This document shows, piece by piece, positions 1 to 64,000 of a stretch of 64,000 bases of DNA. The stretch covers positions 124,001 through 188,000 of the forward strand of contig QCOF01000001.1 of assembly GCA_003209915.1 (NCBI GenBank), in the 5' to 3' direction. Numbering within the stretch: the first letter of the stretch is position 1; each line of letters starts with the position of its first letter. Under the pieces are notes generated by a model. It was not told where the DNA came from and made no database searches. It saw nothing but the letters and a program-made list of their open reading frames with translations. The DNA comes from Pelagibacteraceae bacterium AG-430-E20. Its GTDB lineage: Bacteria; Pseudomonadota; Alphaproteobacteria; Pelagibacterales; Pelagibacteraceae. Both the position numbers and the translations under genes were made by a program.

Positions 1-407
1 TTTTTTGATTTTCTTAAAAAATGCCACGGAACATAATTTGAATGATGCTCAAGTTCAGTGATTAAAATTTCATCACCTTCGTTTAAATAATTTTGTCCTA
101 AGGTATTTGCAACTAAATTTAGTGCTTCAGTTGCACCTTTCGTAAAAACTATTTCATTTTTATCTTTAGCATTAATATACTTTTGAACGGAAGATCTTGT
201 GGTCTCGTACAAATTTGTAGCTGCAACTGCAAGATAATGAACACTTCTTCCTACATTTGAAAACTGTTTGGTGTAAAATTCATTAATTTTATCTGCTACA
301 ACTTTTGGTTTTTGTGAAGAGTTGGCACTATCCAAATATACCAAATCATTATTTTGGATTTTTTCATCGAATATAGGAAATTCTTTTTTTATATTTTCTA
401 TTTTCAT
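1..407 (-). CDS. sufS: Cysteine desulfurase SufS, N-terminal part (cut by window edge)
   Basis: PLP-dependent group II cysteine desulfurase that takes sulfur from cysteine and feeds it to the SufBCD scaffold. Only the first ~135 residues are inside the window; the PLP lysine and active cysteine lie beyond it. Visible family signatures are the N-terminal YLDSANSSQKP segment, KGATEALNLVA, and ELEHHSNYVPW, which matches the EHHxNxVPW stretch of SufS. The ATG is at 407-405 on the minus strand and overlaps the sufD stop codon as ATGA, so translation is probably coupled. It is the last visible gene of the iscR-sufBCDS run. Family assignment is firm; choosing SufS over other group II desulfurases rests mainly on the operon. 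Confidence 0.9.
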   Translation of the reverse strand, partial: MKIENIKKEFPIFDEKIQNNDLVYLDSANSSQKPKVVADKINEFYTKQFSNVGRSVHYLAVAATNLYETTRSSVQKYINAKDKNEIVFTKGATEALNLVANTLGQNYLNEGDEILITELEHHSNYVPWHFLRKSK

Positions 408-1651
408 TCTTTAATACCAATCATATTTTTAATTAAGTTTTTAATTTCTGAATCCGTAATTTTTTCTACTACATCAAGTAAAAAACCGTTTATTAAAAGT
501 TCTCTGGCTTGATTATAATTTAAACCTCTAGACATTAAATAAAATACAGAGTCTTCATCAAGACTTCCTGAGGCTGAACCATGTGAACATTTAACATCAT
601 CTGCATAAATTTCTAATTCAGGTTTAGCATTAAATTCAGAGTCTTTATTTAGCAATATTGCTTTACTAAGCTGGTAACCATCTGTTTTCTGCGCAACAGA
701 ATTTACATATATTTTTCCTTGGTATACTGCTTTAGAGCTATCTTCTAAAACACTCTTAATTAATTGATAGCTTTTCGTATTCTCTGTTAAATGATTAATG
801 GTTGTTCTGATTTCATGATGTTTATTTTTATCAAGCGAGAAAATACCATTGACAAAAGCAGATGAATGTTCTCCTTTTAAATTGCAATTAATTTCACTTT
901 TAAAGAAATTAGATCCTGATGATAAAATAAATGTCTCTGAAATAGTATTTTTATTTTGTACGATGTTATTAAAAGAATATTTAATATTTTTATTTTCAAG
1001 TTTATCTACTTTATAATTTTTAAGAATTGCATCTTCTTTTAAATTAAAGTTATAAAAAATATTTAAAAAATTTTTTTCGGATGTGTCGTTAAATAAGTCA
1101 ATTAATCTTAAGCAACTATCATCTTGCAACTCAAAATCTAATCTTAAATTAATGTTTTTTGACCAAATTTTAGAGTTAGTTGTATGGTAAATAATGAGCG
1201 GTTTTAATAACTGATAGCCAGTTTTAATGACTATTTTAAAGCATTTATTAGTAAAAGCATTATTTAAATCAGATAAAGAATTATTATTATCAAATTTATT
1301 AATAGTTTCTGATTGATCAATTATTTCTATTTGACCTTTTTTTTCATAGTCAAAATCAATTTTTTCAATTCTACCATTTATAAAGACTATTTTATTATGT
1401 TCTAATCCATCCACGAATACAGAAGTGTCAACTTTGTTGGTAGACGTATAATCATTGTAAAAACTTAATTCCCCAATATTTTTATTAATTATCTGGTTAA
1501 GATCTGAGAATTTCCAATCTTCTTCTTTTCTATTTGGAAAACCTTTGTTTATAAAATTATCTAAAGAAAATTTTTTTATTTCAATATCTTTTTGAGATAA
1601 ACTTAAATTTTTAATAGTATTGTCAAAATCTTTTTGTAATTGTTCTTTCAT
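404..1651 (-). CDS. sufD: Fe-S cluster assembly protein SufD
   Basis: Subunit of the cytosolic SufBC2D scaffold complex on which Fe-S clusters are built. The 415-residue protein has the weakly conserved N-terminus typical of SufD, including the RKEEDWKFSDL segment. Its C-terminal half is the SufB/SufD beta-helix family region, with PELEIYADDVKCSHGSASGS followed by MSRGLNYNQARELLINGF. The family ADDVKCSHG motif, with its Cys and His, is intact. It abuts sufC without a gap and overlaps sufS by 4 bases. The N-terminal 250 residues are unusually rich in Asn and Lys, in line with the AT-rich genome. Confidence 0.96.
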   Translation of the reverse strand: MKEQLQKDFDNTIKNLSLSQKDIEIKKFSLDNFINKGFPNRKEEDWKFSDLNQIINKNIGELSFYNDYTSTNKVDTSVFVDGLEHNKIVFINGRIEKIDFDYEKKGQIEIIDQSETINKFDNNNSLSDLNNAFTNKCFKIVIKTGYQLLKPLIIYHTTNSKIWSKNINLRLDFELQDDSCLRLIDLFNDTSEKNFLNIFYNFNLKEDAILKNYKVDKLENKNIKYSFNNIVQNKNTISETFILSSGSNFFKSEINCNLKGEHSSAFVNGIFSLDKNKHHEIRTTINHLTENTKSYQLIKSVLEDSSKAVYQGKIYVNSVAQKTDGYQLSKAILLNKDSEFNAKPELEIYADDVKCSHGSASGSLDEDSVFYLMSRGLNYNQARELLINGFLLDVVEKITDSEIKNLIKNMIGIKE

Positions 1652-2386
1652 CTAATTAAAATTTTCGTATCCTTTTTTTTCAAGTTCTATAGCTAAATCA
1701 GGACCACCAGATTTAACAATCTTTCCATTGATTAAAACATGGACAAAGTCAGGCTTAATATAGTCAAGCAACCTTTGATAATGTGTAATTATTAAAAAAG
1801 AATTTTTTTCATTTCTTAGAGTATTTACGCCATCTGCAACAATTCTTAATGCGTCTATGTCTAGTCCTGAGTCTGTTTCATCGAGAATAGATAATTTTGG
1901 AGATAACATTGACATTTGTAAAATTTCATTTTTCTTTTTTTCTCCCCCAGAAAAACCAACATTTAATTGTCTATTTAATTTTTCCTCATCAAATTTAAGT
2001 TCTTTTGATTTTTCTCTTACAAGTTTTAAAAACTCTATCGCATCAAGCTCTTTTTCTCCTCTTGCTTTTCTGACTGCATTTAATGAAGTTTTTAAAAAAA
2101 TATTAGTATTTACTCCAGGAATTTCTAATGGATATTGAAAAGCTAAAAAAATACCTTTGTGAGCTCTTTCTTCTGTTTCAAGTTCAAATAAATCTTTTTC
2201 CTCGAAAAGAACTTCACCAGAAACCTCATATCCTTTCTTCCCTGATAAGATATTTGATAAAGTGCTTTTACCAGATCCATTTGGACCCATTACAGCATGA
2301 ACTTCACCAGGATTAACGTTAAGTGAAAATCCTTTTAAAATTTCCTTATTTTCTATTTTGGCATTTAGTTTATTTATTTTTAACAT
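1652..2386 (-). CDS. sufC: Fe-S cluster assembly ATPase SufC
   Basis: ABC-type ATPase that drives the SufB-SufD scaffold; soluble and cytosolic, not a transporter. Walker A GPNGSGKS is at residues 34-41, the Q-loop is in FLAFQYPLEIPG, the signature is SGGEKKK, and Walker B reads LSILDETDSGLDIDAL, the SufC-specific form. Its 244 residues match the family length. The start overlaps the sufB stop by one base, and the gene abuts sufD downstream, so the three scaffold subunits are cotranscribed and probably translationally coupled. Confidence 0.98.
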   Translation of the reverse strand: MLKINKLNAKIENKEILKGFSLNVNPGEVHAVMGPNGSGKSTLSNILSGKKGYEVSGEVLFEEKDLFELETEERAHKGIFLAFQYPLEIPGVNTNIFLKTSLNAVRKARGEKELDAIEFLKLVREKSKELKFDEEKLNRQLNVGFSGGEKKKNEILQMSMLSPKLSILDETDSGLDIDALRIVADGVNTLRNEKNSFLIITHYQRLLDYIKPDFVHVLINGKIVKSGGPDLAIELEKKGYENFN

Positions 2387-3828
2387 TAACCCACACTTCC
2401 CTCTAAACTAATCCCTACTAACTTTTGTGCTTCAACAGCAAATTCCATTGGAAGTTGTTGTAATACTTCTTTACAAAATCCATTTACAATTAAACCAACT
2501 GCCTCCTCTGCATTTAATCCTCTTTGTTGACAGTAATGCAATTGTTCCTCGCTTATTTTAGAAGTTGTTGCTTCGTGAGCTATATTTGACTCTGAATTTT
2601 TATTTTTGATATAAGGAACTGTATGAGCACCACATTTGTTACCCATCAGTAAAGAGTCGCACTGAGTGTAATTATTTGAATTCGATGCTTTTGAGGAAAT
2701 ATCAACCAATCCTCTATAAGTCATATCTGAAAAGCCAGCACTTATTCCTTTTGATATAATTTTACTTTTTGTATTTTTTCCTAAATGGATCATTTTAGTT
2801 CCAGTATCAGCTTTTTGATGATTATTTGTAATGGCGATTGAATAAAATTCTCCAACAGAATTATCGCCTTTTAAAATGCAACTAGGATACTTCCAAGTGA
2901 TCGCAGATCCAGTTTCGACTTGTGTCCAAGAAATTTTTGAATTCTTACCTTTGCACAATCCTCTTTTAGTAACAAAATTATATATTCCACCTTTACCATC
3001 TTTATCACCTGGATACCAATTTTGAACTGTTGAATATTTTATTTCAGCATCATCAAGAGCAACTAATTCGACATTAGCAGCATGCAATTGATTTTCATCT
3101 CTCATAGGAGCTGTACAACCTTCTAAGTAGCTAACATAACTTCCTTTGTCAGCAATAATTAAAGTTCTTTCAAATTGACCTGTATTAGATGCATTTATTC
3201 TAAAATAAGTTGAAAGTTCCATTGGGCATCTAACACCCTCTGGAATGTATACAAATGAACCATCAGTAAAAACTGCTGAGTTTAAAGTTGCAAAAAAATG
3301 ATCAGTTAACGGAATCACTGAACCTAAATATTTTTTAACTAGTTCTGGATGATTTTGAATTGCCTCTGAAATTGGACAAAAAATGATACCTTGTTTTATT
3401 AATTCTTCTCTAAAAGTTGTTGCAACTGAAACTGAGTCAAAAACTGCATCAACTGCAATACCATTTAATCTTGCTTGTTCTTGAAGAGGGATACCTAACT
3501 TTTTATAAGTTTCTAAAAGTTTAGGATCTAATTCATCTAAACTTTTCGGTTTATCATCCATACTTTTAGGTGCAGAATAATAATATAAATCTTGATAATC
3601 TATATTTGGATATTTTGGTTTTTGCCAATTTGGTTCTTTTAGTTGCTTAAATCTTTCATAAGCTTTTAATCTAAATTCAAGCATCCATTGTGGTTCTTTT
3701 TTAATGTTAGAAATAAATTTAATTACCTCCTCATTTAAACCTTTTGGTGCTCTCGTATTTTCTATATCAGTAGAAAAACCATATTTATAATCTTTTAATT
3801 TGTCTATTTCCTTTTGTCTATTTTCCAT
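2386..3828 (-). CDS. sufB: Fe-S cluster assembly protein SufB
   Basis: Core scaffold subunit of SufBC2D that receives sulfur and nucleates the cluster. At 480 residues it is standard length. Family-specific stretches are [28 protein letters not shown], and the C-terminal [17 protein letters not shown] with conserved cysteines, ending in [23 protein letters not shown]. It is the first structural gene after iscR (one base between them) and overlaps sufC by one base. Control is expected from the IscR-type operator upstream of iscR. Confidence 0.98.
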
Positions 3829-3829
3829 C

Positions 3830-4255
3830 TTAATTAATCCGTTCTGAATTATTTTTTAATAAATCCTCTAAACTTTTTTTTTCAAAAAAACTATTAATAT
3901 GAGTTTCTAATTCATCCCAAAGGTTATGGGTTACACATTTAGTTGCTTTTCCATTGCACCCCTTTTTTGACTCTTTTTTGCACTGAACAGTTTTAACTTT
4001 TTCGTCAACAGCATTAAAAATATTAGTAAGTTTTATTTCATTAGGTTTTTTTGATAAAACATATCCACCTTGAGTACCTCTGGTACTTTTTACAATTTGA
4101 TTTTTTTTAAGCTTTGAAAAAATTTGTTCTAAATAATCTAAGGAAATTCCTTGTCGTAATGAAATATCACGCAAAGACACTGGATTAATAGTGTCAAACC
4201 TTGCAAGATCTACAAGTGCCATAACAGCGTATCTTCCTTTTGATGTTAGTTTCAT
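3830..4255 (-). CDS. iscR: Rrf2-family Fe-S sensing repressor IscR
   Basis: Winged-helix transcription factor that binds a [2Fe-2S] cluster and adjusts suf expression to Fe-S demand. The N-terminus [18 protein letters not shown] is the classic Rrf2 start. Three cysteines in [16 protein letters not shown] followed by VTH correspond to the three Cys and one His cluster ligands of IscR, so a cluster-binding form is likely. An ATG at 4276 would add 7 residues, but the predicted transcript begins inside it. The ATG at 4255 has AAGGG just upstream and gives the canonical N-terminus, so I chose it. The gene heads the suf operon. Confidence 0.93.
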
Positions 4256-4277
4256 TTTACCCTTAAATAATGGCATT

Positions 4278-4305
4278 TTTATACATACCTGACTAAAATG
4301 GTCAA
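4278..4305 (-). promoter_or_regulatory. Predicted iscR-suf promoter
   Basis: On the minus strand a -35 element TTGACC (4305-4300) and a -10 element TATAAA (4283-4278) are separated by 16 bases. Transcription would start near 4271, upstream of the ATG at 4255 but inside the more distal ATG at 4276. It lies entirely under the IscR-like palindrome, a layout that permits autorepression. Confidence 0.65.
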
Positions 4306-4309
4306 GTTT
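4285..4309. promoter_or_regulatory. IscR type 1-like operator
   Basis: A 25-base imperfect palindrome: the left half ATACCTGACTA mirrors the right half TGGTCAAGTTT around an A/T centre. Against the type 1 IscR consensus known from enterobacteria (ATASYYGACTR www YAGTCRRSTAT) I count 23 of 25 agreeing positions. It covers the predicted -35 and spacer of the iscR promoter, so holo-IscR bound here would repress iscR-sufBCDS. Confidence 0.75.
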
Positions 4310-4391
4310 AGACTACAAAAAAAAACTAACATATTGTCGCTCAGTTATGATAAACGTAACTTTTTTTTGAGAATAATAATCAATTGCGCTT

Positions 4392-5048
4392 ATGGATAAC
4401 AAAATTTTAGAAATATTTATTCCAGGTCCAGCTGGACGTCTTGAAGCTAAATATTTTAAAAGTAAAAAAAACACATCTCCTGTAGCGTTAGTATTGCAAC
4501 CTCATCCCCAATACGGGGGAACCATGAATAATAAGGTTGTAGTAGATACATTCCACACATTTATGGAAAATGATTTTTCTGTTTGTAGAGTTAACTTTAG
4601 AGGTGTTGGAAAAAGTGATGGGGAATTTGATAATGGCCAAGGGGAACTAGCTGATGCAGCTGCTGCGTTGGACTGGTTAGAAAGAGAAAATTTTGATAAT
4701 TCTCAATGTTGGGTGTCTGGTTTTTCTTTTGGATCATTGATAGCTATGCAACTGTTAATGAGAAGACCTGAAATAAATAGATTTATAGCAATTTCACCTC
4801 AACCTAATGTTTATGATTTTTCTTTTTTATCACCATGTCCTACATCTGGAATGGTAATTTATGGAAAAAAGGATGAATTGGTTCCATTAGAGTATATTAC
4901 AGAACTAGATAAAAGACTAAGTGCACAAAAAGGAATTAAAGTTGAATTTCATGCTGTAACTGATGCCAATCATTTTTTTTCTAAAACAGATAATGTATTA
5001 ATTAAAAGTCTTGATAAATATATTAAAAAAGAGACAGCTCTTTATTAA
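4392..5048 (+). CDS. Alpha/beta hydrolase (COG2945-like), substrate unknown
   Basis: A 218-residue cytosolic alpha/beta-hydrolase. The nucleophile elbow is G-F-S-F-G at residues 110-114 with Ser112. A plausible acid lies in YGKKDELVP and the His in TDANHFFS, completing a triad. The QPHPQYGGTMNNKVV and RVNFRGVGKSDGEFDNGQGE stretches mark the small COG2945-type hydrolases seen in many proteobacteria. It is transcribed away from iscR, with about 136 bp of divergent promoter space, and its stop interlocks with that of anmK. The substrate cannot be read from sequence. Confidence 0.85.
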   Translation: MDNKILEIFIPGPAGRLEAKYFKSKKNTSPVALVLQPHPQYGGTMNNKVVVDTFHTFMENDFSVCRVNFRGVGKSDGEFDNGQGELADAAAALDWLERENFDNSQCWVSGFSFGSLIAMQLLMRRPEINRFIAISPQPNVYDFSFLSPCPTSGMVIYGKKDELVPLEYITELDKRLSAQKGIKVEFHAVTDANHFFSKTDNVLIKSLDKYIKKETALY

Positions 5049-6187
5049 AAATTTTTTACTAGTTTTCCGCCAACTGTAGGCTTTGCACATCCTGTAGTTT
5101 TTGGAAATGAAATAGGTAAATCCAAAAAAGATCTAATAGCTAAATATCCAAATGCCTGAGATTCAATATAATCACCATTGAAACCAAAGTTATCTATATT
5201 ATCTAAAATAAAATTGTATTTATTGTTAAGATTTTCTTTAATACAATCCATTAAAGCAATATTTTTTCTTCCTCCCCCTGAAATTAAGTATTTAATTTTA
5301 CTATCAGTGCCTATATTTTCTATTCCTTTAGCTATTAGATAGCCTGTAAAGTTAGTTATTGTTGCGCAACCATTTTCAAAAGTGAGACCTCTAGCAAATG
5401 AGTTGTCAAAATCTTTAATATCTAAAGATTTTGAATATGTATCTATGTTAAAATTTTCAATGATTTGATTAGTAATTAATTGATCAATTTTTCCTGCTTT
5501 TGATATATTTCCATTTTCATCAAATTTTTTATTAGAATTTTTTCTAACCCAGTCATCTATCAAACAATTCCCAGGCCCAATATCATGAGCGATAATATTG
5601 TCTTCAAAATTACTGGCAATACTTATAATCTTAGTAAGATTTGTTATTCCTCCAATATTTATAAATCCTATCGGAAAACCTATTTTAAATTTTTCATTCA
5701 CAATATAAGATATGAGATAGTGAAATATTGGTGTTAAAGGGGCTCCTTGTCCTTCATTTTCAATATCTTTTTGTCTAAAGTCATAAATTACCTTTTTTTT
5801 TAATAGTTGAGACAGCAGCTTTCCGTCTCCAAGCTGTTTTGTAATTTTTTTTTGTGGCTCGTGAAATATAGTTTGGCCATGAAAACCAATTAGATCAATT
5901 TCATGCTTATATTTTAACAATATTTGGTTTATTTTTTCTGCATGAAAAATTGTGATTTTTCTTTCAAGATTTCCCAATTGTTTAGAATATTTAAATAAAT
6001 CATTCTCTACTAAAACTAAGTTTCTTAATCTAATTAACTCTGCTTGTAGTTCGACATCATACTCAAAATACTTATCTAAAATGTTGTAAAATTGATATTG
6101 CCCATCAGATTGGATTATTGATATATCCACTCCATCCATTGAGGTTCCACTCATTAATCCTATAGATGTATATAATTTTTTTTTCAT
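5045..6187 (-). CDS. anmK: Anhydro-N-acetylmuramic acid kinase
   Basis: Phosphorylates and opens 1,6-anhydro-MurNAc released during peptidoglycan turnover, giving MurNAc-6-phosphate for recycling. The phosphate-binding signature GLMSGTSMDGVDI is at residues 10-22, GFHGQTIFHEP and FINIGGITNLT follow, and the late GGGRKN segment matches the ASKHA-fold family. Length (380) is normal. It converges on the hydrolase, sharing the tetranucleotide TTAA at 5045-5048 in which both TAA stops interlock, and diverges from tyrS across 45 bp. No other muropeptide recycling genes lie beside it. Confidence 0.96.
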   Translation of the reverse strand: MKKKLYTSIGLMSGTSMDGVDISIIQSDGQYQFYNILDKYFEYDVELQAELIRLRNLVLVENDLFKYSKQLGNLERKITIFHAEKINQILLKYKHEIDLIGFHGQTIFHEPQKKITKQLGDGKLLSQLLKKKVIYDFRQKDIENEGQGAPLTPIFHYLISYIVNEKFKIGFPIGFINIGGITNLTKIISIASNFEDNIIAHDIGPGNCLIDDWVRKNSNKKFDENGNISKAGKIDQLITNQIIENFNIDTYSKSLDIKDFDNSFARGLTFENGCATITNFTGYLIAKGIENIGTDSKIKYLISGGGRKNIALMDCIKENLNNKYNFILDNIDNFGFNGDYIESQAFGYLAIRSFLDLPISFPKTTGCAKPTVGGKLVKNF

Positions 6188-6232
6188 TGATATTCTTTTT
6201 ATTAAAAATTTGTATATTGTAACTATAGACTT

Positions 6233-7462
6233 ATGAATAAATTTTTAAAAGATTTTAAAGATCGTGGATATTTCTACCAATGTACTAGTGAGGATGAATT
6301 ATCAAATTTACTAAATAAAGAAAAAATCAAAGCTTATATTGGTTTTGACTGTACCGCAGAGAGTTTACATGTTGGTAGCTTACTGCAAATAATGTGTTTG
6401 AGATTACTTCAAAAAAATGGACATCGTCCTATAGTTTTACTTGGTGGTGGAACTACAAGAATAGGTGACCCATCTGGAAAAGATAAAACTAGAAAAATTT
6501 TAAGTGAAGAAGAAATTGAAAAAAATATTCTAAATATTAAAAATATTCTTAAAAAATTTTTAGACAATGATGACCCAAGCACAAAACCAATATTTGTAAA
6601 TAATTATTCTTGGTTAAAAAATTTGAATTATATATCTTTCCTAAGAGATATTGGAAAACACTTTACTATCAATAGGATGTTGACATTTGATAGTGTCAAA
6701 TTGAGACTGGATAGAGAACAATCACTTAGTTATGTGGAATTTAATTATATGATTTTGCAAGCATATGATTTTTTAGAATTAAATAAAACAGAAAATTGTG
6801 TTTTACAAATTGGTGGTTCTGATCAATGGGGGAATATTGTAAACGGAGTTGAGCTTATTAAAAGATACTCTAATAATCAAACTTTTGGTTTAACTACTCC
6901 ACTTATTACTTTAGCTACAGGTGCAAAAATGGGTAAGACAGAAAACGGTGCAGTTTGGTTAGATGAAAAATTTTTATCAGCTTATGATTACTGGCAATTT
7001 TGGAGAAATATTGATGACAGGGATGTGATTAAATTTATAAAAATGTTTACTGATCTTGATATTGTCGAGATAGAAAAATTAAAAAAAAATGACATAAATG
7101 AATTAAAAATTTTGCTTGCAAATAAAACTACTTCTTTGCTTCATGGCGAAAAGGCAGCGAAGAACTCAGAACAAGCAGCTAAAGAGGCATTTTCTGGAAA
7201 TTCACTTGGTTCAAATTTACCTTCTGTAAATATATCATTAGAAAATGTTGATAAAAAAATTAACGTTTTAGATCTTATTTTACTGTCTAAATTAGAAAAT
7301 TCTAAAAGTGAGATTAGAAGACTTATAAAAGGAAATGCAATAAAAATTAATGATAACACTATATCTGACGAAAAATTTATTATTGATCACAATCTTTTTA
7401 AAGAAAATTACCTCAAGTTATCTATAGGAAAAAAAAGACACATTAAAGTTGAGCTAAATTAA
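6233..7462 (+). CDS. tyrS: Tyrosyl-tRNA synthetase
   Basis: Class I aminoacyl-tRNA synthetase charging tRNA-Tyr. The HIGH-type motif is HVGS at residues 46-49 within GFDCTAESLHVGSLLQI. QIGGSDQWGNIVNGVELI binds the tyrosyl moiety, and the KMSKS equivalent is KMGKT. The C-terminal ~75 residues (ILLSKLENSKSEIRRLIKGNAIKIN) form an S4-type RNA-binding domain. Length 409 is typical. It converges with the AsmA-like gene, again through an interlocked TTAA at 7459-7462. Confidence 0.97.
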   Translation: MNKFLKDFKDRGYFYQCTSEDELSNLLNKEKIKAYIGFDCTAESLHVGSLLQIMCLRLLQKNGHRPIVLLGGGTTRIGDPSGKDKTRKILSEEEIEKNILNIKNILKKFLDNDDPSTKPIFVNNYSWLKNLNYISFLRDIGKHFTINRMLTFDSVKLRLDREQSLSYVEFNYMILQAYDFLELNKTENCVLQIGGSDQWGNIVNGVELIKRYSNNQTFGLTTPLITLATGAKMGKTENGAVWLDEKFLSAYDYWQFWRNIDDRDVIKFIKMFTDLDIVEIEKLKKNDINELKILLANKTTSLLHGEKAAKNSEQAAKEAFSGNSLGSNLPSVNISLENVDKKINVLDLILLSKLENSKSEIRRLIKGNAIKINDNTISDEKFIIDHNLFKENYLKLSIGKKRHIKVELN

Positions 7463-9876
7463 TTTTTTTTAATTTTTTCTATAGTACGAGTTATAAATCT
7501 TGGGGTTAATGTCTTAATTGGATTTACAGTAGTTTCTAGCTTCTTAGGTGGCCCTTTAATCTTAAAACTTACTCCAAAAACTCCTTCTCCTGTTTTATCT
7601 CCAACCAAAATTTTCCCAAGAACTGGTATTGAACTAATTGTTTTATTAATAGTGGTTGCTGGCACAAGTGTCCCTCTTAGGCTAATTAGTTTATCATCCT
7701 CTACATATCCACTCATTAATATTGAAATTGCAGGACCAATTGCATAAATCTCATCAATTGTCATTAGATCTCCCTGATTTTTAAAATTCATTTCAAATTC
7801 ATCAAATCTAATTCCTTCTCCTGATAAAATATCTGCAATTCCCTGTAGAGAAGCAAGAGTAAGAATTTTTGTTAAAACTGGTAATTCTTTCAATTTAAAA
7901 TCATAAATATTAAGTTTAGATATAGAAATATTACCTTTTTTAGATGAATAGAAATCTAGATATCCTTCATCAAATCCTTTAATAAATTTATATCGTTCAA
8001 CTAATGGTTTTGCTTTTGAGGAGTATAGTGTAGTTATCTTGTTATTTTCAGCATCACTATTGATTGAAAATGAAATATTTTTTTTATCACCAAAAAGTGC
8101 AGATAAATTGGCATCTACAACACTATTATCTTTAATAAATAAATTTCCTTTTAAATCTGATACATAATTAACTTCATCTAAAGAAACTTCATCTAACTTT
8201 ATATTTAAAGCAATATTATTTTGAAAAATATTATTTCTTTTTTTATCATTACCTTTTAAAAGATTTGTAATTAAGGTATTTGCATTTAAACTAAATCCAA
8301 TTATATCAAAATCGTCTTTTTTTATTTTTTTTATCGAATATTTGTTTAACTTATTCTCAGTGTCTAAATAATCAAACTCAACATAATCAACATTAATAAT
8401 TGAATTATTCTCATTTAAGGTAAGGTTGCTTACTTCAATTTTATTTTTGTCTTCTAAAATAATTAGATTGTTTAAAGAAAGATTTTTATCTTGCTCATAA
8501 TAACCATCAATTTTCAATTGGGTGTCTATTTTATTATTTTTTTTATAATTAAAAAAATTTACTTCAAAATCAGTTTTGTCTAAATTCATATCTAAATCAA
8601 AATTGATTTTTTTATCTTTTGTTGATATTAAATATTTTATACTTTCAAATTCATCATCAACTTTTATTTTACCTTCGCCTGCTAAAGATAATTTTTTGTT
8701 ATTATATTTAATATTTAATTTTTGGTTTTTTAAATTAATATTCTCATTAGCAGATGGGAAAAAAACACTAATAAAATCTTGTTTTTTTAAACTAATAGCA
8801 TCTAAAGTTAAATTCGATTGAATATTATAACTTTGATCATTATTTTTGAAGATATAGTTAATTTTATTAAAATTTTCTTCTAATTTTATTTCTCCTTCCC
8901 CAATAATTGATAATAGATTATTACTATACTGTAATTTTAATTTATGGTTTTTTAAAACGATTTCCTCATTTATGTTTGAGAAAAAGTCTGAGATATAACT
9001 TTCTCTATTATATTTGAACTGATCTAAATCAATATTAGACTTAAGAAACATATTTTTTAGTTTAAAATTTTTATTAACCTCGAAACTAAAACTATTATCT
9101 GAACTGAAAGTCGTGTTATCTAAATTTAAATTTTTTAAATTTAATTTAAAAATTTTTAAGAAATTTTTCGATAAAGCAGCATCTTTACTTTTGACATTTC
9201 CATCAATGTAAAAAATATCTTCTTTTTGCTTAACGTTTACCTTGTTGGAAAAAAAATCGATTTTTCTTGTCGCAAATTTTATTTCTTGGAGTTTAAATTC
9301 TTGTTTCTTTAGATTGAATATAAAATTAATTTTTTCGTAACTATAATTATTTAATAGTTGAATTTTTCCGTCCTTTATTATGCCATTTATTTCATAGTCA
9401 TCTCTAATTTTCCCCTTTTCGTCGTAATTAATTTTTAAATCAAATATTACGTGACCTTTTTTTATAATTTTATCTAAAATAAATAATTCTGGACCTTTGT
9501 AAGCTGTTTTAGCAAATTTAATTAAATCACCTAGTGGTAATGATTTTGATCCTATTTCAAGATTTGATGAAACAAATTTATTTTTAATTATTGACGCAAG
9601 AGATACCTCTGTTCCTATATATTCTAATTCAAGTGGTTTATTATAATAATAAACAGTAGCACCAACAGTTTTGGCATTAAATTTCAATCTAAGTGGATCT
9701 AATTTAATTTTTATTTTTTTTAGATTTATTTGTAAATTTTTATTACTCTCGTTAACTTTATTTTTTATCTGTTCATTTAAACTTTCTGTTTCAATTCCAA
9801 TAGTACTTAAATAAATTATTGGTAAAAAAATTAAAACTGTAATTGCTATAAAAAACTTTACTAAAAATTTTCTCAT
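7459..9876 (-). CDS. AsmA-like / DUF3971-type envelope protein
   Basis: An 805-residue protein with one N-terminal membrane anchor (about residues 5-27, FLVKFFIAITVLIFLPIIYL) and a long, Asn/Lys-rich periplasmic region predicted to be mostly beta. The last ~130 residues (ADILSGEGIRFDEFEMNF through VEDDKLISLRGTLVPA to LGKILVGDKTGEGVFGVSF) match the AsmA-like C-terminal domain of the YhdP/TamB class, proteins linked to lipid transport between inner and outer membranes. Two tandem ~73-residue repeats lie in the middle (residues ~280-424). It overlaps prfB by 4 bases downstream of it on the same strand. The precise role is unknown. Confidence 0.8.
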   Translation of the reverse strand: MRKFLVKFFIAITVLIFLPIIYLSTIGIETESLNEQIKNKVNESNKNLQINLKKIKIKLDPLRLKFNAKTVGATVYYYNKPLELEYIGTEVSLASIIKNKFVSSNLEIGSKSLPLGDLIKFAKTAYKGPELFILDKIIKKGHVIFDLKINYDEKGKIRDDYEINGIIKDGKIQLLNNYSYEKINFIFNLKKQEFKLQEIKFATRKIDFFSNKVNVKQKEDIFYIDGNVKSKDAALSKNFLKIFKLNLKNLNLDNTTFSSDNSFSFEVNKNFKLKNMFLKSNIDLDQFKYNRESYISDFFSNINEEIVLKNHKLKLQYSNNLLSIIGEGEIKLEENFNKINYIFKNNDQSYNIQSNLTLDAISLKKQDFISVFFPSANENINLKNQKLNIKYNNKKLSLAGEGKIKVDDEFESIKYLISTKDKKINFDLDMNLDKTDFEVNFFNYKKNNKIDTQLKIDGYYEQDKNLSLNNLIILEDKNKIEVSNLTLNENNSIINVDYVEFDYLDTENKLNKYSIKKIKKDDFDIIGFSLNANTLITNLLKGNDKKRNNIFQNNIALNIKLDEVSLDEVNYVSDLKGNLFIKDNSVVDANLSALFGDKKNISFSINSDAENNKITTLYSSKAKPLVERYKFIKGFDEGYLDFYSSKKGNISISKLNIYDFKLKELPVLTKILTLASLQGIADILSGEGIRFDEFEMNFKNQGDLMTIDEIYAIGPAISILMSGYVEDDKLISLRGTLVPATTINKTISSIPVLGKILVGDKTGEGVFGVSFKIKGPPKKLETTVNPIKTLTPRFITRTIEKIKKN
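8605..9039 (-). repeat. Two tandem ~73-residue repeats inside the AsmA-like protein
   Basis: Residues ~280-350 and ~354-424 align: SN-x-LD, then FF with NE-x-I-x-LKN-x-KL, then Y-x-NN followed by LS, then GEG-x-IK, then a shared pattern ending I-x-Y. A third, partial copy (NLDKTDFEVNFFNYKK) follows. The copies are diverged at protein level, indicating an old internal duplication of a beta-strand module. Confidence 0.7.
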
Positions 9877-10968
9877 TTTATTTTATAGAGTGATTGTTCT
9901 AAAAATTCATCCAGATCACCATCTAGAATTTTATCCGGACTAGTACTTTCAAAATTTGTTCGATTATCTTTAACTAATCTATAAGGTTGTAATACATAGG
10001 ATCTTATTTGGTGGCCCCAACCAATTTCAGATTTTGAGTTTTCTGTATTTTGATTTTGTTCTTCTCTTTTCTTAATTTCATGGTCGTACAATCTGGCTTT
10101 TAACATATTCATACATGTCTCTTTATTTTTATGTTGAGACCTCTCATTTTGACACTGTACAACAATTTTGGAAGGTAGATGGGTAATTCTTACAGCGCTA
10201 TCGGTAGTGTTTACATGTTGGCCACCTGCTCCACTAGATCGATAAGTATCTATTCTCAAATCTTTTTCAGAAATTTCTATATTTATATTTTCGTCAACAA
10301 CTGGATATATCCAGATACTTGCAAAACTTGTATGTCTTCTTGCACCTGAGTCGAATGGAGATATTCTAACCAAACGATGAATACCAGACTCTTTTTTAAG
10401 CCAACCAAAAACATAATCCCCCTCTATCTTTATTGTTGCTGACTTAATTCCAGCCTCATCTCCTCTATGTTCGCTTATTAAGTTTGATTTAAAATTCTTT
10501 TTATCAGACCATTTTAAATACATTCGTCTTAACATATCAGCCCAATCTTGACTCTCTGTACCTCCAGCACCTGCATGAATCTCAATATAGCAGTCTAATG
10601 GATCTGCTTCGCTTGATAAAAAACATTTGATTTCACTTTTTTTTATTTCCGATCTTAATTGTTTAATATTCTGTATAATTTCACCTTGAACGTCCAAGTT
10701 ATTTTCCTCCAAAGCTAATTCATTTAAATCTTTAAAATCATTTAATTTTTCAACAGATGAATTTAAAGAATTTATTAAATCCTCAAAAAATTTCTTTTCT
10801 TTAACTACTTTTTGAGAATTACTTTTATCTTGCCAGAAATTGGCTTCTAGCATTTTTGTATTCAGAGACTGAAGTTTTGAATAAATATTATTATTTTCAA
10901 AGATACTCCTTAATTCTTTGATTTATCTTATTTATTTCTTCTTTATAATTTTGAAAATTATCACTCAT
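9873..10968 (-). CDS. prfB: Peptide chain release factor 2, with programmed +1 frameshift
   Basis: Recognises UGA/UAA stops and releases the finished peptide. The coding sequence is two joined pieces: 10968-10900 (23 codons, MSDNFQNYKEE... to ...IKEYL), then a +1 shift over T10899, then 10898-9873. The joined product is 364 residues, the normal RF2 length; starting at the internal ATG 10853 would give only 326. The RF2 anticodon tripeptide SPF is in RISPFDSGARRHTSF, and the catalytic GGQ is in SSGAGGQHVNTTDSAV. The ATG overlaps the mrcA stop by one base (TAATG). Confidence 0.96.
10897..10911 (-). promoter_or_regulatory. prfB programmed +1 frameshift site
   Basis: Minus-strand sequence AAGGAG-TAT-CTT-TGA. 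The in-frame UGA at 10899-10897 is preceded by the slippery CTT codon and, three bases further upstream, a Shine-Dalgarno-like AGGAG, the same arrangement as the classical bacterial RF2 autoregulatory site. When RF2 is scarce, the ribosome pauses at UGA and shifts +1 to read GAA, joining the two parts of the gene. Confidence 0.95.
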
Positions 10969-13304
10969 TAATAAAACTTTAGTATATTATTGCTATCTAA
11001 TCTATCAGTATTTGAGTAAAGAACTTTTCCATTAACCACATTTTCTTTTTTAAAAACTTCTATGATTGTATTTTTTGTGGAAAATTTAGCCTTTTGCCCT
11101 GTTTTAGGATCTACTACCATCATAATTGTATCTTCGGCTGCTTTAAATGGTCTGGCATCTGATTTTTTTACAACTTGCTTAATAAAATCTTTAAAAATCG
11201 GAAGTGCAGTTTTTGAGCCAGTTTCATATTTTCCAAGAGGTGAAGGGTCATCTGAACCTACATAAACTCCCACTAATAAGTTTGAGGTAAAGCCAATAAA
11301 CCAAGTATCTGTGTTTTTGTTTGTTGTTCCAGTTTTGCCAGCAATATTTAAGTTCAAGTCTCTTAGTTTTTTGCCAGTACCTCTTTGAACTGCACCTTCA
11401 AGTATTGAGGTCATTTGATATGCAGTTTCGGGTGAAAAAATTTGCTTATAGTTATTTTGAATTTTTGGATAATCGTTACTCAGGTAAGAAATTTGATCAC
11501 AATCTATGCACTGTCTCAAGTTATTATTGTATATAGTGTTTCCTTCACTATCTTGAATTCTATCAATTAATATTGGCTCAACAAGTTTTCCACCATTAAC
11601 AAAAGCTGAATAAGCTGAGGTTAAATTTATAAGAGTAGTCTCAGCAGAACCCAACGATATAGACAATAATTCCTCTGGATTTTCATAAATTTTGAGATCT
11701 TTTGAGAAATTTACAATTCTTTCAACACCAAGATTCTGAGCAATTCGTACAGTCATTAAATTTCTAGATTTTTCCAATCCAGTTCGAAGTGTAGATGGGC
11801 CATAAAATTTTTTCCCATAATTTTCAGGTTTCCACATCTTTAGATCGTCACCTTGATCTAAAACTATAGGTGCGTCTAATACTAAAGATGTTGGAGTATA
11901 ATTATTTTCTAATGCTAATGCATAAACAAATGGTTTAAAAGCAGAACCTGGCTGTCTATTTGCCTGAGTCGCTCTATTAAATTCACTTTTTTTAAAACTA
12001 AATCCACCACTTAGTGCTAAAATTCTTCCAGTATAAGGATCCATAACAACAATTCCTCCGTTGATTTTAGGTAATTGTTGTAAACTAAATTTGTTATCAC
12101 TTATTTTTTTTACATATATTATGTCACCTAGTTGAAATAAGTTTTTAAATTCTTTTTTGGTCCAAGAAATATCTTTGTATTCAATAACACCTTGAATTTT
12201 ATCTTCAGTCTCAATTTCTGCTGAGAATTTATTTATTTTTTTTACTATTGCCAATGACCAATCAATTGACTTTTCTAAATTAAACTTTTTTAAATCTTTA
12301 TTCCAATTACTTTTATAAATCTTGCTAGTTAATGGTCCCCTCCAACCTTTTCTTTGATCGTATGAAATTAATCCGTTTCTCAAAGAGTTTGTAGCAATTT
12401 TTTGAAACTCTAAATTGATAGGTGTATTTATATTGAACCCTTGTTTATATACTTTGTCATAGGTAAAATTTTTGATTACATTTTTTCTTACATCCTCAAT
12501 AAAATATTGTGCATCTTCAAGATAAATTTTCTTATTTTTACTTAATATAATTTCTTTATTTTTTAATTTCTCATACCACTCAGAGGTTATATAATTATTA
12601 TCTAATAAGTTTTTTAAAACTAGATTTCTTCTAAATTTTGCAACTTCAATATCTCTATATGGATTGTACCTACTTGGAGCCTTAGGTAATGCGGCTAACA
12701 ATGCAGCCTCTGAATAATTTATATCTCTAATTGATTTATCAAAATATTCCAAGCTAGCAGCTGCTATTCCATAAGCTCCACTTCCTAAATATATTTGATT
12801 TAAGTATAATTCCAAAATTCTTTCTTTGGAAAGTGCTCTTTCGATCCTAAAAGCCAAAATTGCTTCTTTAATTTTTCTATTAATACTCACTTCATTTGTT
12901 AATAAAAAATTTTTTGCAACTTGTTGCGTTATTGTTGAAGCACCCTCTAATCGCTCAGATGAAATAATGTTAGATATATTATTAACTACTGCTCTCAACA
13001 CTCCTTTGGCATCTACACCTGGATGTGAAAAAAAATTTTTATCTTCTGCAGATAAAAATGCATTTATTACATTTTTAGGGATTGAGCTGTAAGGCACAAA
13101 TACCCTTTTTTCCTTAGAAAAGTCTGCAACAAGCTCTCCTTCTCCTGAGTAAACCTTGCTTGAAACAGGTGGTTTATAATTTTTTAAAAATTTATAATCA
13201 GGAATATCATTTGAATAACTCCACAACACACCAACTATCAAAACACCTGTTAAAAGAACTATAGCTATAGAAATAAGAAGAATATTCTTTAAAAACTTAT
13301 GCAT
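10968..13304 (-). CDS. mrcA: Penicillin-binding protein 1A (bifunctional PG synthase)
   Basis: Inner-membrane enzyme that polymerises glycan strands and cross-links peptides. Residues ~8-28 form a single membrane anchor. The GT51 domain follows, with SAEDKNFFSHPGVD carrying the catalytic Glu, EGASTITQQVAKN, and RKIKEAILAFRIE. The C-terminal transpeptidase has SAFK (active-site Ser and Lys), SRN as the SxN motif, and KTGTT. At 778 residues it is complete. prfB starts at its stop codon. In many alphaproteobacteria an N-acetylmuramoyl-L-alanine amidase sits between rne and mrcA; here only about 100 bp of divergent promoter space is present. Confidence 0.97.
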   Translation of the reverse strand: MHKFLKNILLISIAIVLLTGVLIVGVLWSYSNDIPDYKFLKNYKPPVSSKVYSGEGELVADFSKEKRVFVPYSSIPKNVINAFLSAEDKNFFSHPGVDAKGVLRAVVNNISNIISSERLEGASTITQQVAKNFLLTNEVSINRKIKEAILAFRIERALSKERILELYLNQIYLGSGAYGIAAASLEYFDKSIRDINYSEAALLAALPKAPSRYNPYRDIEVAKFRRNLVLKNLLDNNYITSEWYEKLKNKEIILSKNKKIYLEDAQYFIEDVRKNVIKNFTYDKVYKQGFNINTPINLEFQKIATNSLRNGLISYDQRKGWRGPLTSKIYKSNWNKDLKKFNLEKSIDWSLAIVKKINKFSAEIETEDKIQGVIEYKDISWTKKEFKNLFQLGDIIYVKKISDNKFSLQQLPKINGGIVVMDPYTGRILALSGGFSFKKSEFNRATQANRQPGSAFKPFVYALALENNYTPTSLVLDAPIVLDQGDDLKMWKPENYGKKFYGPSTLRTGLEKSRNLMTVRIAQNLGVERIVNFSKDLKIYENPEELLSISLGSAETTLINLTSAYSAFVNGGKLVEPILIDRIQDSEGNTIYNNNLRQCIDCDQISYLSNDYPKIQNNYKQIFSPETAYQMTSILEGAVQRGTGKKLRDLNLNIAGKTGTTNKNTDTWFIGFTSNLLVGVYVGSDDPSPLGKYETGSKTALPIFKDFIKQVVKKSDARPFKAAEDTIMMVVDPKTGQKAKFSTKNTIIEVFKKENVVNGKVLYSNTDRLDSNNILKFY

Positions 13305-13407
13305 TTTAATTCCATTATATCTTGGAATTTGTTAAAGATAAGGCACAGGAATTAAACAAAATTTATTTAAACCAAGAAAATTTAATGAAATCAACAATTA
13401 CAATATT

Positions 13408-15210
13408 ATGGAAAAAAATTTATACATTGATGCTTCGCATCCAAATGAAACTAGAGTTGTTCTTAAATCTGACGAAAACATTGAAGATTACGAATACGAA
13501 GGTTTAAAGAACAACCTAATAAAAAATAATATTTATTTAGGTAAAGTAAGTAGAATTGAGCCATCTCTTCAGGCAGCTTTCGTTGACTTTGGAAGAGATA
13601 GGCATGGTTTTCTGTCTTTTAATGACATCCAATCAGATTATTATCAAATACCAAAGGCTGATTTAGATAAAATTAAAGAAGAAGAAGAGAAAGCTAGAGA
13701 AGAACTTTCAAAACAAATTGAGGCTAAAGAAGAAGAAAATATAGCTGAAGGAAAATTAGAGATAGATGATCCTATTGAAAAAGAAATAGAAAATCAGACA
13801 GTAAACAAAGAAATTTTAGAAGAAAAGAATAATGCTGAGGAGGAAAAAGAAAAAAAGAAAGAAAATAAGTTTAGATTTAAAAGATATAAAATTCAGGAAG
13901 TTATAAAACCAAATCAGGTTATACTTGTTCAAGTTATTAAAGATGAAAGAGGTCAAAAAGGAGCTGCACTTAGTACTTTCATTTCTATTGCTGGAAAATA
14001 TATAGTTTTAATGCCGAATACACCAAAAGGTGGGGGTATTTCGAGAAAGATTTTTAATCCTGCTGATAGAAAAAAAATAAGATCAATATTAAATGAAATC
14101 GAAATTCCAAAAGAAATGGGATTAATTGTTAGAACAGCAGGTAGTAATAAAACTAAAAATGAAATCAACAATGATTTAACAACTCTTATAAAAACCTGGA
14201 GTCAAATTAAAGACAATGCAATTAATTCAATTGCTCCATCACTTATTCATCAAGAAAGTGAAATTATTAAAAGAACTTTGAGAGACATGTTTGATGATAA
14301 TACCCAAAATATAATTGTGGAGGGAACAGATGGTTATAAAAAGGCACAGTCTTTTATGAAAACAATGATGCCATCTAGTGTTAAAAAAGTAAAAAAATAT
14401 AGAGGCAAAGTACCTTTGTTCATTGAGGAAAATATTGAGCAAAAATTAAATCAAATCTTTGACACTGAAATTAAACTTAAATCAGGAGGTTATTTGGTTA
14501 TTAACCCTACTGAAGCATTAGTATCCATAGATATTAACTCGGGTAGCTCCATAAAAGGTAAAAATGTTGAAAGTACTGCGTTAGATACAAACATCGAGGC
14601 AGCAGAAGAAATTGCAAGACAAATTAAAATAAGGGATTTATCTGGTTTAATTATAATAGATTTTATTGACATGCTAAGTTACGGAAACAGGAGATTAGTT
14701 GAGAGAAAATTAAAAGAAAAATGTAGGTTAGATAGAGCTAGAATACAGATAGGTAGAATAAGTAACTTCGGTCTTTTAGAAATGTCTAGGCAAAGATTAA
14801 GGGAAAGTGCCATTAAGTGGAAAGTTACTTTAACAGATGAGTCGTTTGCACAAAAACTGCTTAAAATTGTTGAATTAAAAGCGGTTTTAAACAAAGCAAA
14901 ATTTGTAGAGTTAAAAGTTTGTAAAAAAATTTCTGATTTTTTAAAAGAAAACTTTGTTAATGATTTAACTTATTTTGAAAAAAAAAATAAAATAACATTA
15001 GATATAATTAGCGATAATTCGTTAATAATTCCTGAATATATAATAAATATTCAAAACAAGTCTAAAAAAACTATAGAATTGGTTGAGTATTATGAAAAAC
15101 TTAAAAATTTAGAACTACAAAATAAAGAAGATAAAATAATCAAAAATAAAGAAAAAAAAACTTATAAAAAAACTTACAAAAAAAAAAGATTTTATAAAAT
15201 ACCTAAATAA
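13408..15210 (+). CDS. rne: Ribonuclease E/G, short form lacking the zinc-link
   Basis: Endoribonuclease for mRNA decay and rRNA/tRNA processing. The N-terminal S1 domain (GKVSRIEPSLQAAFVDFG) is split by a charged insertion of about 80 residues, as in other alphaproteobacteria. The catalytic core has VSIDINSGS and LIIIDFIDM, which hold the two catalytic Asp residues, then MSRQRLRES. Where homologues have a CPxC zinc-link directly after this motif, the sequence runs straight into the helix TDESFAQKLLKIVE with no CPxC. The degradosome scaffold is absent; the protein ends in a Lys-rich tail (KKTYKKTYKKKRFYK). Length is 600. Its stop overlaps thiG by 8 bases. Confidence 0.93.
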   Translation: MEKNLYIDASHPNETRVVLKSDENIEDYEYEGLKNNLIKNNIYLGKVSRIEPSLQAAFVDFGRDRHGFLSFNDIQSDYYQIPKADLDKIKEEEEKAREELSKQIEAKEEENIAEGKLEIDDPIEKEIENQTVNKEILEEKNNAEEEKEKKKENKFRFKRYKIQEVIKPNQVILVQVIKDERGQKGAALSTFISIAGKYIVLMPNTPKGGGISRKIFNPADRKKIRSILNEIEIPKEMGLIVRTAGSNKTKNEINNDLTTLIKTWSQIKDNAINSIAPSLIHQESEIIKRTLRDMFDDNTQNIIVEGTDGYKKAQSFMKTMMPSSVKKVKKYRGKVPLFIEENIEQKLNQIFDTEIKLKSGGYLVINPTEALVSIDINSGSSIKGKNVESTALDTNIEAAEEIARQIKIRDLSGLIIIDFIDMLSYGNRRLVERKLKEKCRLDRARIQIGRISNFGLLEMSRQRLRESAIKWKVTLTDESFAQKLLKIVELKAVLNKAKFVELKVCKKISDFLKENFVNDLTYFEKKNKITLDIISDNSLIIPEYIINIQNKSKKTIELVEYYEKLKNLELQNKEDKIIKNKEKKTYKKTYKKKRFYKIPK

Positions 15211-15976
15211 TTCCTTCGTTTGGAGACGAAGGGTTTCCCATTAATGTTTTGGCTATTCTGCCTGAATTGTAAGACTGTCTTCCAGCTACAACTGCATTTT
15301 TAAAAGCTAATGCCATCTCAAATGGTTTTTTTGCTTTTGCTATTGCTGTATTTACTAAGACACCATCACAACCAAGCTCCATTGCAATCGTTGCGTCTGA
15401 TGCTTGACCCAAACCTGCGTCGATAATAATGGGAAGTTTAGTTTGCTTTCGAATAATTTGAATATTAATTTTATTTAATATTCCTAATCCAGAACCAATC
15501 GGTGCCGCCAAAGGCATAATTGCATCTGCTCCTGAATTCTCTAAACGTTTTGCCATTAAAGGATCATCATTACAATAAACCATAACCCTAAACCCTTCCT
15601 TGGCAAGGATTTCTGTTGTTTTTAAGGTTTCAATCATGTCTGGAAATAAATTCGTTTTATCGCCTAAAACTTCAAGCTTAACTAGCTTCCAACCTCCAAT
15701 TTCTCTTGCTAATCTTAGTGTTCTTAAAGCATCTTTTGAGTTAAAACAGCCTGCTGTATTTGGAAGATACGTAATTTTTTTTGGATCAATGTAGTCCATT
15801 AGGAGTGGTTTATTTTTATTTGAAATATTCACACGTCTCACAGCGACTGTAACCATTTCCGCACCAGAAAATTTTATTGCCTTTGCACATTCTGCCATGC
15901 TTTTGTATTTCCCGGTTCCAACTATTAACCTTGAATCAAATTTTTTTTTTGCAATTATTAATTTATCTTTTTTCAA
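15203..15976 (-). CDS. thiG: Thiazole synthase ThiG
   Basis: Forms the thiazole phosphate of thiamine from DXP, dehydroglycine and ThiS-thiocarboxylate. Conserved segments are LIVGTGKYKS, KLEVLGD (with the Schiff-base Lys), AAPIGSGLG, IIDAGLGQASDA, and DGVLVNTAIAKA. A TTG at 15991 is possible but lies inside thiS. I prefer the TTG at 15976, two bases after the thiS stop, because AGGAGG sits 5 bases upstream. thiS-thiG form a tight two-gene unit; other thiamine genes are not nearby. The 3' end overlaps convergent rne. Confidence 0.93.
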   Translation of the reverse strand: MKKDKLIIAKKKFDSRLIVGTGKYKSMAECAKAIKFSGAEMVTVAVRRVNISNKNKPLLMDYIDPKKITYLPNTAGCFNSKDALRTLRLAREIGGWKLVKLEVLGDKTNLFPDMIETLKTTEILAKEGFRVMVYCNDDPLMAKRLENSGADAIMPLAAPIGSGLGILNKINIQIIRKQTKLPIIIDAGLGQASDATIAMELGCDGVLVNTAIAKAKKPFEMALAFKNAVVAGRQSYNSGRIAKTLMGNPSSPNEGII

Positions 15977-15977
15977 A

Positions 15978-16187
15978 CTATCCTCCTCCAATAAAATGAA
16001 CTATTTCAATTTTATCATTTTTTTTTAATTTTATATTGTTAGATTTTTTTTTATCAATAATTTCTTGATTTAATTCAATTGCTACTTTTTTTATTGGAAT
16101 TTTAAGATTTTTCATGAGATCAGACAATTTAGAGTTATTCAAAACTGTTTTAAATTTACCATTTACTTTAATTTTTATTTTTTTCAT
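15978..16187 (-). CDS. thiS: Sulfur carrier protein ThiS
   Basis: Small ubiquitin-like carrier (69 residues) that delivers sulfur to thiazole synthase as a C-terminal thiocarboxylate. It starts MKKIKIKVNGK, contains KKVAIELNQEII and LKKNDKIEIVHFIGGG, and ends in the required Gly-Gly. A longer reading to 16388 runs antisense through aroQ and is not credible. It diverges from aroQ across 16 bp. Its last three Gly codons (GGAGGAGGA) also act as the ribosome-binding site of thiG. Confidence 0.93.
   Translation of the reverse strand: MKKIKIKVNGKFKTVLNNSKLSDLMKNLKIPIKKVAIELNQEIIDKKKSNNIKLKKNDKIEIVHFIGGG
15981..15989 (-). promoter_or_regulatory. thiG ribosome-binding site embedded in thiS Gly codons
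   Basis: GGAGGAGGA encodes the C-terminal Gly-Gly-Gly of ThiS and contains a perfect AGGAGG five bases before a TTG start for thiG. It decides the thiG start and couples translation of the carrier and the synthase. Confidence 0.7.
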
Positions 16188-16203
16188 CGTATATAAGTGC
16201 TGA

Positions 16204-16653
16204 ATGACTAATAAAATAATTATTATTAATGGTCCAAATCTTAATCTATTAGGTGAAAGAGAACAATCACAATATGGATCAGATACATTTGAGCAATTAA
16301 AAGAAAAATGCTTAACAAAATCAAAAGAAATTGGTTTAGAGGTAAACTTTACACAATCAAATTTAGAAGGTGAAATTGTAAATATCATTCAACAAGCTAG
16401 AAAAGAGTACACAGGAATGATAATTAATGCTGCAGGGTTTACGCATACATCAGTAGCAATTAGAGATGCTCTTAGTCTGTTTAAAAAACCAATAATCGAA
16501 TTACATATATCTAATATTTATAAAAGAGAGGAGTTTAGACAGAAATCTTTAATAAGTGACATAGCAACTGGTGGTATTTTTGGTTTAGGTACTGAAGGTT
16601 ATATTTTAGCCATAATTTCTATACAAAAGATCATAGAAAATGAAAATCGATAA
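16204..16653 (+). CDS. aroQ: 3-Dehydroquinate dehydratase, type II
   Basis: Shikimate pathway enzyme converting 3-dehydroquinate to 3-dehydroshikimate. It has the type II fold signatures NGPNLNLLGERE with the following QYG (catalytic Tyr), INAAGFTHTSVA (Asn and His), and ELHISNIYKREEFR. Length 149 matches the dodecameric type II enzymes. It heads aroQ-accB-accC, a conserved alphaproteobacterial order, and overlaps accB by 14 bases. Confidence 0.97.
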   Translation: MTNKIIIINGPNLNLLGEREQSQYGSDTFEQLKEKCLTKSKEIGLEVNFTQSNLEGEIVNIIQQARKEYTGMIINAAGFTHTSVAIRDALSLFKKPIIELHISNIYKREEFRQKSLISDIATGGIFGLGTEGYILAIISIQKIIENENR

Positions 16654-17074
16654 AAAAATTATTAAAGAATTAAATGATTATCTAGAAGAGTTTAATCTTA
16701 CTGAAATAGAAATCACTGAGAAAGACACTAAAATTAAAGTCTCAAAAAATGTAGTATCTAACATTAATCAGCCTTCAGTGATTGGTTATAATTCTCCAGC
16801 TGAAAAAAATATTTCAGAAAATAATCAAAGTATTAAAAATGGTATTGAAATTAAATCTCCAATAATCGGTACTGCTTACCATGCGCCTGAACCAGGTGCA
16901 AAAAAATTTATTGAAGTAGGTAAAAAAATTAAAAAAGGTGACACAATAATGATTGTTGAAGCAATGAAAACAATGAATCATGTGCCCTCCTCATCGGACG
17001 GCGTTGTAAAAGAAATATGTATCGATGATGGACAACCAGTTGAATTTGGTCAAACTCTTATCGTTTTAGAATAA
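16640..17074 (+). CDS. accB: Biotin carboxyl carrier protein of acetyl-CoA carboxylase
   Basis: Carries biotin between the carboxylase (AccC) and the carboxyltransferase in the first step of fatty acid synthesis. The C-terminal biotinyl domain has VEAMKTMNHV with the biotinylated Lys; the usual second Met of AMKMM is Thr here. A variable Asn/Ser-rich linker precedes it, and the N-terminal ~30 residues are the expected dimer helix region. Length 144. It overlaps aroQ by 14 bases and lies 3 bases before accC. Confidence 0.96.
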   Translation: MKIDKKIIKELNDYLEEFNLTEIEITEKDTKIKVSKNVVSNINQPSVIGYNSPAEKNISENNQSIKNGIEIKSPIIGTAYHAPEPGAKKFIEVGKKIKKGDTIMIVEAMKTMNHVPSSSDGVVKEICIDDGQPVEFGQTLIVLE

Positions 17075-17077
17075 ATA

Positions 17078-18415
17078 ATGTTTAAAAAAATTTTAATTGC
17101 TAACCGTGGGGAAATTGCGGTTAGAATTATTAGAGCATGTAAAGAATGGGGAATATCAACTGTTGCTGTCCATTCTGATGTTGATCGAGATAGTATGCAC
17201 GTTAGACTTGCTGATGAGAGTGTCTGTATAGGCTCCCACCAACCACAAAATAGTTACTTAAATATACCTGCATTGATGTCTGCTATAGAGCTAACTAATG
17301 CTGAAGCTGTTCATCCTGGTTATGGTTTTCTTTCAGAGAATACAAATTTTGCAAAAATATTAGAGGAAAATAAAATTAAATTTATTGGAGCTTCTTCTGA
17401 ATTAATTGCGATGATGGGAGATAAAATTCAAGCAAAAAAAATTGCAAAAGAAAATGGATTGCCTGTTATTGAAGGTTCTGAGGGTGGTGTTAAAGATATA
17501 GCTCAAGCTAAGGAACTTTGTAAAAAAATTGGTTTTCCTGTTTTAATTAAAGCCTCAGGTGGAGGCGGTGGAAAAGGTATGAAAATCGTTTACAAAGAAG
17601 AGGAATTTGAAACATTATTTTCTACTGCTAAATCAGAGGCACAAAAATATTTTGGAAATGATGAGGTTTATATTGAAAAATTTTTTCAAAATCCTAGGCA
17701 TATCGAAGTACAGATTTTAGCTGGTAAGAACCGAGTTGTGCATCTTCATGAAAGAGATTGTTCAGTCCAAAGAAGACATCAAAAACTTATTGAGGAGACA
17801 CCTAGTCCAGTTTTAAATAATGAAGTTAGAAAAGATCTTTTTGAAAAAACAGTGAATATGGTTGAAAAAATTGGTTATATGGGTGCTGGGACAGTCGAAT
17901 TTATATATGAAGGTGGTAAATTCTATTTTCTTGAGATGAATACTAGGGTTCAAGTAGAACATCCAGTAACAGAGATGGTCACAGGAATTGATATTATCAA
18001 AGAACAAATTTGGATTGCGTTTTCAGGTGAGACAGCATTAAAGCAAAGTGACATTAATCCAAGAGGCCATGCAATTGAGTGTAGAATTAACGCTGAAGAT
18101 GCAAGTAAAAACTTCCAACCTTCTCCAGGAACTATCGGGATGTGTCATCAACCATCCGGTTTTAGAACAAGAGTAGATGGAGCTATATACCAAGGCTATA
18201 AAGTAACTCCTTATTACGACAGCATGATTTGTAAATTAATTTGTCATGGTCGAAATAGATCAGAAGCAATTCAAAGAATGAATAGATCTTTAGATGAATT
18301 TGTAATTGAAGGAATTATAACAACTATTCCTTTACATAAAAAACTATTAAATCATAAAAAATTTATTGAATCTGACTTCAATGTTGGATGGATAGATAAA
18401 GAAAAAATTATTTAA
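17078..18415 (+). CDS. accC: Biotin carboxylase subunit of acetyl-CoA carboxylase
   Basis: ATP-dependent carboxylation of AccB-biotin. Domains in order: N-terminal FKKILIANRGEIAVRIIRA, central ATP-grasp with the Gly-rich loop KASGGGGGKGM, HIEVQILAG, EMNTRVQVEHPVTEM with catalytic residues, then a C-terminal biotin carboxylase domain (HAIECRINAED). At 445 residues it is complete. It forms an operon with accB and converges on the DUF2155 gene with interlocked TTAA stops at 18412-18415. Confidence 0.98.
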   Translation: MFKKILIANRGEIAVRIIRACKEWGISTVAVHSDVDRDSMHVRLADESVCIGSHQPQNSYLNIPALMSAIELTNAEAVHPGYGFLSENTNFAKILEENKIKFIGASSELIAMMGDKIQAKKIAKENGLPVIEGSEGGVKDIAQAKELCKKIGFPVLIKASGGGGGKGMKIVYKEEEFETLFSTAKSEAQKYFGNDEVYIEKFFQNPRHIEVQILAGKNRVVHLHERDCSVQRRHQKLIEETPSPVLNNEVRKDLFEKTVNMVEKIGYMGAGTVEFIYEGGKFYFLEMNTRVQVEHPVTEMVTGIDIIKEQIWIAFSGETALKQSDINPRGHAIECRINAEDASKNFQPSPGTIGMCHQPSGFRTRVDGAIYQGYKVTPYYDSMICKLICHGRNRSEAIQRMNRSLDEFVIEGIITTIPLHKKLLNHKKFIESDFNVGWIDKEKII

Positions 18416-18816
18416 TAACAGTTTACAAGCCAAATATCATAAACTGGATGGTCAAATGGAGTTATTGATGGGCTTGAGGAAAACATCCATCCATTAAAAA
18501 CAAAAACTTCATCATTATTTGAATTATTAAGGTCTGTAACTTGTATGTAAGCAGTAATTTCAGGGTTGTCGTCAAATTCTGAATTTTTACATTTTAAACT
18601 TTTTATTGATAAGTCTTTAAATGCCACTAGATCTCCATTTTTTAATTTCAAAAGAGTATTTTTGGAGCTTATTTTATCTAAAATTTTAATATCTGTGTAA
18701 GTACCCTCTAAGTTACTTTGCGAAAATGCAAATGAAAATAAAAAAAAATAAACAAAAATTATTAAGTTTAATTTAAGACTATTCTTTCCAGCTTTTATAT
18801 TTTTTTTTAGCTCCAT
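18412..18816 (-). CDS. DUF2155 family exported protein
   Basis: A 134-residue protein with an N-terminal hydrophobic segment ending FSFAFS (signal peptide), followed by a compact domain that matches DUF2155: ILDKISSKNTLLKL, then C-x-N near the middle, then EVFVFNGWMFSSSPSITPFDHPVYDIWLVNC. Two cysteines (KSLKCKN and the terminal NCY) could form a disulfide. It sits beside the NDUFA12-like gene and accBC, a recurring alphaproteobacterial neighbourhood. The ATG overlaps the upstream gene by 38 bases. Function unknown. Confidence 0.85.
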   Translation of the reverse strand: MELKKNIKAGKNSLKLNLIIFVYFFLFSFAFSQSNLEGTYTDIKILDKISSKNTLLKLKNGDLVAFKDLSIKSLKCKNSEFDDNPEITAYIQVTDLNNSNNDEVFVFNGWMFSSSPSITPFDHPVYDIWLVNCY

Positions 18817-19138
18817 CTTTATTTTTATTGGGATAGTATGCTTGATCAGTACCTGTCAAATTAGATTGATGAGGTTTTTGCCATTCATATTTTTCAAGAA
18901 TATGTTTTTTTTCTATTTTATTAGGAGTAAAATGCATCCATGAATACCACTCAACTGGAATTTTTGATGCATCAATTGTATCAGTATATACAACCCACCT
19001 CTTCCCCTTTTTACTTTGATAGTATTTGTTGCCTAGCTCATCTGTTCCAACGAGTTTTCCAAAAAAAATAGTTTTCAACCTAGTTCCAAATGTATCTTGA
19101 TTCCACCAAATGAAAATTTTTTTTAAAAGTGTCAACAT
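18779..19138 (-). CDS. NDUFA12-like complex I accessory subunit
   Basis: Homologue of the 17.2 kDa subunit of NADH:ubiquinone oxidoreductase, an accessory subunit shared by alphaproteobacteria and mitochondria. Characteristic segments are FFGKLVGTDELGNKYY, RWVVYTDTIDASKIPVEWYSWMH, and the Pro/Asn-rich end KPHQSNLTGTDQAYYPN. Length 119. It is expected to dock peripherally on complex I. It is not beside the nuo operon; it shares a transcript with the DUF2155 gene. Confidence 0.92.
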   Translation of the reverse strand: MLTLLKKIFIWWNQDTFGTRLKTIFFGKLVGTDELGNKYYQSKKGKRWVVYTDTIDASKIPVEWYSWMHFTPNKIEKKHILEKYEWQKPHQSNLTGTDQAYYPNKNKDGAKKKYKSWKE

Positions 19139-19189
19139 TTTTATTTTTTATTTTTTCAATTAAAAATTGTAAAATTTAAATTAGACTAA

Positions 19190-19232
19190 AATTTGAATAA
19201 GTATATAAATTAAATGATTCATTATTCAAATT
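19190..19232. repeat. 11-bp perfect inverted repeat upstream of the TSCPD gene
   Basis: AATTTGAATAA (19190-19200) and its exact reverse complement TTATTCAAATT (19222-19232) flank a 21-base A/T-rich spacer, ending 19 bases before the ATG at 19252. It could be an operator or a 5' UTR hairpin. Both arms are AT-rich, so chance is a real alternative. The region otherwise holds only promoter-like AT-rich DNA. Confidence 0.4.
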
Positions 19233-19251
19233 AATTTTAAATTGAGGTTAA

Positions 19252-20076
19252 ATGGCAAAATATCTGGTTGAAACATATTATACGTGCACATTCAAAGTTA
19301 ATCATTACTTAGATGATATTAATGAAACAGAATTAAAAAATTTAGAAAAAAGAGACGATGGGAAATTCGAAGTTTTAGATGTTAAATTGGATAATAGAAA
19401 AACTAAAAGTCTTGACCCTAAAAATAATAAAATTGTAGATAATAAAAATGTTGAAATATTAAACAAGTCAGAAAACCTTAATCCAATTAGTAAAGAAAAC
19501 GTAGTAACAAATCTTAATAAGGCTTCAGAGAGAGGTGGAAAAAGATTTGGTATGCCTGATCGAAGAAAAGGATATATTCAGAAGGCGACAATTGGAGATC
19601 ATAAGGTCTATCTACATACTGGTGAATATGAAGATGGAAAAATTGGAGAAATATTTATAGATACAAGTAAAGAAGGCGAGCTAGTAAAAGCATTAATGAA
19701 TAATTTTGCAATTGCAGTCTCTCTTGGTCTTCAATATGGGGTGCCTTTAGATGAGTTTATTAGTGCATTTGTAGGAACAAAATTTGAGCCATCAGGTAAA
19801 GTATTAGGAAATGATAGAATTTTAAGCGCTACATCTATTTTAGATTATATTTTTAGGGAACTAGCAATTTCTTATCAAAATAGAGAGGATCTAGCTCATA
19901 CACCCTCTATTGGTGGAAACGATACAAATGGTTCAGATGATCAAAACTCAGAGGATCAAAATCAACTACTAAAAATTGTTAAAGATATTACAAGCAAAGG
20001 ATTTGTAAGAAACAATTATAAAAAAAATCTGGTAGATCTATCTGATGTTAAAATCAGTCTAAAAGGTAAAAAATAA
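19252..20076 (+). CDS. TSCPD-domain protein resembling the C-terminus of B12-dependent ribonucleotide reductase
   Basis: A 274-residue protein. Residues ~98-225 ([41 protein letters not shown] and on through [20 protein letters not shown] and [14 protein letters not shown]) closely follow the extreme C-terminal part of the adenosylcobalamin-dependent reductase NrdJ, but the catalytic alpha-subunit barrel is missing. The first ~95 residues are distinct and contain one Cys ([12 protein letters not shown]). The tail is acidic, then Lys-rich. It may be a stand-alone accessory or regulatory domain. The stop lies 3 bases from convergent aspS. Confidence 0.82.
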
Positions 20077-20079
20077 GTT

Positions 20080-21864
20080 TTAATTTTTAGTTTTTATTGA
20101 AAGATTTAATTCTTTCAATTGGTCTTGATTAATCTCTGATGGTGCGTTCATCATTAAATCTTGAGCGTTTTGGTTCATTGGGAACATAGTAACTTCTCTT
20201 ATATTTTTTTCATTTGCTAAAAGCATGACAATTCTATCTATTCCAGGTGCAATTCCACCATGTGGTGGTGCACCATAACTTAATGCGTTAATCATCCCAC
20301 TAAATTTTTCATCTACCTCTGCTTTATTGTAACCTGCAATTGAAAACAATTTATACATAAGATCAGGTTTATGATTTCTTATTGCACCAGAAGATAACTC
20401 TATTCCATTACAAACTATATCATATTGGTAAGCAAGAATATCGAGAGGATTTTCAAAATCTTTATCTTTTAATTCACCTTGTGGCATTGAAAATGGGTTA
20501 TGACTAAATTTTATCTTATCTGTTAACTCATCTTTTTCAAACATAGGGTAGTTAACTATCCAACAGAAAGCAAAAGTATCATCATCAATTAGGTCTAAAT
20601 CTTGCGCAATTTTATCTCTAGCTAGAGCTGTTATTTTTTCTAATTCATTTTGCTTTCCACATGCTAAAAAAATACTGTCCCCTACCTCGGAATTAGTGAA
20701 TTTCATTATTTCTAAAAGTGCCTCTTCGGAAAAAAATTTTCCCACTGGTCCTTTAGCTGAAATTTTATTATCTTTTTCAAATGTAAAGTATGCTAATCCA
20801 GAAGCACCTTGTTCTTTAGCCCATTTATCGATATTATCGAAAAAACTTCTAGGTTTATCTTTTGTATTTTTTGTAGTGATAGATCGAACTTTAGATCCTG
20901 ATCGTACTAATTTTTTAAAAATATCGAATGAAACATCCTCTCTACTAAATATTTCTGTAATATCATTTATAATAAGAGGGTTTCTTAAATCAGGTTTGTC
21001 AGTCCCGAATTTAAGCATTGCTTCAGAGTAGGGTATCTTTGGAAAAATATCATACATCAATTTTTTATCAGAAAAATTTTTAAAAGTATTAACCATTAGT
21101 TTTTCTACAATATTGAATACATCCTCTTGCTCAACAAAAGACATTTCTAAGTCGAGTTGATAAAATTCACCAGGACTTCTATCAGCTCTAGCATCCTCAT
21201 CTCTAAAGCAAGGAGCTATTTGAAAATATTTATCAAAACCCGATACCATTATTAATTGCTTAAATTGTTGAGGCGCTTGTGGTAAAGCATAAAATTTTCC
21301 TGGGTTTAAACGACTTGGTACAAGAAAATCTCTGGCTCCTTCAGGGCTAGAAGAGGTCAAAATTGGAGTTTGAAATTCTAAAAAGCCTAATTTTGTCATT
21401 TCATTTCTTATGTAAGAAATAACTTTTGATCTTAAAATGATATTTTCATGAATTTTTTTTCTTCTTAAGTCTAAAAATCTATATTTAAGTCTTATTTCTT
21501 CTGCATACTCTTGATCACTAAAAACAGGCAATGGTAATTCTTTACAAGTCCCTAATGTCTCATATTCAGATATAGCCACCTCAATTTCTCCAGTCTGAAT
21601 ATCTTTATTTTTAGTTTCATCTGAACGATGTACTACCTTACCATTAACCTTAATAACAGTCTCTAGTTGTATTTTTTCTAATTCAGAAAAATTTTTATTT
21701 TCTTTATCAATTATGCACTGAGTAATTCCATAATTATCTCTTAGATCAATAAATAATAAATTTCCATGATCTCTTTTTTTGTTTATCCATCCAGAAAGAG
21801 AGACACTTTTGTCAACATCACTTTTTCTTAACTCGTTACATTTATGTGTTCTGTACTTATTCAA
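20080..21864 (-). CDS. aspS: Aspartyl-tRNA synthetase
   Basis: Class II synthetase charging tRNA-Asp (possibly also tRNA-Asn, which I cannot settle). The N-terminal OB fold has SLSGWINKKRDHGNLLFIDLRDNYG. Motif 2 is in FRDEDARADRSPGEFYQLDLEMSF, the bacterial-type GAD insertion occupies the middle, and motif 3 is GIAPGIDRIVMLL. Length 594 is normal for the bacterial type. It abuts the Hda-like gene upstream by one base. Confidence 0.98.
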   Translation of the reverse strand: MNKYRTHKCNELRKSDVDKSVSLSGWINKKRDHGNLLFIDLRDNYGITQCIIDKENKNFSELEKIQLETVIKVNGKVVHRSDETKNKDIQTGEIEVAISEYETLGTCKELPLPVFSDQEYAEEIRLKYRFLDLRRKKIHENIILRSKVISYIRNEMTKLGFLEFQTPILTSSSPEGARDFLVPSRLNPGKFYALPQAPQQFKQLIMVSGFDKYFQIAPCFRDEDARADRSPGEFYQLDLEMSFVEQEDVFNIVEKLMVNTFKNFSDKKLMYDIFPKIPYSEAMLKFGTDKPDLRNPLIINDITEIFSREDVSFDIFKKLVRSGSKVRSITTKNTKDKPRSFFDNIDKWAKEQGASGLAYFTFEKDNKISAKGPVGKFFSEEALLEIMKFTNSEVGDSIFLACGKQNELEKITALARDKIAQDLDLIDDDTFAFCWIVNYPMFEKDELTDKIKFSHNPFSMPQGELKDKDFENPLDILAYQYDIVCNGIELSSGAIRNHKPDLMYKLFSIAGYNKAEVDEKFSGMINALSYGAPPHGGIAPGIDRIVMLLANEKNIREVTMFPMNQNAQDLMMNAPSEINQDQLKELNLSIKTKN

Positions 21865-22527
21865 TTATTCTCCTAAAGCCTCTTTTATAATTTTAAAGTC
21901 GATTGGTTTTTTTCTTTTTAAACTAATTTCGTCGATTTTATATATGAAATCAGATATTTTACCATAAGATCTACTTATCCTTTTAATAATAAAATCTATT
22001 AATTTTTTATCAATTGAGATCTGGCGATCAGATAAATTTTTTAATATCAAAGCATACATTAAATCATCTCCTGGTTTTTCTATTGCTGATAAAAGAAAAT
22101 TTTTAGATCTTGAATTTAAATCTTGAAGTTCAAATTTAAAATCAACAATTGGTTTTTCAGAAGTAACTATAAGATATTTGTTATCCTGCTCTATGGTGTT
22201 GATTAAAGTAAATAATAAATTTTCATCAATATTTTCCACCAGATCTTCGATAATAATATTCTCATAAATTTTAATTTTTTTTAAAAAATCATTGGTAATT
22301 TCAGAAGCGGTAATTTTAATACCTTTAAAGTTTTGCAAAAAAATATTGATCAAGTGAGATTTTCCAGAGAAATTTTCACCAATTAAGTTAATAAAATTTT
22401 TTTCCCATTTGGGCCAGCTATTTAAAAGTTTAAATGAATATTCGTTACTTTTAGACACATAAAAATCCTGGTCTTTAAAATTCTGATCATAATCAAAACT
22501 AAGAATTTGTTGGTTTAGATTTTTCAT
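21865..22527 (-). CDS. DnaA-related HdaA-like AAA+ protein
   Basis: About 220 residues related to the ATPase domain of DnaA and to Hda, which promotes inactivation of DnaA-ATP after replication starts. The start segment NQQILSFDYDQNF fits the clamp-binding end of Hda proteins. A Walker A-like GENFSGKSHLIN is present, the Walker B region IIIEDLVENI is degenerate, and RISRSYGKISDFIYKID matches the sensor II region. I chose the ATG at 22527 because it overlaps the upstream stop as ATGA; the frame could open at 22539. It adjoins aspS; hda near DUF2066 and purM is a familiar proteobacterial arrangement. Confidence 0.78.
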   Translation of the reverse strand: MKNLNQQILSFDYDQNFKDQDFYVSKSNEYSFKLLNSWPKWEKNFINLIGENFSGKSHLINIFLQNFKGIKITASEITNDFLKKIKIYENIIIEDLVENIDENLLFTLINTIEQDNKYLIVTSEKPIVDFKFELQDLNSRSKNFLLSAIEKPGDDLMYALILKNLSDRQISIDKKLIDFIIKRISRSYGKISDFIYKIDEISLKRKKPIDFKIIKEALGE

Positions 22528-23603
22528 TTCATCACCCATATTTTATTAACAGTTTCAAATTCATAATTATTATTTTTCATTACTTCAATAAACTTACCAG
22601 GTGTTCCGTTAAATATTATTTTATAAATATTATTTTTGTTATCAAATTTATAAATATGAAAATTATAAATTAAGTCTATGTTGGAAAGTTTTTCCTCTAA
22701 TTGATTAATTTTTATATTGTTACTGTTTTCAACCGAGATTGTTAAAGGTAATTTAACTGATGTATTTATTTCATTTTGAGATTTCCAATAATCTTCAAAG
22801 TTAATTTTTAAATTTTCTATGAAATTATCTATTTCAGAATTGCTATTAAAATCGATGTTTTTAATTAGGGTATTTTTTAAAGTTTTTTTATCATCAAAAC
22901 TTATTTTATTTAAGAGTCTGGTTTGGTCAGAACCTATAAAAAATATAGATATAATATAGTTTTCAAGATTATATTTTTTTACTATTTCTCTAAATTCAAA
23001 ATTTTCTAAATTTTCAATATTTTTTTTAATCAAGTTTAAATCTTCAAGATCCTCGGTTAGTAAAATATAATTTAAAAGTTCAAATTGTTTGGTATTAGAA
23101 TTCCATTGATTATATATAATATTATCTGAAAACATTTTGATCTGACTTTCATTTTGATCAACAACTATTGGCATAAAAATAATATCTTTTTTTACTGGTA
23201 ATGATGGAAAAATATTTTTCTTTTCTAATAAGTCAAAGACGATTTTTTTATTAAAAGATACATTAAGTTTTATATAATAGATTTCATTAACAAATTTTTC
23301 CTCCTTAATTGAAAATGTCTCAATCATACTTTTGATTTGATTTAATGGAATCTTTTTAAGCCTCTGATAATCCTTAGACTGAACAGTAGATAGCATTAAC
23401 TGATTAAAAGCTTGCACAAATCCTTCATCAATTATTTTGTTTTTGTTAAAATTAATCTTAAAAGGAGTAGATAATTCAAGATCATTGATGGAGAAAGTCT
23501 TAGCAAAACTAATTCCTGTGGAAAAAAAAACATTTAATACAGCAAGAAATAAAAAAAATATATATAACTTTCTTAATTTAAAATTTTGAAAAATATATTT
23601 CAT
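22524..23603 (-). CDS. Exported DUF2066-like protein
   Basis: A 359-residue protein with a basic N-terminus and one hydrophobic segment ending TGISFAKT, probably a signal peptide, so periplasmic or membrane-attached. The body is Asn/Lys/Ile-rich with few firm motifs; VQAFNQLMLSTVQSKDYQRL and the end FNGTPGKFIEVMKNNNYEFETVNKIWVM resemble DUF2066. Its position between purM (divergent, 11 bp) and the Hda homologue is where DUF2066 genes occur in other proteobacteria, which supports the assignment. Function unknown. Confidence 0.6.
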   Translation of the reverse strand: MKYIFQNFKLRKLYIFFLFLAVLNVFFSTGISFAKTFSINDLELSTPFKINFNKNKIIDEGFVQAFNQLMLSTVQSKDYQRLKKIPLNQIKSMIETFSIKEEKFVNEIYYIKLNVSFNKKIVFDLLEKKNIFPSLPVKKDIIFMPIVVDQNESQIKMFSDNIIYNQWNSNTKQFELLNYILLTEDLEDLNLIKKNIENLENFEFREIVKKYNLENYIISIFFIGSDQTRLLNKISFDDKKTLKNTLIKNIDFNSNSEIDNFIENLKINFEDYWKSQNEINTSVKLPLTISVENSNNIKINQLEEKLSNIDLIYNFHIYKFDNKNNIYKIIFNGTPGKFIEVMKNNNYEFETVNKIWVMK

Positions 23604-23614
23604 AGATCTTTTTA

Positions 23615-24643
23615 ATGAATAAAAAAAAATTTACCTATAAAAAAAGCGGTGTTGACATCAATGCTGCAGATAATTTCGTTAATTTCATTTCTAATGTTTC
23701 ATCAAAGAAAAAAGGCAAAAAAAAGTTTTCAAATATAGGTGGATTTGGGTCCATAACCAGTATTCCACTAGGAATAAACCAACCAAAAATTGTAGCTTGC
23801 ACAGATGGTGTTGGTACTAAAATTGAGATCGCAAACACGCTAAATAAGTATGACACAATTGGTATAGATTTAGTAGCTATGAGTGTTAATGATTTAATCG
23901 TTCAAGGTGCAAAACCTCTTTTATTTTTAGACTATATTTCAATTAATAAAATTGATTTAAAAAAACTTAAATCAATAATTAAAGGAATTCTTAAGGGCTG
24001 CAGATTGTCTGGCTGTGAATTAGTTGGTGGTGAGACAGCTGAAATGCCTGGTACATATGAAAAAGGTAAGTTTGATATTGCAGGGTTTGCAGTAGGTGTA
24101 GTAAGTAAAAATAAAATTTTAAACAAAAATAGAATAAAAAATAATAACCTTATCTTAGCTGTACCATCGAGTGGATTGCATTCTAATGGTTTCTCTTTGG
24201 TAAGGTATCTTATAAATCAAAAAAAAATTAATATAAAAAATAATAAATTTTTAAAGTCTGAACTTTTAAGGCCTACTAAAATATATGTTGATGAAGTTTT
24301 AAAATTAATTGATCAGAATTTAATTAATGGTTGTGCAAATATAACAGGCGGAGGCTTGTCAGATAATATCAAAAGAATTATTCCAGATGAAATGATTGCT
24401 GATATTAATTTAGATCAAATAAAAACTTTGAATATTTTTAAATGGCTTAAAAAAAATGGAATATCAGAAAAGGAGATGATAAAAACATTTAATTGTGGAG
24501 TTGGATTTTGCTTAATTATAAATCCAAAAAATTTAAAAAAAGTCACTAAATATTTTTCGAAAGACTATACACCCTATGTAATAGGTAAAATTTCTATAGG
24601 TAATAACAAAGTAAAATTAAATGGTTCAATCAACTGGTATTAA
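23615..24643 (+). CDS. purM: Phosphoribosylformylglycinamidine cyclo-ligase (AIR synthetase)
   Basis: Fifth step of purine synthesis: FGAM to AIR, ATP-dependent. Conserved stretches are YKKSGVDINAADNFV at the N-terminus, ACTDGVGTKIEIA, DLVAMSVNDLIVQGAKPLLFLDYI, GCELVGGETAEMPG and SSGLHSNGFSLVR, all PurM signatures. Length 342 is typical. It overlaps purN by 23 bases and diverges from the DUF2066-like gene. Confidence 0.98.
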   Translation: MNKKKFTYKKSGVDINAADNFVNFISNVSSKKKGKKKFSNIGGFGSITSIPLGINQPKIVACTDGVGTKIEIANTLNKYDTIGIDLVAMSVNDLIVQGAKPLLFLDYISINKIDLKKLKSIIKGILKGCRLSGCELVGGETAEMPGTYEKGKFDIAGFAVGVVSKNKILNKNRIKNNNLILAVPSSGLHSNGFSLVRYLINQKKINIKNNKFLKSELLRPTKIYVDEVLKLIDQNLINGCANITGGGLSDNIKRIIPDEMIADINLDQIKTLNIFKWLKKNGISEKEMIKTFNCGVGFCLIINPKNLKKVTKYFSKDYTPYVIGKISIGNNKVKLNGSINWY

Positions 24644-25202
24644 AAAAATTAAGTGTGCAGTATTCATTTCTGGAAATGGCAGTAACCTAAAATCACTAAT
24701 TCAATTTTCTAAAAAAAAAAATTCACCTATTTCAACAGAATTAATTATTTCGGATAATCCAAAAGCAAAAGGATTAAAATTTGGAAAAATTTTTAAAATA
24801 TCAAATAAAGTTTTTAATTATAAAAATAAGATAATTGCTGAAAAAAAAATAATTTCTGAAATAACTAATAAAAAGATTAAATTAATTTGCCTTGCAGGGT
24901 TTATGAGAATTCTATCCAAAAATTTTATAAAAAGATTTAAAGGTAAAATATTAAATATTCATCCTTCTCTACTCCCAAAATATAAAGGTTTGAACACTCA
25001 TCAACGCGCAATATCAAATAATGAAAAATACTCAGGTTGTACGGTACATTTTGTTAACTCGAGATTAGACTCGGGAAAAATTATTCTTCAAAAAAAAGTT
25101 AAGATTAGTAAATTTGATACGGCTAAATCTCTATCAAATAAAATTTTAATTCAAGAACACAAGCTATATCCAAAAGCCATTAGAAAAGTATTTAGTCTTT
25201 AA
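24621..25202 (+). CDS. purN: Phosphoribosylglycinamide formyltransferase
   Basis: Transfers a formyl group from 10-formyl-THF to GAR. The N-terminal FISGNGSNLKSLI binds phosphate, LAGFMRILSKNF and LNIHPSLLPKYKGLNTH contain the catalytic His, and CTVHFVNSRLDSGKII carries the active-site Asp. Length 193. The ATG used lies inside purM; a non-ATG start closer to the purM stop is possible. It converges on ndk with an 11-base overlap. Confidence 0.97.
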   Translation: MVQSTGIKKIKCAVFISGNGSNLKSLIQFSKKKNSPISTELIISDNPKAKGLKFGKIFKISNKVFNYKNKIIAEKKIISEITNKKIKLICLAGFMRILSKNFIKRFKGKILNIHPSLLPKYKGLNTHQRAISNNEKYSGCTVHFVNSRLDSGKIILQKKVKISKFDTAKSLSNKILIQEHKLYPKAIRKVFSL

Positions 25203-25602
25203 AAAAGAAATCTATTTCAATTTTTGCGTTTTCAACGCTATCAGAACCATGCACTGAATTTTTATCTATTGATATCCCATATATTTTTCTAATAGTGCCC
25301 TCTTCAGCATCTTTTGGATTGGTGGCTCCCATTAGCTCTCTATTTCCAATAACTGCATTCTCTTTTTCAAGAACCATTACAACAATAGGCCCTGAGGACA
25401 GATACGAACATAAATCATTATAAAAAGGTTTAGTTTCATGAACTTTATAAAATTTTTCGGCTTCAGATTTTTCAATTTGAATTTTTTTTTCTTTTAATAT
25501 TGAAAAACCTTTATCCTTAAACATCTCTTTAATTTCATTTTCTAGATTTCTTTCAACCGCATCAGGTTTTATAATTGACAAAGTTTGTTCTACATTACTC
25601 AT
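25192..25602 (-). CDS. ndk: Nucleoside diphosphate kinase
   Basis: Balances NTP pools by phosphate transfer from ATP through a phosphohistidine. It starts QTLSIIKPDAVERN, carries the GNRELMGATNPKDAEEGTIRKIYG core, and the active His is in NSVHGSDSVENA. Length 136 fits the family. The ATG overlaps the pepA stop region by 8 bases, indicating a pepA-ndk operon. Confidence 0.98.
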   Translation of the reverse strand: MSNVEQTLSIIKPDAVERNLENEIKEMFKDKGFSILKEKKIQIEKSEAEKFYKVHETKPFYNDLCSYLSSGPIVVMVLEKENAVIGNRELMGATNPKDAEEGTIRKIYGISIDKNSVHGSDSVENAKIEIDFFFKD

Positions 25603-27049
25603 AATAATCCTCTACTAGTTTATTTAGTAATCTTACTCCATATCCTGTTGCACCACCTGAATTGAGAGCTCCACCGTACTTTGAAAAAGCCATTCCAGCG
25701 ATATCTAAATGTGCCCACGGTGTTTTGTTTAAAATAAATCTCTGTAAAAATTGTGCGGCTGTAGTTGAACCAGCGCCACCAACATAATTTATATTTTGCA
25801 TATCCGCATTTTTAGAGTCTATTAGTTTGTCATAATTTTTATTTAAAGGCATTCTCCAAACTTTTTCCTCAGTTTTTTCTCCTACATCAATTAATTGATT
25901 AGATAATTTATCATCATTAGAAAATAAGCCTGCATACTCAGATCCGAGAGAAACAATTATAGCACCAGTTAATGTTGCTAAATCAACAATAAATTTTGGT
26001 TTATATTTCTTTTCTGTATAAGTAATAGCATCTGCTAACACTAACCTACCTTCTGCATCAGTATTTAAGATTTCTACTGTTTTGCCACTATAAGATTTAA
26101 CAATATCTCCAGGTCTTTGTGCATTTCCTCCTGGCATATTTTCAACAAGACCCACAACACCTATTGCATTAACCTTTGCTTTTTTTAGAGCCAAACTTTT
26201 CATTAAACCGACTACTGTTGCTGAACCAGCCATATCGTATGTCATGTCTTCCATAAATTTTGCAGGTTTAAGCGATATACCTCCTGTATCAAAGCAAACA
26301 CCTTTACCTACGAAAGCTAAAGGTTTAGAATTATCTTTTAGTCCCTTCCATTCCATAGTGACCAGATAAGATCCCCGTATACTTCCTTGACCTACACCTA
26401 ACAAAGTATTCATACCTAACTTTTTCATTTTTTGTTCGTTAAGAATGTTTATTTTTAAACCAAATTTTTTTAAGGTGTTTAATCTTTTAGCGTATTCATC
26501 AGGATGCAAAATATTTCCTGGTTCAGACACTAAATCCCTTGCATAGAATGTACCTTCCTCTATAGCAGTAAATTTTAATTGATCAGCTTTGGTCGGTATA
26601 TTTTTTCCAATTACAGTTATAGTTATTCTTTTATTTTTTTTTTTTGATTTATATTTTTCAAAGATATAAGACTTTAATTTCATTCCGTGCAAGAAATAGC
26701 CAATTATATTTTTTGAGGTATTTTTAATAGAGTCTGAATTGACTATGAAATTACTTTGTTTGATGTCTTTAATTTGATCATATAATTTTGCACCCAAACC
26801 TTCAAAGTCTGAATTTTTAAGATTTTTTTTAGTTGAAACCAAAATTATTTTTTTTTTGGAACTTATGTTAAAAAAGACATTATTACTTTTCTTGTCACTT
26901 ACTTTGAGTAAATCATTGATAAACGCATATTCATTAACCGAAATATATTTTTTCAAATGCGATAAGTCGAAGTTTTCATCAACAAATAATAGCAAATTGT
27001 CTATTTTATTTTTTGGATAACTGTTCTTATAACTAATTTTTAATGACAT
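25595..27049 (-). CDS. pepA: Leucyl aminopeptidase (M17, PepA-type)
   Basis: Cytosolic dinuclear-metal aminopeptidase. The C-terminal catalytic domain has FVGKGVCFDTGGISLKPA (metal Asp and Lys), DMAGSATVVG, and NTDAEGRLVLADA, the M17 signature with metal ligands and catalytic Arg. The N-terminal ~150 residues are the variable macro-like domain. I prefer the ATG at 27049 to the in-frame GTG at 27064; neither has a clear ribosome-binding site. It diverges from lptF over about 60 bp. Confidence 0.95.
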   Translation of the reverse strand: MSLKISYKNSYPKNKIDNLLLFVDENFDLSHLKKYISVNEYAFINDLLKVSDKKSNNVFFNISSKKKIILVSTKKNLKNSDFEGLGAKLYDQIKDIKQSNFIVNSDSIKNTSKNIIGYFLHGMKLKSYIFEKYKSKKKNKRITITVIGKNIPTKADQLKFTAIEEGTFYARDLVSEPGNILHPDEYAKRLNTLKKFGLKINILNEQKMKKLGMNTLLGVGQGSIRGSYLVTMEWKGLKDNSKPLAFVGKGVCFDTGGISLKPAKFMEDMTYDMAGSATVVGLMKSLALKKAKVNAIGVVGLVENMPGGNAQRPGDIVKSYSGKTVEILNTDAEGRLVLADAITYTEKKYKPKFIVDLATLTGAIIVSLGSEYAGLFSNDDKLSNQLIDVGEKTEEKVWRMPLNKNYDKLIDSKNADMQNINYVGGAGSTTAAQFLQRFILNKTPWAHLDIAGMAFSKYGGALNSGGATGYGVRLLNKLVEDYYE

Positions 27050-27109
27050 AAATTTTAAATACACTCAACGAGAGTAGAATGTTATATATATTTAAATTAT
27101 CATATTTCA

Positions 27110-28255
27110 ATGAAAAAGATTTTATTTCGAAAGATATTATTAGATTGTCTTAAATTTTTTTTATTAACCATTCTTGGTGTTAGTACAATTGTTTGGGTTT
27201 TTCAGGCGGTAAATTATCTTGATATTATGGTTGAAGATGGAAGAAATTATCTTGTCTATTTTAATTATACTATTTTAATTTTTCCAAAAATTATTAGTAA
27301 AATTTATCCATTTGCCTTGTTTTTATCTTTTTATTATGTCCTTTCTAAATATGAAAAAAATAATGAATTATTAATATTTTGGAACCATGGCATTAGTCAA
27401 TTACAAATAATTAATTTTTTTCTAAAAGCCTCCTTTGCTTTAATGATTATTCAAATTCTTTTGCTTACATTTTTAGTTCCTAAAACTCAAGATATGGCTA
27501 GGTCTATATTAAGAAATTCAAATATTAATTTTTATGACAATTTTTTAAAACCAAAAAAGTTTAATGATGTAATTAAAAATGTGACGATGTATACAGAAAA
27601 GAAAAAATCAGATGGTTCATTAGAAAATATTTATATAAAAAAATTTTCAAATGTTAACGAGTTCGAAATTTTATTAGCAAGAACTGGGGTTATTAAAAAT
27701 AAAAATAACAAACAAGTTCTCACTCTTTTCAACGGTCAAAATATTAAAAGTAAAAATAATAATATAGATAGTTTTACTTTTTCTGAATTTGATTTTAATC
27801 TTTCTGGTCTTCAATCCAACACTACTACTTATAAAAAAACTCAAGAAAATTCATCTATTAGTCTAATTAGTTGTTTTAGAAATTTGAATTCAGATGACAA
27901 AAAAAATAATCAAATTTTAAAAATTGAGAACTGTAGTATTCAAAATTTATCTGGCATATCTCAAGAACTTTATAAAAGAATGATAATCCCACTTTACATA
28001 CCAACATTAGTTCTTGCGGTATTAATATTAATAATAATTTCTAGAGGAAATTTAAATTATCTTAAACTTAAATCTTTAATTTTCTTATTGGGTATTTTTA
28101 TTATCGTTTTTTCTGAAATGAGCTTAAGATTTATTGTCGAGGACTTAAATATTAATTTAAAAATAATTTTAATTCCTATTATGACACTAATTATATTTTA
28201 TAGCATTTTAAGATACATTCTAAATTTTTATTTAAAGAAGGTAGATTTAAAATGA
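27110..28255 (+). CDS. lptF: LPS export ABC permease LptF
   Basis: Inner-membrane permease of LptB2FG, which extracts LPS and passes it to the periplasmic bridge. The 381-residue protein has two or more N-terminal membrane helices, a periplasmic beta-jellyroll region (residues ~130-260), and three C-terminal helices, the YjgP layout. It overlaps lptG by ATGA (28252-28255). LptA and LptB are not in the window. Confidence 0.9.
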   Translation: MKKILFRKILLDCLKFFLLTILGVSTIVWVFQAVNYLDIMVEDGRNYLVYFNYTILIFPKIISKIYPFALFLSFYYVLSKYEKNNELLIFWNHGISQLQIINFFLKASFALMIIQILLLTFLVPKTQDMARSILRNSNINFYDNFLKPKKFNDVIKNVTMYTEKKKSDGSLENIYIKKFSNVNEFEILLARTGVIKNKNNKQVLTLFNGQNIKSKNNNIDSFTFSEFDFNLSGLQSNTTTYKKTQENSSISLISCFRNLNSDDKKNNQILKIENCSIQNLSGISQELYKRMIIPLYIPTLVLAVLILIIISRGNLNYLKLKSLIFLLGIFIIVFSEMSLRFIVEDLNINLKIILIPIMTLIIFYSILRYILNFYLKKVDLK

Positions 28256-29325
28256 AAACCTATATCAGATTTTTAACCATAAGTTTCTTGAAGTCATTTA
28301 TAAATATCTTTTTAATAATGCTATCTCTTGTTTTGATATTAAATTTATTAAGTGAGCTTGATTTTTTTAAAGACATTGAGGTTGGAAGTTTCTTTCCTGC
28401 CTATCTCGCATTACTTAATTCTGGATCTTTAATTTTTGAAATGTTTCCATTTATTTGTCTTGTATGTACCCAATTTTTTTTTATAGGTTTTTTTAAAGAT
28501 GATCAGCTTAATATTTTCAAGTACTCTGGATTAAAAAATACAAGCATTATTAAAATATTAAGTTTATTAACATTTCTTATTGGTGTCTTTGTTATAATTT
28601 TTTTTTATAATTTTACTTCAAATTTAAAAAATTTTTATTTAGAGTTAAAGTCAAATTATACTTCAGATGATAAGTACCTTGCAGTAATCACAAATAATGG
28701 GCTTTGGATCAAAGATAAAATTGAAAACAGAATACTTATAATTAACTCTACAAAGATAAAACCTGATCATCTTATAGATACTTTCATAAGTGAATTTGAT
28801 AGTGATTTTAACATTATAAGAAATATAAAAAGCAATAAAGTTAATATTAAAAACAATGAATGGATTATTTATGATGCGGAAATTTTTGCCAACAATACTT
28901 CAACTGTAAAAAAAAATATAAAAATAAAATCAAATTTTAATTATGAAAGAATCCAAGGTTTATTTTCTAATCTTTCCTCTCTTTCAGTTTTGGAGTTAAT
29001 AAAACTTAAAGAAAATTATAAATTACTTGGGTATTCTACTGTTGAGGTTGAAGTGCACTTAAATAGATTAATATCTTATCCCTTTTACTTATTATTAATG
29101 ACAATTTTTTCATCAATTATCATGTTTAATTCAAAAAATTTAAAAAATACTGGTATAAAAATTACAATTGGACTATTTTTTTCAGTAATAATTTATTATA
29201 TTAATAATTTCTTCTATGTACTTGGGAATACCGAAAGGATTTCAATTTATGTATCTATTTGGGCTCCTTTATTTTTCTTAACAGCAATGAATTTTTTAAT
29301 GATGAGAAAAATAAATGAGAAATAA
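28252..29325 (+). CDS. lptG: LPS export ABC permease LptG
   Basis: Partner permease of LptF (YjgQ type), 357 residues with the same helix-periplasmic domain-helix layout. The segment LSVLELIKLKENYKLLGYSTVEVEVHLNRLISYPFYLLLM matches the conserved region preceding the C-terminal helices. It is coupled to lptF by a 4-base overlap and overlaps lptD by 11 bases, so membrane extraction and outer-membrane insertion of LPS are encoded together. Confidence 0.92.
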   Translation: MKTYIRFLTISFLKSFINIFLIMLSLVLILNLLSELDFFKDIEVGSFFPAYLALLNSGSLIFEMFPFICLVCTQFFFIGFFKDDQLNIFKYSGLKNTSIIKILSLLTFLIGVFVIIFFYNFTSNLKNFYLELKSNYTSDDKYLAVITNNGLWIKDKIENRILIINSTKIKPDHLIDTFISEFDSDFNIIRNIKSNKVNIKNNEWIIYDAEIFANNTSTVKKNIKIKSNFNYERIQGLFSNLSSLSVLELIKLKENYKLLGYSTVEVEVHLNRLISYPFYLLLMTIFSSIIMFNSKNLKNTGIKITIGLFFSVIIYYINNFFYVLGNTERISIYVSIWAPLFFLTAMNFLMMRKINEK

Positions 29326-31930
29326 GATTAAAAAAATAATAATAATCTTAAGTTTTCTAATACTTATTTCTTTTAACGTTTCTTCCAATGAACAATTTAA
29401 CTTTGATGTAACTGAAGTTGAAATTTTAGATAACGGAAATGAATTTAGAGGTATAAAGCGAGGTACTATTACCTCAGAGAATGGAGTTATTATTAATGCT
29501 GATAAGTTTATTTACTATAAAATTAATAATATTCTTAATGCTGAAGGGAATGTTGAGATATTAGATGATGTGAATAATTACAAGATTTATTCTGACAAAG
29601 TCACCTATTTTAAAAATGAAGAAAAATTTATTACAAAGAGTAATTCAAAAGCGATTAATAATAAGATAATTTTAACAGCAGATGAATTCGAATACTATAA
29701 AAATTTAAATATTATAAAAGCCAAAAATAATGTTGAATTTGAAGATAAAATTAAAAACATTATTCTTCAAGGTGAAGATGTAACGTATGAAAAAAATACA
29801 GAAAAAATATTCACAATCGGATTTACAGATGCAAAAATTGATGAAAAATACAATTTTTATTCAAAAAATGTTAATTTTGATCGTAATGAGATGGAATTAA
29901 GCTCCAAAGATGAGACACAAATAAAAGATAACAAATTTAACTTATATAAAACAAGTGAATTTAAATATTTTGTTAATGATGAATTATTAAAGGGAAATAA
30001 TGTTGAAATAACTACAAATATAAATTTACCAAGCGAGTTATCAGATAAATATTTTTTCAGCAGTGGATTTTTTGATCTTAAAGATGATAATTTTAATGCA
30101 GCTGAAACAAAAGTTAAAATGAAAAAAAATATTTTCGGCAATATGGATAATGATCCTAGATTAATTGGAGTTTCTTCTTTTAAAAAAAATGAAATTACTC
30201 AAGTTAATAAAGGTATTTTTACAAGTTGTAAAAAAACTGATAATTGCCCTCCTTGGAGTATTAAAGCCGAAAAAATTAAGCATAATAAATCAAGAAAACA
30301 ATTAATTTATGATAATGCTATTCTTCAAATATATGATGTGCCAATAGTTTATTTCCCAAAGTTTTTTCATCCTGATCCAACTGTTAAGAGACAATCTGGA
30401 ATACTAAAACCAATTTTAAACGAGTCCCATATTTTAGGGTCTTCATTAAAAATTCCATACTATAAGGTTTTGTCCGCAGATAAAGATTTAACTATTTCGC
30501 CTAATATATTTGAAAAAGATATCTTAATGATAGAAAATGAATTTAGACAAAAAACAAGTAATTCAAATCTATTAGCTAACTATGGGTTTACACGAGGGTA
30601 TAAATCTTCAGTCGATAGTAAAAAAAAAAATATTTCTCATCTCTTTGGTAGATATAAATTAGATCTTGGTTTAGAAAATTATAATTCAAGTTTTTTGGAT
30701 TTAAATTTTCAGAAAATAAACAACGATACATACTTAAAAGTATTTGACAGTAATTTAACAGAAACTCCAATAAAACCTCAAAATAAAGATCAATTGACAT
30801 CATCTTTAGATCTTTCATTTGAACATCAAAAATTTAATCTTTCTACTGGCTTTACCAGTTATGAAAATTTAAGTGGTAAAAATAGTGATAGATACCAATA
30901 TGTTTTACCCTATTATAATTTTTCGAGAAACTTATTTGAAAATCAAGACGTATTAAGAGTTAACCTTAATTCATCTGGAAGTAATAATTTACAAAATACA
31001 AACAACCTAAAATCAAGAGTGATTAATGATCTAAGCTTTGAAAGCTTAGATTATTTCACAAAGTTTGGAATTAAAAATAACTTTCAGTTCCTTGCCAAAA
31101 ATCTAAATACAGTTGCTAAAAATGATCCTATTTATAAATCAACACCTCAAATTGAGTTAATGAATATCTTTGAGGCACGCTCAAGTTTACCTTTAATAAA
31201 GTCGGGAACAAACTCAAATAACTTTTTAGAGCCTAAAATTTCTTTTAGATTTAATCCAGGTGACATGAAAAATTATTCTGATAGTAATAGAAAAATTGGG
31301 GTCTCTAATATTTTCAACGTTAACAGGTTGGGTCTCACAGACTCATTTGAAGAAGGAAAATCTTTAACTATAGGACTAGATTATAAAAGAGAGGATTTAG
31401 ACAATATTAACAAGTATTTTGAATTTAAAATAGCTTCAGTGTTTAGGGATGATTTTACAACTAAAATTCCTTTATCAAGTGCAATAAGAGAAAATGGTAA
31501 TTTGATCGGCTCTATGAAAAGTAATATTAATGAAAATTTTGATTTCGCTTATGACTTTTCAATTGATAATGATTTAAAAACTTTTGAGTATAATTCATTA
31601 AGTGCAAACTTAAATCTAAACAAATTTTCTACTGGTATAAATTTTATAGAAGAAAATGGAAAAATAGGCGACTCTAATACTATAGAAAATTTTATGGAAT
31701 ATAAATTTGATGAAAGTAACTATCTAACTTTTAATACTAGAAGGAATAGAAAAATAGACTTAACAGAATATTATAATCTTGTATATGAATATAAAAATGA
31801 TTGTTTAATTGCAGGTATAAAATATAAAAAAACTTATTATCAAGATCGAGACCTATTGCCAACTGAGGACTTAATGATTTCAATTACTATTTTTCCATTA
31901 ACCACTTATGAAAGAAAAATTGATAGATAG
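29315..31930 (+). CDS. lptD: LPS assembly outer-membrane protein LptD
   Basis: Outer-membrane beta-barrel that inserts LPS into the outer leaflet. A signal peptide (to about SSNEQ) precedes an N-terminal OstA/jellyroll domain with repeated strand patterns (residues ~30-230). The conserved plug segment FTSCKKTDNCPPWSIKAEKIKHN is next, then the barrel, ending KKTYYQDRDLLPTEDLMISITIFPL. A late cysteine (YKNDCLIAG) could pair with the CKKTDNC cysteines, as disulfides do in E. coli LptD. Length 871. It overlaps lptG and surA. Confidence 0.95.
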   Translation: MRNKIKKIIIILSFLILISFNVSSNEQFNFDVTEVEILDNGNEFRGIKRGTITSENGVIINADKFIYYKINNILNAEGNVEILDDVNNYKIYSDKVTYFKNEEKFITKSNSKAINNKIILTADEFEYYKNLNIIKAKNNVEFEDKIKNIILQGEDVTYEKNTEKIFTIGFTDAKIDEKYNFYSKNVNFDRNEMELSSKDETQIKDNKFNLYKTSEFKYFVNDELLKGNNVEITTNINLPSELSDKYFFSSGFFDLKDDNFNAAETKVKMKKNIFGNMDNDPRLIGVSSFKKNEITQVNKGIFTSCKKTDNCPPWSIKAEKIKHNKSRKQLIYDNAILQIYDVPIVYFPKFFHPDPTVKRQSGILKPILNESHILGSSLKIPYYKVLSADKDLTISPNIFEKDILMIENEFRQKTSNSNLLANYGFTRGYKSSVDSKKKNISHLFGRYKLDLGLENYNSSFLDLNFQKINNDTYLKVFDSNLTETPIKPQNKDQLTSSLDLSFEHQKFNLSTGFTSYENLSGKNSDRYQYVLPYYNFSRNLFENQDVLRVNLNSSGSNNLQNTNNLKSRVINDLSFESLDYFTKFGIKNNFQFLAKNLNTVAKNDPIYKSTPQIELMNIFEARSSLPLIKSGTNSNNFLEPKISFRFNPGDMKNYSDSNRKIGVSNIFNVNRLGLTDSFEEGKSLTIGLDYKREDLDNINKYFEFKIASVFRDDFTTKIPLSSAIRENGNLIGSMKSNINENFDFAYDFSIDNDLKTFEYNSLSANLNLNKFSTGINFIEENGKIGDSNTIENFMEYKFDESNYLTFNTRRNRKIDLTEYYNLVYEYKNDCLIAGIKYKKTYYQDRDLLPTEDLMISITIFPLTTYERKIDR

Positions 31931-32858
31931 CATCAAAGTGATTTTTAAATTAAAAATTTTGCTGATTTTATTTTTTCTGATCCTTAATAAAAATACGACT
32001 GCTTTAGAAAATAGAATTTTGGTTAAAGTAGATAATAAGCTAATAACAAGTATAGATATTTATAATCAATCTAGATATTTAACAACATTAGATCCTGATC
32101 TAAAAAAATTTGGTGATAATCAGATATTTGAACTATCAAAAAATATACTCATTAAAGAGAAAATTAAAAAAATTGAACTTGAAAAACAAAAAATAGACAT
32201 GGATATTAAAGATGAGAAGTTAAACTCATATGTTAATTCAATTTTTGAATCAAAAAAAATATACTCAGTTAGTGACTATAGAGATTTTATAAATTCAATG
32301 GATTTTAATTATGAACAAATGAGAGAAAAATTAGTAATTGAATTTTTATGGAATAATTTAATATTTAAAAAATATTCTTCAAATATAAAGATTGATAGAA
32401 ATGAATTAAAAGAATTAGTCAAAAATAAAAAAATTAATTCGTATTTATTATCAGAAATCGTTTTTGATGCTAAAAATAAAGGTGAAATAAACGAAAGGTA
32501 TCAAAAAATAAAATTAGATATTGATAATCAAGGTTTTAAAAAGGCAGCTTTAATTCATAGTGTAGCCAGTTCAGCAAGTAATGGAGGAAATATAGGCTGG
32601 ATTAAAGAAAATTCTCTTAATAAAAAAATTTTAGAAGTTGTTAACAAATTAGAGGTTAATAAATATTCTAATCCTATTTCTCTACCTGGGGGGTTTTTAG
32701 TTGTAATGCTGAAAGATAAAAAAAGTGTGACGAGTAACTTAGATCCAGAAAAAGAATTAAATTCACTTGTTCAATTTAAAACAAATCAGCAACTTAATCA
32801 ATTTTCGAGCATGTATTTTAATAAAGTCAAAAAAGAAATACAAATAAATGAACTCTAA
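31908..32858 (+). CDS. surA: Periplasmic chaperone / peptidyl-prolyl isomerase SurA
   Basis: Assists folding of outer-membrane beta-barrels, LptD being a typical client. An N-terminal hydrophobic signal (KILLILFFLILNKNTTA) is followed by the SurA N domain (ILVKVDNKLITSIDIYNQSRYL). A single parvulin-like domain (~residues 175-275) contains SVASSASNGGNIGWI and ISLPGGFLVVML. At 316 residues it is shorter than enterobacterial SurA and has one PPIase domain rather than two. It overlaps lptD by 23 bases. Confidence 0.88.
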   Translation: MKEKLIDSIKVIFKLKILLILFFLILNKNTTALENRILVKVDNKLITSIDIYNQSRYLTTLDPDLKKFGDNQIFELSKNILIKEKIKKIELEKQKIDMDIKDEKLNSYVNSIFESKKIYSVSDYRDFINSMDFNYEQMREKLVIEFLWNNLIFKKYSSNIKIDRNELKELVKNKKINSYLLSEIVFDAKNKGEINERYQKIKLDIDNQGFKKAALIHSVASSASNGGNIGWIKENSLNKKILEVVNKLEVNKYSNPISLPGGFLVVMLKDKKSVTSNLDPEKELNSLVQFKTNQQLNQFSSMYFNKVKKEIQINEL

Positions 32859-33813
32859 AAATTATATAATTATAGTTGCAGGTGAACCAAATAGTATTTT
32901 TTTAGAAATATTTTTTAAATCATTAAATAGAATAAAGACAAAAAAACCTATAATTTTGATTGGTTCCTTAAAATTAGTTAAACTTCAAATGTCAAAGCTA
33001 AAATATAAAAAAAAAATTAAAGTTTTAAAATCAGATGATATTTTTGATCTGAAAATTAATAATAATACACTAAACCTGATCAATGTTGACTATAATCCAA
33101 CTAAAGCTTTTGAAAATATTTCATCTAAATCAAATGATTATATTTTAATGTGCTTTAAAATCGCATTTAAAATAATTAACAAATATAAAATTACAAAATT
33201 TATTAATGGGCCAGTAAATAAAAAAACATTCCTAAATAAGAAATTTAAAGGTGTTACAGAATATGTCTCAAAAAGTTTTAAAATTAAAAAGAATGCAATG
33301 CTAATTTATAATAAAAAATTATCAGTATGTCCTATAACAACACATTTACCAATTAAAGCTGTTTCTAAAAATATAAGTAAAAAAACCATAGTTGAGAAAA
33401 TTTTATTAATTCATGATTTTTATAAAAAACAAAATAGAAAAGCCAAAATTGCACTAATTGGCCTAAATCCTCATTGTGAAACAATTGACAAATTTGATGA
33501 GGATGAAGAGATTTTAAGGCCTGCTGTAAAGAAACTTAAAAAAAAAGGATTGGATATCTCTGGTCCATTTGCTGCAGACACAATATTTCTAAAAAAAAAT
33601 AGAAGTAAATATAATGTAATTGTTGGCATGTATCATGACCAAGTGTTAACACCTATGAAGACTATATTTGAATATGACGCTATAAATGTAACTCTTGGTT
33701 TGCCCTTCTTGAGAGTATCTCCAGACCATGGCCCAAATGAAAAAATGTTAGGTAAAAATATATCAAATCCATTAAGCCTTATAAGAGCTATTCAATTTTT
33801 GGATAGAAATTGA
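32848..33813 (+). CDS. pdxA: 4-Hydroxythreonine-4-phosphate dehydrogenase
   Basis: NAD(P)-dependent step in DXP-dependent pyridoxal 5'-phosphate synthesis. Metal-binding His positions appear in CPITTHLPIKAV, VGMYHDQVLTPMKT and RVSPDHGP, with IALIGLNPHCET and NVTLGLPFLRVSPDHG being PdxA signatures. Length 321 is typical. It overlaps surA by 11 bases and ksgA by 4, the standard lptD-surA-pdxA-ksgA order. Confidence 0.96.
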   Translation: MNSKNYIIIVAGEPNSIFLEIFFKSLNRIKTKKPIILIGSLKLVKLQMSKLKYKKKIKVLKSDDIFDLKINNNTLNLINVDYNPTKAFENISSKSNDYILMCFKIAFKIINKYKITKFINGPVNKKTFLNKKFKGVTEYVSKSFKIKKNAMLIYNKKLSVCPITTHLPIKAVSKNISKKTIVEKILLIHDFYKKQNRKAKIALIGLNPHCETIDKFDEDEEILRPAVKKLKKKGLDISGPFAADTIFLKKNRSKYNVIVGMYHDQVLTPMKTIFEYDAINVTLGLPFLRVSPDHGPNEKMLGKNISNPLSLIRAIQFLDRN

Positions 33814-34595
33814 TTAAAGCAAAAAAAAGTCTTGGTCAGAATTTTTTAATAGATGAAAATATTCTAGAAAAAATAGTTAACGTTATTCAAATTAAAGAAA
33901 AAAATATTCTTGAAATAGGCCCTGGTACTGGAGCTCTTACCTCTCATATTTTAAAAAAAAATCCCAAAAAAGTAATGGTTGTTGAAAAAGATAAAAATCT
34001 TGCAGAATCACTTGAGCTAAATTTTAGAGAGGAAGTAACTGTAATTAATAAGGATATTCTTGAGATTGATGAACATTCGTTGATAAATGAAAAGTTTACT
34101 GTATTTGGCAATCTTCCATATAATATTTCTACTGAGATATTGAGTAAATGGATTATAAATTTAAAAGATGGTTTCTGGTTTGATCATCTCGTTTTAATGT
34201 TTCAAAAAGAGGTAGCTAACAGAATTATTTCAAAATTTAATACATCAACTTATGGTAGACTTGCAATATTAACAAATTGGAAACTCAAAGTTGTTAAAAT
34301 TTGTGATATAAAACCTGTTTCTTTTTCTCCAAAACCAAAAGTTGATAGTTCTTTGTTACTATTCACTCCAAAAGATAAAATATTCAAGATTGGTGATCCT
34401 AAAAACTTAGAGAAGGTTACAAGAGTTTTTTTTAGCCATAGAAGAAAAATGTTAAAAAAACCTTTTAATCAACTTTTTAATGGTGATCAAAAAATATTAG
34501 ATAAGCTCAAAATTGATTTAAATCTTAGACCTCAAAATTTAGACTTTGAAACTTATTATAAATTAACAAGCGAATATGAGAATTTAAGAAGTTAA
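33810..34595 (+). CDS. rsmA: 16S rRNA dimethyladenosine transferase KsgA (RsmA)
   Basis: Dimethylates the two adjacent adenines of the 16S rRNA 3' hairpin during 30S assembly. N-terminal [24 protein letters not shown] loop [15 protein letters not shown], and catalytic [13 protein letters not shown] are all family hallmarks. The start is TTG at 33810, overlapping the pdxA stop as TTGA; no nearby ATG gives the conserved N-terminus. Its 3' end overlaps convergent gmk by 12 bases. Confidence 0.97.
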
Positions 34596-35216
34596 TTTTT
34601 CTATATGATTCCTTATATACTCACCGTCATAATCTTTAGAACCATTATTTATTTCTGCATGAATTAAATTTTTTATTTTGGAGTAACAAGTTTCAATAGA
34701 GTCATTTATAACTACGTAATCATAATTAATCCAATGCAAAACATCTCTACTAAACTGCTTCATTCTTTCCTCAGCAATTAATTTATCTTTCATGTCTCTA
34801 TTGGAGAGTCTCTCAAACAATATCTCTTTACTTGGTGGTAAAATAAAAAAAGAAATTAGCTTATAATCTAAATTCTTGTTCTTTATTTGGTCCGCGCCTT
34901 GCCAATCGATATCAAATAAAACATTTTTACCTTTATTAAGTTTATTGATAACTGGTGTCCTTGTAGTTCCATAAAAATTACTAAAAACTTTTGCATATTC
35001 AAGAAATTCCTCATTTTTAATGAACCTTTTGAATTCTTTCTCATCAACAAAAAAATAATCTTTATTAGGAGTCTCGTTATGTCTAGGTTGTCTGGTTGTA
35101 TGAGATATGGAGATTTCAAAGTTATCTAACTTAGATAACATTTTTACTAATGTAGTTTTACCTGCTCCAGAGGGAGAGGATAAAATTATCATTACCCCAT
35201 CTTGTTCTGAGGGCAT
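34584..35216 (-). CDS. gmk: Guanylate kinase
   Basis: GMP to GDP, ATP-dependent. The P-loop [12 protein letters not shown] is near the N-terminus, [12 protein letters not shown] and [11 protein letters not shown] bind GMP, and [14 protein letters not shown] is the family core. Length 210. An in-frame Met 8 codons later (35192) would also leave the P-loop intact. It lies 8 bases downstream of acpP on the same strand, so may be part of the fab run. Confidence 0.97.
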
Positions 35217-35224
35217 TAGATTTT

Positions 35225-35464
35225 CTAGTTAGCTTTTCCTTCGATAAACTTAACTGCATCTCCAACAGTTAAAATTTTCTCAGCTTCACTATCTGATATT
35301 TCAGATCCAAATTCTTCTTCGAAAGCCATCACTAATTCAACTGTATCTAAACTATCAGCTCCTAAATCGTCTATAAAACTAGACTCTTCGTTAACTTTTG
35401 CCTCATCGATACCTAGGTGATCAGCTACAATTTTTTTTACTTTGCTTGAAACGTCTTCTGACAT
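35225..35464 (-). CDS. acpP: Acyl carrier protein
   Basis: Carries growing acyl chains on 4'-phosphopantetheine in fatty acid synthesis. A 79-residue acidic protein with the attachment serine at residue 38 in [20 protein letters not shown]. It is downstream of fabG after a gap of about 48 bp and just before gmk. The usual fabF neighbour is not next to it in this window. Confidence 0.98.
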
Positions 35465-35512
35465 ATTGATCCTTTTCGTTATAAATTCTTAATAGTTTAA
35501 AACTATGTTTTG

Positions 35513-36250
35513 TCAAGCCATATACATGCCCCCATTAACATGTAATGTTTCTCCATTGATATAGTTTGATTGATTTGAGCACAAAAAAAGTACCGCATTA
35601 GCAACATCATCAGGTTCGCCTAGACGTGCTGAGGGTATTTTTGATATTATAGCTTCTTTAAATTTTTCATCTAACTTATCAGTCATAGCTGTTTTAATAA
35701 AGCCTGGTGAAATGCAATTTATATTTATATTTTTTTTTGCGTATTCTATCGCCAAACTCTTAGACATCGCTATTATGCCTGCTTTCGATGCAGTGTAATT
35801 AGCCTGCCCTAAATTTCCTGTGTGACCAACAACAGATGTTATATTAACAATCCTGCCTGATTTATTCTTAAGCATTTTTTTAATTGCAGATTTACTAATT
35901 AAAAAAGTTGATGTTAAATTGATATCAATTACTTTTTTCCATTCTTCTAAACTCATTCTTATTGCAAGGTTATCTTGGGTAACTCCTGCATTATTAATAA
36001 TACAATCTAAGTTTCCACCAAGTTCTTTTGTTGCATTTTCTATAAATTCCTCAATTTTATCACTTTGAGAAATATCAAATTTTAATATTTTAATATTTTC
36101 AAATTTACTTTTTAGTACATTTAGTTTTTCAATTTTAGTACCAGAAGCTAAAATATTTGCTCCAGCTTGGTTTAATTTTTTAATTATCGAGTTTCCAATA
36201 CCACCTGAAGCGCCTGTTACTATAATATTTTTACCTTTTAGATCGCTCAT
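35513..36250 (-). CDS. fabG: 3-Oxoacyl-ACP reductase FabG
   Basis: NADPH-dependent reduction of beta-ketoacyl-ACP. The Rossmann TGASGGIG is near the N-terminus, NNAGVT follows, and the catalytic Ser (ITSVVGHTGN) and YTASK are present, ending in the FabG-type SNYINGETLHVNGGMYM. Length 245. It is coupled to fabD by a 4-base overlap and followed by acpP, which supports a fatty-acid role over a generic SDR. Confidence 0.97.
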   Translation of the reverse strand: MSDLKGKNIIVTGASGGIGNSIIKKLNQAGANILASGTKIEKLNVLKSKFENIKILKFDISQSDKIEEFIENATKELGGNLDCIINNAGVTQDNLAIRMSLEEWKKVIDINLTSTFLISKSAIKKMLKNKSGRIVNITSVVGHTGNLGQANYTASKAGIIAMSKSLAIEYAKKNININCISPGFIKTAMTDKLDEKFKEAIISKIPSARLGEPDDVANAVLFLCSNQSNYINGETLHVNGGMYMA

Positions 36251-37173
36251 AATTTTATACTCTCAATATCACTTAAACTATTTATCGTATCAATTTTAAC
36301 ATCTCTATTAATCCTTTTAACCAAACCTGACAATACTTTCCCGGGTCCAATTTCTATAAAATGATTTACATTATTTTCTATCATATTAATTACGCTTTCT
36401 CTCCATCTTACTCTATTCTCAATTTGTTTGATTAAGAGGGTTTTAAGCTCATCTAGGTTTTTAATTTCATAAGCTGTCACATTTGAAATTAATTTATTTT
36501 GTCCATTTTTAAAGTTAAGCTTATTTAATTCATCTGTCATAATTTTGGTGGCATTACCCATCATATCACAATGAAAAGGAGCGCTTACGGGAAGTTTAAT
36601 ATTTTTAATAGAATTTTCTTTTAAAATTTTAGTTAAATGTTCTAAGTCCTCTGTTTTTCCACTCAAAACCATTTGACCCTCAGAATTGTCATTTGCAATT
36701 TGAGCATTAAACATTTTTTTATTCTCAGCTAAAATCTTTTCAATTACATCAATTTTTGAACCCAATACTGCAACCATACCTCCTTGTCCTTTGGGAACTG
36801 AGTTTTGCATAGCTTCACCTCTAATTCTTAATATTTTTAAAGTCTCTGAAAAATCTAAATATCCAGCACATGACAAAGCTGAGTACTCACCTAAAGAATG
36901 TCCAGCAAAATATTTAGCTTTATTTAAATCTAAGTTAAATTCTTTTTTAACTATAATGAATATTGAATAACTAATTAAAAATATAGCTGGTTGAGTATTA
37001 ATTGTTAAATCTAATTCTTCTTTTGGACCTTCTAAAACTAACTTAGAAAGAGAAAAATTTAATGTTTCATCTGCCTGCTTAAACAAACTTTTAATCAAAT
37101 CAAATTTATCATATAGCTCTTTTCCCATTCCCACCATTTGGGAACCTTGGCCAGGGAAAATTACTGAAAACAT
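36247..37173 (-). CDS. fabD: Malonyl-CoA:ACP transacylase
   Basis: Loads malonyl groups onto ACP. It starts MFSVIFPGQGSQMVGMGKELY, has the nucleophile Ser93 in GHSLGEYSAL, the QPAIFL oxyanion-side segment, and the late catalytic His in VSAPFHCDMM. Length 308. It is first of the fabD-fabG-acpP unit and diverges from rpsF across 87 bp. Confidence 0.98.
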   Translation of the reverse strand: MFSVIFPGQGSQMVGMGKELYDKFDLIKSLFKQADETLNFSLSKLVLEGPKEELDLTINTQPAIFLISYSIFIIVKKEFNLDLNKAKYFAGHSLGEYSALSCAGYLDFSETLKILRIRGEAMQNSVPKGQGGMVAVLGSKIDVIEKILAENKKMFNAQIANDNSEGQMVLSGKTEDLEHLTKILKENSIKNIKLPVSAPFHCDMMGNATKIMTDELNKLNFKNGQNKLISNVTAYEIKNLDELKTLLIKQIENRVRWRESVINMIENNVNHFIEIGPGKVLSGLVKRINRDVKIDTINSLSDIESIKL

Positions 37174-37200
37174 ATAAAAAAAACTAATTAATTTGCCTTT

Positions 37201-37228
37201 TTAACTATTGTAATTGAACTTTTATAAT
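37201..37228 (+). promoter_or_regulatory. Predicted rpsF operon promoter
   Basis: A perfect -10 TATAAT (37223-37228) with a weak -35 TTAACT (37201-37206) and a 16-base spacer. Transcription would start near 37235, leaving only about 26 bases before the rpsF ATG at 37261. Confidence 0.5.
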
Positions 37229-37260
37229 AGTATATCCTCATTTTTTATTAAAGAACTTAA

Positions 37261-37614
37261 ATGAATTTATACGAACATACTATTATTGCTAGACAAGATA
37301 CTTCACCAAGTGAATTAAAGCAATTATCTGAAAAATATTCAAAAATTATTGAAAAAAATGATGGAGAAGTAGTAAAGACTGAAAATTGGGGATTGTTAAA
37401 CTTATCGTATTTAATAAAAAAAAATAGAAAAGGCAGTTACATTCATTTTAAAATTAAAGGTGATGGAAAAGTTATTGATGAATTGGAAAAAAATGAGTCA
37501 ATAGATAAAAAATTGTTAAGATATTTAACAGTTAGAGTAAAAAAGTTTGATTTAGATACGGTTTACTTCGGTAAGAAAGAAGAGAGCGAAAAAAAAGAGA
37601 GTGTTAAAAACTAA
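37261..37614 (+). CDS. rpsF: 30S ribosomal protein S6
   Basis: Platform protein of the 30S subunit that binds as a pair with S18. The [19 protein letters not shown] start, [22 protein letters not shown] middle, and [15 protein letters not shown] segment are diagnostic. The C-terminus is a charged tail ([13 protein letters not shown]). It overlaps rpsR by one base in a conserved rpsF-rpsR-rplI operon. The leader is too short for the S6:S18 RNA element found in many other bacteria. Confidence 0.98.
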
Positions 37615-37886
37615 TGCCTAAAAGACAAAGTGGAAATAAAAAAGGAAAACAAAGTAATTTTGCAAAATTAAGTATTTTCCAACCTAATAAGTATAAATTT
37701 AAAAAAAGTTGTCCACTTTCAGCAAAGGGTGCGCCACAAGTTGATTATAAAAACATTAAATTATTAAGAAAATATATGTCAGAAAATGGTAAAATTTTAC
37801 CATCAAGAATAACTAATGTTTCTCAGAAAAAACAAAGGGAGCTATCCTTATCAATTAAAAGAGCTAGAAATTTAGCATTAATATAA
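37614..37886 (+). CDS. rpsR: 30S ribosomal protein S18
   Basis: Small-subunit platform protein, partner of S6. Core [23 protein letters not shown] and [29 protein letters not shown] are S18 signatures. An N-terminal basic extension ([15 protein letters not shown]) makes it 90 residues. It lies between rpsF (1-base overlap) and rplI (no gap). Confidence 0.98.
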
Positions 37887-38345
37887 ATGAAAGTAATATT
37901 ATTAGAAAATGTTAAAAGGATTGGGTCTATTGGAGAAGTGATAGATGTAAAAAGAGGTTTTGCTAGAAACTATCTTATTGCCAATCAAAAAGCGCTTTAC
38001 GCCTCAAAAGAAAATATTAAAGAAGTTGAAAAAATAAAAACTGATTTATCTAAAAAAGATAACGAAAAGAAAAAAGAAGCCTCTCTAATAGCTGAGCAAA
38101 TTAATGGAAAAGAATATTCTGTGAAAAAATTAAGCACAGAAAATAAAGAATTATATGGTTCAGTAAAGCCAACAGAAATTGCTAAACTTATCCAAGACGA
38201 AAATAAGATTGAAATTATGCCTTCAATGATACAACCTGTCGAAGAGATCAAAGCTTTAGGAAAGTTTAAGGTTAAAATTTCTCTACACTCAGAAGTTGAC
38301 GCAGAAATCTCTATAGATGTATCTTCTGCAGAAACAATTCAATAA
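37887..38345 (+). CDS. rplI: 50S ribosomal protein L9
   Basis: Two-domain large-subunit protein. The N-terminal 23S rRNA-binding part MKVILLENVKRIGSIGEVIDVKRGFARNYLI is followed by a long charged connecting helix and a C-terminal domain ending in HSEVDAEISIDVSSAETIQ. Length 152. It is the last gene of the rpsF operon; a 67 bp A/T-rich gap separates it from dnaB with no clear hairpin terminator. Confidence 0.98.
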   Translation: MKVILLENVKRIGSIGEVIDVKRGFARNYLIANQKALYASKENIKEVEKIKTDLSKKDNEKKKEASLIAEQINGKEYSVKKLSTENKELYGSVKPTEIAKLIQDENKIEIMPSMIQPVEEIKALGKFKVKISLHSEVDAEISIDVSSAETIQ

Positions 38346-38412
38346 TTATACATTTTTTTCCCCAGCAATAATTAAGAATTTTATAAATAACTTTTTCATA
38401 TAAATTATAAAT

Positions 38413-39831
38413 ATGGAAAATAATTTAAGTCTAGTTAAGAACCAATTCAAAGAATTACCTAACAATATCGAAGCTGAGCAAGCTGTAATAGGATCTATTC
38501 TTGTTAGCAATGATATATTTGATGAGATAAGTGCAATAATTTCTAGTATTAATTTTTATGATCCTATGCACCAAAAGATTTTTGAAGCAATCGAGAGTTT
38601 AATTTACAAAGGAATGCTAGCAAATCCAATCACATTAAAGAATTATTTTGAAGATGAAAAAGATGATTTAAATGTTCCAGAGTACTTAGTTAAAATTACT
38701 AAATTTTCTACATCTGTTAGACAGGCTATGGAGTATTCTAAAATTATTTACGATATGTTTGTTCGAAGAGAACTAATAAAAATCTCTGAGCAAACTATTG
38801 ATAGTGCAAAATTAAATGATCTTGATACCAATGGACAAACCATTATAGAAAATTCAGAAAGACTATTATTTGACTTAGCCGAAAAAGGATCTTTCAACTC
38901 CTCTTTAGTAAAGTTTGATGAGGCAATGAAACAAACCATTGAAATGGCGTCTGCTGCATATAAAAATGATGAAGGAATTGTTGGTGTCCCAACCGGGCTT
39001 AGAGATTTAGATGATAAACTAGGGGGATTACATCAATCTGATTTAATCATTATAGCTGGACGACCTTCGATGGGTAAAACCTCACTTGCAACAAATATTG
39101 CATTTAATGCTGCACAAAAATTGCAAGATAGTGGAAAAAAATCCTCAATTGCATTTTTTTCACTAGAGATGTCGTCAGAGCAACTTTCAACCAGAATAAT
39201 TTCAGAACAAGCAAGAATTAGTTCAAATGATATAAGAAGAGGGCGAATTTCTGATGATCAATTTGATAAATTTTTAGAAACTTCAAAAAATATTTCTGAA
39301 CTTCCACTTTATATTGATGAAACACCTGCAATAAGTATTGCTGCATTAAGTAATAGAGCTAGACGTATCAAGAGATTGTTTGGTCTTGATATGATTGTAG
39401 TTGATTATATTCAGCTAATGAGAGGGACTACATTCAACAAAGACGGTAGAGTTCAAGAAATATCTCAAATCACTCAGGGATTAAAAGCAATTGCTAAAGA
39501 ACTTGCTCTTCCGGTTGTAGCTCTTTCTCAATTATCAAGACAAGTTGAGCAAAGAGATGATCACAAACCTCAATTAGCAGATTTGAGAGAATCAGGTTCA
39601 ATTGAACAGGATGCTGATGTTGTTATGTTTGTTTATAGAGAAGGATATTATTTGCAAAGAAAAGAGCCAAGAGAAGCCACAGTTGAACATGCTGAATGGC
39701 AAGCAAAAATGAATGAGGTCGCACACCTTGCTCAAATCATTATAGGGAAACAAAGACACGGTCCAATAGGCAATGTAACTCTTGAATTTGAAGAGAGATT
39801 TACAAAATTTAAAGATACTCAAACTAATTAA
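38413..39831 (+). CDS. dnaB: Replicative DNA helicase DnaB
   Basis: Hexameric 5'-3' helicase of the replication fork. The N-terminal helical domain begins LPNNIEAEQAVIGSILV. The RecA-like motor has the Walker A in AGRPSMGKTSLA, IAFFSLEMSSEQL, Walker B-type MIVVDYIQLM, and the ALSQLSRQVEQRDDHKPQLADLRESGSIEQDADVVMF block. Length 472. No intein or other insertion. It sits downstream of the rpsF operon, a common bacterial order. Confidence 0.98.
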   Translation: MENNLSLVKNQFKELPNNIEAEQAVIGSILVSNDIFDEISAIISSINFYDPMHQKIFEAIESLIYKGMLANPITLKNYFEDEKDDLNVPEYLVKITKFSTSVRQAMEYSKIIYDMFVRRELIKISEQTIDSAKLNDLDTNGQTIIENSERLLFDLAEKGSFNSSLVKFDEAMKQTIEMASAAYKNDEGIVGVPTGLRDLDDKLGGLHQSDLIIIAGRPSMGKTSLATNIAFNAAQKLQDSGKKSSIAFFSLEMSSEQLSTRIISEQARISSNDIRRGRISDDQFDKFLETSKNISELPLYIDETPAISIAALSNRARRIKRLFGLDMIVVDYIQLMRGTTFNKDGRVQEISQITQGLKAIAKELALPVVALSQLSRQVEQRDDHKPQLADLRESGSIEQDADVVMFVYREGYYLQRKEPREATVEHAEWQAKMNEVAHLAQIIIGKQRHGPIGNVTLEFEERFTKFKDTQTN

Positions 39832-39851
39832 TTTCCAATATAAAAGAGCTA

Positions 39852-42248
39852 ATGTTGGCTCATATGTATCAAAACATTGTTTTAAAAAATCCTAAAGCAA
39901 TACTTGTATTACTAATAATCACCATCTTAAGTTTTGGTTATTATACAAAAGATTTTAGACTAGATGCATCTTCTGAGACGCTATTAATTGATGGTGATCC
40001 AGATTTAGCTTATCTCAAAGAAGTTTCTGAAAGATACGGATCTAGAGAGTTTTTAATTCTTACATATACACCTAATGAAGGGATGGTAACTGATACATCA
40101 ATTAATAATTTACTAAGTTTAAAATATAAAATTCAAAGTTTGAATTGGGTACATAGTGTTGTAACTCTTTTAGATATACCATTGTTAAGTAATTCGGATG
40201 CCCCACTTCAAGAAAGATTAGAAAGTTTTAAAACTTTAAAAGATGAAGACGTTGACAAAGATAGAGGATTTAAGGAAATTCTAAATAGTCCTGTATTTAG
40301 AAACTTTGTCATTAGTGAAGATGGTAAAACCAGTGGGGTAATTGTTTATATCAAACAATCTCAAAAACTTGAAAACATTGAAAGTAAATCAAAAGAAGAA
40401 ATAGAAAATTATAAAGATCAAATAAAAAAACAAAATCACCAAAATATATTAGAGATAAGACAAGTCATCCAGAGCTATGGTGATGTAGGAAAGATTTATT
40501 TAGGTGGTATCCCGATGATTGCTGATGACATGATGACCTTTATTAAAAGTGACATTGTGGTTTTTGGTATAGGTGTTTTATTATTTATTATTGCAACCCT
40601 ATGGTTTGTTTTTAGGAAACTTATCTGGATTATAGTTCCAATTAGCAGTTGTATAGCTTCAGTCATGATAATGACTGGATTACTTGGGCTACTGGGATGG
40701 AAAGTCACTGTTATTTCATCAAACTTCATTGCTTTGATGTTGATTTTAACAATGGCAATGAACATTCACATGAGTACGAGATTTTTACAGCTTAAAAAAA
40801 ACTCCCCATCTAAAAATACTTTAGAAATCATTTCTCTAACCACCAGAAAAATGTTTTGGCCAATTTTTTACACTGTATTGACTACTATTTTAGCATTTTT
40901 GTCTTTAATATTTAGTGAAATCAAACCTATTATTGACTTTGGATGGATGATGACTTTTGGTCTAATAACTTCATTTATAATTACCTTCACTTTACTTCCA
41001 ACCTTTTTAAGTTTTGCTCCTTCAGATAATATTTCACTTAAAAAGGAACAAAATTCTAAATTCACCGCTTTTCTAGGATCACTTTCTATAAATAAAAAAA
41101 ATTTAATTTTTTCAGTAACAGGAATTGTAATTATTTTAAGTGTTATTGGTATTAGCAAGCTGGAGGTTGAAAACAGCTTTATTAATTATTTTAACAAAAA
41201 TACTGAAATCTATAAAGGCATGAAACTTATAGATGAAGAGCTTGGGGGTACAACACCGTTAGAAGTAATTCTTAAGTTTCCTAAGAAAGATAAAGAAAAA
41301 AAATCAACTGAAGATGACGAGTTTGAGGACTGGGGTGATGAAAATGATAAGAATGATGACAAATATTGGTTTACTAAAGATAAAATTGATAAAATTGCAT
41401 CTATTCACAATTACTTAGATAGTCTTCCTGAAATTGGCAAAGTTTTGTCTTTTTCGTCAATTATTGACGTGGCAACTCAATTAAATAACAATAAACCTTT
41501 AGGCACTTTAGAAATGGGTGTGCTTTATTCTAAAATACCTGAAAGTATTAAAACAGAAATTATTGATCCATATCTATCAATAGAGAATGATGAAGCAAGG
41601 ATCAGCTTAAGAATAATAGACTCTCAAGAAAATTTAAGAAGGAACGATTTGATTAATAAAATAAATTTTGATCTTAAAGATAAGATTGGTCTAGAAGAAA
41701 GTGAATATCAACTTGCTGGAGTATTAATTTTATTTAACAATTTATTACAGAGCTTATTTAAATCACAAATACTTACTTTAGGATTGGTAATGATTGGGAT
41801 TTTTATAATGTTTTTAATTCTATTTAGAAATATTAAATTATCTTTAATAGGAGTGGTGCCAAATTTCATTGCTGCATTTTTCATACTTGGAATTATAGGT
41901 TTACTAGAAATTCCTTTAGATATGATGACTATTACCATCGCTGCAATTACTATTGGTATAGCTGTAGATAATAGTATCCATTATATTTATCGATTTAAAG
42001 AGGAATTCAATAACATTAAAAATTATAACAAAACATTACAATTATGTCATTCAACAGTAGGAGTTGCAATTTTAAATACTTCAATCACAATTGTTTTTGG
42101 ATTTTCAATTTTAGTTTTATCTAAGTTTATCCCCACAATTTATTTTGGCATGTTCACTGGTTTAGCAATGTTATTGGCTATGATCTCAGTATTAACTTTA
42201 TTGCCTGCTTTAATCTTGATTATCAAACCCTTTGGTAAATCAGCTTAA
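39852..42248 (+). CDS. RND-superfamily (MMPL-type) membrane transporter
   Basis: A 798-residue predicted exporter with two halves, each having one N-terminal helix, a periplasmic domain and a five-helix bundle (around residues 220-380 and 610-795). The second half holds TITIAAITIGIAVDNSIHYIYRFKEE, the MMPL/SSD-type motif with a membrane Asp. An acidic linker rich in Asp, Glu and Lys (EDDEFEDWGDEN region, about residues 478-506) lies in the second periplasmic part. Related proteins move lipids, including hopanoids, but the substrate here is not readable. It overlaps cvpA by one base. Confidence 0.85.
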   Translation: MLAHMYQNIVLKNPKAILVLLIITILSFGYYTKDFRLDASSETLLIDGDPDLAYLKEVSERYGSREFLILTYTPNEGMVTDTSINNLLSLKYKIQSLNWVHSVVTLLDIPLLSNSDAPLQERLESFKTLKDEDVDKDRGFKEILNSPVFRNFVISEDGKTSGVIVYIKQSQKLENIESKSKEEIENYKDQIKKQNHQNILEIRQVIQSYGDVGKIYLGGIPMIADDMMTFIKSDIVVFGIGVLLFIIATLWFVFRKLIWIIVPISSCIASVMIMTGLLGLLGWKVTVISSNFIALMLILTMAMNIHMSTRFLQLKKNSPSKNTLEIISLTTRKMFWPIFYTVLTTILAFLSLIFSEIKPIIDFGWMMTFGLITSFIITFTLLPTFLSFAPSDNISLKKEQNSKFTAFLGSLSINKKNLIFSVTGIVIILSVIGISKLEVENSFINYFNKNTEIYKGMKLIDEELGGTTPLEVILKFPKKDKEKKSTEDDEFEDWGDENDKNDDKYWFTKDKIDKIASIHNYLDSLPEIGKVLSFSSIIDVATQLNNNKPLGTLEMGVLYSKIPESIKTEIIDPYLSIENDEARISLRIIDSQENLRRNDLINKINFDLKDKIGLEESEYQLAGVLILFNNLLQSLFKSQILTLGLVMIGIFIMFLILFRNIKLSLIGVVPNFIAAFFILGIIGLLEIPLDMMTITIAAITIGIAVDNSIHYIYRFKEEFNNIKNYNKTLQLCHSTVGVAILNTSITIVFGFSILVLSKFIPTIYFGMFTGLAMLLAMISVLTLLPALILIIKPFGKSA

Positions 42249-42793
42249 TGTTAGAGACTTTGGCAGATTTTTACAAATCAACTTCTATTGTAGATTTAAT
42301 TTATTTAGTCATCACTATCTGGTCTTTGATCAGCTGTTATAAAAAAGGCTTTATATTAAGTATACTATCCATGGCAAAGTGGCTTTTGGCCTATGTGATA
42401 ACTCTAATTTTATTCCCTAGAGTTAAACCATATGTAAAAGATATTATTGATAATGAATATTTATTAGACGTTGGTCTTGGCATAACAATTTTTATTGTAG
42501 TTATTTTTTTTGTATTGTTAATTAATAAAGGCATTAGTAAAGCTGTTAGATACACTGGTATAGGTGGGTTAGATACTACGTTTGGATTCTTTTTTGGCTT
42601 TATAAAAGCTTATATAATTTCTGTTTGTATTTTTTCAGGTATTCATATCGTTTATAATTATGATAAATGGCCAATAAATATAGACAAATCATACGCCTTT
42701 CCATATTTAGAAAAAGGTAGTAATTATCTGATTAAAGAATTTCCTAATGAAAAAACATATCAAGAATCTAGAGAAAAAATTGAAGAACTTTGA
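42248..42793 (+). CDS. CvpA family membrane protein
   Basis: A 181-residue protein with four predicted helices (YLVITIWSLISC, LSMAKWLLAYVITLILF, GITIFIVVIFFVLLIN, FFFGFIKAYIISVCIFSG). The YKKGFILSILSMAKW and GGLDTTFGFFFGFIKAYII segments match CvpA, a family named for colicin V production but of unclear native role in envelope stress. It sits immediately before purF as in many proteobacteria, with which it overlaps. Confidence 0.9.
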   Translation: MLETLADFYKSTSIVDLIYLVITIWSLISCYKKGFILSILSMAKWLLAYVITLILFPRVKPYVKDIIDNEYLLDVGLGITIFIVVIFFVLLINKGISKAVRYTGIGGLDTTFGFFFGFIKAYIISVCIFSGIHIVYNYDKWPINIDKSYAFPYLEKGSNYLIKEFPNEKTYQESREKIEEL

Positions 42794-44228
42794 TCCAAAA
42801 TTTAAAGAAGAATGTGGGGTATTTGGTATTAGTAATGCAAAAGACGCCTCTGCTTTAACTGCACTTGGATTACATGCTTTACAACATCGAGGACAAGAAG
42901 GTTGTGGTATTGTTAGTTTTGATGGTGAAAAATATTATTCTGAAAAGCGATTTGGTTTAGTTGGAGACAACTTTAACAAAGAAAAAGTTTTAAATAATTT
43001 AAAAGGTAATTACGCTATAGGTCATAATCGATATAGTACAACTGGTAATAATACTTTACGAAATATCCAACCTTTTTTTGCTGATACTAATGCTGGAGGA
43101 ATTGGAGTTTCACACAATGGAAATTTAACTAATTCAATTTCTTTAAGAAAAAAACTAGTTGAGGAAGGAGCTATTTTTTATACCACTTCAGATACTGAAA
43201 CTATTGTACAATTGATTGCAAAATCAAAGAGATCGAAAACTATCGATAAAGTAATTGATGCAATTTTTCAAATACAGGGTGGGTATGCTTTGGTAATGCT
43301 TACTCAAAACTCTCTTATTGGGGTAAGAGATCCATATGGCATTAGACCTTTGTTAATTGGTAAATTGGGAAGTAGTTATGTATTAGCTTCAGAAACCTGT
43401 GCATTAGATATTATTGGTGCAAACTTTGTAAGAGAAGTTGCAAATGGTGAAATTGTTTTAATTGAAAATAATCAACTGACTAGCATCAAGCCCTTTCCTC
43501 CTAAAAAAGTAAGACCGTGTGTTTTTGAGTATATCTACTTTGCAAGACCTGACAGTTTATTAGATAATAAAACTGCTTATGAACATCGAAAAAATTTAGG
43601 AAAAGAACTTGCAAAAGAAAACGATATTGATGCTGATATTGTAGTACCAGTTCCAGACTCTGGTAATGCAGCAGCACTAGGATTTTCTCAAAAACATAAA
43701 ATGAACTTTGAACATGGTTTAATAAGAAACCATTACGTGGGTCGTACTTTTATTGAACCAAGCCAAAAAATTAGAAGTTTGGGGGTTAAGCTTAAATTAA
43801 ATGCAAACCAATCCACTATTAAAAATAAAAAAATTATTTTAATTGATGACTCACTTGTTAGAGGAACTACTTCTCATAAAATAGTAAAAATGTTATATGA
43901 TGCAGGTGCAAAAGAAGTTCATGTTAGAATAGCTTGTCCTGAAATTAGATATCCTGATTTTTATGGCGTGGATACTCCAACTAAAAAAGAATTATTGGCT
44001 GCAAATAAAACAAATGATGAAATTTGTGAGTATATTGGCGCTAAATCATTAAAATTTTTGTCTATTGATGGTTTGTATAGAGCTATTGGTTTTGATAAGC
44101 GAAATGATACTTACCCACAATTAACAGATCATTATTTTACAGGTGATTATCCAGTTAAACCAGTTGACGAGCTAGGAGATAGTAAAATAACACAATTATC
44201 TTTGTTAAGTACTGCCTCGAACAACTAG
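42747..44228 (+). CDS. purF: Amidophosphoribosyltransferase
   Basis: First committed step of purine synthesis (PRPP + Gln to phosphoribosylamine). The N-terminal glutaminase nucleophile is the Cys of EECGVFGI, about 22 residues in, implying removal of a propeptide as in other long-start PurF enzymes. Further motifs are ALGLHALQHRGQEGCGI, GIGVSHNGNLTN, and the PRPP loop IILIDDSLVRGTTSHKIVKML. The ATG at 42747 overlaps cvpA by 47 bases; a TTG at 42780 (14-base overlap) is a realistic alternative start. Length 493 or 482. Confidence 0.96.
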   Translation: MKKHIKNLEKKLKNFDPKFKEECGVFGISNAKDASALTALGLHALQHRGQEGCGIVSFDGEKYYSEKRFGLVGDNFNKEKVLNNLKGNYAIGHNRYSTTGNNTLRNIQPFFADTNAGGIGVSHNGNLTNSISLRKKLVEEGAIFYTTSDTETIVQLIAKSKRSKTIDKVIDAIFQIQGGYALVMLTQNSLIGVRDPYGIRPLLIGKLGSSYVLASETCALDIIGANFVREVANGEIVLIENNQLTSIKPFPPKKVRPCVFEYIYFARPDSLLDNKTAYEHRKNLGKELAKENDIDADIVVPVPDSGNAAALGFSQKHKMNFEHGLIRNHYVGRTFIEPSQKIRSLGVKLKLNANQSTIKNKKIILIDDSLVRGTTSHKIVKMLYDAGAKEVHVRIACPEIRYPDFYGVDTPTKKELLAANKTNDEICEYIGAKSLKFLSIDGLYRAIGFDKRNDTYPQLTDHYFTGDYPVKPVDELGDSKITQLSLLSTASNN

Positions 44229-44242
44229 GAAGATAAAAACAG

Positions 44243-44278
44243 TTCTTTAAAAAAAAATAAAAGATACTATTTAAAGAA
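44243..44278. repeat. 9-bp inverted repeat just upstream of gshA
   Basis: TTCTTTAAA (44243-44251) and its exact complement TTTAAAGAA (44270-44278) with an 18-base A-rich spacer; the right arm ends 2 bases before the gshA ATG. It could fold over the ribosome-binding region or be an operator. With only A/T-rich arms this may be chance. Confidence 0.3.
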
Positions 44279-44280
44279 AC

Positions 44281-45576
44281 ATGATTGACAATAAAGAAAA
44301 AATAATTGAGTATTTTAAATCTGGAGTGAAACAGACTAAAGATTTTAAAATTGGAATTGAGCATGAAAAGTTTCTATTTAATAAAAAAAATAATAGACGA
44401 GTGGATTATTTTAAAATTAAAGAGATGTTCAACGCATTATTGGAGTTTGGATGGAACCCAGTTTTTGAAAAAGATAATATAATCGCACTTAACAAGGGTG
44501 GAAAAAATATAACTCTCGAGCCCGGTAATCAAATTGAATTATCAGGAGATAAACTTAACCATATACATGAGGCTTGCTCAGAGTCTCAAGATTATTTATT
44601 TGAATTAAAGCAAGTTACAAAAAAATTAGATATTGAAATTGTCAGTGCAGGTTTTGACCCTATCTCAAAATTAGATGAGATCCCAGATAATCCTAAGCAG
44701 AGATATAAATTGATGACCCAAGATATGCCCTTTGGTGGTGAATTAAGTTTAGATATGATGTATCGAACTTGTGGAACACAATTAAATATTGATTACAGTT
44801 CAGAGGAAGATTTTGTTAAAAAATTTAAAGTTATAAATTCAATTGTACCAATTTCAATTGCTTTATTTGCCAATTCCTCAATAGTTGAAAAGAAAAATAG
44901 TAATTATTTATCATACCGATCAAAAGTTTGGCAAAATACTTCAAGAGGCGGACTTCCAAAATTTTTTTTTGAAAATTTAAATTTTGAAAAATATGCAGAA
45001 TTTACAATGAATTTTCCTATTTTATTTATTCAAGATGAAGATAAATATATTTCTGGAAGAAAATATATTTTTAGAGATTTTATGGAGGGTAAAATTGAAG
45101 AGGTTGGTAACCGATTACCTACAAAAAGTGATCTTACAACACATTTAAGCACAATCTTTACAGAGAACAGATTAAAAAAATATATTGAGCTTAGATCTAT
45201 GGATACTTGTGGTTGGGATTGCTTATGTGCTGGACCCGCTTTTAATATTGGGATTCTTTATGGTAATCTTGCTGAAGTTTATGATGTTATCTCTAGGTGG
45301 GAAACGGATAAGATTATTAATGCCTACCTAGAAGCACCTCAAAAAGGGTTTAATACTCAATTAATGGGTAAAGATCTTCTTTATTGGTCTTCAACCTTAT
45401 TAGATTTATCGAAAAAAGGTTTAGAAAATAGGGATATTTTAAGCAAAAAAGGAAATAACGAAACGATTTTTTTAAATCATTTACAAAAAGTAATTGATAA
45501 CAAGACAACAAACGCAGATCATATGATTAGTAGATTTTCAGAAAATGAAAATTTAGACGAATTATATGACAAATAA
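44281..45576 (+). CDS. gshA: Glutamate-cysteine ligase, plant/alphaproteobacterial type
   Basis: Makes gamma-glutamylcysteine, the first step to glutathione. The 431-residue protein matches the GCS2/plant-type ligase: IGIEHEKFLFN at the N-terminus, ITLEPGNQIELSGDKLNHIHE, MTQDMPFGGELSLDMMYRTCGTQLNIDY, and EVGNRLPTKSDLTTHLSTIFTENRLKKYIELRSMD. This differs from the enterobacterial type. It overlaps gshB by 11 bases. The product could also feed some EgtB-type enzymes, and egtB lies about 3 kb downstream. Confidence 0.95.
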   Translation: MIDNKEKIIEYFKSGVKQTKDFKIGIEHEKFLFNKKNNRRVDYFKIKEMFNALLEFGWNPVFEKDNIIALNKGGKNITLEPGNQIELSGDKLNHIHEACSESQDYLFELKQVTKKLDIEIVSAGFDPISKLDEIPDNPKQRYKLMTQDMPFGGELSLDMMYRTCGTQLNIDYSSEEDFVKKFKVINSIVPISIALFANSSIVEKKNSNYLSYRSKVWQNTSRGGLPKFFFENLNFEKYAEFTMNFPILFIQDEDKYISGRKYIFRDFMEGKIEEVGNRLPTKSDLTTHLSTIFTENRLKKYIELRSMDTCGWDCLCAGPAFNIGILYGNLAEVYDVISRWETDKIINAYLEAPQKGFNTQLMGKDLLYWSSTLLDLSKKGLENRDILSKKGNNETIFLNHLQKVIDNKTTNADHMISRFSENENLDELYDK

Positions 45577-46492
45577 AATTGTTGCTATTCAAGGTAACCA
45601 TCCTTCAAAATTAAATCCAGTTTCAGATACAAGTATTTTTTTAGCTAGTGAGGCTCAAAATAGAAATTATAAGATATTCTATTATGAGCCAAAAGACCTT
45701 TCAATTATCAATTCAAAAGTAATTGCAACCGGTTTTTATGTAAAATTTAATTATACTCAAAATAAATTTTTTAAAATATTAAAAAAATGTAGTTTAGAAC
45801 TCACTAAATCTAAATTTATACTTATACGACAAGATCCGCCCTTTAATCTTGAATATATTTCAACGACTTACATTTTGGATACTATTAAACATAAAGTAAA
45901 AATTTTAAATAACCCTACCTCTATAAGAAATGTTTCAGAAAAGTTGTATTCAGCAAAATATCAAAAATATATGCCAGATACTATTTTTAGTAGAAACATT
46001 AATGAAATAAAAAAATTTTTTAAAAAGAACAAAAAGGTTATTTTAAAACCAATCCATAGTTACAGCGGGAACGATATACATTTATTAAAAAAATTTAATT
46101 CAAAATTAATCAATAGTTTCATCAAAAAACATGATCACATTATGTTGCAAAAATTTTTACCTAAAATTAGTAAAGGAGATAAAAGAGTTTTTATAATCAA
46201 TGGTAAAGTTTGTGGAGCAATCTCTAGAATTCCAAAGAAAGGATCGATTTTAAGTAATATGAGTAAAGGTGCAAAGCCTGTTAATATTAAACTGAGCTTA
46301 AATGAAAATAAGATATCAAGATTGATTGCTAAGGATTTAAAAAAAGATAATATTTTTTTTGCAGGAATAGATTTCATTGATCAAAAACTTAATGGAGATA
46401 TTAATGTAACCTCCCCAACTGGACTTAAAACCCTTTTTGATTTATCAGGCATAAATCTTGCTAAAATTTTTTGGAAAGAACTAAAAGCGTGA
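45566..46492 (+). CDS. gshB: Glutathione synthetase
   Basis: ATP-grasp ligase adding glycine to gamma-glutamylcysteine. Typical segments are IRQDPPFNLEYISTTYILD, VILKPIHSYSGNDIHLLKKF (ATP-grasp), GDKRVFIINGKVCGAISRIP, and FFAGIDFIDQKLNGDINVTSPTGLKTLFD. Length 308. It overlaps gshA at its start and shares GTGA with the next transporter at its end, so glutathione synthesis and a possible exporter are cotranslated. Confidence 0.96.
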   Translation: MTNKIVAIQGNHPSKLNPVSDTSIFLASEAQNRNYKIFYYEPKDLSIINSKVIATGFYVKFNYTQNKFFKILKKCSLELTKSKFILIRQDPPFNLEYISTTYILDTIKHKVKILNNPTSIRNVSEKLYSAKYQKYMPDTIFSRNINEIKKFFKKNKKVILKPIHSYSGNDIHLLKKFNSKLINSFIKKHDHIMLQKFLPKISKGDKRVFIINGKVCGAISRIPKKGSILSNMSKGAKPVNIKLSLNENKISRLIAKDLKKDNIFFAGIDFIDQKLNGDINVTSPTGLKTLFDLSGINLAKIFWKELKA

Positions 46493-47349
46493 AAACTTTA
46501 AACGAGCAGCAAAAAGGTTCTTTGCTAGCCTTTGTTGCGGTGATGTTTATTACGCCTGATAGTTTGTTTATAAGATTAGCAAGTGTTGATACCTGGAGTT
46601 TAGTTTTTTATCGAGGTATAATTCCTTTTTTTACCGTGTTGATCGGAATGTTACTTATCTACAAAGCAAATTTCTTCAAAATGCTTTTCACGAGTGGGCG
46701 TCATGGAATAATTTATATAATAACTTTTTCCATAACCAATATTGCTTTTGTTGTTTCAATTCAGAATACGAATGTAGCCAATACATTGGTTATGATTGCT
46801 ATGGCGCCTATGCTTTCAGCAATTTTAGGCGCAATATTTTTAAAAGAGATGCCAGATAGTAAAACTTGGATAGCAATCGCAGTAACTTTTTTTGCTGCTA
46901 TATATATATTTTACGACTCCTTACAATTAGGGAATATTTTTGGAGATTTATTGGGCCTCGTTTGTGCCTTAGGATTGGCAGTTGGAGCAGTTACGATTAG
47001 ATCTGCTAAAACAAAAAACCTAGTTCCTGCTGCTGTAGTCGGTAAGCTGTTGGTTGCAATATTTGCCATTTTCTTTATTGAAACTTATGGCTTAGTTGGG
47101 AGAGACCTATTAATTGTTCCTCTAATGTGTGTAATGTGTGTTGCGATACCTTTTGTTTTAGTCACTATTGCACCAAGATTTATACCTGCAGAAGAGGTGA
47201 ATTTATTCTTTTTACTAGAGACAATCATCGGGCCAATTTGGGTCTGGATGGTCATTAAAGAACAACCAAGTCTAGAAACAATTCAAGGAGGTATTGTCAT
47301 CATTTTGACAATAGCAATTCATTCTTTTCTTAAACTAAAAAAATCATAG
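46489..47349 (+). CDS. EamA/DMT-family transporter next to glutathione genes
   Basis: About 286 residues with ten predicted helices in two EamA halves (first helix SLLAFVAVMFITPDSLFI, later SIQNTNVANTLVMIAMAPMLSAILG, end FFLLETIIGPIWVWMVIKEQPSLETIQGG). I chose the GTG at 46489, which overlaps the gshB stop as GTGA, over an in-frame TTG at 46471 inside gshB. Family members export small metabolites; tight coupling to gshAB suggests a thiol or amino-acid substrate, but that is inference from position only. Confidence 0.85.
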   Translation: MKTLNEQQKGSLLAFVAVMFITPDSLFIRLASVDTWSLVFYRGIIPFFTVLIGMLLIYKANFFKMLFTSGRHGIIYIITFSITNIAFVVSIQNTNVANTLVMIAMAPMLSAILGAIFLKEMPDSKTWIAIAVTFFAAIYIFYDSLQLGNIFGDLLGLVCALGLAVGAVTIRSAKTKNLVPAAVVGKLLVAIFAIFFIETYGLVGRDLLIVPLMCVMCVAIPFVLVTIAPRFIPAEEVNLFFLLETIIGPIWVWMVIKEQPSLETIQGGIVIILTIAIHSFLKLKKS

Positions 47350-47366
47350 CCCTATTACAATTAACT

Positions 47367-47384
47367 TGATTTGGCCACAAATCA
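47367..47384. repeat. Short perfect hairpin between two transporter genes
   Basis: TGATTTG (47367-47373), loop GCCA, CAAATCA (47378-47384): a perfect 7-bp stem with a 4-base loop in the 54 bp gap between the EamA and MFS genes. No T-run follows, so it is not a standard terminator. It may be an operator for the MFS gene (ATG 20 bases later) or an RNA structure. Confidence 0.4.
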
Positions 47385-47403
47385 GAAATAGATAGCGATT
47401 CAT

Positions 47404-48729
47404 ATGAACAAGGTGTTAAAAAATTCGTGGGCTTTATTTTTAGGTATGGGAGCAATTATGCTCGCCTACGGTTTTCAAGGATCACTTTTAGGAGTTCGAG
47501 CAGTTAAAGAAGAGTTTAGTTTAACTGCAACAGGATTTATGATGTCTGGTTATTTCGTTGGATATTTTATAGGAGCAATGACTATTCCTAAATTAATATT
47601 AAGAGTTGGTCATATAAGAATCTTTGCAGTTTTTGCATCAATTGCATCTTTAGTGATTTTAATTCATGCTGTGATTGTTACTCCATTTGTTTGGTTCATA
47701 TTAAGAGTACTTACAGGTATCAGTATGGTCTCTATTTATACTGTTGCTGAAAGTTGGTTAAACGATAGAGCAAGTAATAAGAACAGAGGAAGTGTCTTAT
47801 CAATCTACATGGTGATTTTATATGGTTCAATGGGAATGGGAATGTTTTTTTTAAACTTTAGTAATCCAATAAATTTTGAACCTTTTGTATTGATATCAAT
47901 TATAACATCAGGTGCGCTAATTCCAATTTTACTTACCAAAAGAAAACCTCCGACATTTAAAAAAATAGAAACTATGTCAATTCAAGAAGTTTATATTTCA
48001 TCTCCCTTTGGAATGGTAAGTGCATTTTTTTATGGAACAATTCAATCCGCGTTATTCACATTGCTAGCTGTATACGCTGCGGGAATGAATTTTTCAATTT
48101 TTCATATTTCATTAGTTACATTTTTGTTAGCAATTTCTGGCGCAGTTTCACAGTGGCCAATAGGAAAAATATCAGACATATATGATAGAAGAAAAGTAAT
48201 TATAGTTGTGAGTTTTGCTGCAGCCTTTTTTGCATTATGTGCAATTTTTTCTTCTGCACAAATGTATTTACCTGAAGGACTAGGAACGAGTAAATTTTGG
48301 TTTTATATTTTTTTAATTTTATTTGCCTTTTGTAGTTTACCAATGTTCTCATTGATTCTTGCTCACACAAATGATTTTATTCCTAAAGAAAAATTTGTTG
48401 CAGCTGGTGCAAGTTTACAATTTATTTTTGGTTTAGGTGCGATTGGTGGTCCATTTTTGTGCTCAATTTTTATGAACATAGCCGGTCTTAATGGTTTTTT
48501 TGTTTTTCTAATGTTTTTTCATATTTTGATTGGAATTTATGGTGTCTATAGATCTAGAATTAGACCAGCAGTTGAAAATCCAGACTCTCAATTTATTGCA
48601 ATGCCACAGTCAATTACGCCTGCAGGTATTGAATTAAGCCCAACTACAGAGCCAATTAATGAACCAACAAAATTAGCATCTGAAACTGCTGTTGAAGAAA
48701 TTAAAGCTTCTGATCAACAATCTAACTAA
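47404..48729 (+). CDS. MFS transporter (YcaD-like)
   Basis: A 441-residue major facilitator with 12 predicted helices. VRAVKEEFSLTATGFMMSGYFVGYFIGAM and GRAS-like SVLSIYMVILYGSMGMGMFF fall in the first half; the second-half loop SQWPIGKISDIYDRRKVII is the MFS D/R motif. It resembles YcaD-type carriers annotated for sugar or amino-acid efflux. A polar C-terminal tail of about 55 residues (from RIRPAVENPDS) is probably cytosolic. Substrate unknown; flanked by the glutathione and ergothioneine genes. Confidence 0.85.
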   Translation: MNKVLKNSWALFLGMGAIMLAYGFQGSLLGVRAVKEEFSLTATGFMMSGYFVGYFIGAMTIPKLILRVGHIRIFAVFASIASLVILIHAVIVTPFVWFILRVLTGISMVSIYTVAESWLNDRASNKNRGSVLSIYMVILYGSMGMGMFFLNFSNPINFEPFVLISIITSGALIPILLTKRKPPTFKKIETMSIQEVYISSPFGMVSAFFYGTIQSALFTLLAVYAAGMNFSIFHISLVTFLLAISGAVSQWPIGKISDIYDRRKVIIVVSFAAAFFALCAIFSSAQMYLPEGLGTSKFWFYIFLILFAFCSLPMFSLILAHTNDFIPKEKFVAAGASLQFIFGLGAIGGPFLCSIFMNIAGLNGFFVFLMFFHILIGIYGVYRSRIRPAVENPDSQFIAMPQSITPAGIELSPTTEPINEPTKLASETAVEEIKASDQQSN

Positions 48730-48799
48730 GTTTAATAATCAGCGTCGTTTTGTGAAGTGAACTATGTTGGCTTTATTGTTATTTTGATAAAGTAATCTT

Positions 48800-50023
48800 A
48801 TGAATAATAACGATATTCAGAACTTTTTTGAGAAAACACGAAATCAATCGATTAAAATTGTTGAAAATCTAAGTCCAGAGGACATGAATATCCAATCGAT
48901 GGAAGATGCTTCACCTATTAAATGGCATCTTGCTCACACTACTTGGTTTTTTGAAAAATTCGTTTTAAGCAAAATAAAGTCTAATTATAAATATTTTAAT
49001 GAGGATTATAATTATTTATTTAATTCCTATTACGTAAAAGCAGGCCCAAGATATACAAGATCACTACGAAGCATAATTTCACGCCCAGGAATTGAAGAGG
49101 TTCTAGAATATAGGCAAACTATTAACCATAGAATTACAGAGTTATGTCAATCAAGTAACTCCAATTTACATATGATTGAAGTAGGCTGTCACCATGAAAT
49201 GCAACATCAAGAATTAATGTTAACAGATCTACAGCATGGTTTAAGCTTCAACCCTACTGGTCCCAAGTACGATCCAACTAAAAAAGATATTGCAAGTGAA
49301 AATATTAAACAAGAATGGGTTGGTTTTGAAAAAGCTATTAAAAATGTAGGTATAGATGATGAAAATTTTTCTTTCGATTGTGAGCGACCTAAACATGAAG
49401 TTTTAATATTACCTTTTGAAATATCAAACAAGTTAGTTACAAATGGTGAATGGATCGAGTTTATTGATAATAATGGTTATAATAAAAGTGAATATTGGTT
49501 GTCCGATGGATTTTCAAAATGCCAGGAGGAAAATTGGCAGTCTCCTCTTTATTGGAAAAAAAAAGAAGGTAATTGGTTTCACTTCACTTTAAATGGAAAT
49601 AAAGAAATAGATCTCAATGCGCCTGTAAGTAATATTAGTTACTTTGAAGCTGACGCTTTTGCAAGATGGAACAATAAACGACTTCCAACAGAATTTGAAT
49701 GGGAGGTTGCTTCTAATGATCATGTTCAAGGGAATTTTTTAGAAAACAAAATATATCAGCCATATTCAAAAAAAAATGGTGTAGATTTAAATCAACATTG
49801 GGGACACGTATGGGAGTGGACTTCTTCAAACTTCTCTCCTTATCCAGGGTTTAAATATCACAATGATGATATCAGCGAATACAATGGTAAATTTATGGTC
49901 AACCAAATGGTGTTAAAAGGAGGCTCTTGCCTTACACCTAAAGATCAAATGAGAAAATCATATCGTAATTTCTTTTATCCTCATCAAAGATGGCAAATGT
50001 CTGGGCTAAGACTTGCTAAATGA
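48800..50023 (+). CDS. egtB: Ergothioneine synthase EgtB (iron-dependent C-S bond-forming sulfoxide synthase)
   Basis: Oxygen-dependent coupling of a thiol (Cys or gamma-Glu-Cys) to trimethylhistidine. The N-terminal DinB-like domain has WHLAHTTWFFEKFV with ligand candidate His46, and CHHEMQHQELML with His132 and His136, together the three-His iron site. The C-terminal FGE-sulfatase domain runs from residue ~180 (VTNGEWIEFI, WNNKRLPTEFEWEVA, GHVWEWTSSNFSPYPGF) to the family ending YRNFFYPHQRWQMSGLRLAK. Length 407. EgtA, EgtC and EgtE homologues are not adjacent. A 112 bp gap separates it from the PhyH gene. Confidence 0.92.
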   Translation: MNNNDIQNFFEKTRNQSIKIVENLSPEDMNIQSMEDASPIKWHLAHTTWFFEKFVLSKIKSNYKYFNEDYNYLFNSYYVKAGPRYTRSLRSIISRPGIEEVLEYRQTINHRITELCQSSNSNLHMIEVGCHHEMQHQELMLTDLQHGLSFNPTGPKYDPTKKDIASENIKQEWVGFEKAIKNVGIDDENFSFDCERPKHEVLILPFEISNKLVTNGEWIEFIDNNGYNKSEYWLSDGFSKCQEENWQSPLYWKKKEGNWFHFTLNGNKEIDLNAPVSNISYFEADAFARWNNKRLPTEFEWEVASNDHVQGNFLENKIYQPYSKKNGVDLNQHWGHVWEWTSSNFSPYPGFKYHNDDISEYNGKFMVNQMVLKGGSCLTPKDQMRKSYRNFFYPHQRWQMSGLRLAK

Positions 50024-50135
50024 GAGAATTTTTATATGCCTACAACAAAAAGCTAAACTTTTTTCAGATAAATCAATCATTACATGTCAAAACGCGCTGT
50101 TACTAAAAAAAAATAAAACTATAAGAACAACCTAA

Positions 50136-51134
50136 ATGTTCAAATCTAATACCAATATAAATTCTAAACTAACTGATGCTACGGATATTAGTAAACCATG
50201 GGATAAGGATAATCAGGCCTGGTGGGACTGGTATGTTAGTCTCGCAGATAATGATGTTAAAGAAAATGAAATTATTAATGCCGATCCTTTACCAGATATT
50301 ACAATGCCCAGTGATGATGAAGTTATCTCAGAATTAGCTAAGCCCTACCATTTAACTAATGATCAAATTGATTTTTTTAAAAAAAATGGTTTTATTAAAC
50401 TTAAAAAAGTTTTTTCACCTGGGGCCGTGCTAAAACTTAGATCTGAGTTAATTAGTTTATTAAAAGAAGAATTTAAGGTTGATCCGGATAAAGGAGCACA
50501 TGCGCGTTTCCTTAGTCTTGAAATGATTTGGCCTGACAACGCACTGCTTCGTGCTTATGTATTATCACCTCGTCTAGGGCAAATTTCAGCAGATCTTCTT
50601 GGAGTACCAGCTGTTAGACTTTATCATGACAATGTATTAGCTAAACAAGCTGGTTGTGGTCGTACCCCGTGGCACTTCGACGATCATCATTTTCCTCTAG
50701 ATACCAATGACGTAGTGACTGCTTGGGCACCTGCACAGCCAATTCCTCTTGAGATGGGACCGCTTTCTTTCGCCTATCCGCTCGATGTACACAAATTAGT
50801 CAATGCAGTTAGGTTTGAAAAAACTGGTACCGGATATGACCGTGGGGTCACAGATGTTTTTTCAAAAAATAATGTAAGTGTGAATGAAACCCCATTTGAA
50901 CTGGGTGAAGTTAGCTTTCATCATAATTTAAATTTTCATACCGCTTCACGCAACCGAACTAATCGTAGTCGAGTGGCTCTTGCCAATACTTATTATCGTG
51001 ATGGAGCGAGAATAGTTAATTCACCTACAATGGTTTCTGGTGACTGGCAGAAATTTGTACCAAATGTCAAACCAGGAGACTTGGCTGCTAGTCCACTAAA
51101 TCCGATTTGTTGGCCAGTAAAAGATAAATCATGA
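50136..51134 (+). CDS. Phytanoyl-CoA dioxygenase (PhyH) family Fe(II)/2-oxoglutarate oxygenase
   Basis: Predicted small-molecule hydroxylase, 332 residues. The iron triad is His180-x-Asp182 in TPWHFDDHHFPLD and distal His268 in NFHTASRNRTNRSR, with Arg279 well placed for 2-oxoglutarate, so it should be active. The first ~70 residues (SKPWDKDNQAWWDWYVSLADN) precede the PhyH fold and are not part of the core domain. It overlaps the next methyltransferase by ATGA. Ten of its 14 Arg codons are CGN, unlike most neighbours, hinting at transfer. Its substrate is unknown; the setting between egtB and egtD suggests a betaine or thiohistidine. Confidence 0.85.
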   Translation: MFKSNTNINSKLTDATDISKPWDKDNQAWWDWYVSLADNDVKENEIINADPLPDITMPSDDEVISELAKPYHLTNDQIDFFKKNGFIKLKKVFSPGAVLKLRSELISLLKEEFKVDPDKGAHARFLSLEMIWPDNALLRAYVLSPRLGQISADLLGVPAVRLYHDNVLAKQAGCGRTPWHFDDHHFPLDTNDVVTAWAPAQPIPLEMGPLSFAYPLDVHKLVNAVRFEKTGTGYDRGVTDVFSKNNVSVNETPFELGEVSFHHNLNFHTASRNRTNRSRVALANTYYRDGARIVNSPTMVSGDWQKFVPNVKPGDLAASPLNPICWPVKDKS

Positions 51135-52051
51135 AAAACATAAATAATCAAAATGGATTAAATTCGATTTGGACTAAAAGTCTTGCTCGTAATCTTCATC
51201 CTAATGGTAATGCTTTAGTTGATCATTTAAAAACAATCCATCAAGAAAATACTGGATTTACTGAAGCATGTGCAAGTTCTTGTCGTGATGAAGCTGGACG
51301 TAATAGTTATGAATGGCTAAGTGAAGTTGTGCCTGATAACGCGAGTTTGAGTGTATTAGATCTTGCTTGCGGGTCAGGGCCGTTATTAAAAATTTTATTT
51401 GATCGTAATAAAAATTTAAATTTAAAAGGTATAGACATGTGTCCTGAAGAATTAGTATTAGCTAAGACTCGTCTTAAAAATAGTAGAGTTAATCTTATCG
51501 AGTCAAAAGCACAAAATTTGACAGCAATCAATGATAACTCTATAGACATTGTGTTATGTCATTGGGCTTTGACATTAATGGACCCGATATTTCCTGTTTT
51601 AGAGGAAGTCAAACGAGTTTTAACTTCTGAGGGTCAATTTGCAGCATTAGTTGATGGGCCAATGAATGCAGCATCTGGTTATGCAGAGGTACATGATTTA
51701 ATTTATAGTTATGTTCAAGAAGAAATACCTAGTTATGGAGCAATTGATTTAGGTGATCCAAGGATACGAGGAACTGAAAGTCTAAGTAATCTTGCACGTA
51801 AAGCTTTTCCACAAGCAAATGTCACTATCGAAACAAATGTTGTATCTATGGAAGGACCAGTTACTAAAGTAGCTGAAATTGCTTCAGGATTTTTTTACGC
51901 AGCATTTATCTTAAAAACAGAAAAAAGAAAATTAATGATTAAAAATCTATCTAACATGCTCGCAATATCCAAAGTGAGCACAGACAATGAAAGACAAGGG
52001 CGATTTTCAATGCCAATTAGTCGTCTTTTAGTTAGGCAAAGTATAAAATGA
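51131..52051 (+). CDS. Class I SAM-dependent methyltransferase (type 11 like)
   Basis: A 306-residue methyltransferase. SAM-binding motif I is VLDLACGSGPLLKIL (residues ~74-88), followed by LKGIDMCPEELVLAKTRL, then the motif IV region IDIVLCHWALTLMDPIFPVLEEVKRVL. It is not EgtD-like (no FFPGSTIGNF motif) and lacks signs of an rRNA/tRNA enzyme, so a small-molecule N-, O-, S- or C-methyltransferase is likely. It overlaps both neighbours by 4 bases (51131-51134 and 52048-52051). Ten of 15 Arg codons are CGN, like the PhyH gene. Confidence 0.82.
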   Translation: MKNINNQNGLNSIWTKSLARNLHPNGNALVDHLKTIHQENTGFTEACASSCRDEAGRNSYEWLSEVVPDNASLSVLDLACGSGPLLKILFDRNKNLNLKGIDMCPEELVLAKTRLKNSRVNLIESKAQNLTAINDNSIDIVLCHWALTLMDPIFPVLEEVKRVLTSEGQFAALVDGPMNAASGYAEVHDLIYSYVQEEIPSYGAIDLGDPRIRGTESLSNLARKAFPQANVTIETNVVSMEGPVTKVAEIASGFFYAAFILKTEKRKLMIKNLSNMLAISKVSTDNERQGRFSMPISRLLVRQSIK

Positions 52052-52962
52052 AATCATTTTTACAAGAAGTAAGTATCGGTTTGAGTAAAAAAAATAAGGA
52101 GTTGAGTTCTAAATGGTTTTATGACTTTCGTGGATCAAAACTTTTTGAACAAATTACCAAGCTAAAAACATATTACCCAACAAGAACTGAAAGAAAAATT
52201 TTAAAAGATAATAAAATTGAAATTGCTAATAAAATAGGTAAGCGAGCAGTTTTAATTGAACCCGGTGCCGGGGACTTCAAGAAAATAGCTATTTTTCTCA
52301 ATAGTTTAGATAAGCCCAAAAAATATATACCTTTGGATATTTCAGAAGATTATATAAACAAGATATCTCAAAGTTTTAAAAAAAAATTCCCAAAAATAGC
52401 TATTACTCCTAAGGGATATGACTTTTCAAGAAATAATAAACTACCTTTTAAAATCAATTCATCAGAAAATATAATTATATTTTTTCCAGGATCAACCATT
52501 GGTAATTTCAAAGAGAAGGATGCTGTTAAATTTTTAAAAATGTTAAAATCAAAATTTAAAGCAAAAAAAATTATCATTGGTGCTGATTTAGTAAAAGATA
52601 TCCCAACTCTAATTACTGCTTATGATGACAAAAAAGGGGTGACTGCAAAATTCAATAAAAATATTTTACGAAGAATTAATACTGAATTAGGTGCAGATAT
52701 AAATCTGAATTCCTATAAACATTTAGCCATTTATAATAAACAAAAAAAAAGAATTGAGATGAGACTAAAATCTAAAAAAAGAAATAATATTAGAATTAAT
52801 GGTTCAAATTATTTAATTAAAAAAAATGAAGAGATACATACAGAGAATTCACACAAATATACGATTAAATCCTTCAAAAACTTAGCTAATAAAGCTGGAT
52901 GGAAACTAGATAAAACTTGGGTTGATGGCAAAAAACTTTTTAGTGTTCATTGTCTAAGTTAA
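52048..52962 (+). CDS. egtD: L-histidine N-alpha-methyltransferase EgtD
   Basis: Trimethylates histidine to hercynine, the ergothioneine precursor. It shows TYYPTRTE, IIFFPGSTIGNF, IGADLVKD, ITAYDDKKGVTAKFNKNILRRINTELGAD, and EIHTENSHKYTIKSF, which are the conserved substrate- and SAM-binding segments of EgtD. Length 304 is slightly under the family norm. It is coupled to the methyltransferase gene by a 4-base overlap. Arg codons are mostly AGA (8 of 11), in line with the rest of the window. Seven bases separate it from convergent dddK. Confidence 0.95.
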   Translation: MKSFLQEVSIGLSKKNKELSSKWFYDFRGSKLFEQITKLKTYYPTRTERKILKDNKIEIANKIGKRAVLIEPGAGDFKKIAIFLNSLDKPKKYIPLDISEDYINKISQSFKKKFPKIAITPKGYDFSRNNKLPFKINSSENIIIFFPGSTIGNFKEKDAVKFLKMLKSKFKAKKIIIGADLVKDIPTLITAYDDKKGVTAKFNKNILRRINTELGADINLNSYKHLAIYNKQKKRIEMRLKSKKRNNIRINGSNYLIKKNEEIHTENSHKYTIKSFKNLANKAGWKLDKTWVDGKKLFSVHCLS

Positions 52963-52969
52963 ATAAGTT

Positions 52970-53350
52970 TCACTCATCAGAAAAATATTTAACTTCCTTA
53001 AATCGATCTGTTGGGAAAAGCCAATAAAATCCAAATGTTTCATCACTATTATTTTTAAGTGCATGTTTAGCATTATTAGAAATATAAACTAAGTCCCCTT
53101 TTTTAATCTCTTCAAGTTCACTATCTTTATTTAAAGTTGCAGAACCATTGGTTACAACATAAATTTCGTCTGGGGCATGATGATGTAAAGTTAATTTTCC
53201 ACCGGGTAAAACTTCCGCAAAACCACAAGAAATTCCTTTGCTTCCATCAATATCTGCATCAACTAAAAACTTCCATCTCACTCCAGGATATTTCTCACTT
53301 GTTTTCCATTCCTGATTGGAGATTGAATTTAAATTTTTAACAAATATCAT
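52970..53350 (-). CDS. dddK: DMSP lyase DddK-like cupin
   Basis: Cleaves dimethylsulfoniopropionate to dimethyl sulfide and acrylate. A 126-residue single-domain cupin. His56, His58, Glu62 and His96 (in TLHHHAPDEIYVVTNG and NAKHALKNN) fall on the metal ligands, and Tyr64 and Tyr122 on the catalytic tyrosines, at the same numbers as published for DddK of Candidatus Pelagibacter ubique. The N-terminus MIFVKNL, the segment EKYPGVRWKFL and the tail FPTDRFKEV also fit my memory of that protein. Identification rests on this match, not on a search. It converges with egtD and has its own promoter. Confidence 0.86.
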   Translation of the reverse strand: MIFVKNLNSISNQEWKTSEKYPGVRWKFLVDADIDGSKGISCGFAEVLPGGKLTLHHHAPDEIYVVTNGSATLNKDSELEEIKKGDLVYISNNAKHALKNNSDETFGFYWLFPTDRFKEVKYFSDE

Positions 53351-53360
53351 AAGAGTCTAG

Positions 53361-53390
53361 ATTATATAAATTTTAGATTTTTATGAACAA
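53361..53390 (-). promoter_or_regulatory. Predicted dddK promoter
   Basis: On the minus strand: a perfect -10 TATAAT (53366-53361) and a -35-like TTGTTC (53390-53385), spacer 18 bases. Transcription would begin only a few bases before the ATG at 53350, giving a very short leader. An imperfect palindrome (53355-53376, outer arms TCTA/TAGA) overlaps the -10 and the start of the divergent small gene. Confidence 0.45.
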
Positions 53391-53610
53391 AATTAATGCT
53401 AGTAAACTCTGGAAAATTATTCAGGAAGCTGGCGATTATTTACAAGGGCAATTACCTGATCATCCTAATCATCCTAAGGGTAGAAACGCCTATGCCCATG
53501 TAGCTATTTGCGTTAAATCTAAATTTAATGCGAGTTACAAAGATATCCCTGATGAACAGCTTGAGAAAGTTTTAAAATATATTGAATTTTTAAAGCAAAA
53601 TCCAAATTAG
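53383..53610 (+). CDS. Small conserved-looking protein, function unknown
   Basis: A 75-residue soluble protein with balanced composition (less Lys/Asn-biased than random AT-rich ORFs): KLWKIIQEAGDYLQGQLPDHPNHPKGRNAYAHVAICVK then SYKDIPDEQLEKVLKYIEFLKQNPN. It looks like a genuine small globular domain with two helices flanking a Pro/His-rich loop. No Cys, no membrane segment. It diverges from dddK over 32 bp and ends 4 bases before convergent amidinotransferase. I do not recognise the family. Confidence 0.65.
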   Translation: MNKINASKLWKIIQEAGDYLQGQLPDHPNHPKGRNAYAHVAICVKSKFNASYKDIPDEQLEKVLKYIEFLKQNPN

Positions 53611-53614
53611 AGAA

Positions 53615-54730
53615 TTATTGCTTGGGAAAATAATCCTTGAGCTCCCCTTCTCTATATACATCTGCAGTACAGCAATGAAGTCCTCCACCAAATGCATATG
53701 CATCTCGTAGTTCTACTGGTAACACTTCCATTCCAAGTTTATCTAATTGTTCTGCTTGATAAGTCTCACTTTTTTCAACGCATACTGTTTTAGAATCTAA
53801 AACTAATACATTCATAGATAACCATGTTGATGAATAACACAAAGGAGGTGGCTCGTTGTGTGCTGGCTGCGCACTATCTATTATTTCCCATCCATTATTT
53901 TCAAACAATTTTCTTTGTTCTTTTGGAAGTCTTCTTTGAGGATTATTTATTATCAACCCTTCTTTTATTGGTGTGAAGGTTGCATCAATATGAATTGGGT
54001 ACGGATCACCAGGAAAATTCACTGCATGAACTCTGTGATCTCTATAATGTCTTTTTAACCAATCAATACCTTTTAAGTTAGTAGTAAAACCATGTTGCAC
54101 TACTAAATCTTTTCCAAATCTTAATACATCAGCTGCATCAAACAATGGTTCTTCTTCAGTAGTTACAAAATGTTTCTTTTCAGTCCATTCTAATCTTTTT
54201 TGAACTCCAATTTTATCTGATAAGTAATCTTTTCTATAATCAAGATCTGTCAATCTGGGTTTTGGTGCAGACTCATGCCTCATATTTGGATCTTGATTAT
54301 AATAATCTTGTAGAAGTGGTCTGTAGCATAAATATTCAAACCAACGACAACGATAGCTCATTGTTGCCTCTAAAATTTCATTACCAACAGTTAACAAAAC
54401 ATCTCTAGGTGGCATACAGCCAAACATGGTTTCTGCTTCCCAATCAGGAGTAGATGTTTTTTGATTAAATTCTATAGGTGTTGGTCGATCAACTTTAATT
54501 CCTCTTTTCTGAAGTATATTTGAAAAATTATCTAAAAGTTGATTGGCTTTATCAACAGTATCTTTAGTTCTTGGTCCAAACTGGCCTCGCATATCACTAT
54601 CTTCAGGAACTTTTGCATCGAGTGCTGGTTCGGGTGCTGGAATACATGTGCCATCAGCTCTTCCAACAATTACATGTTTGAGTGGATCCCATTCATTCCA
54701 ACTATTCACAATAATATTATTTTTATTCAT
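53615..54730 (-). CDS. Arginine:glycine amidinotransferase-like enzyme
   Basis: Predicted to transfer the amidino group of arginine to an amine such as glycine, yielding guanidinoacetate and ornithine. The 371-residue protein has the StrB/AGAT propeller landmarks: WNEWDPLKHVIVGRADGTC at the N-terminus, the catalytic acid in EPLFDAADVLRFGKDL, the His in YPIHIDATFTPI, and nucleophile Cys353 in FGGGLHCCTADVYR. The acceptor amine cannot be proven from sequence. It starts 3 bases after the upstream EamA transporter, so the two probably share substrate or product. Converges with the small gene. Confidence 0.9.
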   Translation of the reverse strand: MNKNNIIVNSWNEWDPLKHVIVGRADGTCIPAPEPALDAKVPEDSDMRGQFGPRTKDTVDKANQLLDNFSNILQKRGIKVDRPTPIEFNQKTSTPDWEAETMFGCMPPRDVLLTVGNEILEATMSYRCRWFEYLCYRPLLQDYYNQDPNMRHESAPKPRLTDLDYRKDYLSDKIGVQKRLEWTEKKHFVTTEEEPLFDAADVLRFGKDLVVQHGFTTNLKGIDWLKRHYRDHRVHAVNFPGDPYPIHIDATFTPIKEGLIINNPQRRLPKEQRKLFENNGWEIIDSAQPAHNEPPPLCYSSTWLSMNVLVLDSKTVCVEKSETYQAEQLDKLGMEVLPVELRDAYAFGGGLHCCTADVYREGELKDYFPKQ

Positions 54731-54733
54731 AGA

Positions 54734-55639
54734 TTAATTTAAAGCGATGTATCTTTTGTTCCATCTCATAATCAAACTGTAATAAATTATTGAAACAAAA
54801 AGAAAAAATCCGCCAATAATTGTGTTTGTTGTAGGAACCTCATTGATACCAAATAGTGGTAGCCATACCCAGAATATTCCACCCACTACTTCAGTTAAAG
54901 ATAGCAATGTAAGTTCTGCTGCTGGAATAGCTTTTGAGCCTATTGAATATAAAATTAAACCAAAGCAAACTAATGTTCCATGTAAAGAAAATAAAGTTCC
55001 ATTATAGCTAGATGAAAAAAATACTAAATCGTTTGTAATTATTGCAATAGAAGAAAAAACAACACAAAAAAATCCAGCAAAAGCAACTGTTGTAAATTTT
55101 GGAGTTTCTTTTCTCCATCTGAGTGATACTGAAAAAACTGAGAAACCAATTGAAGCTGTTAGACCAAATACAAATCCAATTAAAGATTTTTCACTCGTAT
55201 TACCAAGTGCCATAATTAATATACCTGCAGTAGCAATGATAATTGAAATCCAAACGTTTAAGGAGATTTTTTCTTTTAAAAACAAAAAAGCTAATAATGC
55301 TGTAAAAAAAGGCATTGCAGCTAAACAAAGTAGTGTCACCGCAGCACTAGTATTTGTTATTGAGTAAATAAAGGTGATCATTGCAACACCTAAACCAGAG
55401 CCTCCAATTATTCCAGATAAACCTATTTTAAAGTAATTTTTATAAAAATTTTTTCCTTCTTCAAAAAATAAATAAAGATTTAATAAAATGAAAATAGTTA
55501 AACCTCTTCCAAAAATATATTGCCATGGGACTAATTGGGGATTGTCCATGTATCTCACAACTAAAGGACCAAATGACCACAGTAACCCCGCAAACAAAAC
55601 AACTGGAATAGCAATTTTGGGGCTTCTAAACTCAATCAT
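54734..55639 (-). CDS. EamA/DMT-family transporter upstream of amidinotransferase
   Basis: A 301-residue, ten-helix transporter in two EamA halves (IAIPVVLFAGLLWSFGPLVVRYM at the start, SAAVTLLCLAAMPFFTALLAFLFLKEK mid-protein, IPAAELTLLSLTEVVGGIFWVWLPLFG late). It resembles the glutathione-linked EamA protein at 46.5 kb in layout and key segments, so the two may be paralogues. Cotranscription with the amidinotransferase suggests export or uptake of guanidinoacetate, arginine or a related compound, by position only. Confidence 0.86.
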   Translation of the reverse strand: MIEFRSPKIAIPVVLFAGLLWSFGPLVVRYMDNPQLVPWQYIFGRGLTIFILLNLYLFFEEGKNFYKNYFKIGLSGIIGGSGLGVAMITFIYSITNTSAAVTLLCLAAMPFFTALLAFLFLKEKISLNVWISIIIATAGILIMALGNTSEKSLIGFVFGLTASIGFSVFSVSLRWRKETPKFTTVAFAGFFCVVFSSIAIITNDLVFFSSSYNGTLFSLHGTLVCFGLILYSIGSKAIPAAELTLLSLTEVVGGIFWVWLPLFGINEVPTTNTIIGGFFLFVSIIYYSLIMRWNKRYIALN

Positions 55640-55646
55640 ATGCCGA

Positions 55647-55675
55647 AATCTAATTCTAAATAGAATTTTCTACAA
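55647..55675 (-). promoter_or_regulatory. Candidate promoter with internal palindromic operator (EamA-amidinotransferase)
   Basis: Minus strand: -35-like TTGTAG (55675-55670), 17-base spacer, -10-like TAGATT (55652-55647). A perfect palindrome AATTCTA-AA-TAGAATT (55652-55667) fills the spacer, a place where repressors commonly bind. The ATG at 55639 follows so closely that the message may be leaderless. The rest of the 101 bp gap is A/T-rich, with no other clear signal for the divergent SufU-like gene. Confidence 0.4.
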
Positions 55676-55740
55676 CAAAAATATATTTTAAATCTAAATA
55701 TAAAATCAGTGATATATATGAAATAAAATTAAAAATTTAT

Positions 55741-56139
55741 ATGGATTTAAAAATTTTAGAGATTGCTTCGGATACAGAAAATAACAAAAATATCAAAAAC
55801 TACACTCATGCTGCAAAATCCAAAAATCCTTTATGTGGTGATGAAATTCAAATTAAGTTAGTCATTAAAAATGAAAAACTTATTGATTTTGGTTACCAAG
55901 GAAAATCATGTGTTTATTGTCAGGCTACTGCGAGTTTGTTATCAAAAAATTTGATAAACTCCAAAAAAAATAAAATTAAAGAGCTGTGTGATTATGCAAA
56001 ATCTTTTTTTAATAAAGAACAAGAAAGTATTGAAAAAAAATGGTCTTTTTTAAATAAATTGTTTGATCAAAAAAATATATCAAGAAAAGAATGTATTCTT
56101 CTTCCTTTCAATGCCTTAAAAAAGATTATATCAAATTAA
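55741..56139 (+). CDS. SufU/IscU-like Fe-S scaffold or sulfur-transfer protein
   Basis: A 132-residue NifU N-terminal-type domain. Three conserved cysteine regions are present: KNPLCGDEIQI, GKSCVYCQATASLLS (two Cys instead of the usual one), and SRKECILLPFNAL, matching the zinc/Fe-S ligands of SufU/IscU. In SUF systems SufU accepts sulfur from SufS. Here it is 50 kb from the suf operon in this window and 3 bases before an HPP membrane gene. Whether it serves as scaffold or sulfur shuttle is open. Confidence 0.85.
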   Translation: MDLKILEIASDTENNKNIKNYTHAAKSKNPLCGDEIQIKLVIKNEKLIDFGYQGKSCVYCQATASLLSKNLINSKKNKIKELCDYAKSFFNKEQESIEKKWSFLNKLFDQKNISRKECILLPFNALKKIISN

Positions 56140-56142
56140 ATT

Positions 56143-56607
56143 ATGGGAAATTTAAAGCAATCATTCTTTGCAGGCCTTTTTTCGATTATTACAATCGGAA
56201 TACTTACTCTTTTAACTTACAAAACTGAATACGGAATATTTTTGATTGCTTCTTTTGGGTCTTCAATGGTTCTGCTCTACGGACATCCAGAAAGTCCTTT
56301 CGCACAACCAAAAAATGTTTTCTTTGGTCACGTCCTTACAACAATTGTAGGAATGATTGTTTTATACTTTATCCCTTTACCTTTATATTTAACGCTTCCT
56401 TTAGCTGTAGGTTTTGGTGTTGGATTGATGATATTATTTAATGTAACTCATCCACCAGCTGGTGGTAATCCCATTATAGTCATAATGGGTAGTGTGTCGG
56501 TAGACTACTTATTGACCCCTGTGATTTCTGGTTCAATAATCATTCTACTTTTTGCAATAATTCTCAATCGATTTATCTTAAAAAAAAATTATCCCTCTAA
56601 GAAATAA
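56143..56607 (+). CDS. HPP-family membrane protein
   Basis: A 154-residue protein with four predicted helices. The motif IASFGSSMVLLYGHPESPFAQPKNVFFGHVLTT and the HPPAGGNPIIVIMGS segment that names the HPP family are both intact. HPP proteins are small integral membrane proteins; a cyanobacterial member is linked to nitrite transport, but most are uncharacterised. It follows the SufU-like gene by 3 bases and probably shares its transcript. Confidence 0.9.
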   Translation: MGNLKQSFFAGLFSIITIGILTLLTYKTEYGIFLIASFGSSMVLLYGHPESPFAQPKNVFFGHVLTTIVGMIVLYFIPLPLYLTLPLAVGFGVGLMILFNVTHPPAGGNPIIVIMGSVSVDYLLTPVISGSIIILLFAIILNRFILKKNYPSKK

Positions 56608-56682
56608 TTTGTTTGCTAGCCCATTAAAAATGAGGTTAGATGGCCGAAAATAAATTAATATTTATTACATACAGGAGAGTAA

Positions 56683-57882
56683 ATGAAGATATTGTGCGTA
56701 TTATATGACGATCCTAAAGGTGGAATGCCAAAATCATATCCCCTAAGTGATCTACCAAAATTAGAAAAATATCCAGATGGAATGACTTTACCTAGTCCAA
56801 AAGGTAGAGACTTCACACCAGGTGAATTATTAGGATGTGTTTCAGGAGGATTAGGATTAAGAAAATATTTAGAGTCTAATGGTCATGAATTTATTGTTAC
56901 AAATAGTAAAGATGGAGATGGATGTGAAGCTGATAAACATATCGTTGATGCTGATATAGTTATATCTCAACCATTTTTTCCTTACTATTTAACAAAAGAA
57001 AGAATTGCAAAAGCTAAAAATTTAAAAATGGCTATTACTGCAGGAATAGGATCAGACCACGTTGATTTACAAGCAGCAATGGATAACAAAATTGATGTTG
57101 TAGAAGTCACATTTTGTAATTCAAGATCAGTTGCCGAACATATTGTTATGATGATTGTTTCAATGGTAAGAGATTATCATAATCAACATAGAATTGTTAA
57201 TGAGGGTGGTTGGAATATTGCTGACGCAGTTCAAAGATCTTACGATGTTGAGGGTATGCATATTGGAACAGTTGCTGCAGGTCGTATCGGTTTAGATGCA
57301 CTTAGAAAGATGAAACCTTTTGATGTACATTTACATTACTTTGACAGGCATAAATTACCTGACAGTGTTGAAAAGGAATTAAATTTAACTTTTCATGAGT
57401 CTGTAGAATCTATGGTTAAAGTTTGTGATGTAGTGACAATAAATTGTCCTCTCCATCCAGAAACTGAAAACTTATTTGATGATGCAATGATAAGTAAAAT
57501 GAAAAAAGGTGCTTATATTGTAAATACTGCTAGAGGAAAAATCTGTAACCGTGAGGCTATTGCAAAAGCTTTAGAAAGTGGACAGTTAAGTGGTTATGCG
57601 GGAGATGTTTGGTTTCCACAACCAGCTCCAAATGATCATGTATGGAGAACTATGCCAAATCATGGAATGACACCACATACTTCTGGAACTTCATTATCAG
57701 CTCAAACAAGATATGCTGATGGAGTAAGAGAAATTTTGGAATGTTTCTTTGAAGGTAGTGAAATTAGAGATCAATATCTTATTGTAAAAGACGGCCAATT
57801 AGCTGGAATGGGTGCTCACTCATACAGTAAAGGATCAGCTACTGGTGGATCTGAAGAAGCGGCTAAATATAAGAAAAAATAA
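56683..57882 (+). CDS. fdh: NAD-dependent formate dehydrogenase
   Basis: Oxidises formate to CO2 with NAD, cofactor-metal-free. The 399-residue protein follows the 400-residue Pseudomonas-type enzyme throughout: FTPGELLGCVSGGLGLRKYLE, AGIGSDHVDL, TFCNSRSVAEHIVMMI, nucleotide-binding GTVAAGRIGLDALR, NTARGKICNREAI (catalytic Arg), and TPHTSGTSLSAQTRY with the catalytic His near residue 330. AGGAG lies 9 bases before the ATG. A hairpin after the stop suggests monocistronic expression. It probably drains formate from C1 metabolism for NADH. Confidence 0.95.
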   Translation: MKILCVLYDDPKGGMPKSYPLSDLPKLEKYPDGMTLPSPKGRDFTPGELLGCVSGGLGLRKYLESNGHEFIVTNSKDGDGCEADKHIVDADIVISQPFFPYYLTKERIAKAKNLKMAITAGIGSDHVDLQAAMDNKIDVVEVTFCNSRSVAEHIVMMIVSMVRDYHNQHRIVNEGGWNIADAVQRSYDVEGMHIGTVAAGRIGLDALRKMKPFDVHLHYFDRHKLPDSVEKELNLTFHESVESMVKVCDVVTINCPLHPETENLFDDAMISKMKKGAYIVNTARGKICNREAIAKALESGQLSGYAGDVWFPQPAPNDHVWRTMPNHGMTPHTSGTSLSAQTRYADGVREILECFFEGSEIRDQYLIVKDGQLAGMGAHSYSKGSATGGSEEAAKYKKK

Positions 57883-57897
57883 CTCAAAAAAATACTT

Positions 57898-57933
57898 ATT
57901 AAAGGTAGTTTACTAAAAGTTGCTACCTTTAAT
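57898..57933 (+). terminator. Terminator-like hairpin after formate dehydrogenase
   Basis: A perfect 11-bp stem, ATTAAAGGTAG (57898-57908) and CTACCTTTAAT (57923-57933), with a 14-base loop. It has an A-rich run before it and T/A-rich sequence in the descending arm, 16 bases past the stop. There is no long T-run after it, so efficiency is uncertain. Confidence 0.55.
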
Positions 57934-57972
57934 ATAATAGACTCAATTCAAGTTTTTTGTTTATGATGGTTA

Positions 57973-58548
57973 ATGAAATTTTTTACTATCATATTTTTTA
58001 TTACCTCATTTATTACTGCAGCTGAAGCTAATCAAAAGGGTAAGGCATATTTTGCTGGTGGATGTTTTTGGTGTATGGAAGAAGTTTATGAAAAATTAAG
58101 TGGAGTAGAAGAAGTGATATCAGGTTACTCTGGGGGCACTACAGAAAACCCGACCTATAGAGAGGTGACTTATGGTAAAACTGGTCATTTTGAGGTTGTT
58201 GAAATTGTCTATGACAAAGAAATCATTTCTTTTAAAGAATTACTCAATATTTTTTGGAAAAATATAGATCCCTTTGATCCATATGGGCAATTTTGCGATA
58301 AAGGATATAGCTACAGATCAGTCGCGTTTTATCAAAATGATGAAGAAAAAAAACTGATAGAAAATAGTGTAAAAGAATTAGAAAAAAAGTTTAACAAAGA
58401 GATTGTTACTTACGTAAGAAGTTTTGATAAATTTTACGAAGCTGAAGTTTACCACCAAGATTTTTATGTTAAAAAGTTTCAAAGATATTTGGAATATAAA
58501 ACAGCTTGTAGAAGAGAAGAGATTTTAAATAATATTTGGAACTTATAA
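57973..58548 (+). CDS. msrA: Peptide methionine sulfoxide reductase MsrA, probably exported
   Basis: Repairs Met-S-sulfoxide. After an N-terminal hydrophobic stretch (FFTIIFFITSFITAAEA), a probable signal peptide with AEA cleavage site, the catalytic domain starts YFAGGCFWCMEEVYEKL with the nucleophile Cys of GCFWC. GYSGGTTENPTYREVTYGKTGHFEVVEI and FDPYGQFCDKGYSYRS are family core. Resolving-Cys candidate is in EYKTACRREEI. Length 191. selO starts 4 bases downstream, so an oxidative-repair pair is likely. A periplasmic site for MsrA is less common than a cytosolic one. Confidence 0.94.
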   Translation: MKFFTIIFFITSFITAAEANQKGKAYFAGGCFWCMEEVYEKLSGVEEVISGYSGGTTENPTYREVTYGKTGHFEVVEIVYDKEIISFKELLNIFWKNIDPFDPYGQFCDKGYSYRSVAFYQNDEEKKLIENSVKELEKKFNKEIVTYVRSFDKFYEAEVYHQDFYVKKFQRYLEYKTACRREEILNNIWNL

Positions 58549-58552
58549 ATTT

Positions 58553-60007
58553 GTGAAAAATTATATTAATTGGAATTTTGATAATTCTTATTCAAAATTA
58601 CCAGAAGCTTTTAAGGAAATTATTAAACCTGTTTCAGTTTTAAATCCTGAGTTGGTTATCTTAAATGAAAACGTAGCAAAGGAATTAGGGCTTGATTTTT
58701 CTAAAATAGATAAAAATGAATTATCTGCTCTATTTGCTGGAAATATTCTGCCTCAAGGAAGTAGTTCTATAGCCCAAGCTTATGCTGGACATCAATTTGG
58801 ACATTTTACAATGTTAGGTGATGGAAGAGCAGTTTTAATTGGTGAACATGTAACTAATCAAAAAAAGCGATACGATATTCAATTCAAAGGATCTGGCAGA
58901 ACTTCTTTTTCGAGAGGTGGAGATGGTCGAGCGGCATTAGGTCCAATGCTTAGAGAGTATATTATAAGTGAAGCTATTCATTCATTAAACATACCAACAA
59001 CGAGAAGTCTTGCTGTGACTAAAACTGGAGAAAAGGTGGTGAGGGAAAATTTACTAGAAGGTGCAATACTAACACGAGTTGCCTCAAGTCATATCCGAGT
59101 TGGAACATTTCAATACATCGCTGCAAAACAAATTATTGATGAATTGAAAATGTTAGTTGATTACACAGTTGATAGACATTATCCAGAAATTAAATCATCC
59201 AGAACAAAGGCGGTAGATTTATTGAATCTAGTAATTGAAAAACAATGTCAGCTAATAGTTAATTGGATGAGAGTTGGATTTATTCATGGAGTGATGAACA
59301 CAGATAACATGGCGATTTCAGGTGAAACTATAGATTATGGTCCTTGTGCTTTTATGGATCAATATGATCCCAAAACTGTTTTTAGTTCAATTGATAAATT
59401 TGGAAGATACTCATTTTCTAATCAAGCACCCATTGCTAAATGGAATTTAGCTAGATTTGCTGAGTGTCTTATTCCTCTTATCGATAAAAATGAAGACCAG
59501 GCTATTAAGACTGCAACTCAAATTATAGATAACTTTCAAAATATTTATGAACAAAAATGGTTGGATATGATGAAATCTAAACTTGGTTTAATTGGTGATA
59601 ATAAAGATGATTTAAAACTTATTAATTCCTTATTGAATTGGATGGAAGAAAGTAAAGCAGATTATACAAATACTTTTTGTTATTTAATGGATATGCCAAT
59701 TAAGGATGAAATCTATAAAGATAAAAGATTTATAGAATGGGTACAAGCATGGAACAATCGATCAAATTTAGACAATTCAAATAAAGAAGATCAATTTCAA
59801 TTGATGAAAAAAGTTAATCCAGTCATTATTCCTAGAAACCATAAGGTAGAGACGGCATTATCTGATGCAAATAAAAATAACTATGAAACACTTTATAAAT
59901 TATTATCTGTGATACAAAATCCCTATAACCCTAAAGTCGATGTTTTGGAGTATCAATCACCAGCTCCAGAATCAAAAGAAAAATATCAAACGTTTTGTGG
60001 GACTTAA
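58553..60007 (+). CDS. selO: Protein adenylyltransferase SelO (YdiU)
   Basis: Pseudokinase-fold enzyme that AMPylates proteins, tied to redox homeostasis in E. coli. Recognisable segments are GDGRAVLIGEH, YDIQFKGSGRTSFSRGGDGRAALGPMLREYI, TTRSLAVTKTGE, ILTRVASSHIRVGTFQY, GFIHGVMNTDNMAISGETIDYGPCAFMD and the C-terminal cysteine in YQTFCGT. Length 484. The start is GTG at 58553. Translationally close to msrA; the stop is one base from convergent FAD oxidoreductase. Confidence 0.95.
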   Translation: MKNYINWNFDNSYSKLPEAFKEIIKPVSVLNPELVILNENVAKELGLDFSKIDKNELSALFAGNILPQGSSSIAQAYAGHQFGHFTMLGDGRAVLIGEHVTNQKKRYDIQFKGSGRTSFSRGGDGRAALGPMLREYIISEAIHSLNIPTTRSLAVTKTGEKVVRENLLEGAILTRVASSHIRVGTFQYIAAKQIIDELKMLVDYTVDRHYPEIKSSRTKAVDLLNLVIEKQCQLIVNWMRVGFIHGVMNTDNMAISGETIDYGPCAFMDQYDPKTVFSSIDKFGRYSFSNQAPIAKWNLARFAECLIPLIDKNEDQAIKTATQIIDNFQNIYEQKWLDMMKSKLGLIGDNKDDLKLINSLLNWMEESKADYTNTFCYLMDMPIKDEIYKDKRFIEWVQAWNNRSNLDNSNKEDQFQLMKKVNPVIIPRNHKVETALSDANKNNYETLYKLLSVIQNPYNPKVDVLEYQSPAPESKEKYQTFCGT

Positions 60008-60008
60008 G

Positions 60009-61112
60009 TTATAAGACGTATGGCTCTGGTCGAGCACTATTGCCTAATACTCTTTCAACTGAAAAATCACTAATATCAATTGTTTGATAGGATCCGGTTG
60101 TAATTAGTTCAGTTAAAGCTCTTCCAATACCGGGTGCTTGCATCAATCCCCTTCCCGTAAAACCTGATGCCATATAAACATTTTCATACTTTGGGTGCTT
60201 TCCAACAACTGCATTATTATCTAATTTGTTGCAATCATAATATCCAGCCCATCCCCCAGTTAATTTAAGTTCTTCAAAAGCTGGAATTCTTTTTGCTAAT
60301 GCTGGCCAAACTAACTCTTCAAAATCATTCCATGCTGGTTCTAAATCATCAGCATCAAATACTGAAAGAGGTGATCCAGCTAAATATTCACCACCTTCTG
60401 GTCGCCAATAAACACCTGTTGTTAGATCTCCTGTAAGGGGCATTTCTTTAATATATTTTGGACATTTAACCCTAAAAACCGTGTGTTTTTGAGGAACCAC
60501 TGGAATATCTTCAAGTAATTTTTTTGTCCAACATCCTGTAGCTGAAACAATTGTTTTAGCTTTAACTTCAGAAATATTTTTTATTTCTCCTTTAATAAAT
60601 TCAGCACCAAGTTCAATTGCTTTACTTTTTAAAGCGGTGTGAAAAAGAAATGGATCAATCCAACCCTCCGTTTGATTATCGGTATAAGTAGCCGTCTCTA
60701 TTCCTTCATTATTTATATAGGGAAATATTTTCGATAATTCTGATCCTTTGATATTTTTGGTTCCTGCTTCACACTTTTTATGATTTTCTAATGCTCGGTA
60801 TTGTTCTTCAGCATGTTCGGGTCCAAACATTAATAAATAACCATTTGTTACCATACTGGCAGTAGGGTTTGGATTTTTTTCAGTTTTTAATAATTGAGGT
60901 ATTTGATTTATAAATTCTCTAGCAAATTTTCCTAATAAAATATTTTCTTTTTGAAAAAATTGCCTTCTAAATCCACCCAAAGATAATGGGAATGAAGCAG
61001 TTTTATATGTTGGGTCTCTCTCGATTACTTTTACTTTTCTACCCTCTTTAGATAAAAAATAAGCTGTTGCTGCTCCAATTATTCCACCACCGATTACGAC
61101 TACATCATCCAT
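60009..61112 (-). CDS. FAD-dependent amine oxidoreductase (DAO family)
   Basis: A 367-residue flavoprotein with the N-terminal FAD motif VVVIGGGIIGAATAYFLSKEG and LGGFRRQFF. The C-terminal part has GWAGYYDCNKLDNNAVVGKHPKYENVYMASGFTGRGLMQAPGIGRALTELI, typical of glycine-, sarcosine- and dimethylglycine-type oxidases (also FOXRED1). It therefore probably oxidises a secondary or tertiary amine, but the substrate is not readable. It follows tspO by one base on the minus strand and lies near the amidinotransferase, formate dehydrogenase and DMSP genes, all fitting small methylated compounds. Confidence 0.86.
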   Translation of the reverse strand: MDDVVVIGGGIIGAATAYFLSKEGRKVKVIERDPTYKTASFPLSLGGFRRQFFQKENILLGKFAREFINQIPQLLKTEKNPNPTASMVTNGYLLMFGPEHAEEQYRALENHKKCEAGTKNIKGSELSKIFPYINNEGIETATYTDNQTEGWIDPFLFHTALKSKAIELGAEFIKGEIKNISEVKAKTIVSATGCWTKKLLEDIPVVPQKHTVFRVKCPKYIKEMPLTGDLTTGVYWRPEGGEYLAGSPLSVFDADDLEPAWNDFEELVWPALAKRIPAFEELKLTGGWAGYYDCNKLDNNAVVGKHPKYENVYMASGFTGRGLMQAPGIGRALTELITTGSYQTIDISDFSVERVLGNSARPEPYVL

Positions 61113-61113
61113 A

Positions 61114-61581
61114 TTAATTTATCATTATAAGATTTACATTCAGAAATAGTGCAAAGCTACACCAAAGTAAATAAGGAATCATTAAATAGGAACTAGCTAG
61201 ATTGACACGTTTAAATCTTAAAATGAGATTAATTATCAGTCCAATCAATAAAATTAATACAAATAAAGCTAAGACCATATTGTGAAAAACAAAGAAAACT
61301 ACACTCCAAGTTGTATTAAACACCAGATGAATTAAATAAACATAAACAGTATTTTTATCCCTACTCTTTGAATGCCAAAATAACCATATTGCAATTGTCA
61401 TCATTAAATACAACGTGGTCCACACAGGTCCAAAGACCCAATCTGGAGGATTAAATGTTGGTTTATTCAATAATGAATACCATGGTTCTTTATAATTAAT
61501 TGTAGATAAGCCGCCAATAGCTGAAGCACTAAAAGTGACAAAAAGAAAAGAGATAAAAGTTAAAAATTTATTTTTAAACAT
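61114..61581 (-). CDS. TspO/MBR family tryptophan-rich sensory protein
   Basis: Five-helix membrane protein, 155 residues. PWYSLLNKPTFNPPDWVFGPVWTTLYLMM is the TspO signature, with further Trp-rich segments (AIWLFWHS, TTWSVVFFVFHN). Bacterial TspO binds tetrapyrroles and steroids and modulates stress or light responses. It precedes the FAD oxidoreductase on the same transcript and diverges from the SDR gene over only 23 bp. Confidence 0.93.
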   Translation of the reverse strand: MFKNKFLTFISFLFVTFSASAIGGLSTINYKEPWYSLLNKPTFNPPDWVFGPVWTTLYLMMTIAIWLFWHSKSRDKNTVYVYLIHLVFNTTWSVVFFVFHNMVLALFVLILLIGLIINLILRFKRVNLASSYLMIPYLLWCSFALFLNVNLIMIN

Positions 61582-61604
61582 GTTAGTAATATATACGATT
61601 AACT

Positions 61605-62363
61605 ATGAATAAAAAAACTATATGGATCACAGGTGGGAGCACAGGTATCGGTAAAGCCCTAGCTATTAAATTTTCAAGTAAAGGATGGAATGTTGCAGTT
61701 TCTGCAAGAAGAGTAGAATTATTAAATGAACTTTGTGATCAAAATGAAAACATTGCCGCTTTTCCTTTAGATGTTACTAATAAAGAAATTTGTTTTGAAG
61801 TATTCAATAAAATTAAAAGTAAATTCAATGATATCGATATTTGCTTTTTTTCAACAGGGACATGGGACCCTAAAAAAGAAAAAGATATTGATGTAGAGCA
61901 AATGAAAGAGGTATTTAAAGTAAATTTTTTTGGGACTGTAAATACCATAAAAGCTGTTGAACAACACTTTAAAGAGAGAAAAAATGGTATAATTACTATA
62001 GTTTCCTCTATCGCTGGTTACAGAGGTCTTCCTAATTCTACAGGCTACGGTCCATCAAAGTCTGCATTAAATAATTTAGCTGAAAGCCTATATTTTGATT
62101 TTAAGAGATATAACGTTCGTGTTTGTTTAGTATCACCTGGATTTATAAAAACTCCTATGACAGATAAAAATGATTTTAAAATGCCTTTCTTAAAGACACC
62201 AGAATATGCTGCAGATCAAATTTATGATGGTTTAGTTAATAAAAAATCTTTTGAAATTCATTTTCCAAAAGCACTTACAATTACTCTAAAAATATTAAGT
62301 TTCATTCCAAGTAAGATATATTTTAATTTAGTAGGTCGTTTAACAAAATATCAGAAGAAATAA
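61605..62363 (+). CDS. Short-chain dehydrogenase/reductase
   Basis: Classical SDR of 252 residues: NAD(P) motif TGGSTGIGKALA near the N-terminus with SARR implying NADP preference, FFSTGTW in place of NNAG, catalytic Ser in IVSSIAGYRGLP, and YGPSKSALNN as YxxxK. The C-terminal ~30 residues are hydrophobic and basic (LTITLKILSFIPSKIYFNLVGRL), perhaps a membrane contact. SDRs of this kind neighbour cfa and DUF3833 in many proteobacteria. The stop abuts the convergent DUF3833 stop with no gap. Confidence 0.88.
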   Translation: MNKKTIWITGGSTGIGKALAIKFSSKGWNVAVSARRVELLNELCDQNENIAAFPLDVTNKEICFEVFNKIKSKFNDIDICFFSTGTWDPKKEKDIDVEQMKEVFKVNFFGTVNTIKAVEQHFKERKNGIITIVSSIAGYRGLPNSTGYGPSKSALNNLAESLYFDFKRYNVRVCLVSPGFIKTPMTDKNDFKMPFLKTPEYAADQIYDGLVNKKSFEIHFPKALTITLKILSFIPSKIYFNLVGRLTKYQKK

Positions 62364-62912
62364 TTAATCTTTAACAAATACAACAGTCAACTCAGCAACT
62401 TTAAAACCAAATTTTGTCATTGTTGCTCTATTGATTGCGACACGATCATCTTGCTTAAAAATCCAATCATCAAATGTGATTTTTAATTCTCTTCCTTTTA
62501 CCGGAACTAATAAAACATATTCAAATTTAAAGGCTGGACCATATGAGTATCCGATAGCTTTGCCTACAACATCACCAGCTGTACCCTCATAATTATGTTC
62601 ATCGATTTTATTTATTGTCCATTCTCTATCTTGAACTTCACCATCATCCCAATTAAATTTTTCTTTTAAAACTAATTGTTTTCCATCCCAAGTCCCATTT
62701 AAATCAGCATTAAACTGTCTTGTAACTTTGCCTGATCTATCCTGTAAAACACCCCATGCCTTAACGTTACCACTTAAATATTCCTCAATTATTAATCTTG
62801 GTTCTTTATTTTTAAATTCTTCTGGTTTCATAGCACTATTATTAGAACAACTTGTAATTAAGAAAGCACAAATTATCAATGAAATAGATTTAATTATTTT
62901 AGTATGATGCAT
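62364..62912 (-). CDS. DUF3833 lipoprotein
   Basis: A 182-residue lipoprotein: signal peptide ending in lipobox LITSCSN (lipidated Cys ~22). The mature part is beta-rich, with EYLSGNVKAWGVLQDRSGKVTRQFNADLNGTWDG and LKITFDDWIFKQDDRVAINRATMTKFGFKVAELTVVF, matching DUF3833. It is 18 bp downstream of cfa on the same strand, where DUF3833 genes often lie. It probably helps the envelope lipid-modification group; function unproven. Confidence 0.88.
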   Translation of the reverse strand: MHHTKIIKSISLIICAFLITSCSNNSAMKPEEFKNKEPRLIIEEYLSGNVKAWGVLQDRSGKVTRQFNADLNGTWDGKQLVLKEKFNWDDGEVQDREWTINKIDEHNYEGTAGDVVGKAIGYSYGPAFKFEYVLLVPVKGRELKITFDDWIFKQDDRVAINRATMTKFGFKVAELTVVFVKD

Positions 62913-62930
62913 AAATATCCTTTTTAACTG

Positions 62931-64000
62931 TTATTTGTTTTGAAGTGAAAATTGAATTAGATCTATATTCTTAGATTTGAAACCAGCCTCGCAATAAGAT
63001 AGATAGAATTCCCACATCCTTTTAAATTTTAAATCAAAACCTTGATTTTTAATTAACTCCCATTTCTTTATAAATTCATTTCTCCAAATAGCTAATGTAT
63101 TTGCATAATGATCCGCATAAGAGATATATGAGTTTACTGTTAATCCATTGTCTGAGACATATCTGTTTATGCTGTTTTTATTAGGAAGAAATCCACCTGG
63201 AAAAATATATTTTTGGATAAAATCTTGTTTATTCTTATACCTATCAAATAAATTATCATCAATTGTTATTGCTTGAATAGCAGCTTTGCCTCCTCCAGAT
63301 AAATTATCTTTGATGGTTTTAAAATAACTTTCAAGATAGTTTTGTCCTACAGCTTCAATCATTTCTATTGACGCAATTGAATTATATTTGCCTTGTAAAT
63401 CTCTGTAATCTTTAATTTCAATGTTAACTTTTTCATTTAAGCCACACTTGTGAATTCGTTCTTTGGCGTACTCAAATTGTTTTTTTGAAATGGTTATACA
63501 ATCAAGTTTTACATCATATTTTTTACCTAAATACTCAGCGAAACCACCCCAGCCGCAGCCAATTTCTAAAACTTTGTCACCATTATTTGGTTTAATAAGA
63601 TCGATTAATTTTTGATATTTGTTATTTTGTGCTTCAGTTAAATTTTTAGAATGTTCATTAAATATGGCACCTGAATAAGTTAAAGTATCATCAAGCCATA
63701 ATGAGAAAAATTCATTTCCTAAGTCATAATGTTTTGCAATATTTTCTTTACTTCTACTTTTTGTATTTTTAATAATTTTATTTTTAATATAATTAATTAC
63801 TGGAACATCAAGTAAACCAGAAAACCTATGAATAATTTTAATATTTCTTGCTGTAAGCTCAATTAAATTTGAAAGATCGTCGGTTTCGAACTCCCCCCTC
63901 ATATAACACTCTGCAAACCCAATACTGCCACCACGTATCAAATTATAATTAAAATTTGGTTTTTTAATAATTATATTAGCACTAAGTGGTTCCTCTGGAT
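62931..64000 (-). CDS. cfa: Cyclopropane-fatty-acid synthase family, 5' end beyond window
   Basis: SAM-dependent methyltransferase acting on unsaturated membrane lipids. The frame stays open past the TTG at 63941 to the window edge (upstream codons read PLSANIIIKKPNF), so the start is outside. Visible parts are GGSIGFAECYMRGEFETDDL, KENIAKHYDLGNEFFSLWLDDTLTYSGAIF, the SAM loop VLEIGCGWGGFAEYLG, and IASIEMIEAVGQNYLESYF, all Cfa family hallmarks. At least 356 residues. It heads the transcript with DUF3833 downstream. Products may be cyclopropane or methylated fatty acids. Confidence 0.92.
   Translation of the reverse strand, partial: PEEPLSANIIIKKPNFNYNLIRGGSIGFAECYMRGEFETDDLSNLIELTARNIKIIHRFSGLLDVPVINYIKNKIIKNTKSRSKENIAKHYDLGNEFFSLWLDDTLTYSGAIFNEHSKNLTEAQNNKYQKLIDLIKPNNGDKVLEIGCGWGGFAEYLGKKYDVKLDCITISKKQFEYAKERIHKCGLNEKVNIEIKDYRDLQGKYNSIASIEMIEAVGQNYLESYFKTIKDNLSGGGKAAIQAITIDDNLFDRYKNKQDFIQKYIFPGGFLPNKNSINRYVSDNGLTVNSYISYADHYANTLAIWRNEFIKKWELIKNQGFDLKFKRMWEFYLSYCEAGFKSKNIDLIQFSLQNK

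What the first reader, a model, noticed from the sequence alone, without database searches (positions are those of the whole stretch)
52970..53350. DMSP lyase DddK candidate beside the ergothioneine cluster
A 126-residue cupin places His56, His58, Glu62, Tyr64, His96 and Tyr122 at the very positions reported for metal binding and catalysis in Pelagibacter DddK. It implies this organism releases dimethyl sulfide from DMSP. It sits next to thiol and methylated-amine genes, which makes this stretch an organosulfur neighbourhood.
Basis: partly seen in the sequence, partly recalled or inferred. Interest (0 to 1): 0.7.

Follow-up and report, generated by a model that had tools for sequence, protein, structure and literature searches.

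The report
DMSP lyase gene in SAR11 bacterium
This is very probably an ordinary copy of a known SAR11 ocean-bacterium enzyme that splits the algal compound DMSP (and its oxidised form) into acrylate and dimethyl sulfide or dimethyl sulfoxide; its place beside an ergothioneine gene looks like an accident of genome history rather than a shared pathway.

Summary
It is a DddK: 87 of 124 residues (70%) identical to the crystallised, assayed Pelagibacter enzyme (E 1e-59; next solved cupin 31.7 bits), and it also keeps the five aromatic residues that hold the sulfonium. The six residues alone prove little: 4 of 8 distant cupins (26-37% identical) share them. dddK was found in 27 of 399 genomes of the genus. 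The family is known, and published kinetics favour DMSOP (giving DMSO) over DMSP, so 'releases DMS' is only part of the prediction. The 'organosulfur neighbourhood' is not supported: dddK faces egtD tail to tail; 18 of 27 dddK genomes gave no egtD and 42 of 51 egtD genomes gave no dddK (many are incomplete). Within the closest egtD clade, though, 9 of 10 carry it. Across 32 dddK genomes the gene occupies at least five sites: after egtD (9), beside an ABC permease gene and tmm (16; tmm itself seen in 14), near pnp/fabI (3), others (4). Relatives offer more telling neighbours: tmm 18-20 bases upstream, or a TRAP-transporter run ending in dddK.

The parts
52970..53350 (-). dddK, cupin DMSP/DMSOP lyase, 126 aa
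   Evidence: ORF; E 9.9e-60 to PDB 6a53; identity 87 of 124; six best-ranked PDB chains are DddK
53183..53185 (-). His56 codon (metal ligand); His58 at 53177-53179, Glu62 at 53165-53167
   Evidence: residues; roles from PMC12582016 and PMC10686828; codon positions by arithmetic from the ORF start
53159..53161 (-). Tyr64 codon (catalytic base)
53063..53065 (-). His96 codon (metal ligand)
52985..52987 (-). Tyr122 codon (holds the carboxylate; gate)
52048..52962 (+). egtD, histidine N-alpha-methyltransferase; context only, convergent with dddK, 7 bases apart
   Evidence: TIGR03438 354 bits (cut-off 290.9); PF10017
48800..50023 (+). egtB; context only
   Evidence: TIGR03440 525 bits (cut-off 360)
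53383..53610 (+). 75-aa ORF of unknown family that marks the right edge of the variable slot after egtD; context only
   Evidence: no Pfam match at 1e-5
53615..54730 (-). amidinotransferase-like protein; context only
   Evidence: 295 bits to arginine:glycine amidinotransferase 1jdx

Best explanation
The ORF is an intact dddK of a SAR11 bacterium, in the same genus as the genome that encodes the crystallised Pelagibacter enzyme. The protein folds as a single cupin barrel. His56, His58, Glu62 and His96 bind one divalent metal; the carboxylate of DMSP or DMSOP binds that metal and Tyr122; Tyr21, Trp26, Phe108, Trp110 and Phe117 hold the positive sulfur group; Tyr64 removes the alpha proton and elimination yields acrylate plus DMS (from DMSP) or DMSO (from DMSOP). 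Acrylate then goes, by inference, through a reductase of the AcuI/YhdH family, and DMS may be oxidised by Tmm; the genome encodes both. dddK here is an independently placed single gene: its position after egtD is a lineage-specific location in a variable slot, not part of an ergothioneine pathway. Shown here: sequence, homology, residues, distribution, placement. Taken from papers on the P. ubique enzyme: the catalytic mechanism. Inferred: that this copy is expressed and active.
For:: phmmer 203 bits, E 9.9e-60 to 6a53 (also 5tfz, 6a54, 6a55), next solved cupin 31.7 bits; 87 of 124 identical; all 11 published active-site residues are present here and in 40 of 41 distinct DddK sequences of 120 aa or more; in a tree of 40 rows it lies with the HTCC1062-type enzyme on one side of a branch with support 100/99, inside a starred 12-row clade (99/99); the six best-ranked PDB chains for the AlphaFold model are DddK (five entries), E 8e-16 to 5e-15, next 1e-9; dN/dS 0.11-0.25 in 12 comparisons. 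(PMC8520302 passage): nine environmental proteins, two of them DddK, were purified and reported functional. Own genome: 571 bits to 3tfh, which I know from recall as Pelagibacter DmdA; Tmm 740 bits over cut-off 675; AcuI/YhdH family 397 bits over cut-off 297, 266 bits to AcuI 5gxf but 250 bits to E. coli YhdH, so the two are not told apart. Placement.
Against: No activity was measured. The AlphaFold model is modest (mean pLDDT 73.8) and residues 117-126, with Tyr122, are under 50. In the tree the outgroups have long branches, one (L126) falls on the unresolved DddK side, and the bootstrap had not settled. For the placement part: within the closest EgtD group (94% identity or more, full length) 9 of 10 genomes carry dddK, and egtD and dddK co-occur more than expected in the genus sample (9 of 27 against 42 of 372, Fisher p 0.003); all nine are one clade at one site.
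Confidence: 0.94

Rival explanations
1. Its main job in the cell is DMSOP cleavage to DMSO and acrylate; DMS from DMSP is a side activity, so net gas output from this gene is small.
For: PMC10686828 (passages): DddK, DddQ and DddU were 2-83.4-fold more efficient with DMSOP, HTCC1062 grew better on DMSOP and induced dddK more with it. PMC5395565 (Table 2 passage): Km for DMSP 82 mM, the highest firm value in that table. All five cage residues that bind either substrate are present. Tmm in the genome could also turn DMS into DMSO (PMC8498191 passages).
Against: DddK does make DMS from DMSP. PMC5395565 argues that high Km values of lyases may simply reflect high DMSP levels inside cells. Nothing in the sequence separates the two substrates.
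Confidence: 0.45
2. A cupin of another function (for example like TM1459 or mannose-6-phosphate isomerase).
For: Generic Cupin_2 match (PF07883 46.8 bits); the fold is common (620 PDB matches at E 0.001 or better); four distant cupins of unknown function share the six residues.
Against: 70% identity to an assayed lyase, all 11 active-site residues, next solved cupin only 31.7 bits; two other distant cupins of the order (L132, L133) lack His56, Tyr64 and Tyr122.
Confidence: 0.02
3. The gene belongs functionally to the ergothioneine/thiol genes beside it (an organosulfur or redox neighbourhood).
Against: Convergent transcription; 18 of 27 dddK genomes have no egtD match, 42 of 51 egtD genomes have no dddK match (many genomes incomplete); with egtD of 82-89% identity the slot holds other genes; dddK lies at other sites elsewhere.
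Confidence: 0.06
4. A decaying, non-functional copy.
For: Relatives at this site include a remnant (L032) and a Glu62Lys copy (L024).
Against: Here the frame is intact, all 11 residues are present and dN/dS is 0.11-0.25.
Confidence: 0.03

Closest known systems
DddK of Ca. Pelagibacter ubique HTCC1062 (SAR11_0394; PDB 6a53, 5tfz, 5tg0, 6a54, 6a55, 8hlf)
   Same: Length, 70% identity, all 11 published metal, catalytic and cage residues.
   Different: Chromosomal site: in G408, whose protein begins with the 6a53 sequence, dddK lies beside fabI, near pnp; here it follows egtD.
DddQ/DddW/DddL-type lyases (Pfam PF16867, membership of these three recalled)
   Same: Cupin lyases of the same reaction type (PMC10686828 passages).
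   Different: Scores 23.4 bits, under the family cut-off of 27. I did not align verified DddQ, DddW or DddL sequences.
DddK-like cupins of the same class (L126, L127, L128, L131)
   Same: Share the six metal and catalytic residues; L128 keeps 10 of 11 active-site residues.
   Different: 26-37% identity; cage residues partly changed; function unknown.
TM1459 manganese cupin
   Same: Closest fold outside DddK (E about 1e-9).
   Different: About 24% identity, about 30 bits.

Membership tests
DddK | Full-length, co-linear similarity to the functionally verified DddK | tested here: met
   E 9.9e-60, residues 1-124 to 1-124; 87 of 124 identical
DddK | Metal ligands His56, His58, Glu62, His96 | tested here: met
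   positions
DddK | Tyr64 base and Tyr122 | tested here: met
   roles
DddK | Aromatic cage Tyr21, Trp26, Phe108, Trp110, Phe117 | tested here: met
   residues from PMC10686828 section 12
DddK | Groups with the verified enzyme apart from other cupins in a tree | tested here: met
   branch 100/99; caution: long outgroup branches, L126 unresolved on the DddK side, bootstrap not settled
DddK | Releases DMS and acrylate from DMSP (DMSO and acrylate from DMSOP) | not testable with these tools
   needs the purified protein or cells
DddQ/DddW/DddL family (PF16867) | Match over Pfam's gathering score | tested here: not met
   23.4 bits against 27
Ergothioneine gene cluster | Same strand or operon with egt genes and shared distribution | tested here: not met
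   convergent, 7 bases apart; 18 of 27 dddK genomes without egtD match

The most novel reading that the evidence does not exclude
dddK is a travelling single gene in SAR11 with at least five chromosomal addresses, and its partners set the fate of its product: where it follows tmm in one run (14 genomes, 18-20 bases apart) DMS is oxidised at once to DMSO, so these cells turn DMSP into DMSO with little gas release; where it ends a TRAP-transporter run in the window's own clade, that transporter brings in DMSP, DMSOP or a related acid. The window's lineage, with dddK alone after egtD, would be the variant that lets the sulfur gas go. Against it: tmm was found in 242 of 399 genomes of the genus, 218 of them without dddK, the window's own genome also has tmm elsewhere, and the TRAP genes occur once without dddK.
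Probability: 0.25. Interest if true: 0.5.

Novelty: new member of a known kind. Interest (0 to 1): 0.22.

Why it matters
SAR11 are among the most abundant bacteria of surface seawater (PMC8498191 abstract passage), and dddK was reported as one of the most prevalent DMSP lyase genes in ocean metagenomes (PMC8520302 passages), although an earlier survey of genomes called it rare (PMC5395565 passage). Which lineages carry it matters for the sulfur-gas budget. This copy itself adds one more SAR11 member. The neighbourhood comparison adds two testable leads: a tmm-dddK pair, which would make a cell convert DMSP to DMSO instead of releasing DMS, and a TRAP transporter run with dddK, whose substrate is open.

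Tried and rejected
Motif argument: rejected as proof, because L126, L127, L128 and L131 carry the same six residues at 26-37% identity. Functional link to ergothioneine: considered and rejected on orientation, distribution and site variability, with the counter-evidence told in the report. Phage carriage: a pattern scan of viral contigs with A1 gave 12 stretches, none a relative. RNA elements: none over gathering score in 44000-61000. TRAP transporter as an obligatory partner: rejected, since G068 has dctQ and dctM right after egtD with no dddK between (L142). A second GcvT-type protein (L053) is a weaker match to 3tfh (300 bits) than the one I call DmdA (571 bits). Rows dropped: G171's 22-bit match, leaving 27 of 399 (G361, a 91-residue piece at a contig edge, was kept); I counted 10 of 297 and dropped G552 (remnant, 37.4 bits) and five matches of 26-31 bits; rows under 120 aa were left out. 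The co-occurrence tests (egtD p 0.003; tmm 24 of 27 against 218 of 372, p 0.002) ignore relatedness and genome incompleteness and are only indicative; the genomes entering them were read off the listings by eye and the egtD overlap recounted.

Full report
What is there. The ORF 52970-53350 on the minus strand codes for 126 residues. Its Pfam match is the generic Cupin_2 (46.8 bits); it falls under the cut-off of PF16867, the DMSP_lyase family (23.4 against 27 bits). Against solved structures phmmer puts DddK of Pelagibacter first (6a53, E 9.9e-60, residues 1-124 to 1-124), with the next cupin at 31.7 bits. Identity is 87 of 124. Genome G408, 'same genus' in the search tool's kinship column, lies on a contig of 1,308,759 bases and has a protein that begins with exactly the 6a53 sequence; I take it to be HTCC1062, the genome length being recalled.

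Active site. PMC12582016 (passages) and PMC10686828 (passages; section 12) name His56, His58, Glu62, His96 as metal ligands, Tyr64 as base, Tyr122 as carboxylate contact and gate, and Tyr21, Trp26, Phe108, Trp110, Phe117 as the aromatic cage. All 11 are present here. Of 41 distinct DddK sequences of at least 120 residues, window included, 40 have all 11; L024 has Lys at 62.

The six residues are not diagnostic. Searching 289 genomes of the class with the DddK alignment, 41 matched at E 0.001 or better, but none except the window's own genome exceeded 81.5 bits. Eight distant cupins (six from the class search, two from the order search) were aligned with DddK rows: L126, L127, L128 and L131 keep all six residues, L129 lacks His56, and L130, L132 and L133 lack His56, Tyr64 and Tyr122. 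The tree of 40 rows puts the window protein with the verified enzyme (branch 100/99; that side also holds the long-branched L126) and in a 12-row clade of egtD-site copies (99/99); the bootstrap had not settled. The AlphaFold model (mean pLDDT 73.8, residues 117-126 under 50) finds DddK first: six chains of five entries at the top of the PDB list.

Distribution. dddK was found in 27 of 399 genomes of the genus after dropping one 22-bit match (an earlier search of 201 gave 14). In the order sample 10 of 297 had a match of 230 bits or more, nine in the same genus and one (G403) in another family. Many genomes are incomplete, so these are lower bounds. All 20 named loci are titled Pelagibacteraceae or Pelagibacterales, 19 full-length and one remnant; that scan uses short patterns of the window protein and so favours close relatives. 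No viral contig gave a relative.

Place on the chromosome. Combining, 32 genomes hold dddK: 9 right after egtD; 16 next to a large ABC permease gene (14 of them with tmm seen on the other side, two ending at a contig edge); 3 near pnp and beside fabI; 2 beside a 144-aa ORF; 1 beside a YajQ-like gene (name recalled, not scanned); 1 elsewhere. The permease matches the choline/betaine-type ABC family below its cut-off and the ATPase is over the ProV subfamily cut-off; the name TmoXWV for a TMAO transporter is recalled. The tmm assignment is firm for L034 (NF058570 745.8 bits over 675; 901 bits to 7d4k). In the 14 cases tmm and dddK are on one strand, 18-20 bases apart. In the window's clade dddK is convergent with egtD, 6-7 bases apart, in every locus seen, and what follows varies: in the 19 full-length named loci DctQ 7, the 75-aa ORF 6, a 129-aa ORF 3, a 429-aa ORF 2, a 153-aa ORF 1. 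Where DctQ follows, it is on dddK's strand, 11 bases away, behind DctM and DctP and in several loci an aldehyde dehydrogenase and an epoxide-hydrolase-like gene. G068 has dctQ and dctM after egtD without dddK.

No link with ergothioneine is needed. An egtD relative (E 1e-30 or better) was found in 51 of 399 genomes; 9 of the 27 dddK genomes are among them, all with dddK at that one site, 18 are not, and 42 egtD genomes gave no dddK. In favour of a link: of the 10 genomes whose full-length EgtD is at least 94% identical, 9 have dddK, and the co-occurrence test is positive (p 0.003); but this is one clade. With EgtD of 82-89% identity (L145-L156) or less (L158-L164) other genes, whose families I did not identify, follow egtD. 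Pfam scans of 27 proteins between 35.5 and 62.4 kb (dddK included) found glutathione synthesis genes, MsrA and SelO, but no methylated-amine enzyme other than EgtD; not every ORF of the window was scanned.

What the cell probably does with it. The genome encodes a DmdA (571 bits to 3tfh), Tmm on another contig and an AcuI/YhdH-family reductase. So DMSP can be demethylated or cleaved, acrylate could be reduced after activation, and DMS could be oxidised. Published work gives DddK a Km of 82 mM for DMSP (PMC5395565 Table 2) and better efficiency with DMSOP. I therefore predict DMS from DMSP and DMSO from DMSOP, the second perhaps more important. tmm is common: 242 of 399 genomes of the genus at E 1e-80, 24 of the 27 with dddK and 218 of the other 372.

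Novelty. DddK in SAR11 is known, and environmental copies have been expressed and reported functional (PMC8520302 passages). PMC8498191 (passages) reports relatively frequent co-occurrence of Tmm and DMSP lyases in one genome. In the passages I read of these two papers physical pairing of tmm and dddK is not mentioned; I did not read the other nine of the 11 papers listed, so I do not claim it is unpublished. For ergothioneine with SAR11 the open-access library returned 0 papers, with Pelagibacter 1 on soil bacteria, for egtD with SAR11 1 on another subject; these are listings only. Papers with dddK and the word TRAP exist (listing) and were not read. Two primary DddK papers, tried by identifier, are not held.

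Noticed in passing
window 50136-52051: A PhyH-type dioxygenase and a class I methyltransferase sit between egtB and egtD, with 4-base overlaps PhyH/methyltransferase and methyltransferase/egtD. In L022, L023, L028, L029 and L031 both are missing and egtB is followed by egtD, so they behave as an optional pair in a SAR11 ergothioneine cluster.
   Followed up: partly
G000 whole genome (best match G000:C1:123445-124341): No EgtE-type lyase over its cut-off (63 bits against 400; all 14 control genomes also match weakly) in a 92% complete genome, so the last ergothioneine step is unassigned.
   Followed up: partly
L034:6375-8110 and 13 similar loci: dddK and tmm lie 18-20 bases apart on one strand beside an ABC permease gene, a candidate DMSP-to-DMSO pair.
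   Followed up: partly
L014:1203-4532: dctP-dctM-dctQ-dddK in one run, 11 bases between dctQ and dddK; possible importer for the lyase substrate or a neighbour by chance (G068 has dctQ and dctM there without dddK).
   Followed up: partly
L128:5702-6145 and L126:5488-5925: DddK-like cupins of the same class; L128 keeps 10 of 11 active-site residues, L126 lies 22 bases behind what looks like an ABC transporter gene set (ATPase 36% like the ProV-type one; the permeases were not scanned). Function unknown.
   Followed up: partly
   Followed up: partly
L024: A dddK with Glu62 changed to Lys (assembly AG-914-G22), probably inactive or a sequencing error.
   Followed up: no
window 53615-54730: Protein 295 bits similar to arginine:glycine amidinotransferase, between the variable slot and an EamA transporter; its role in SAR11 is open.
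   Followed up: partly
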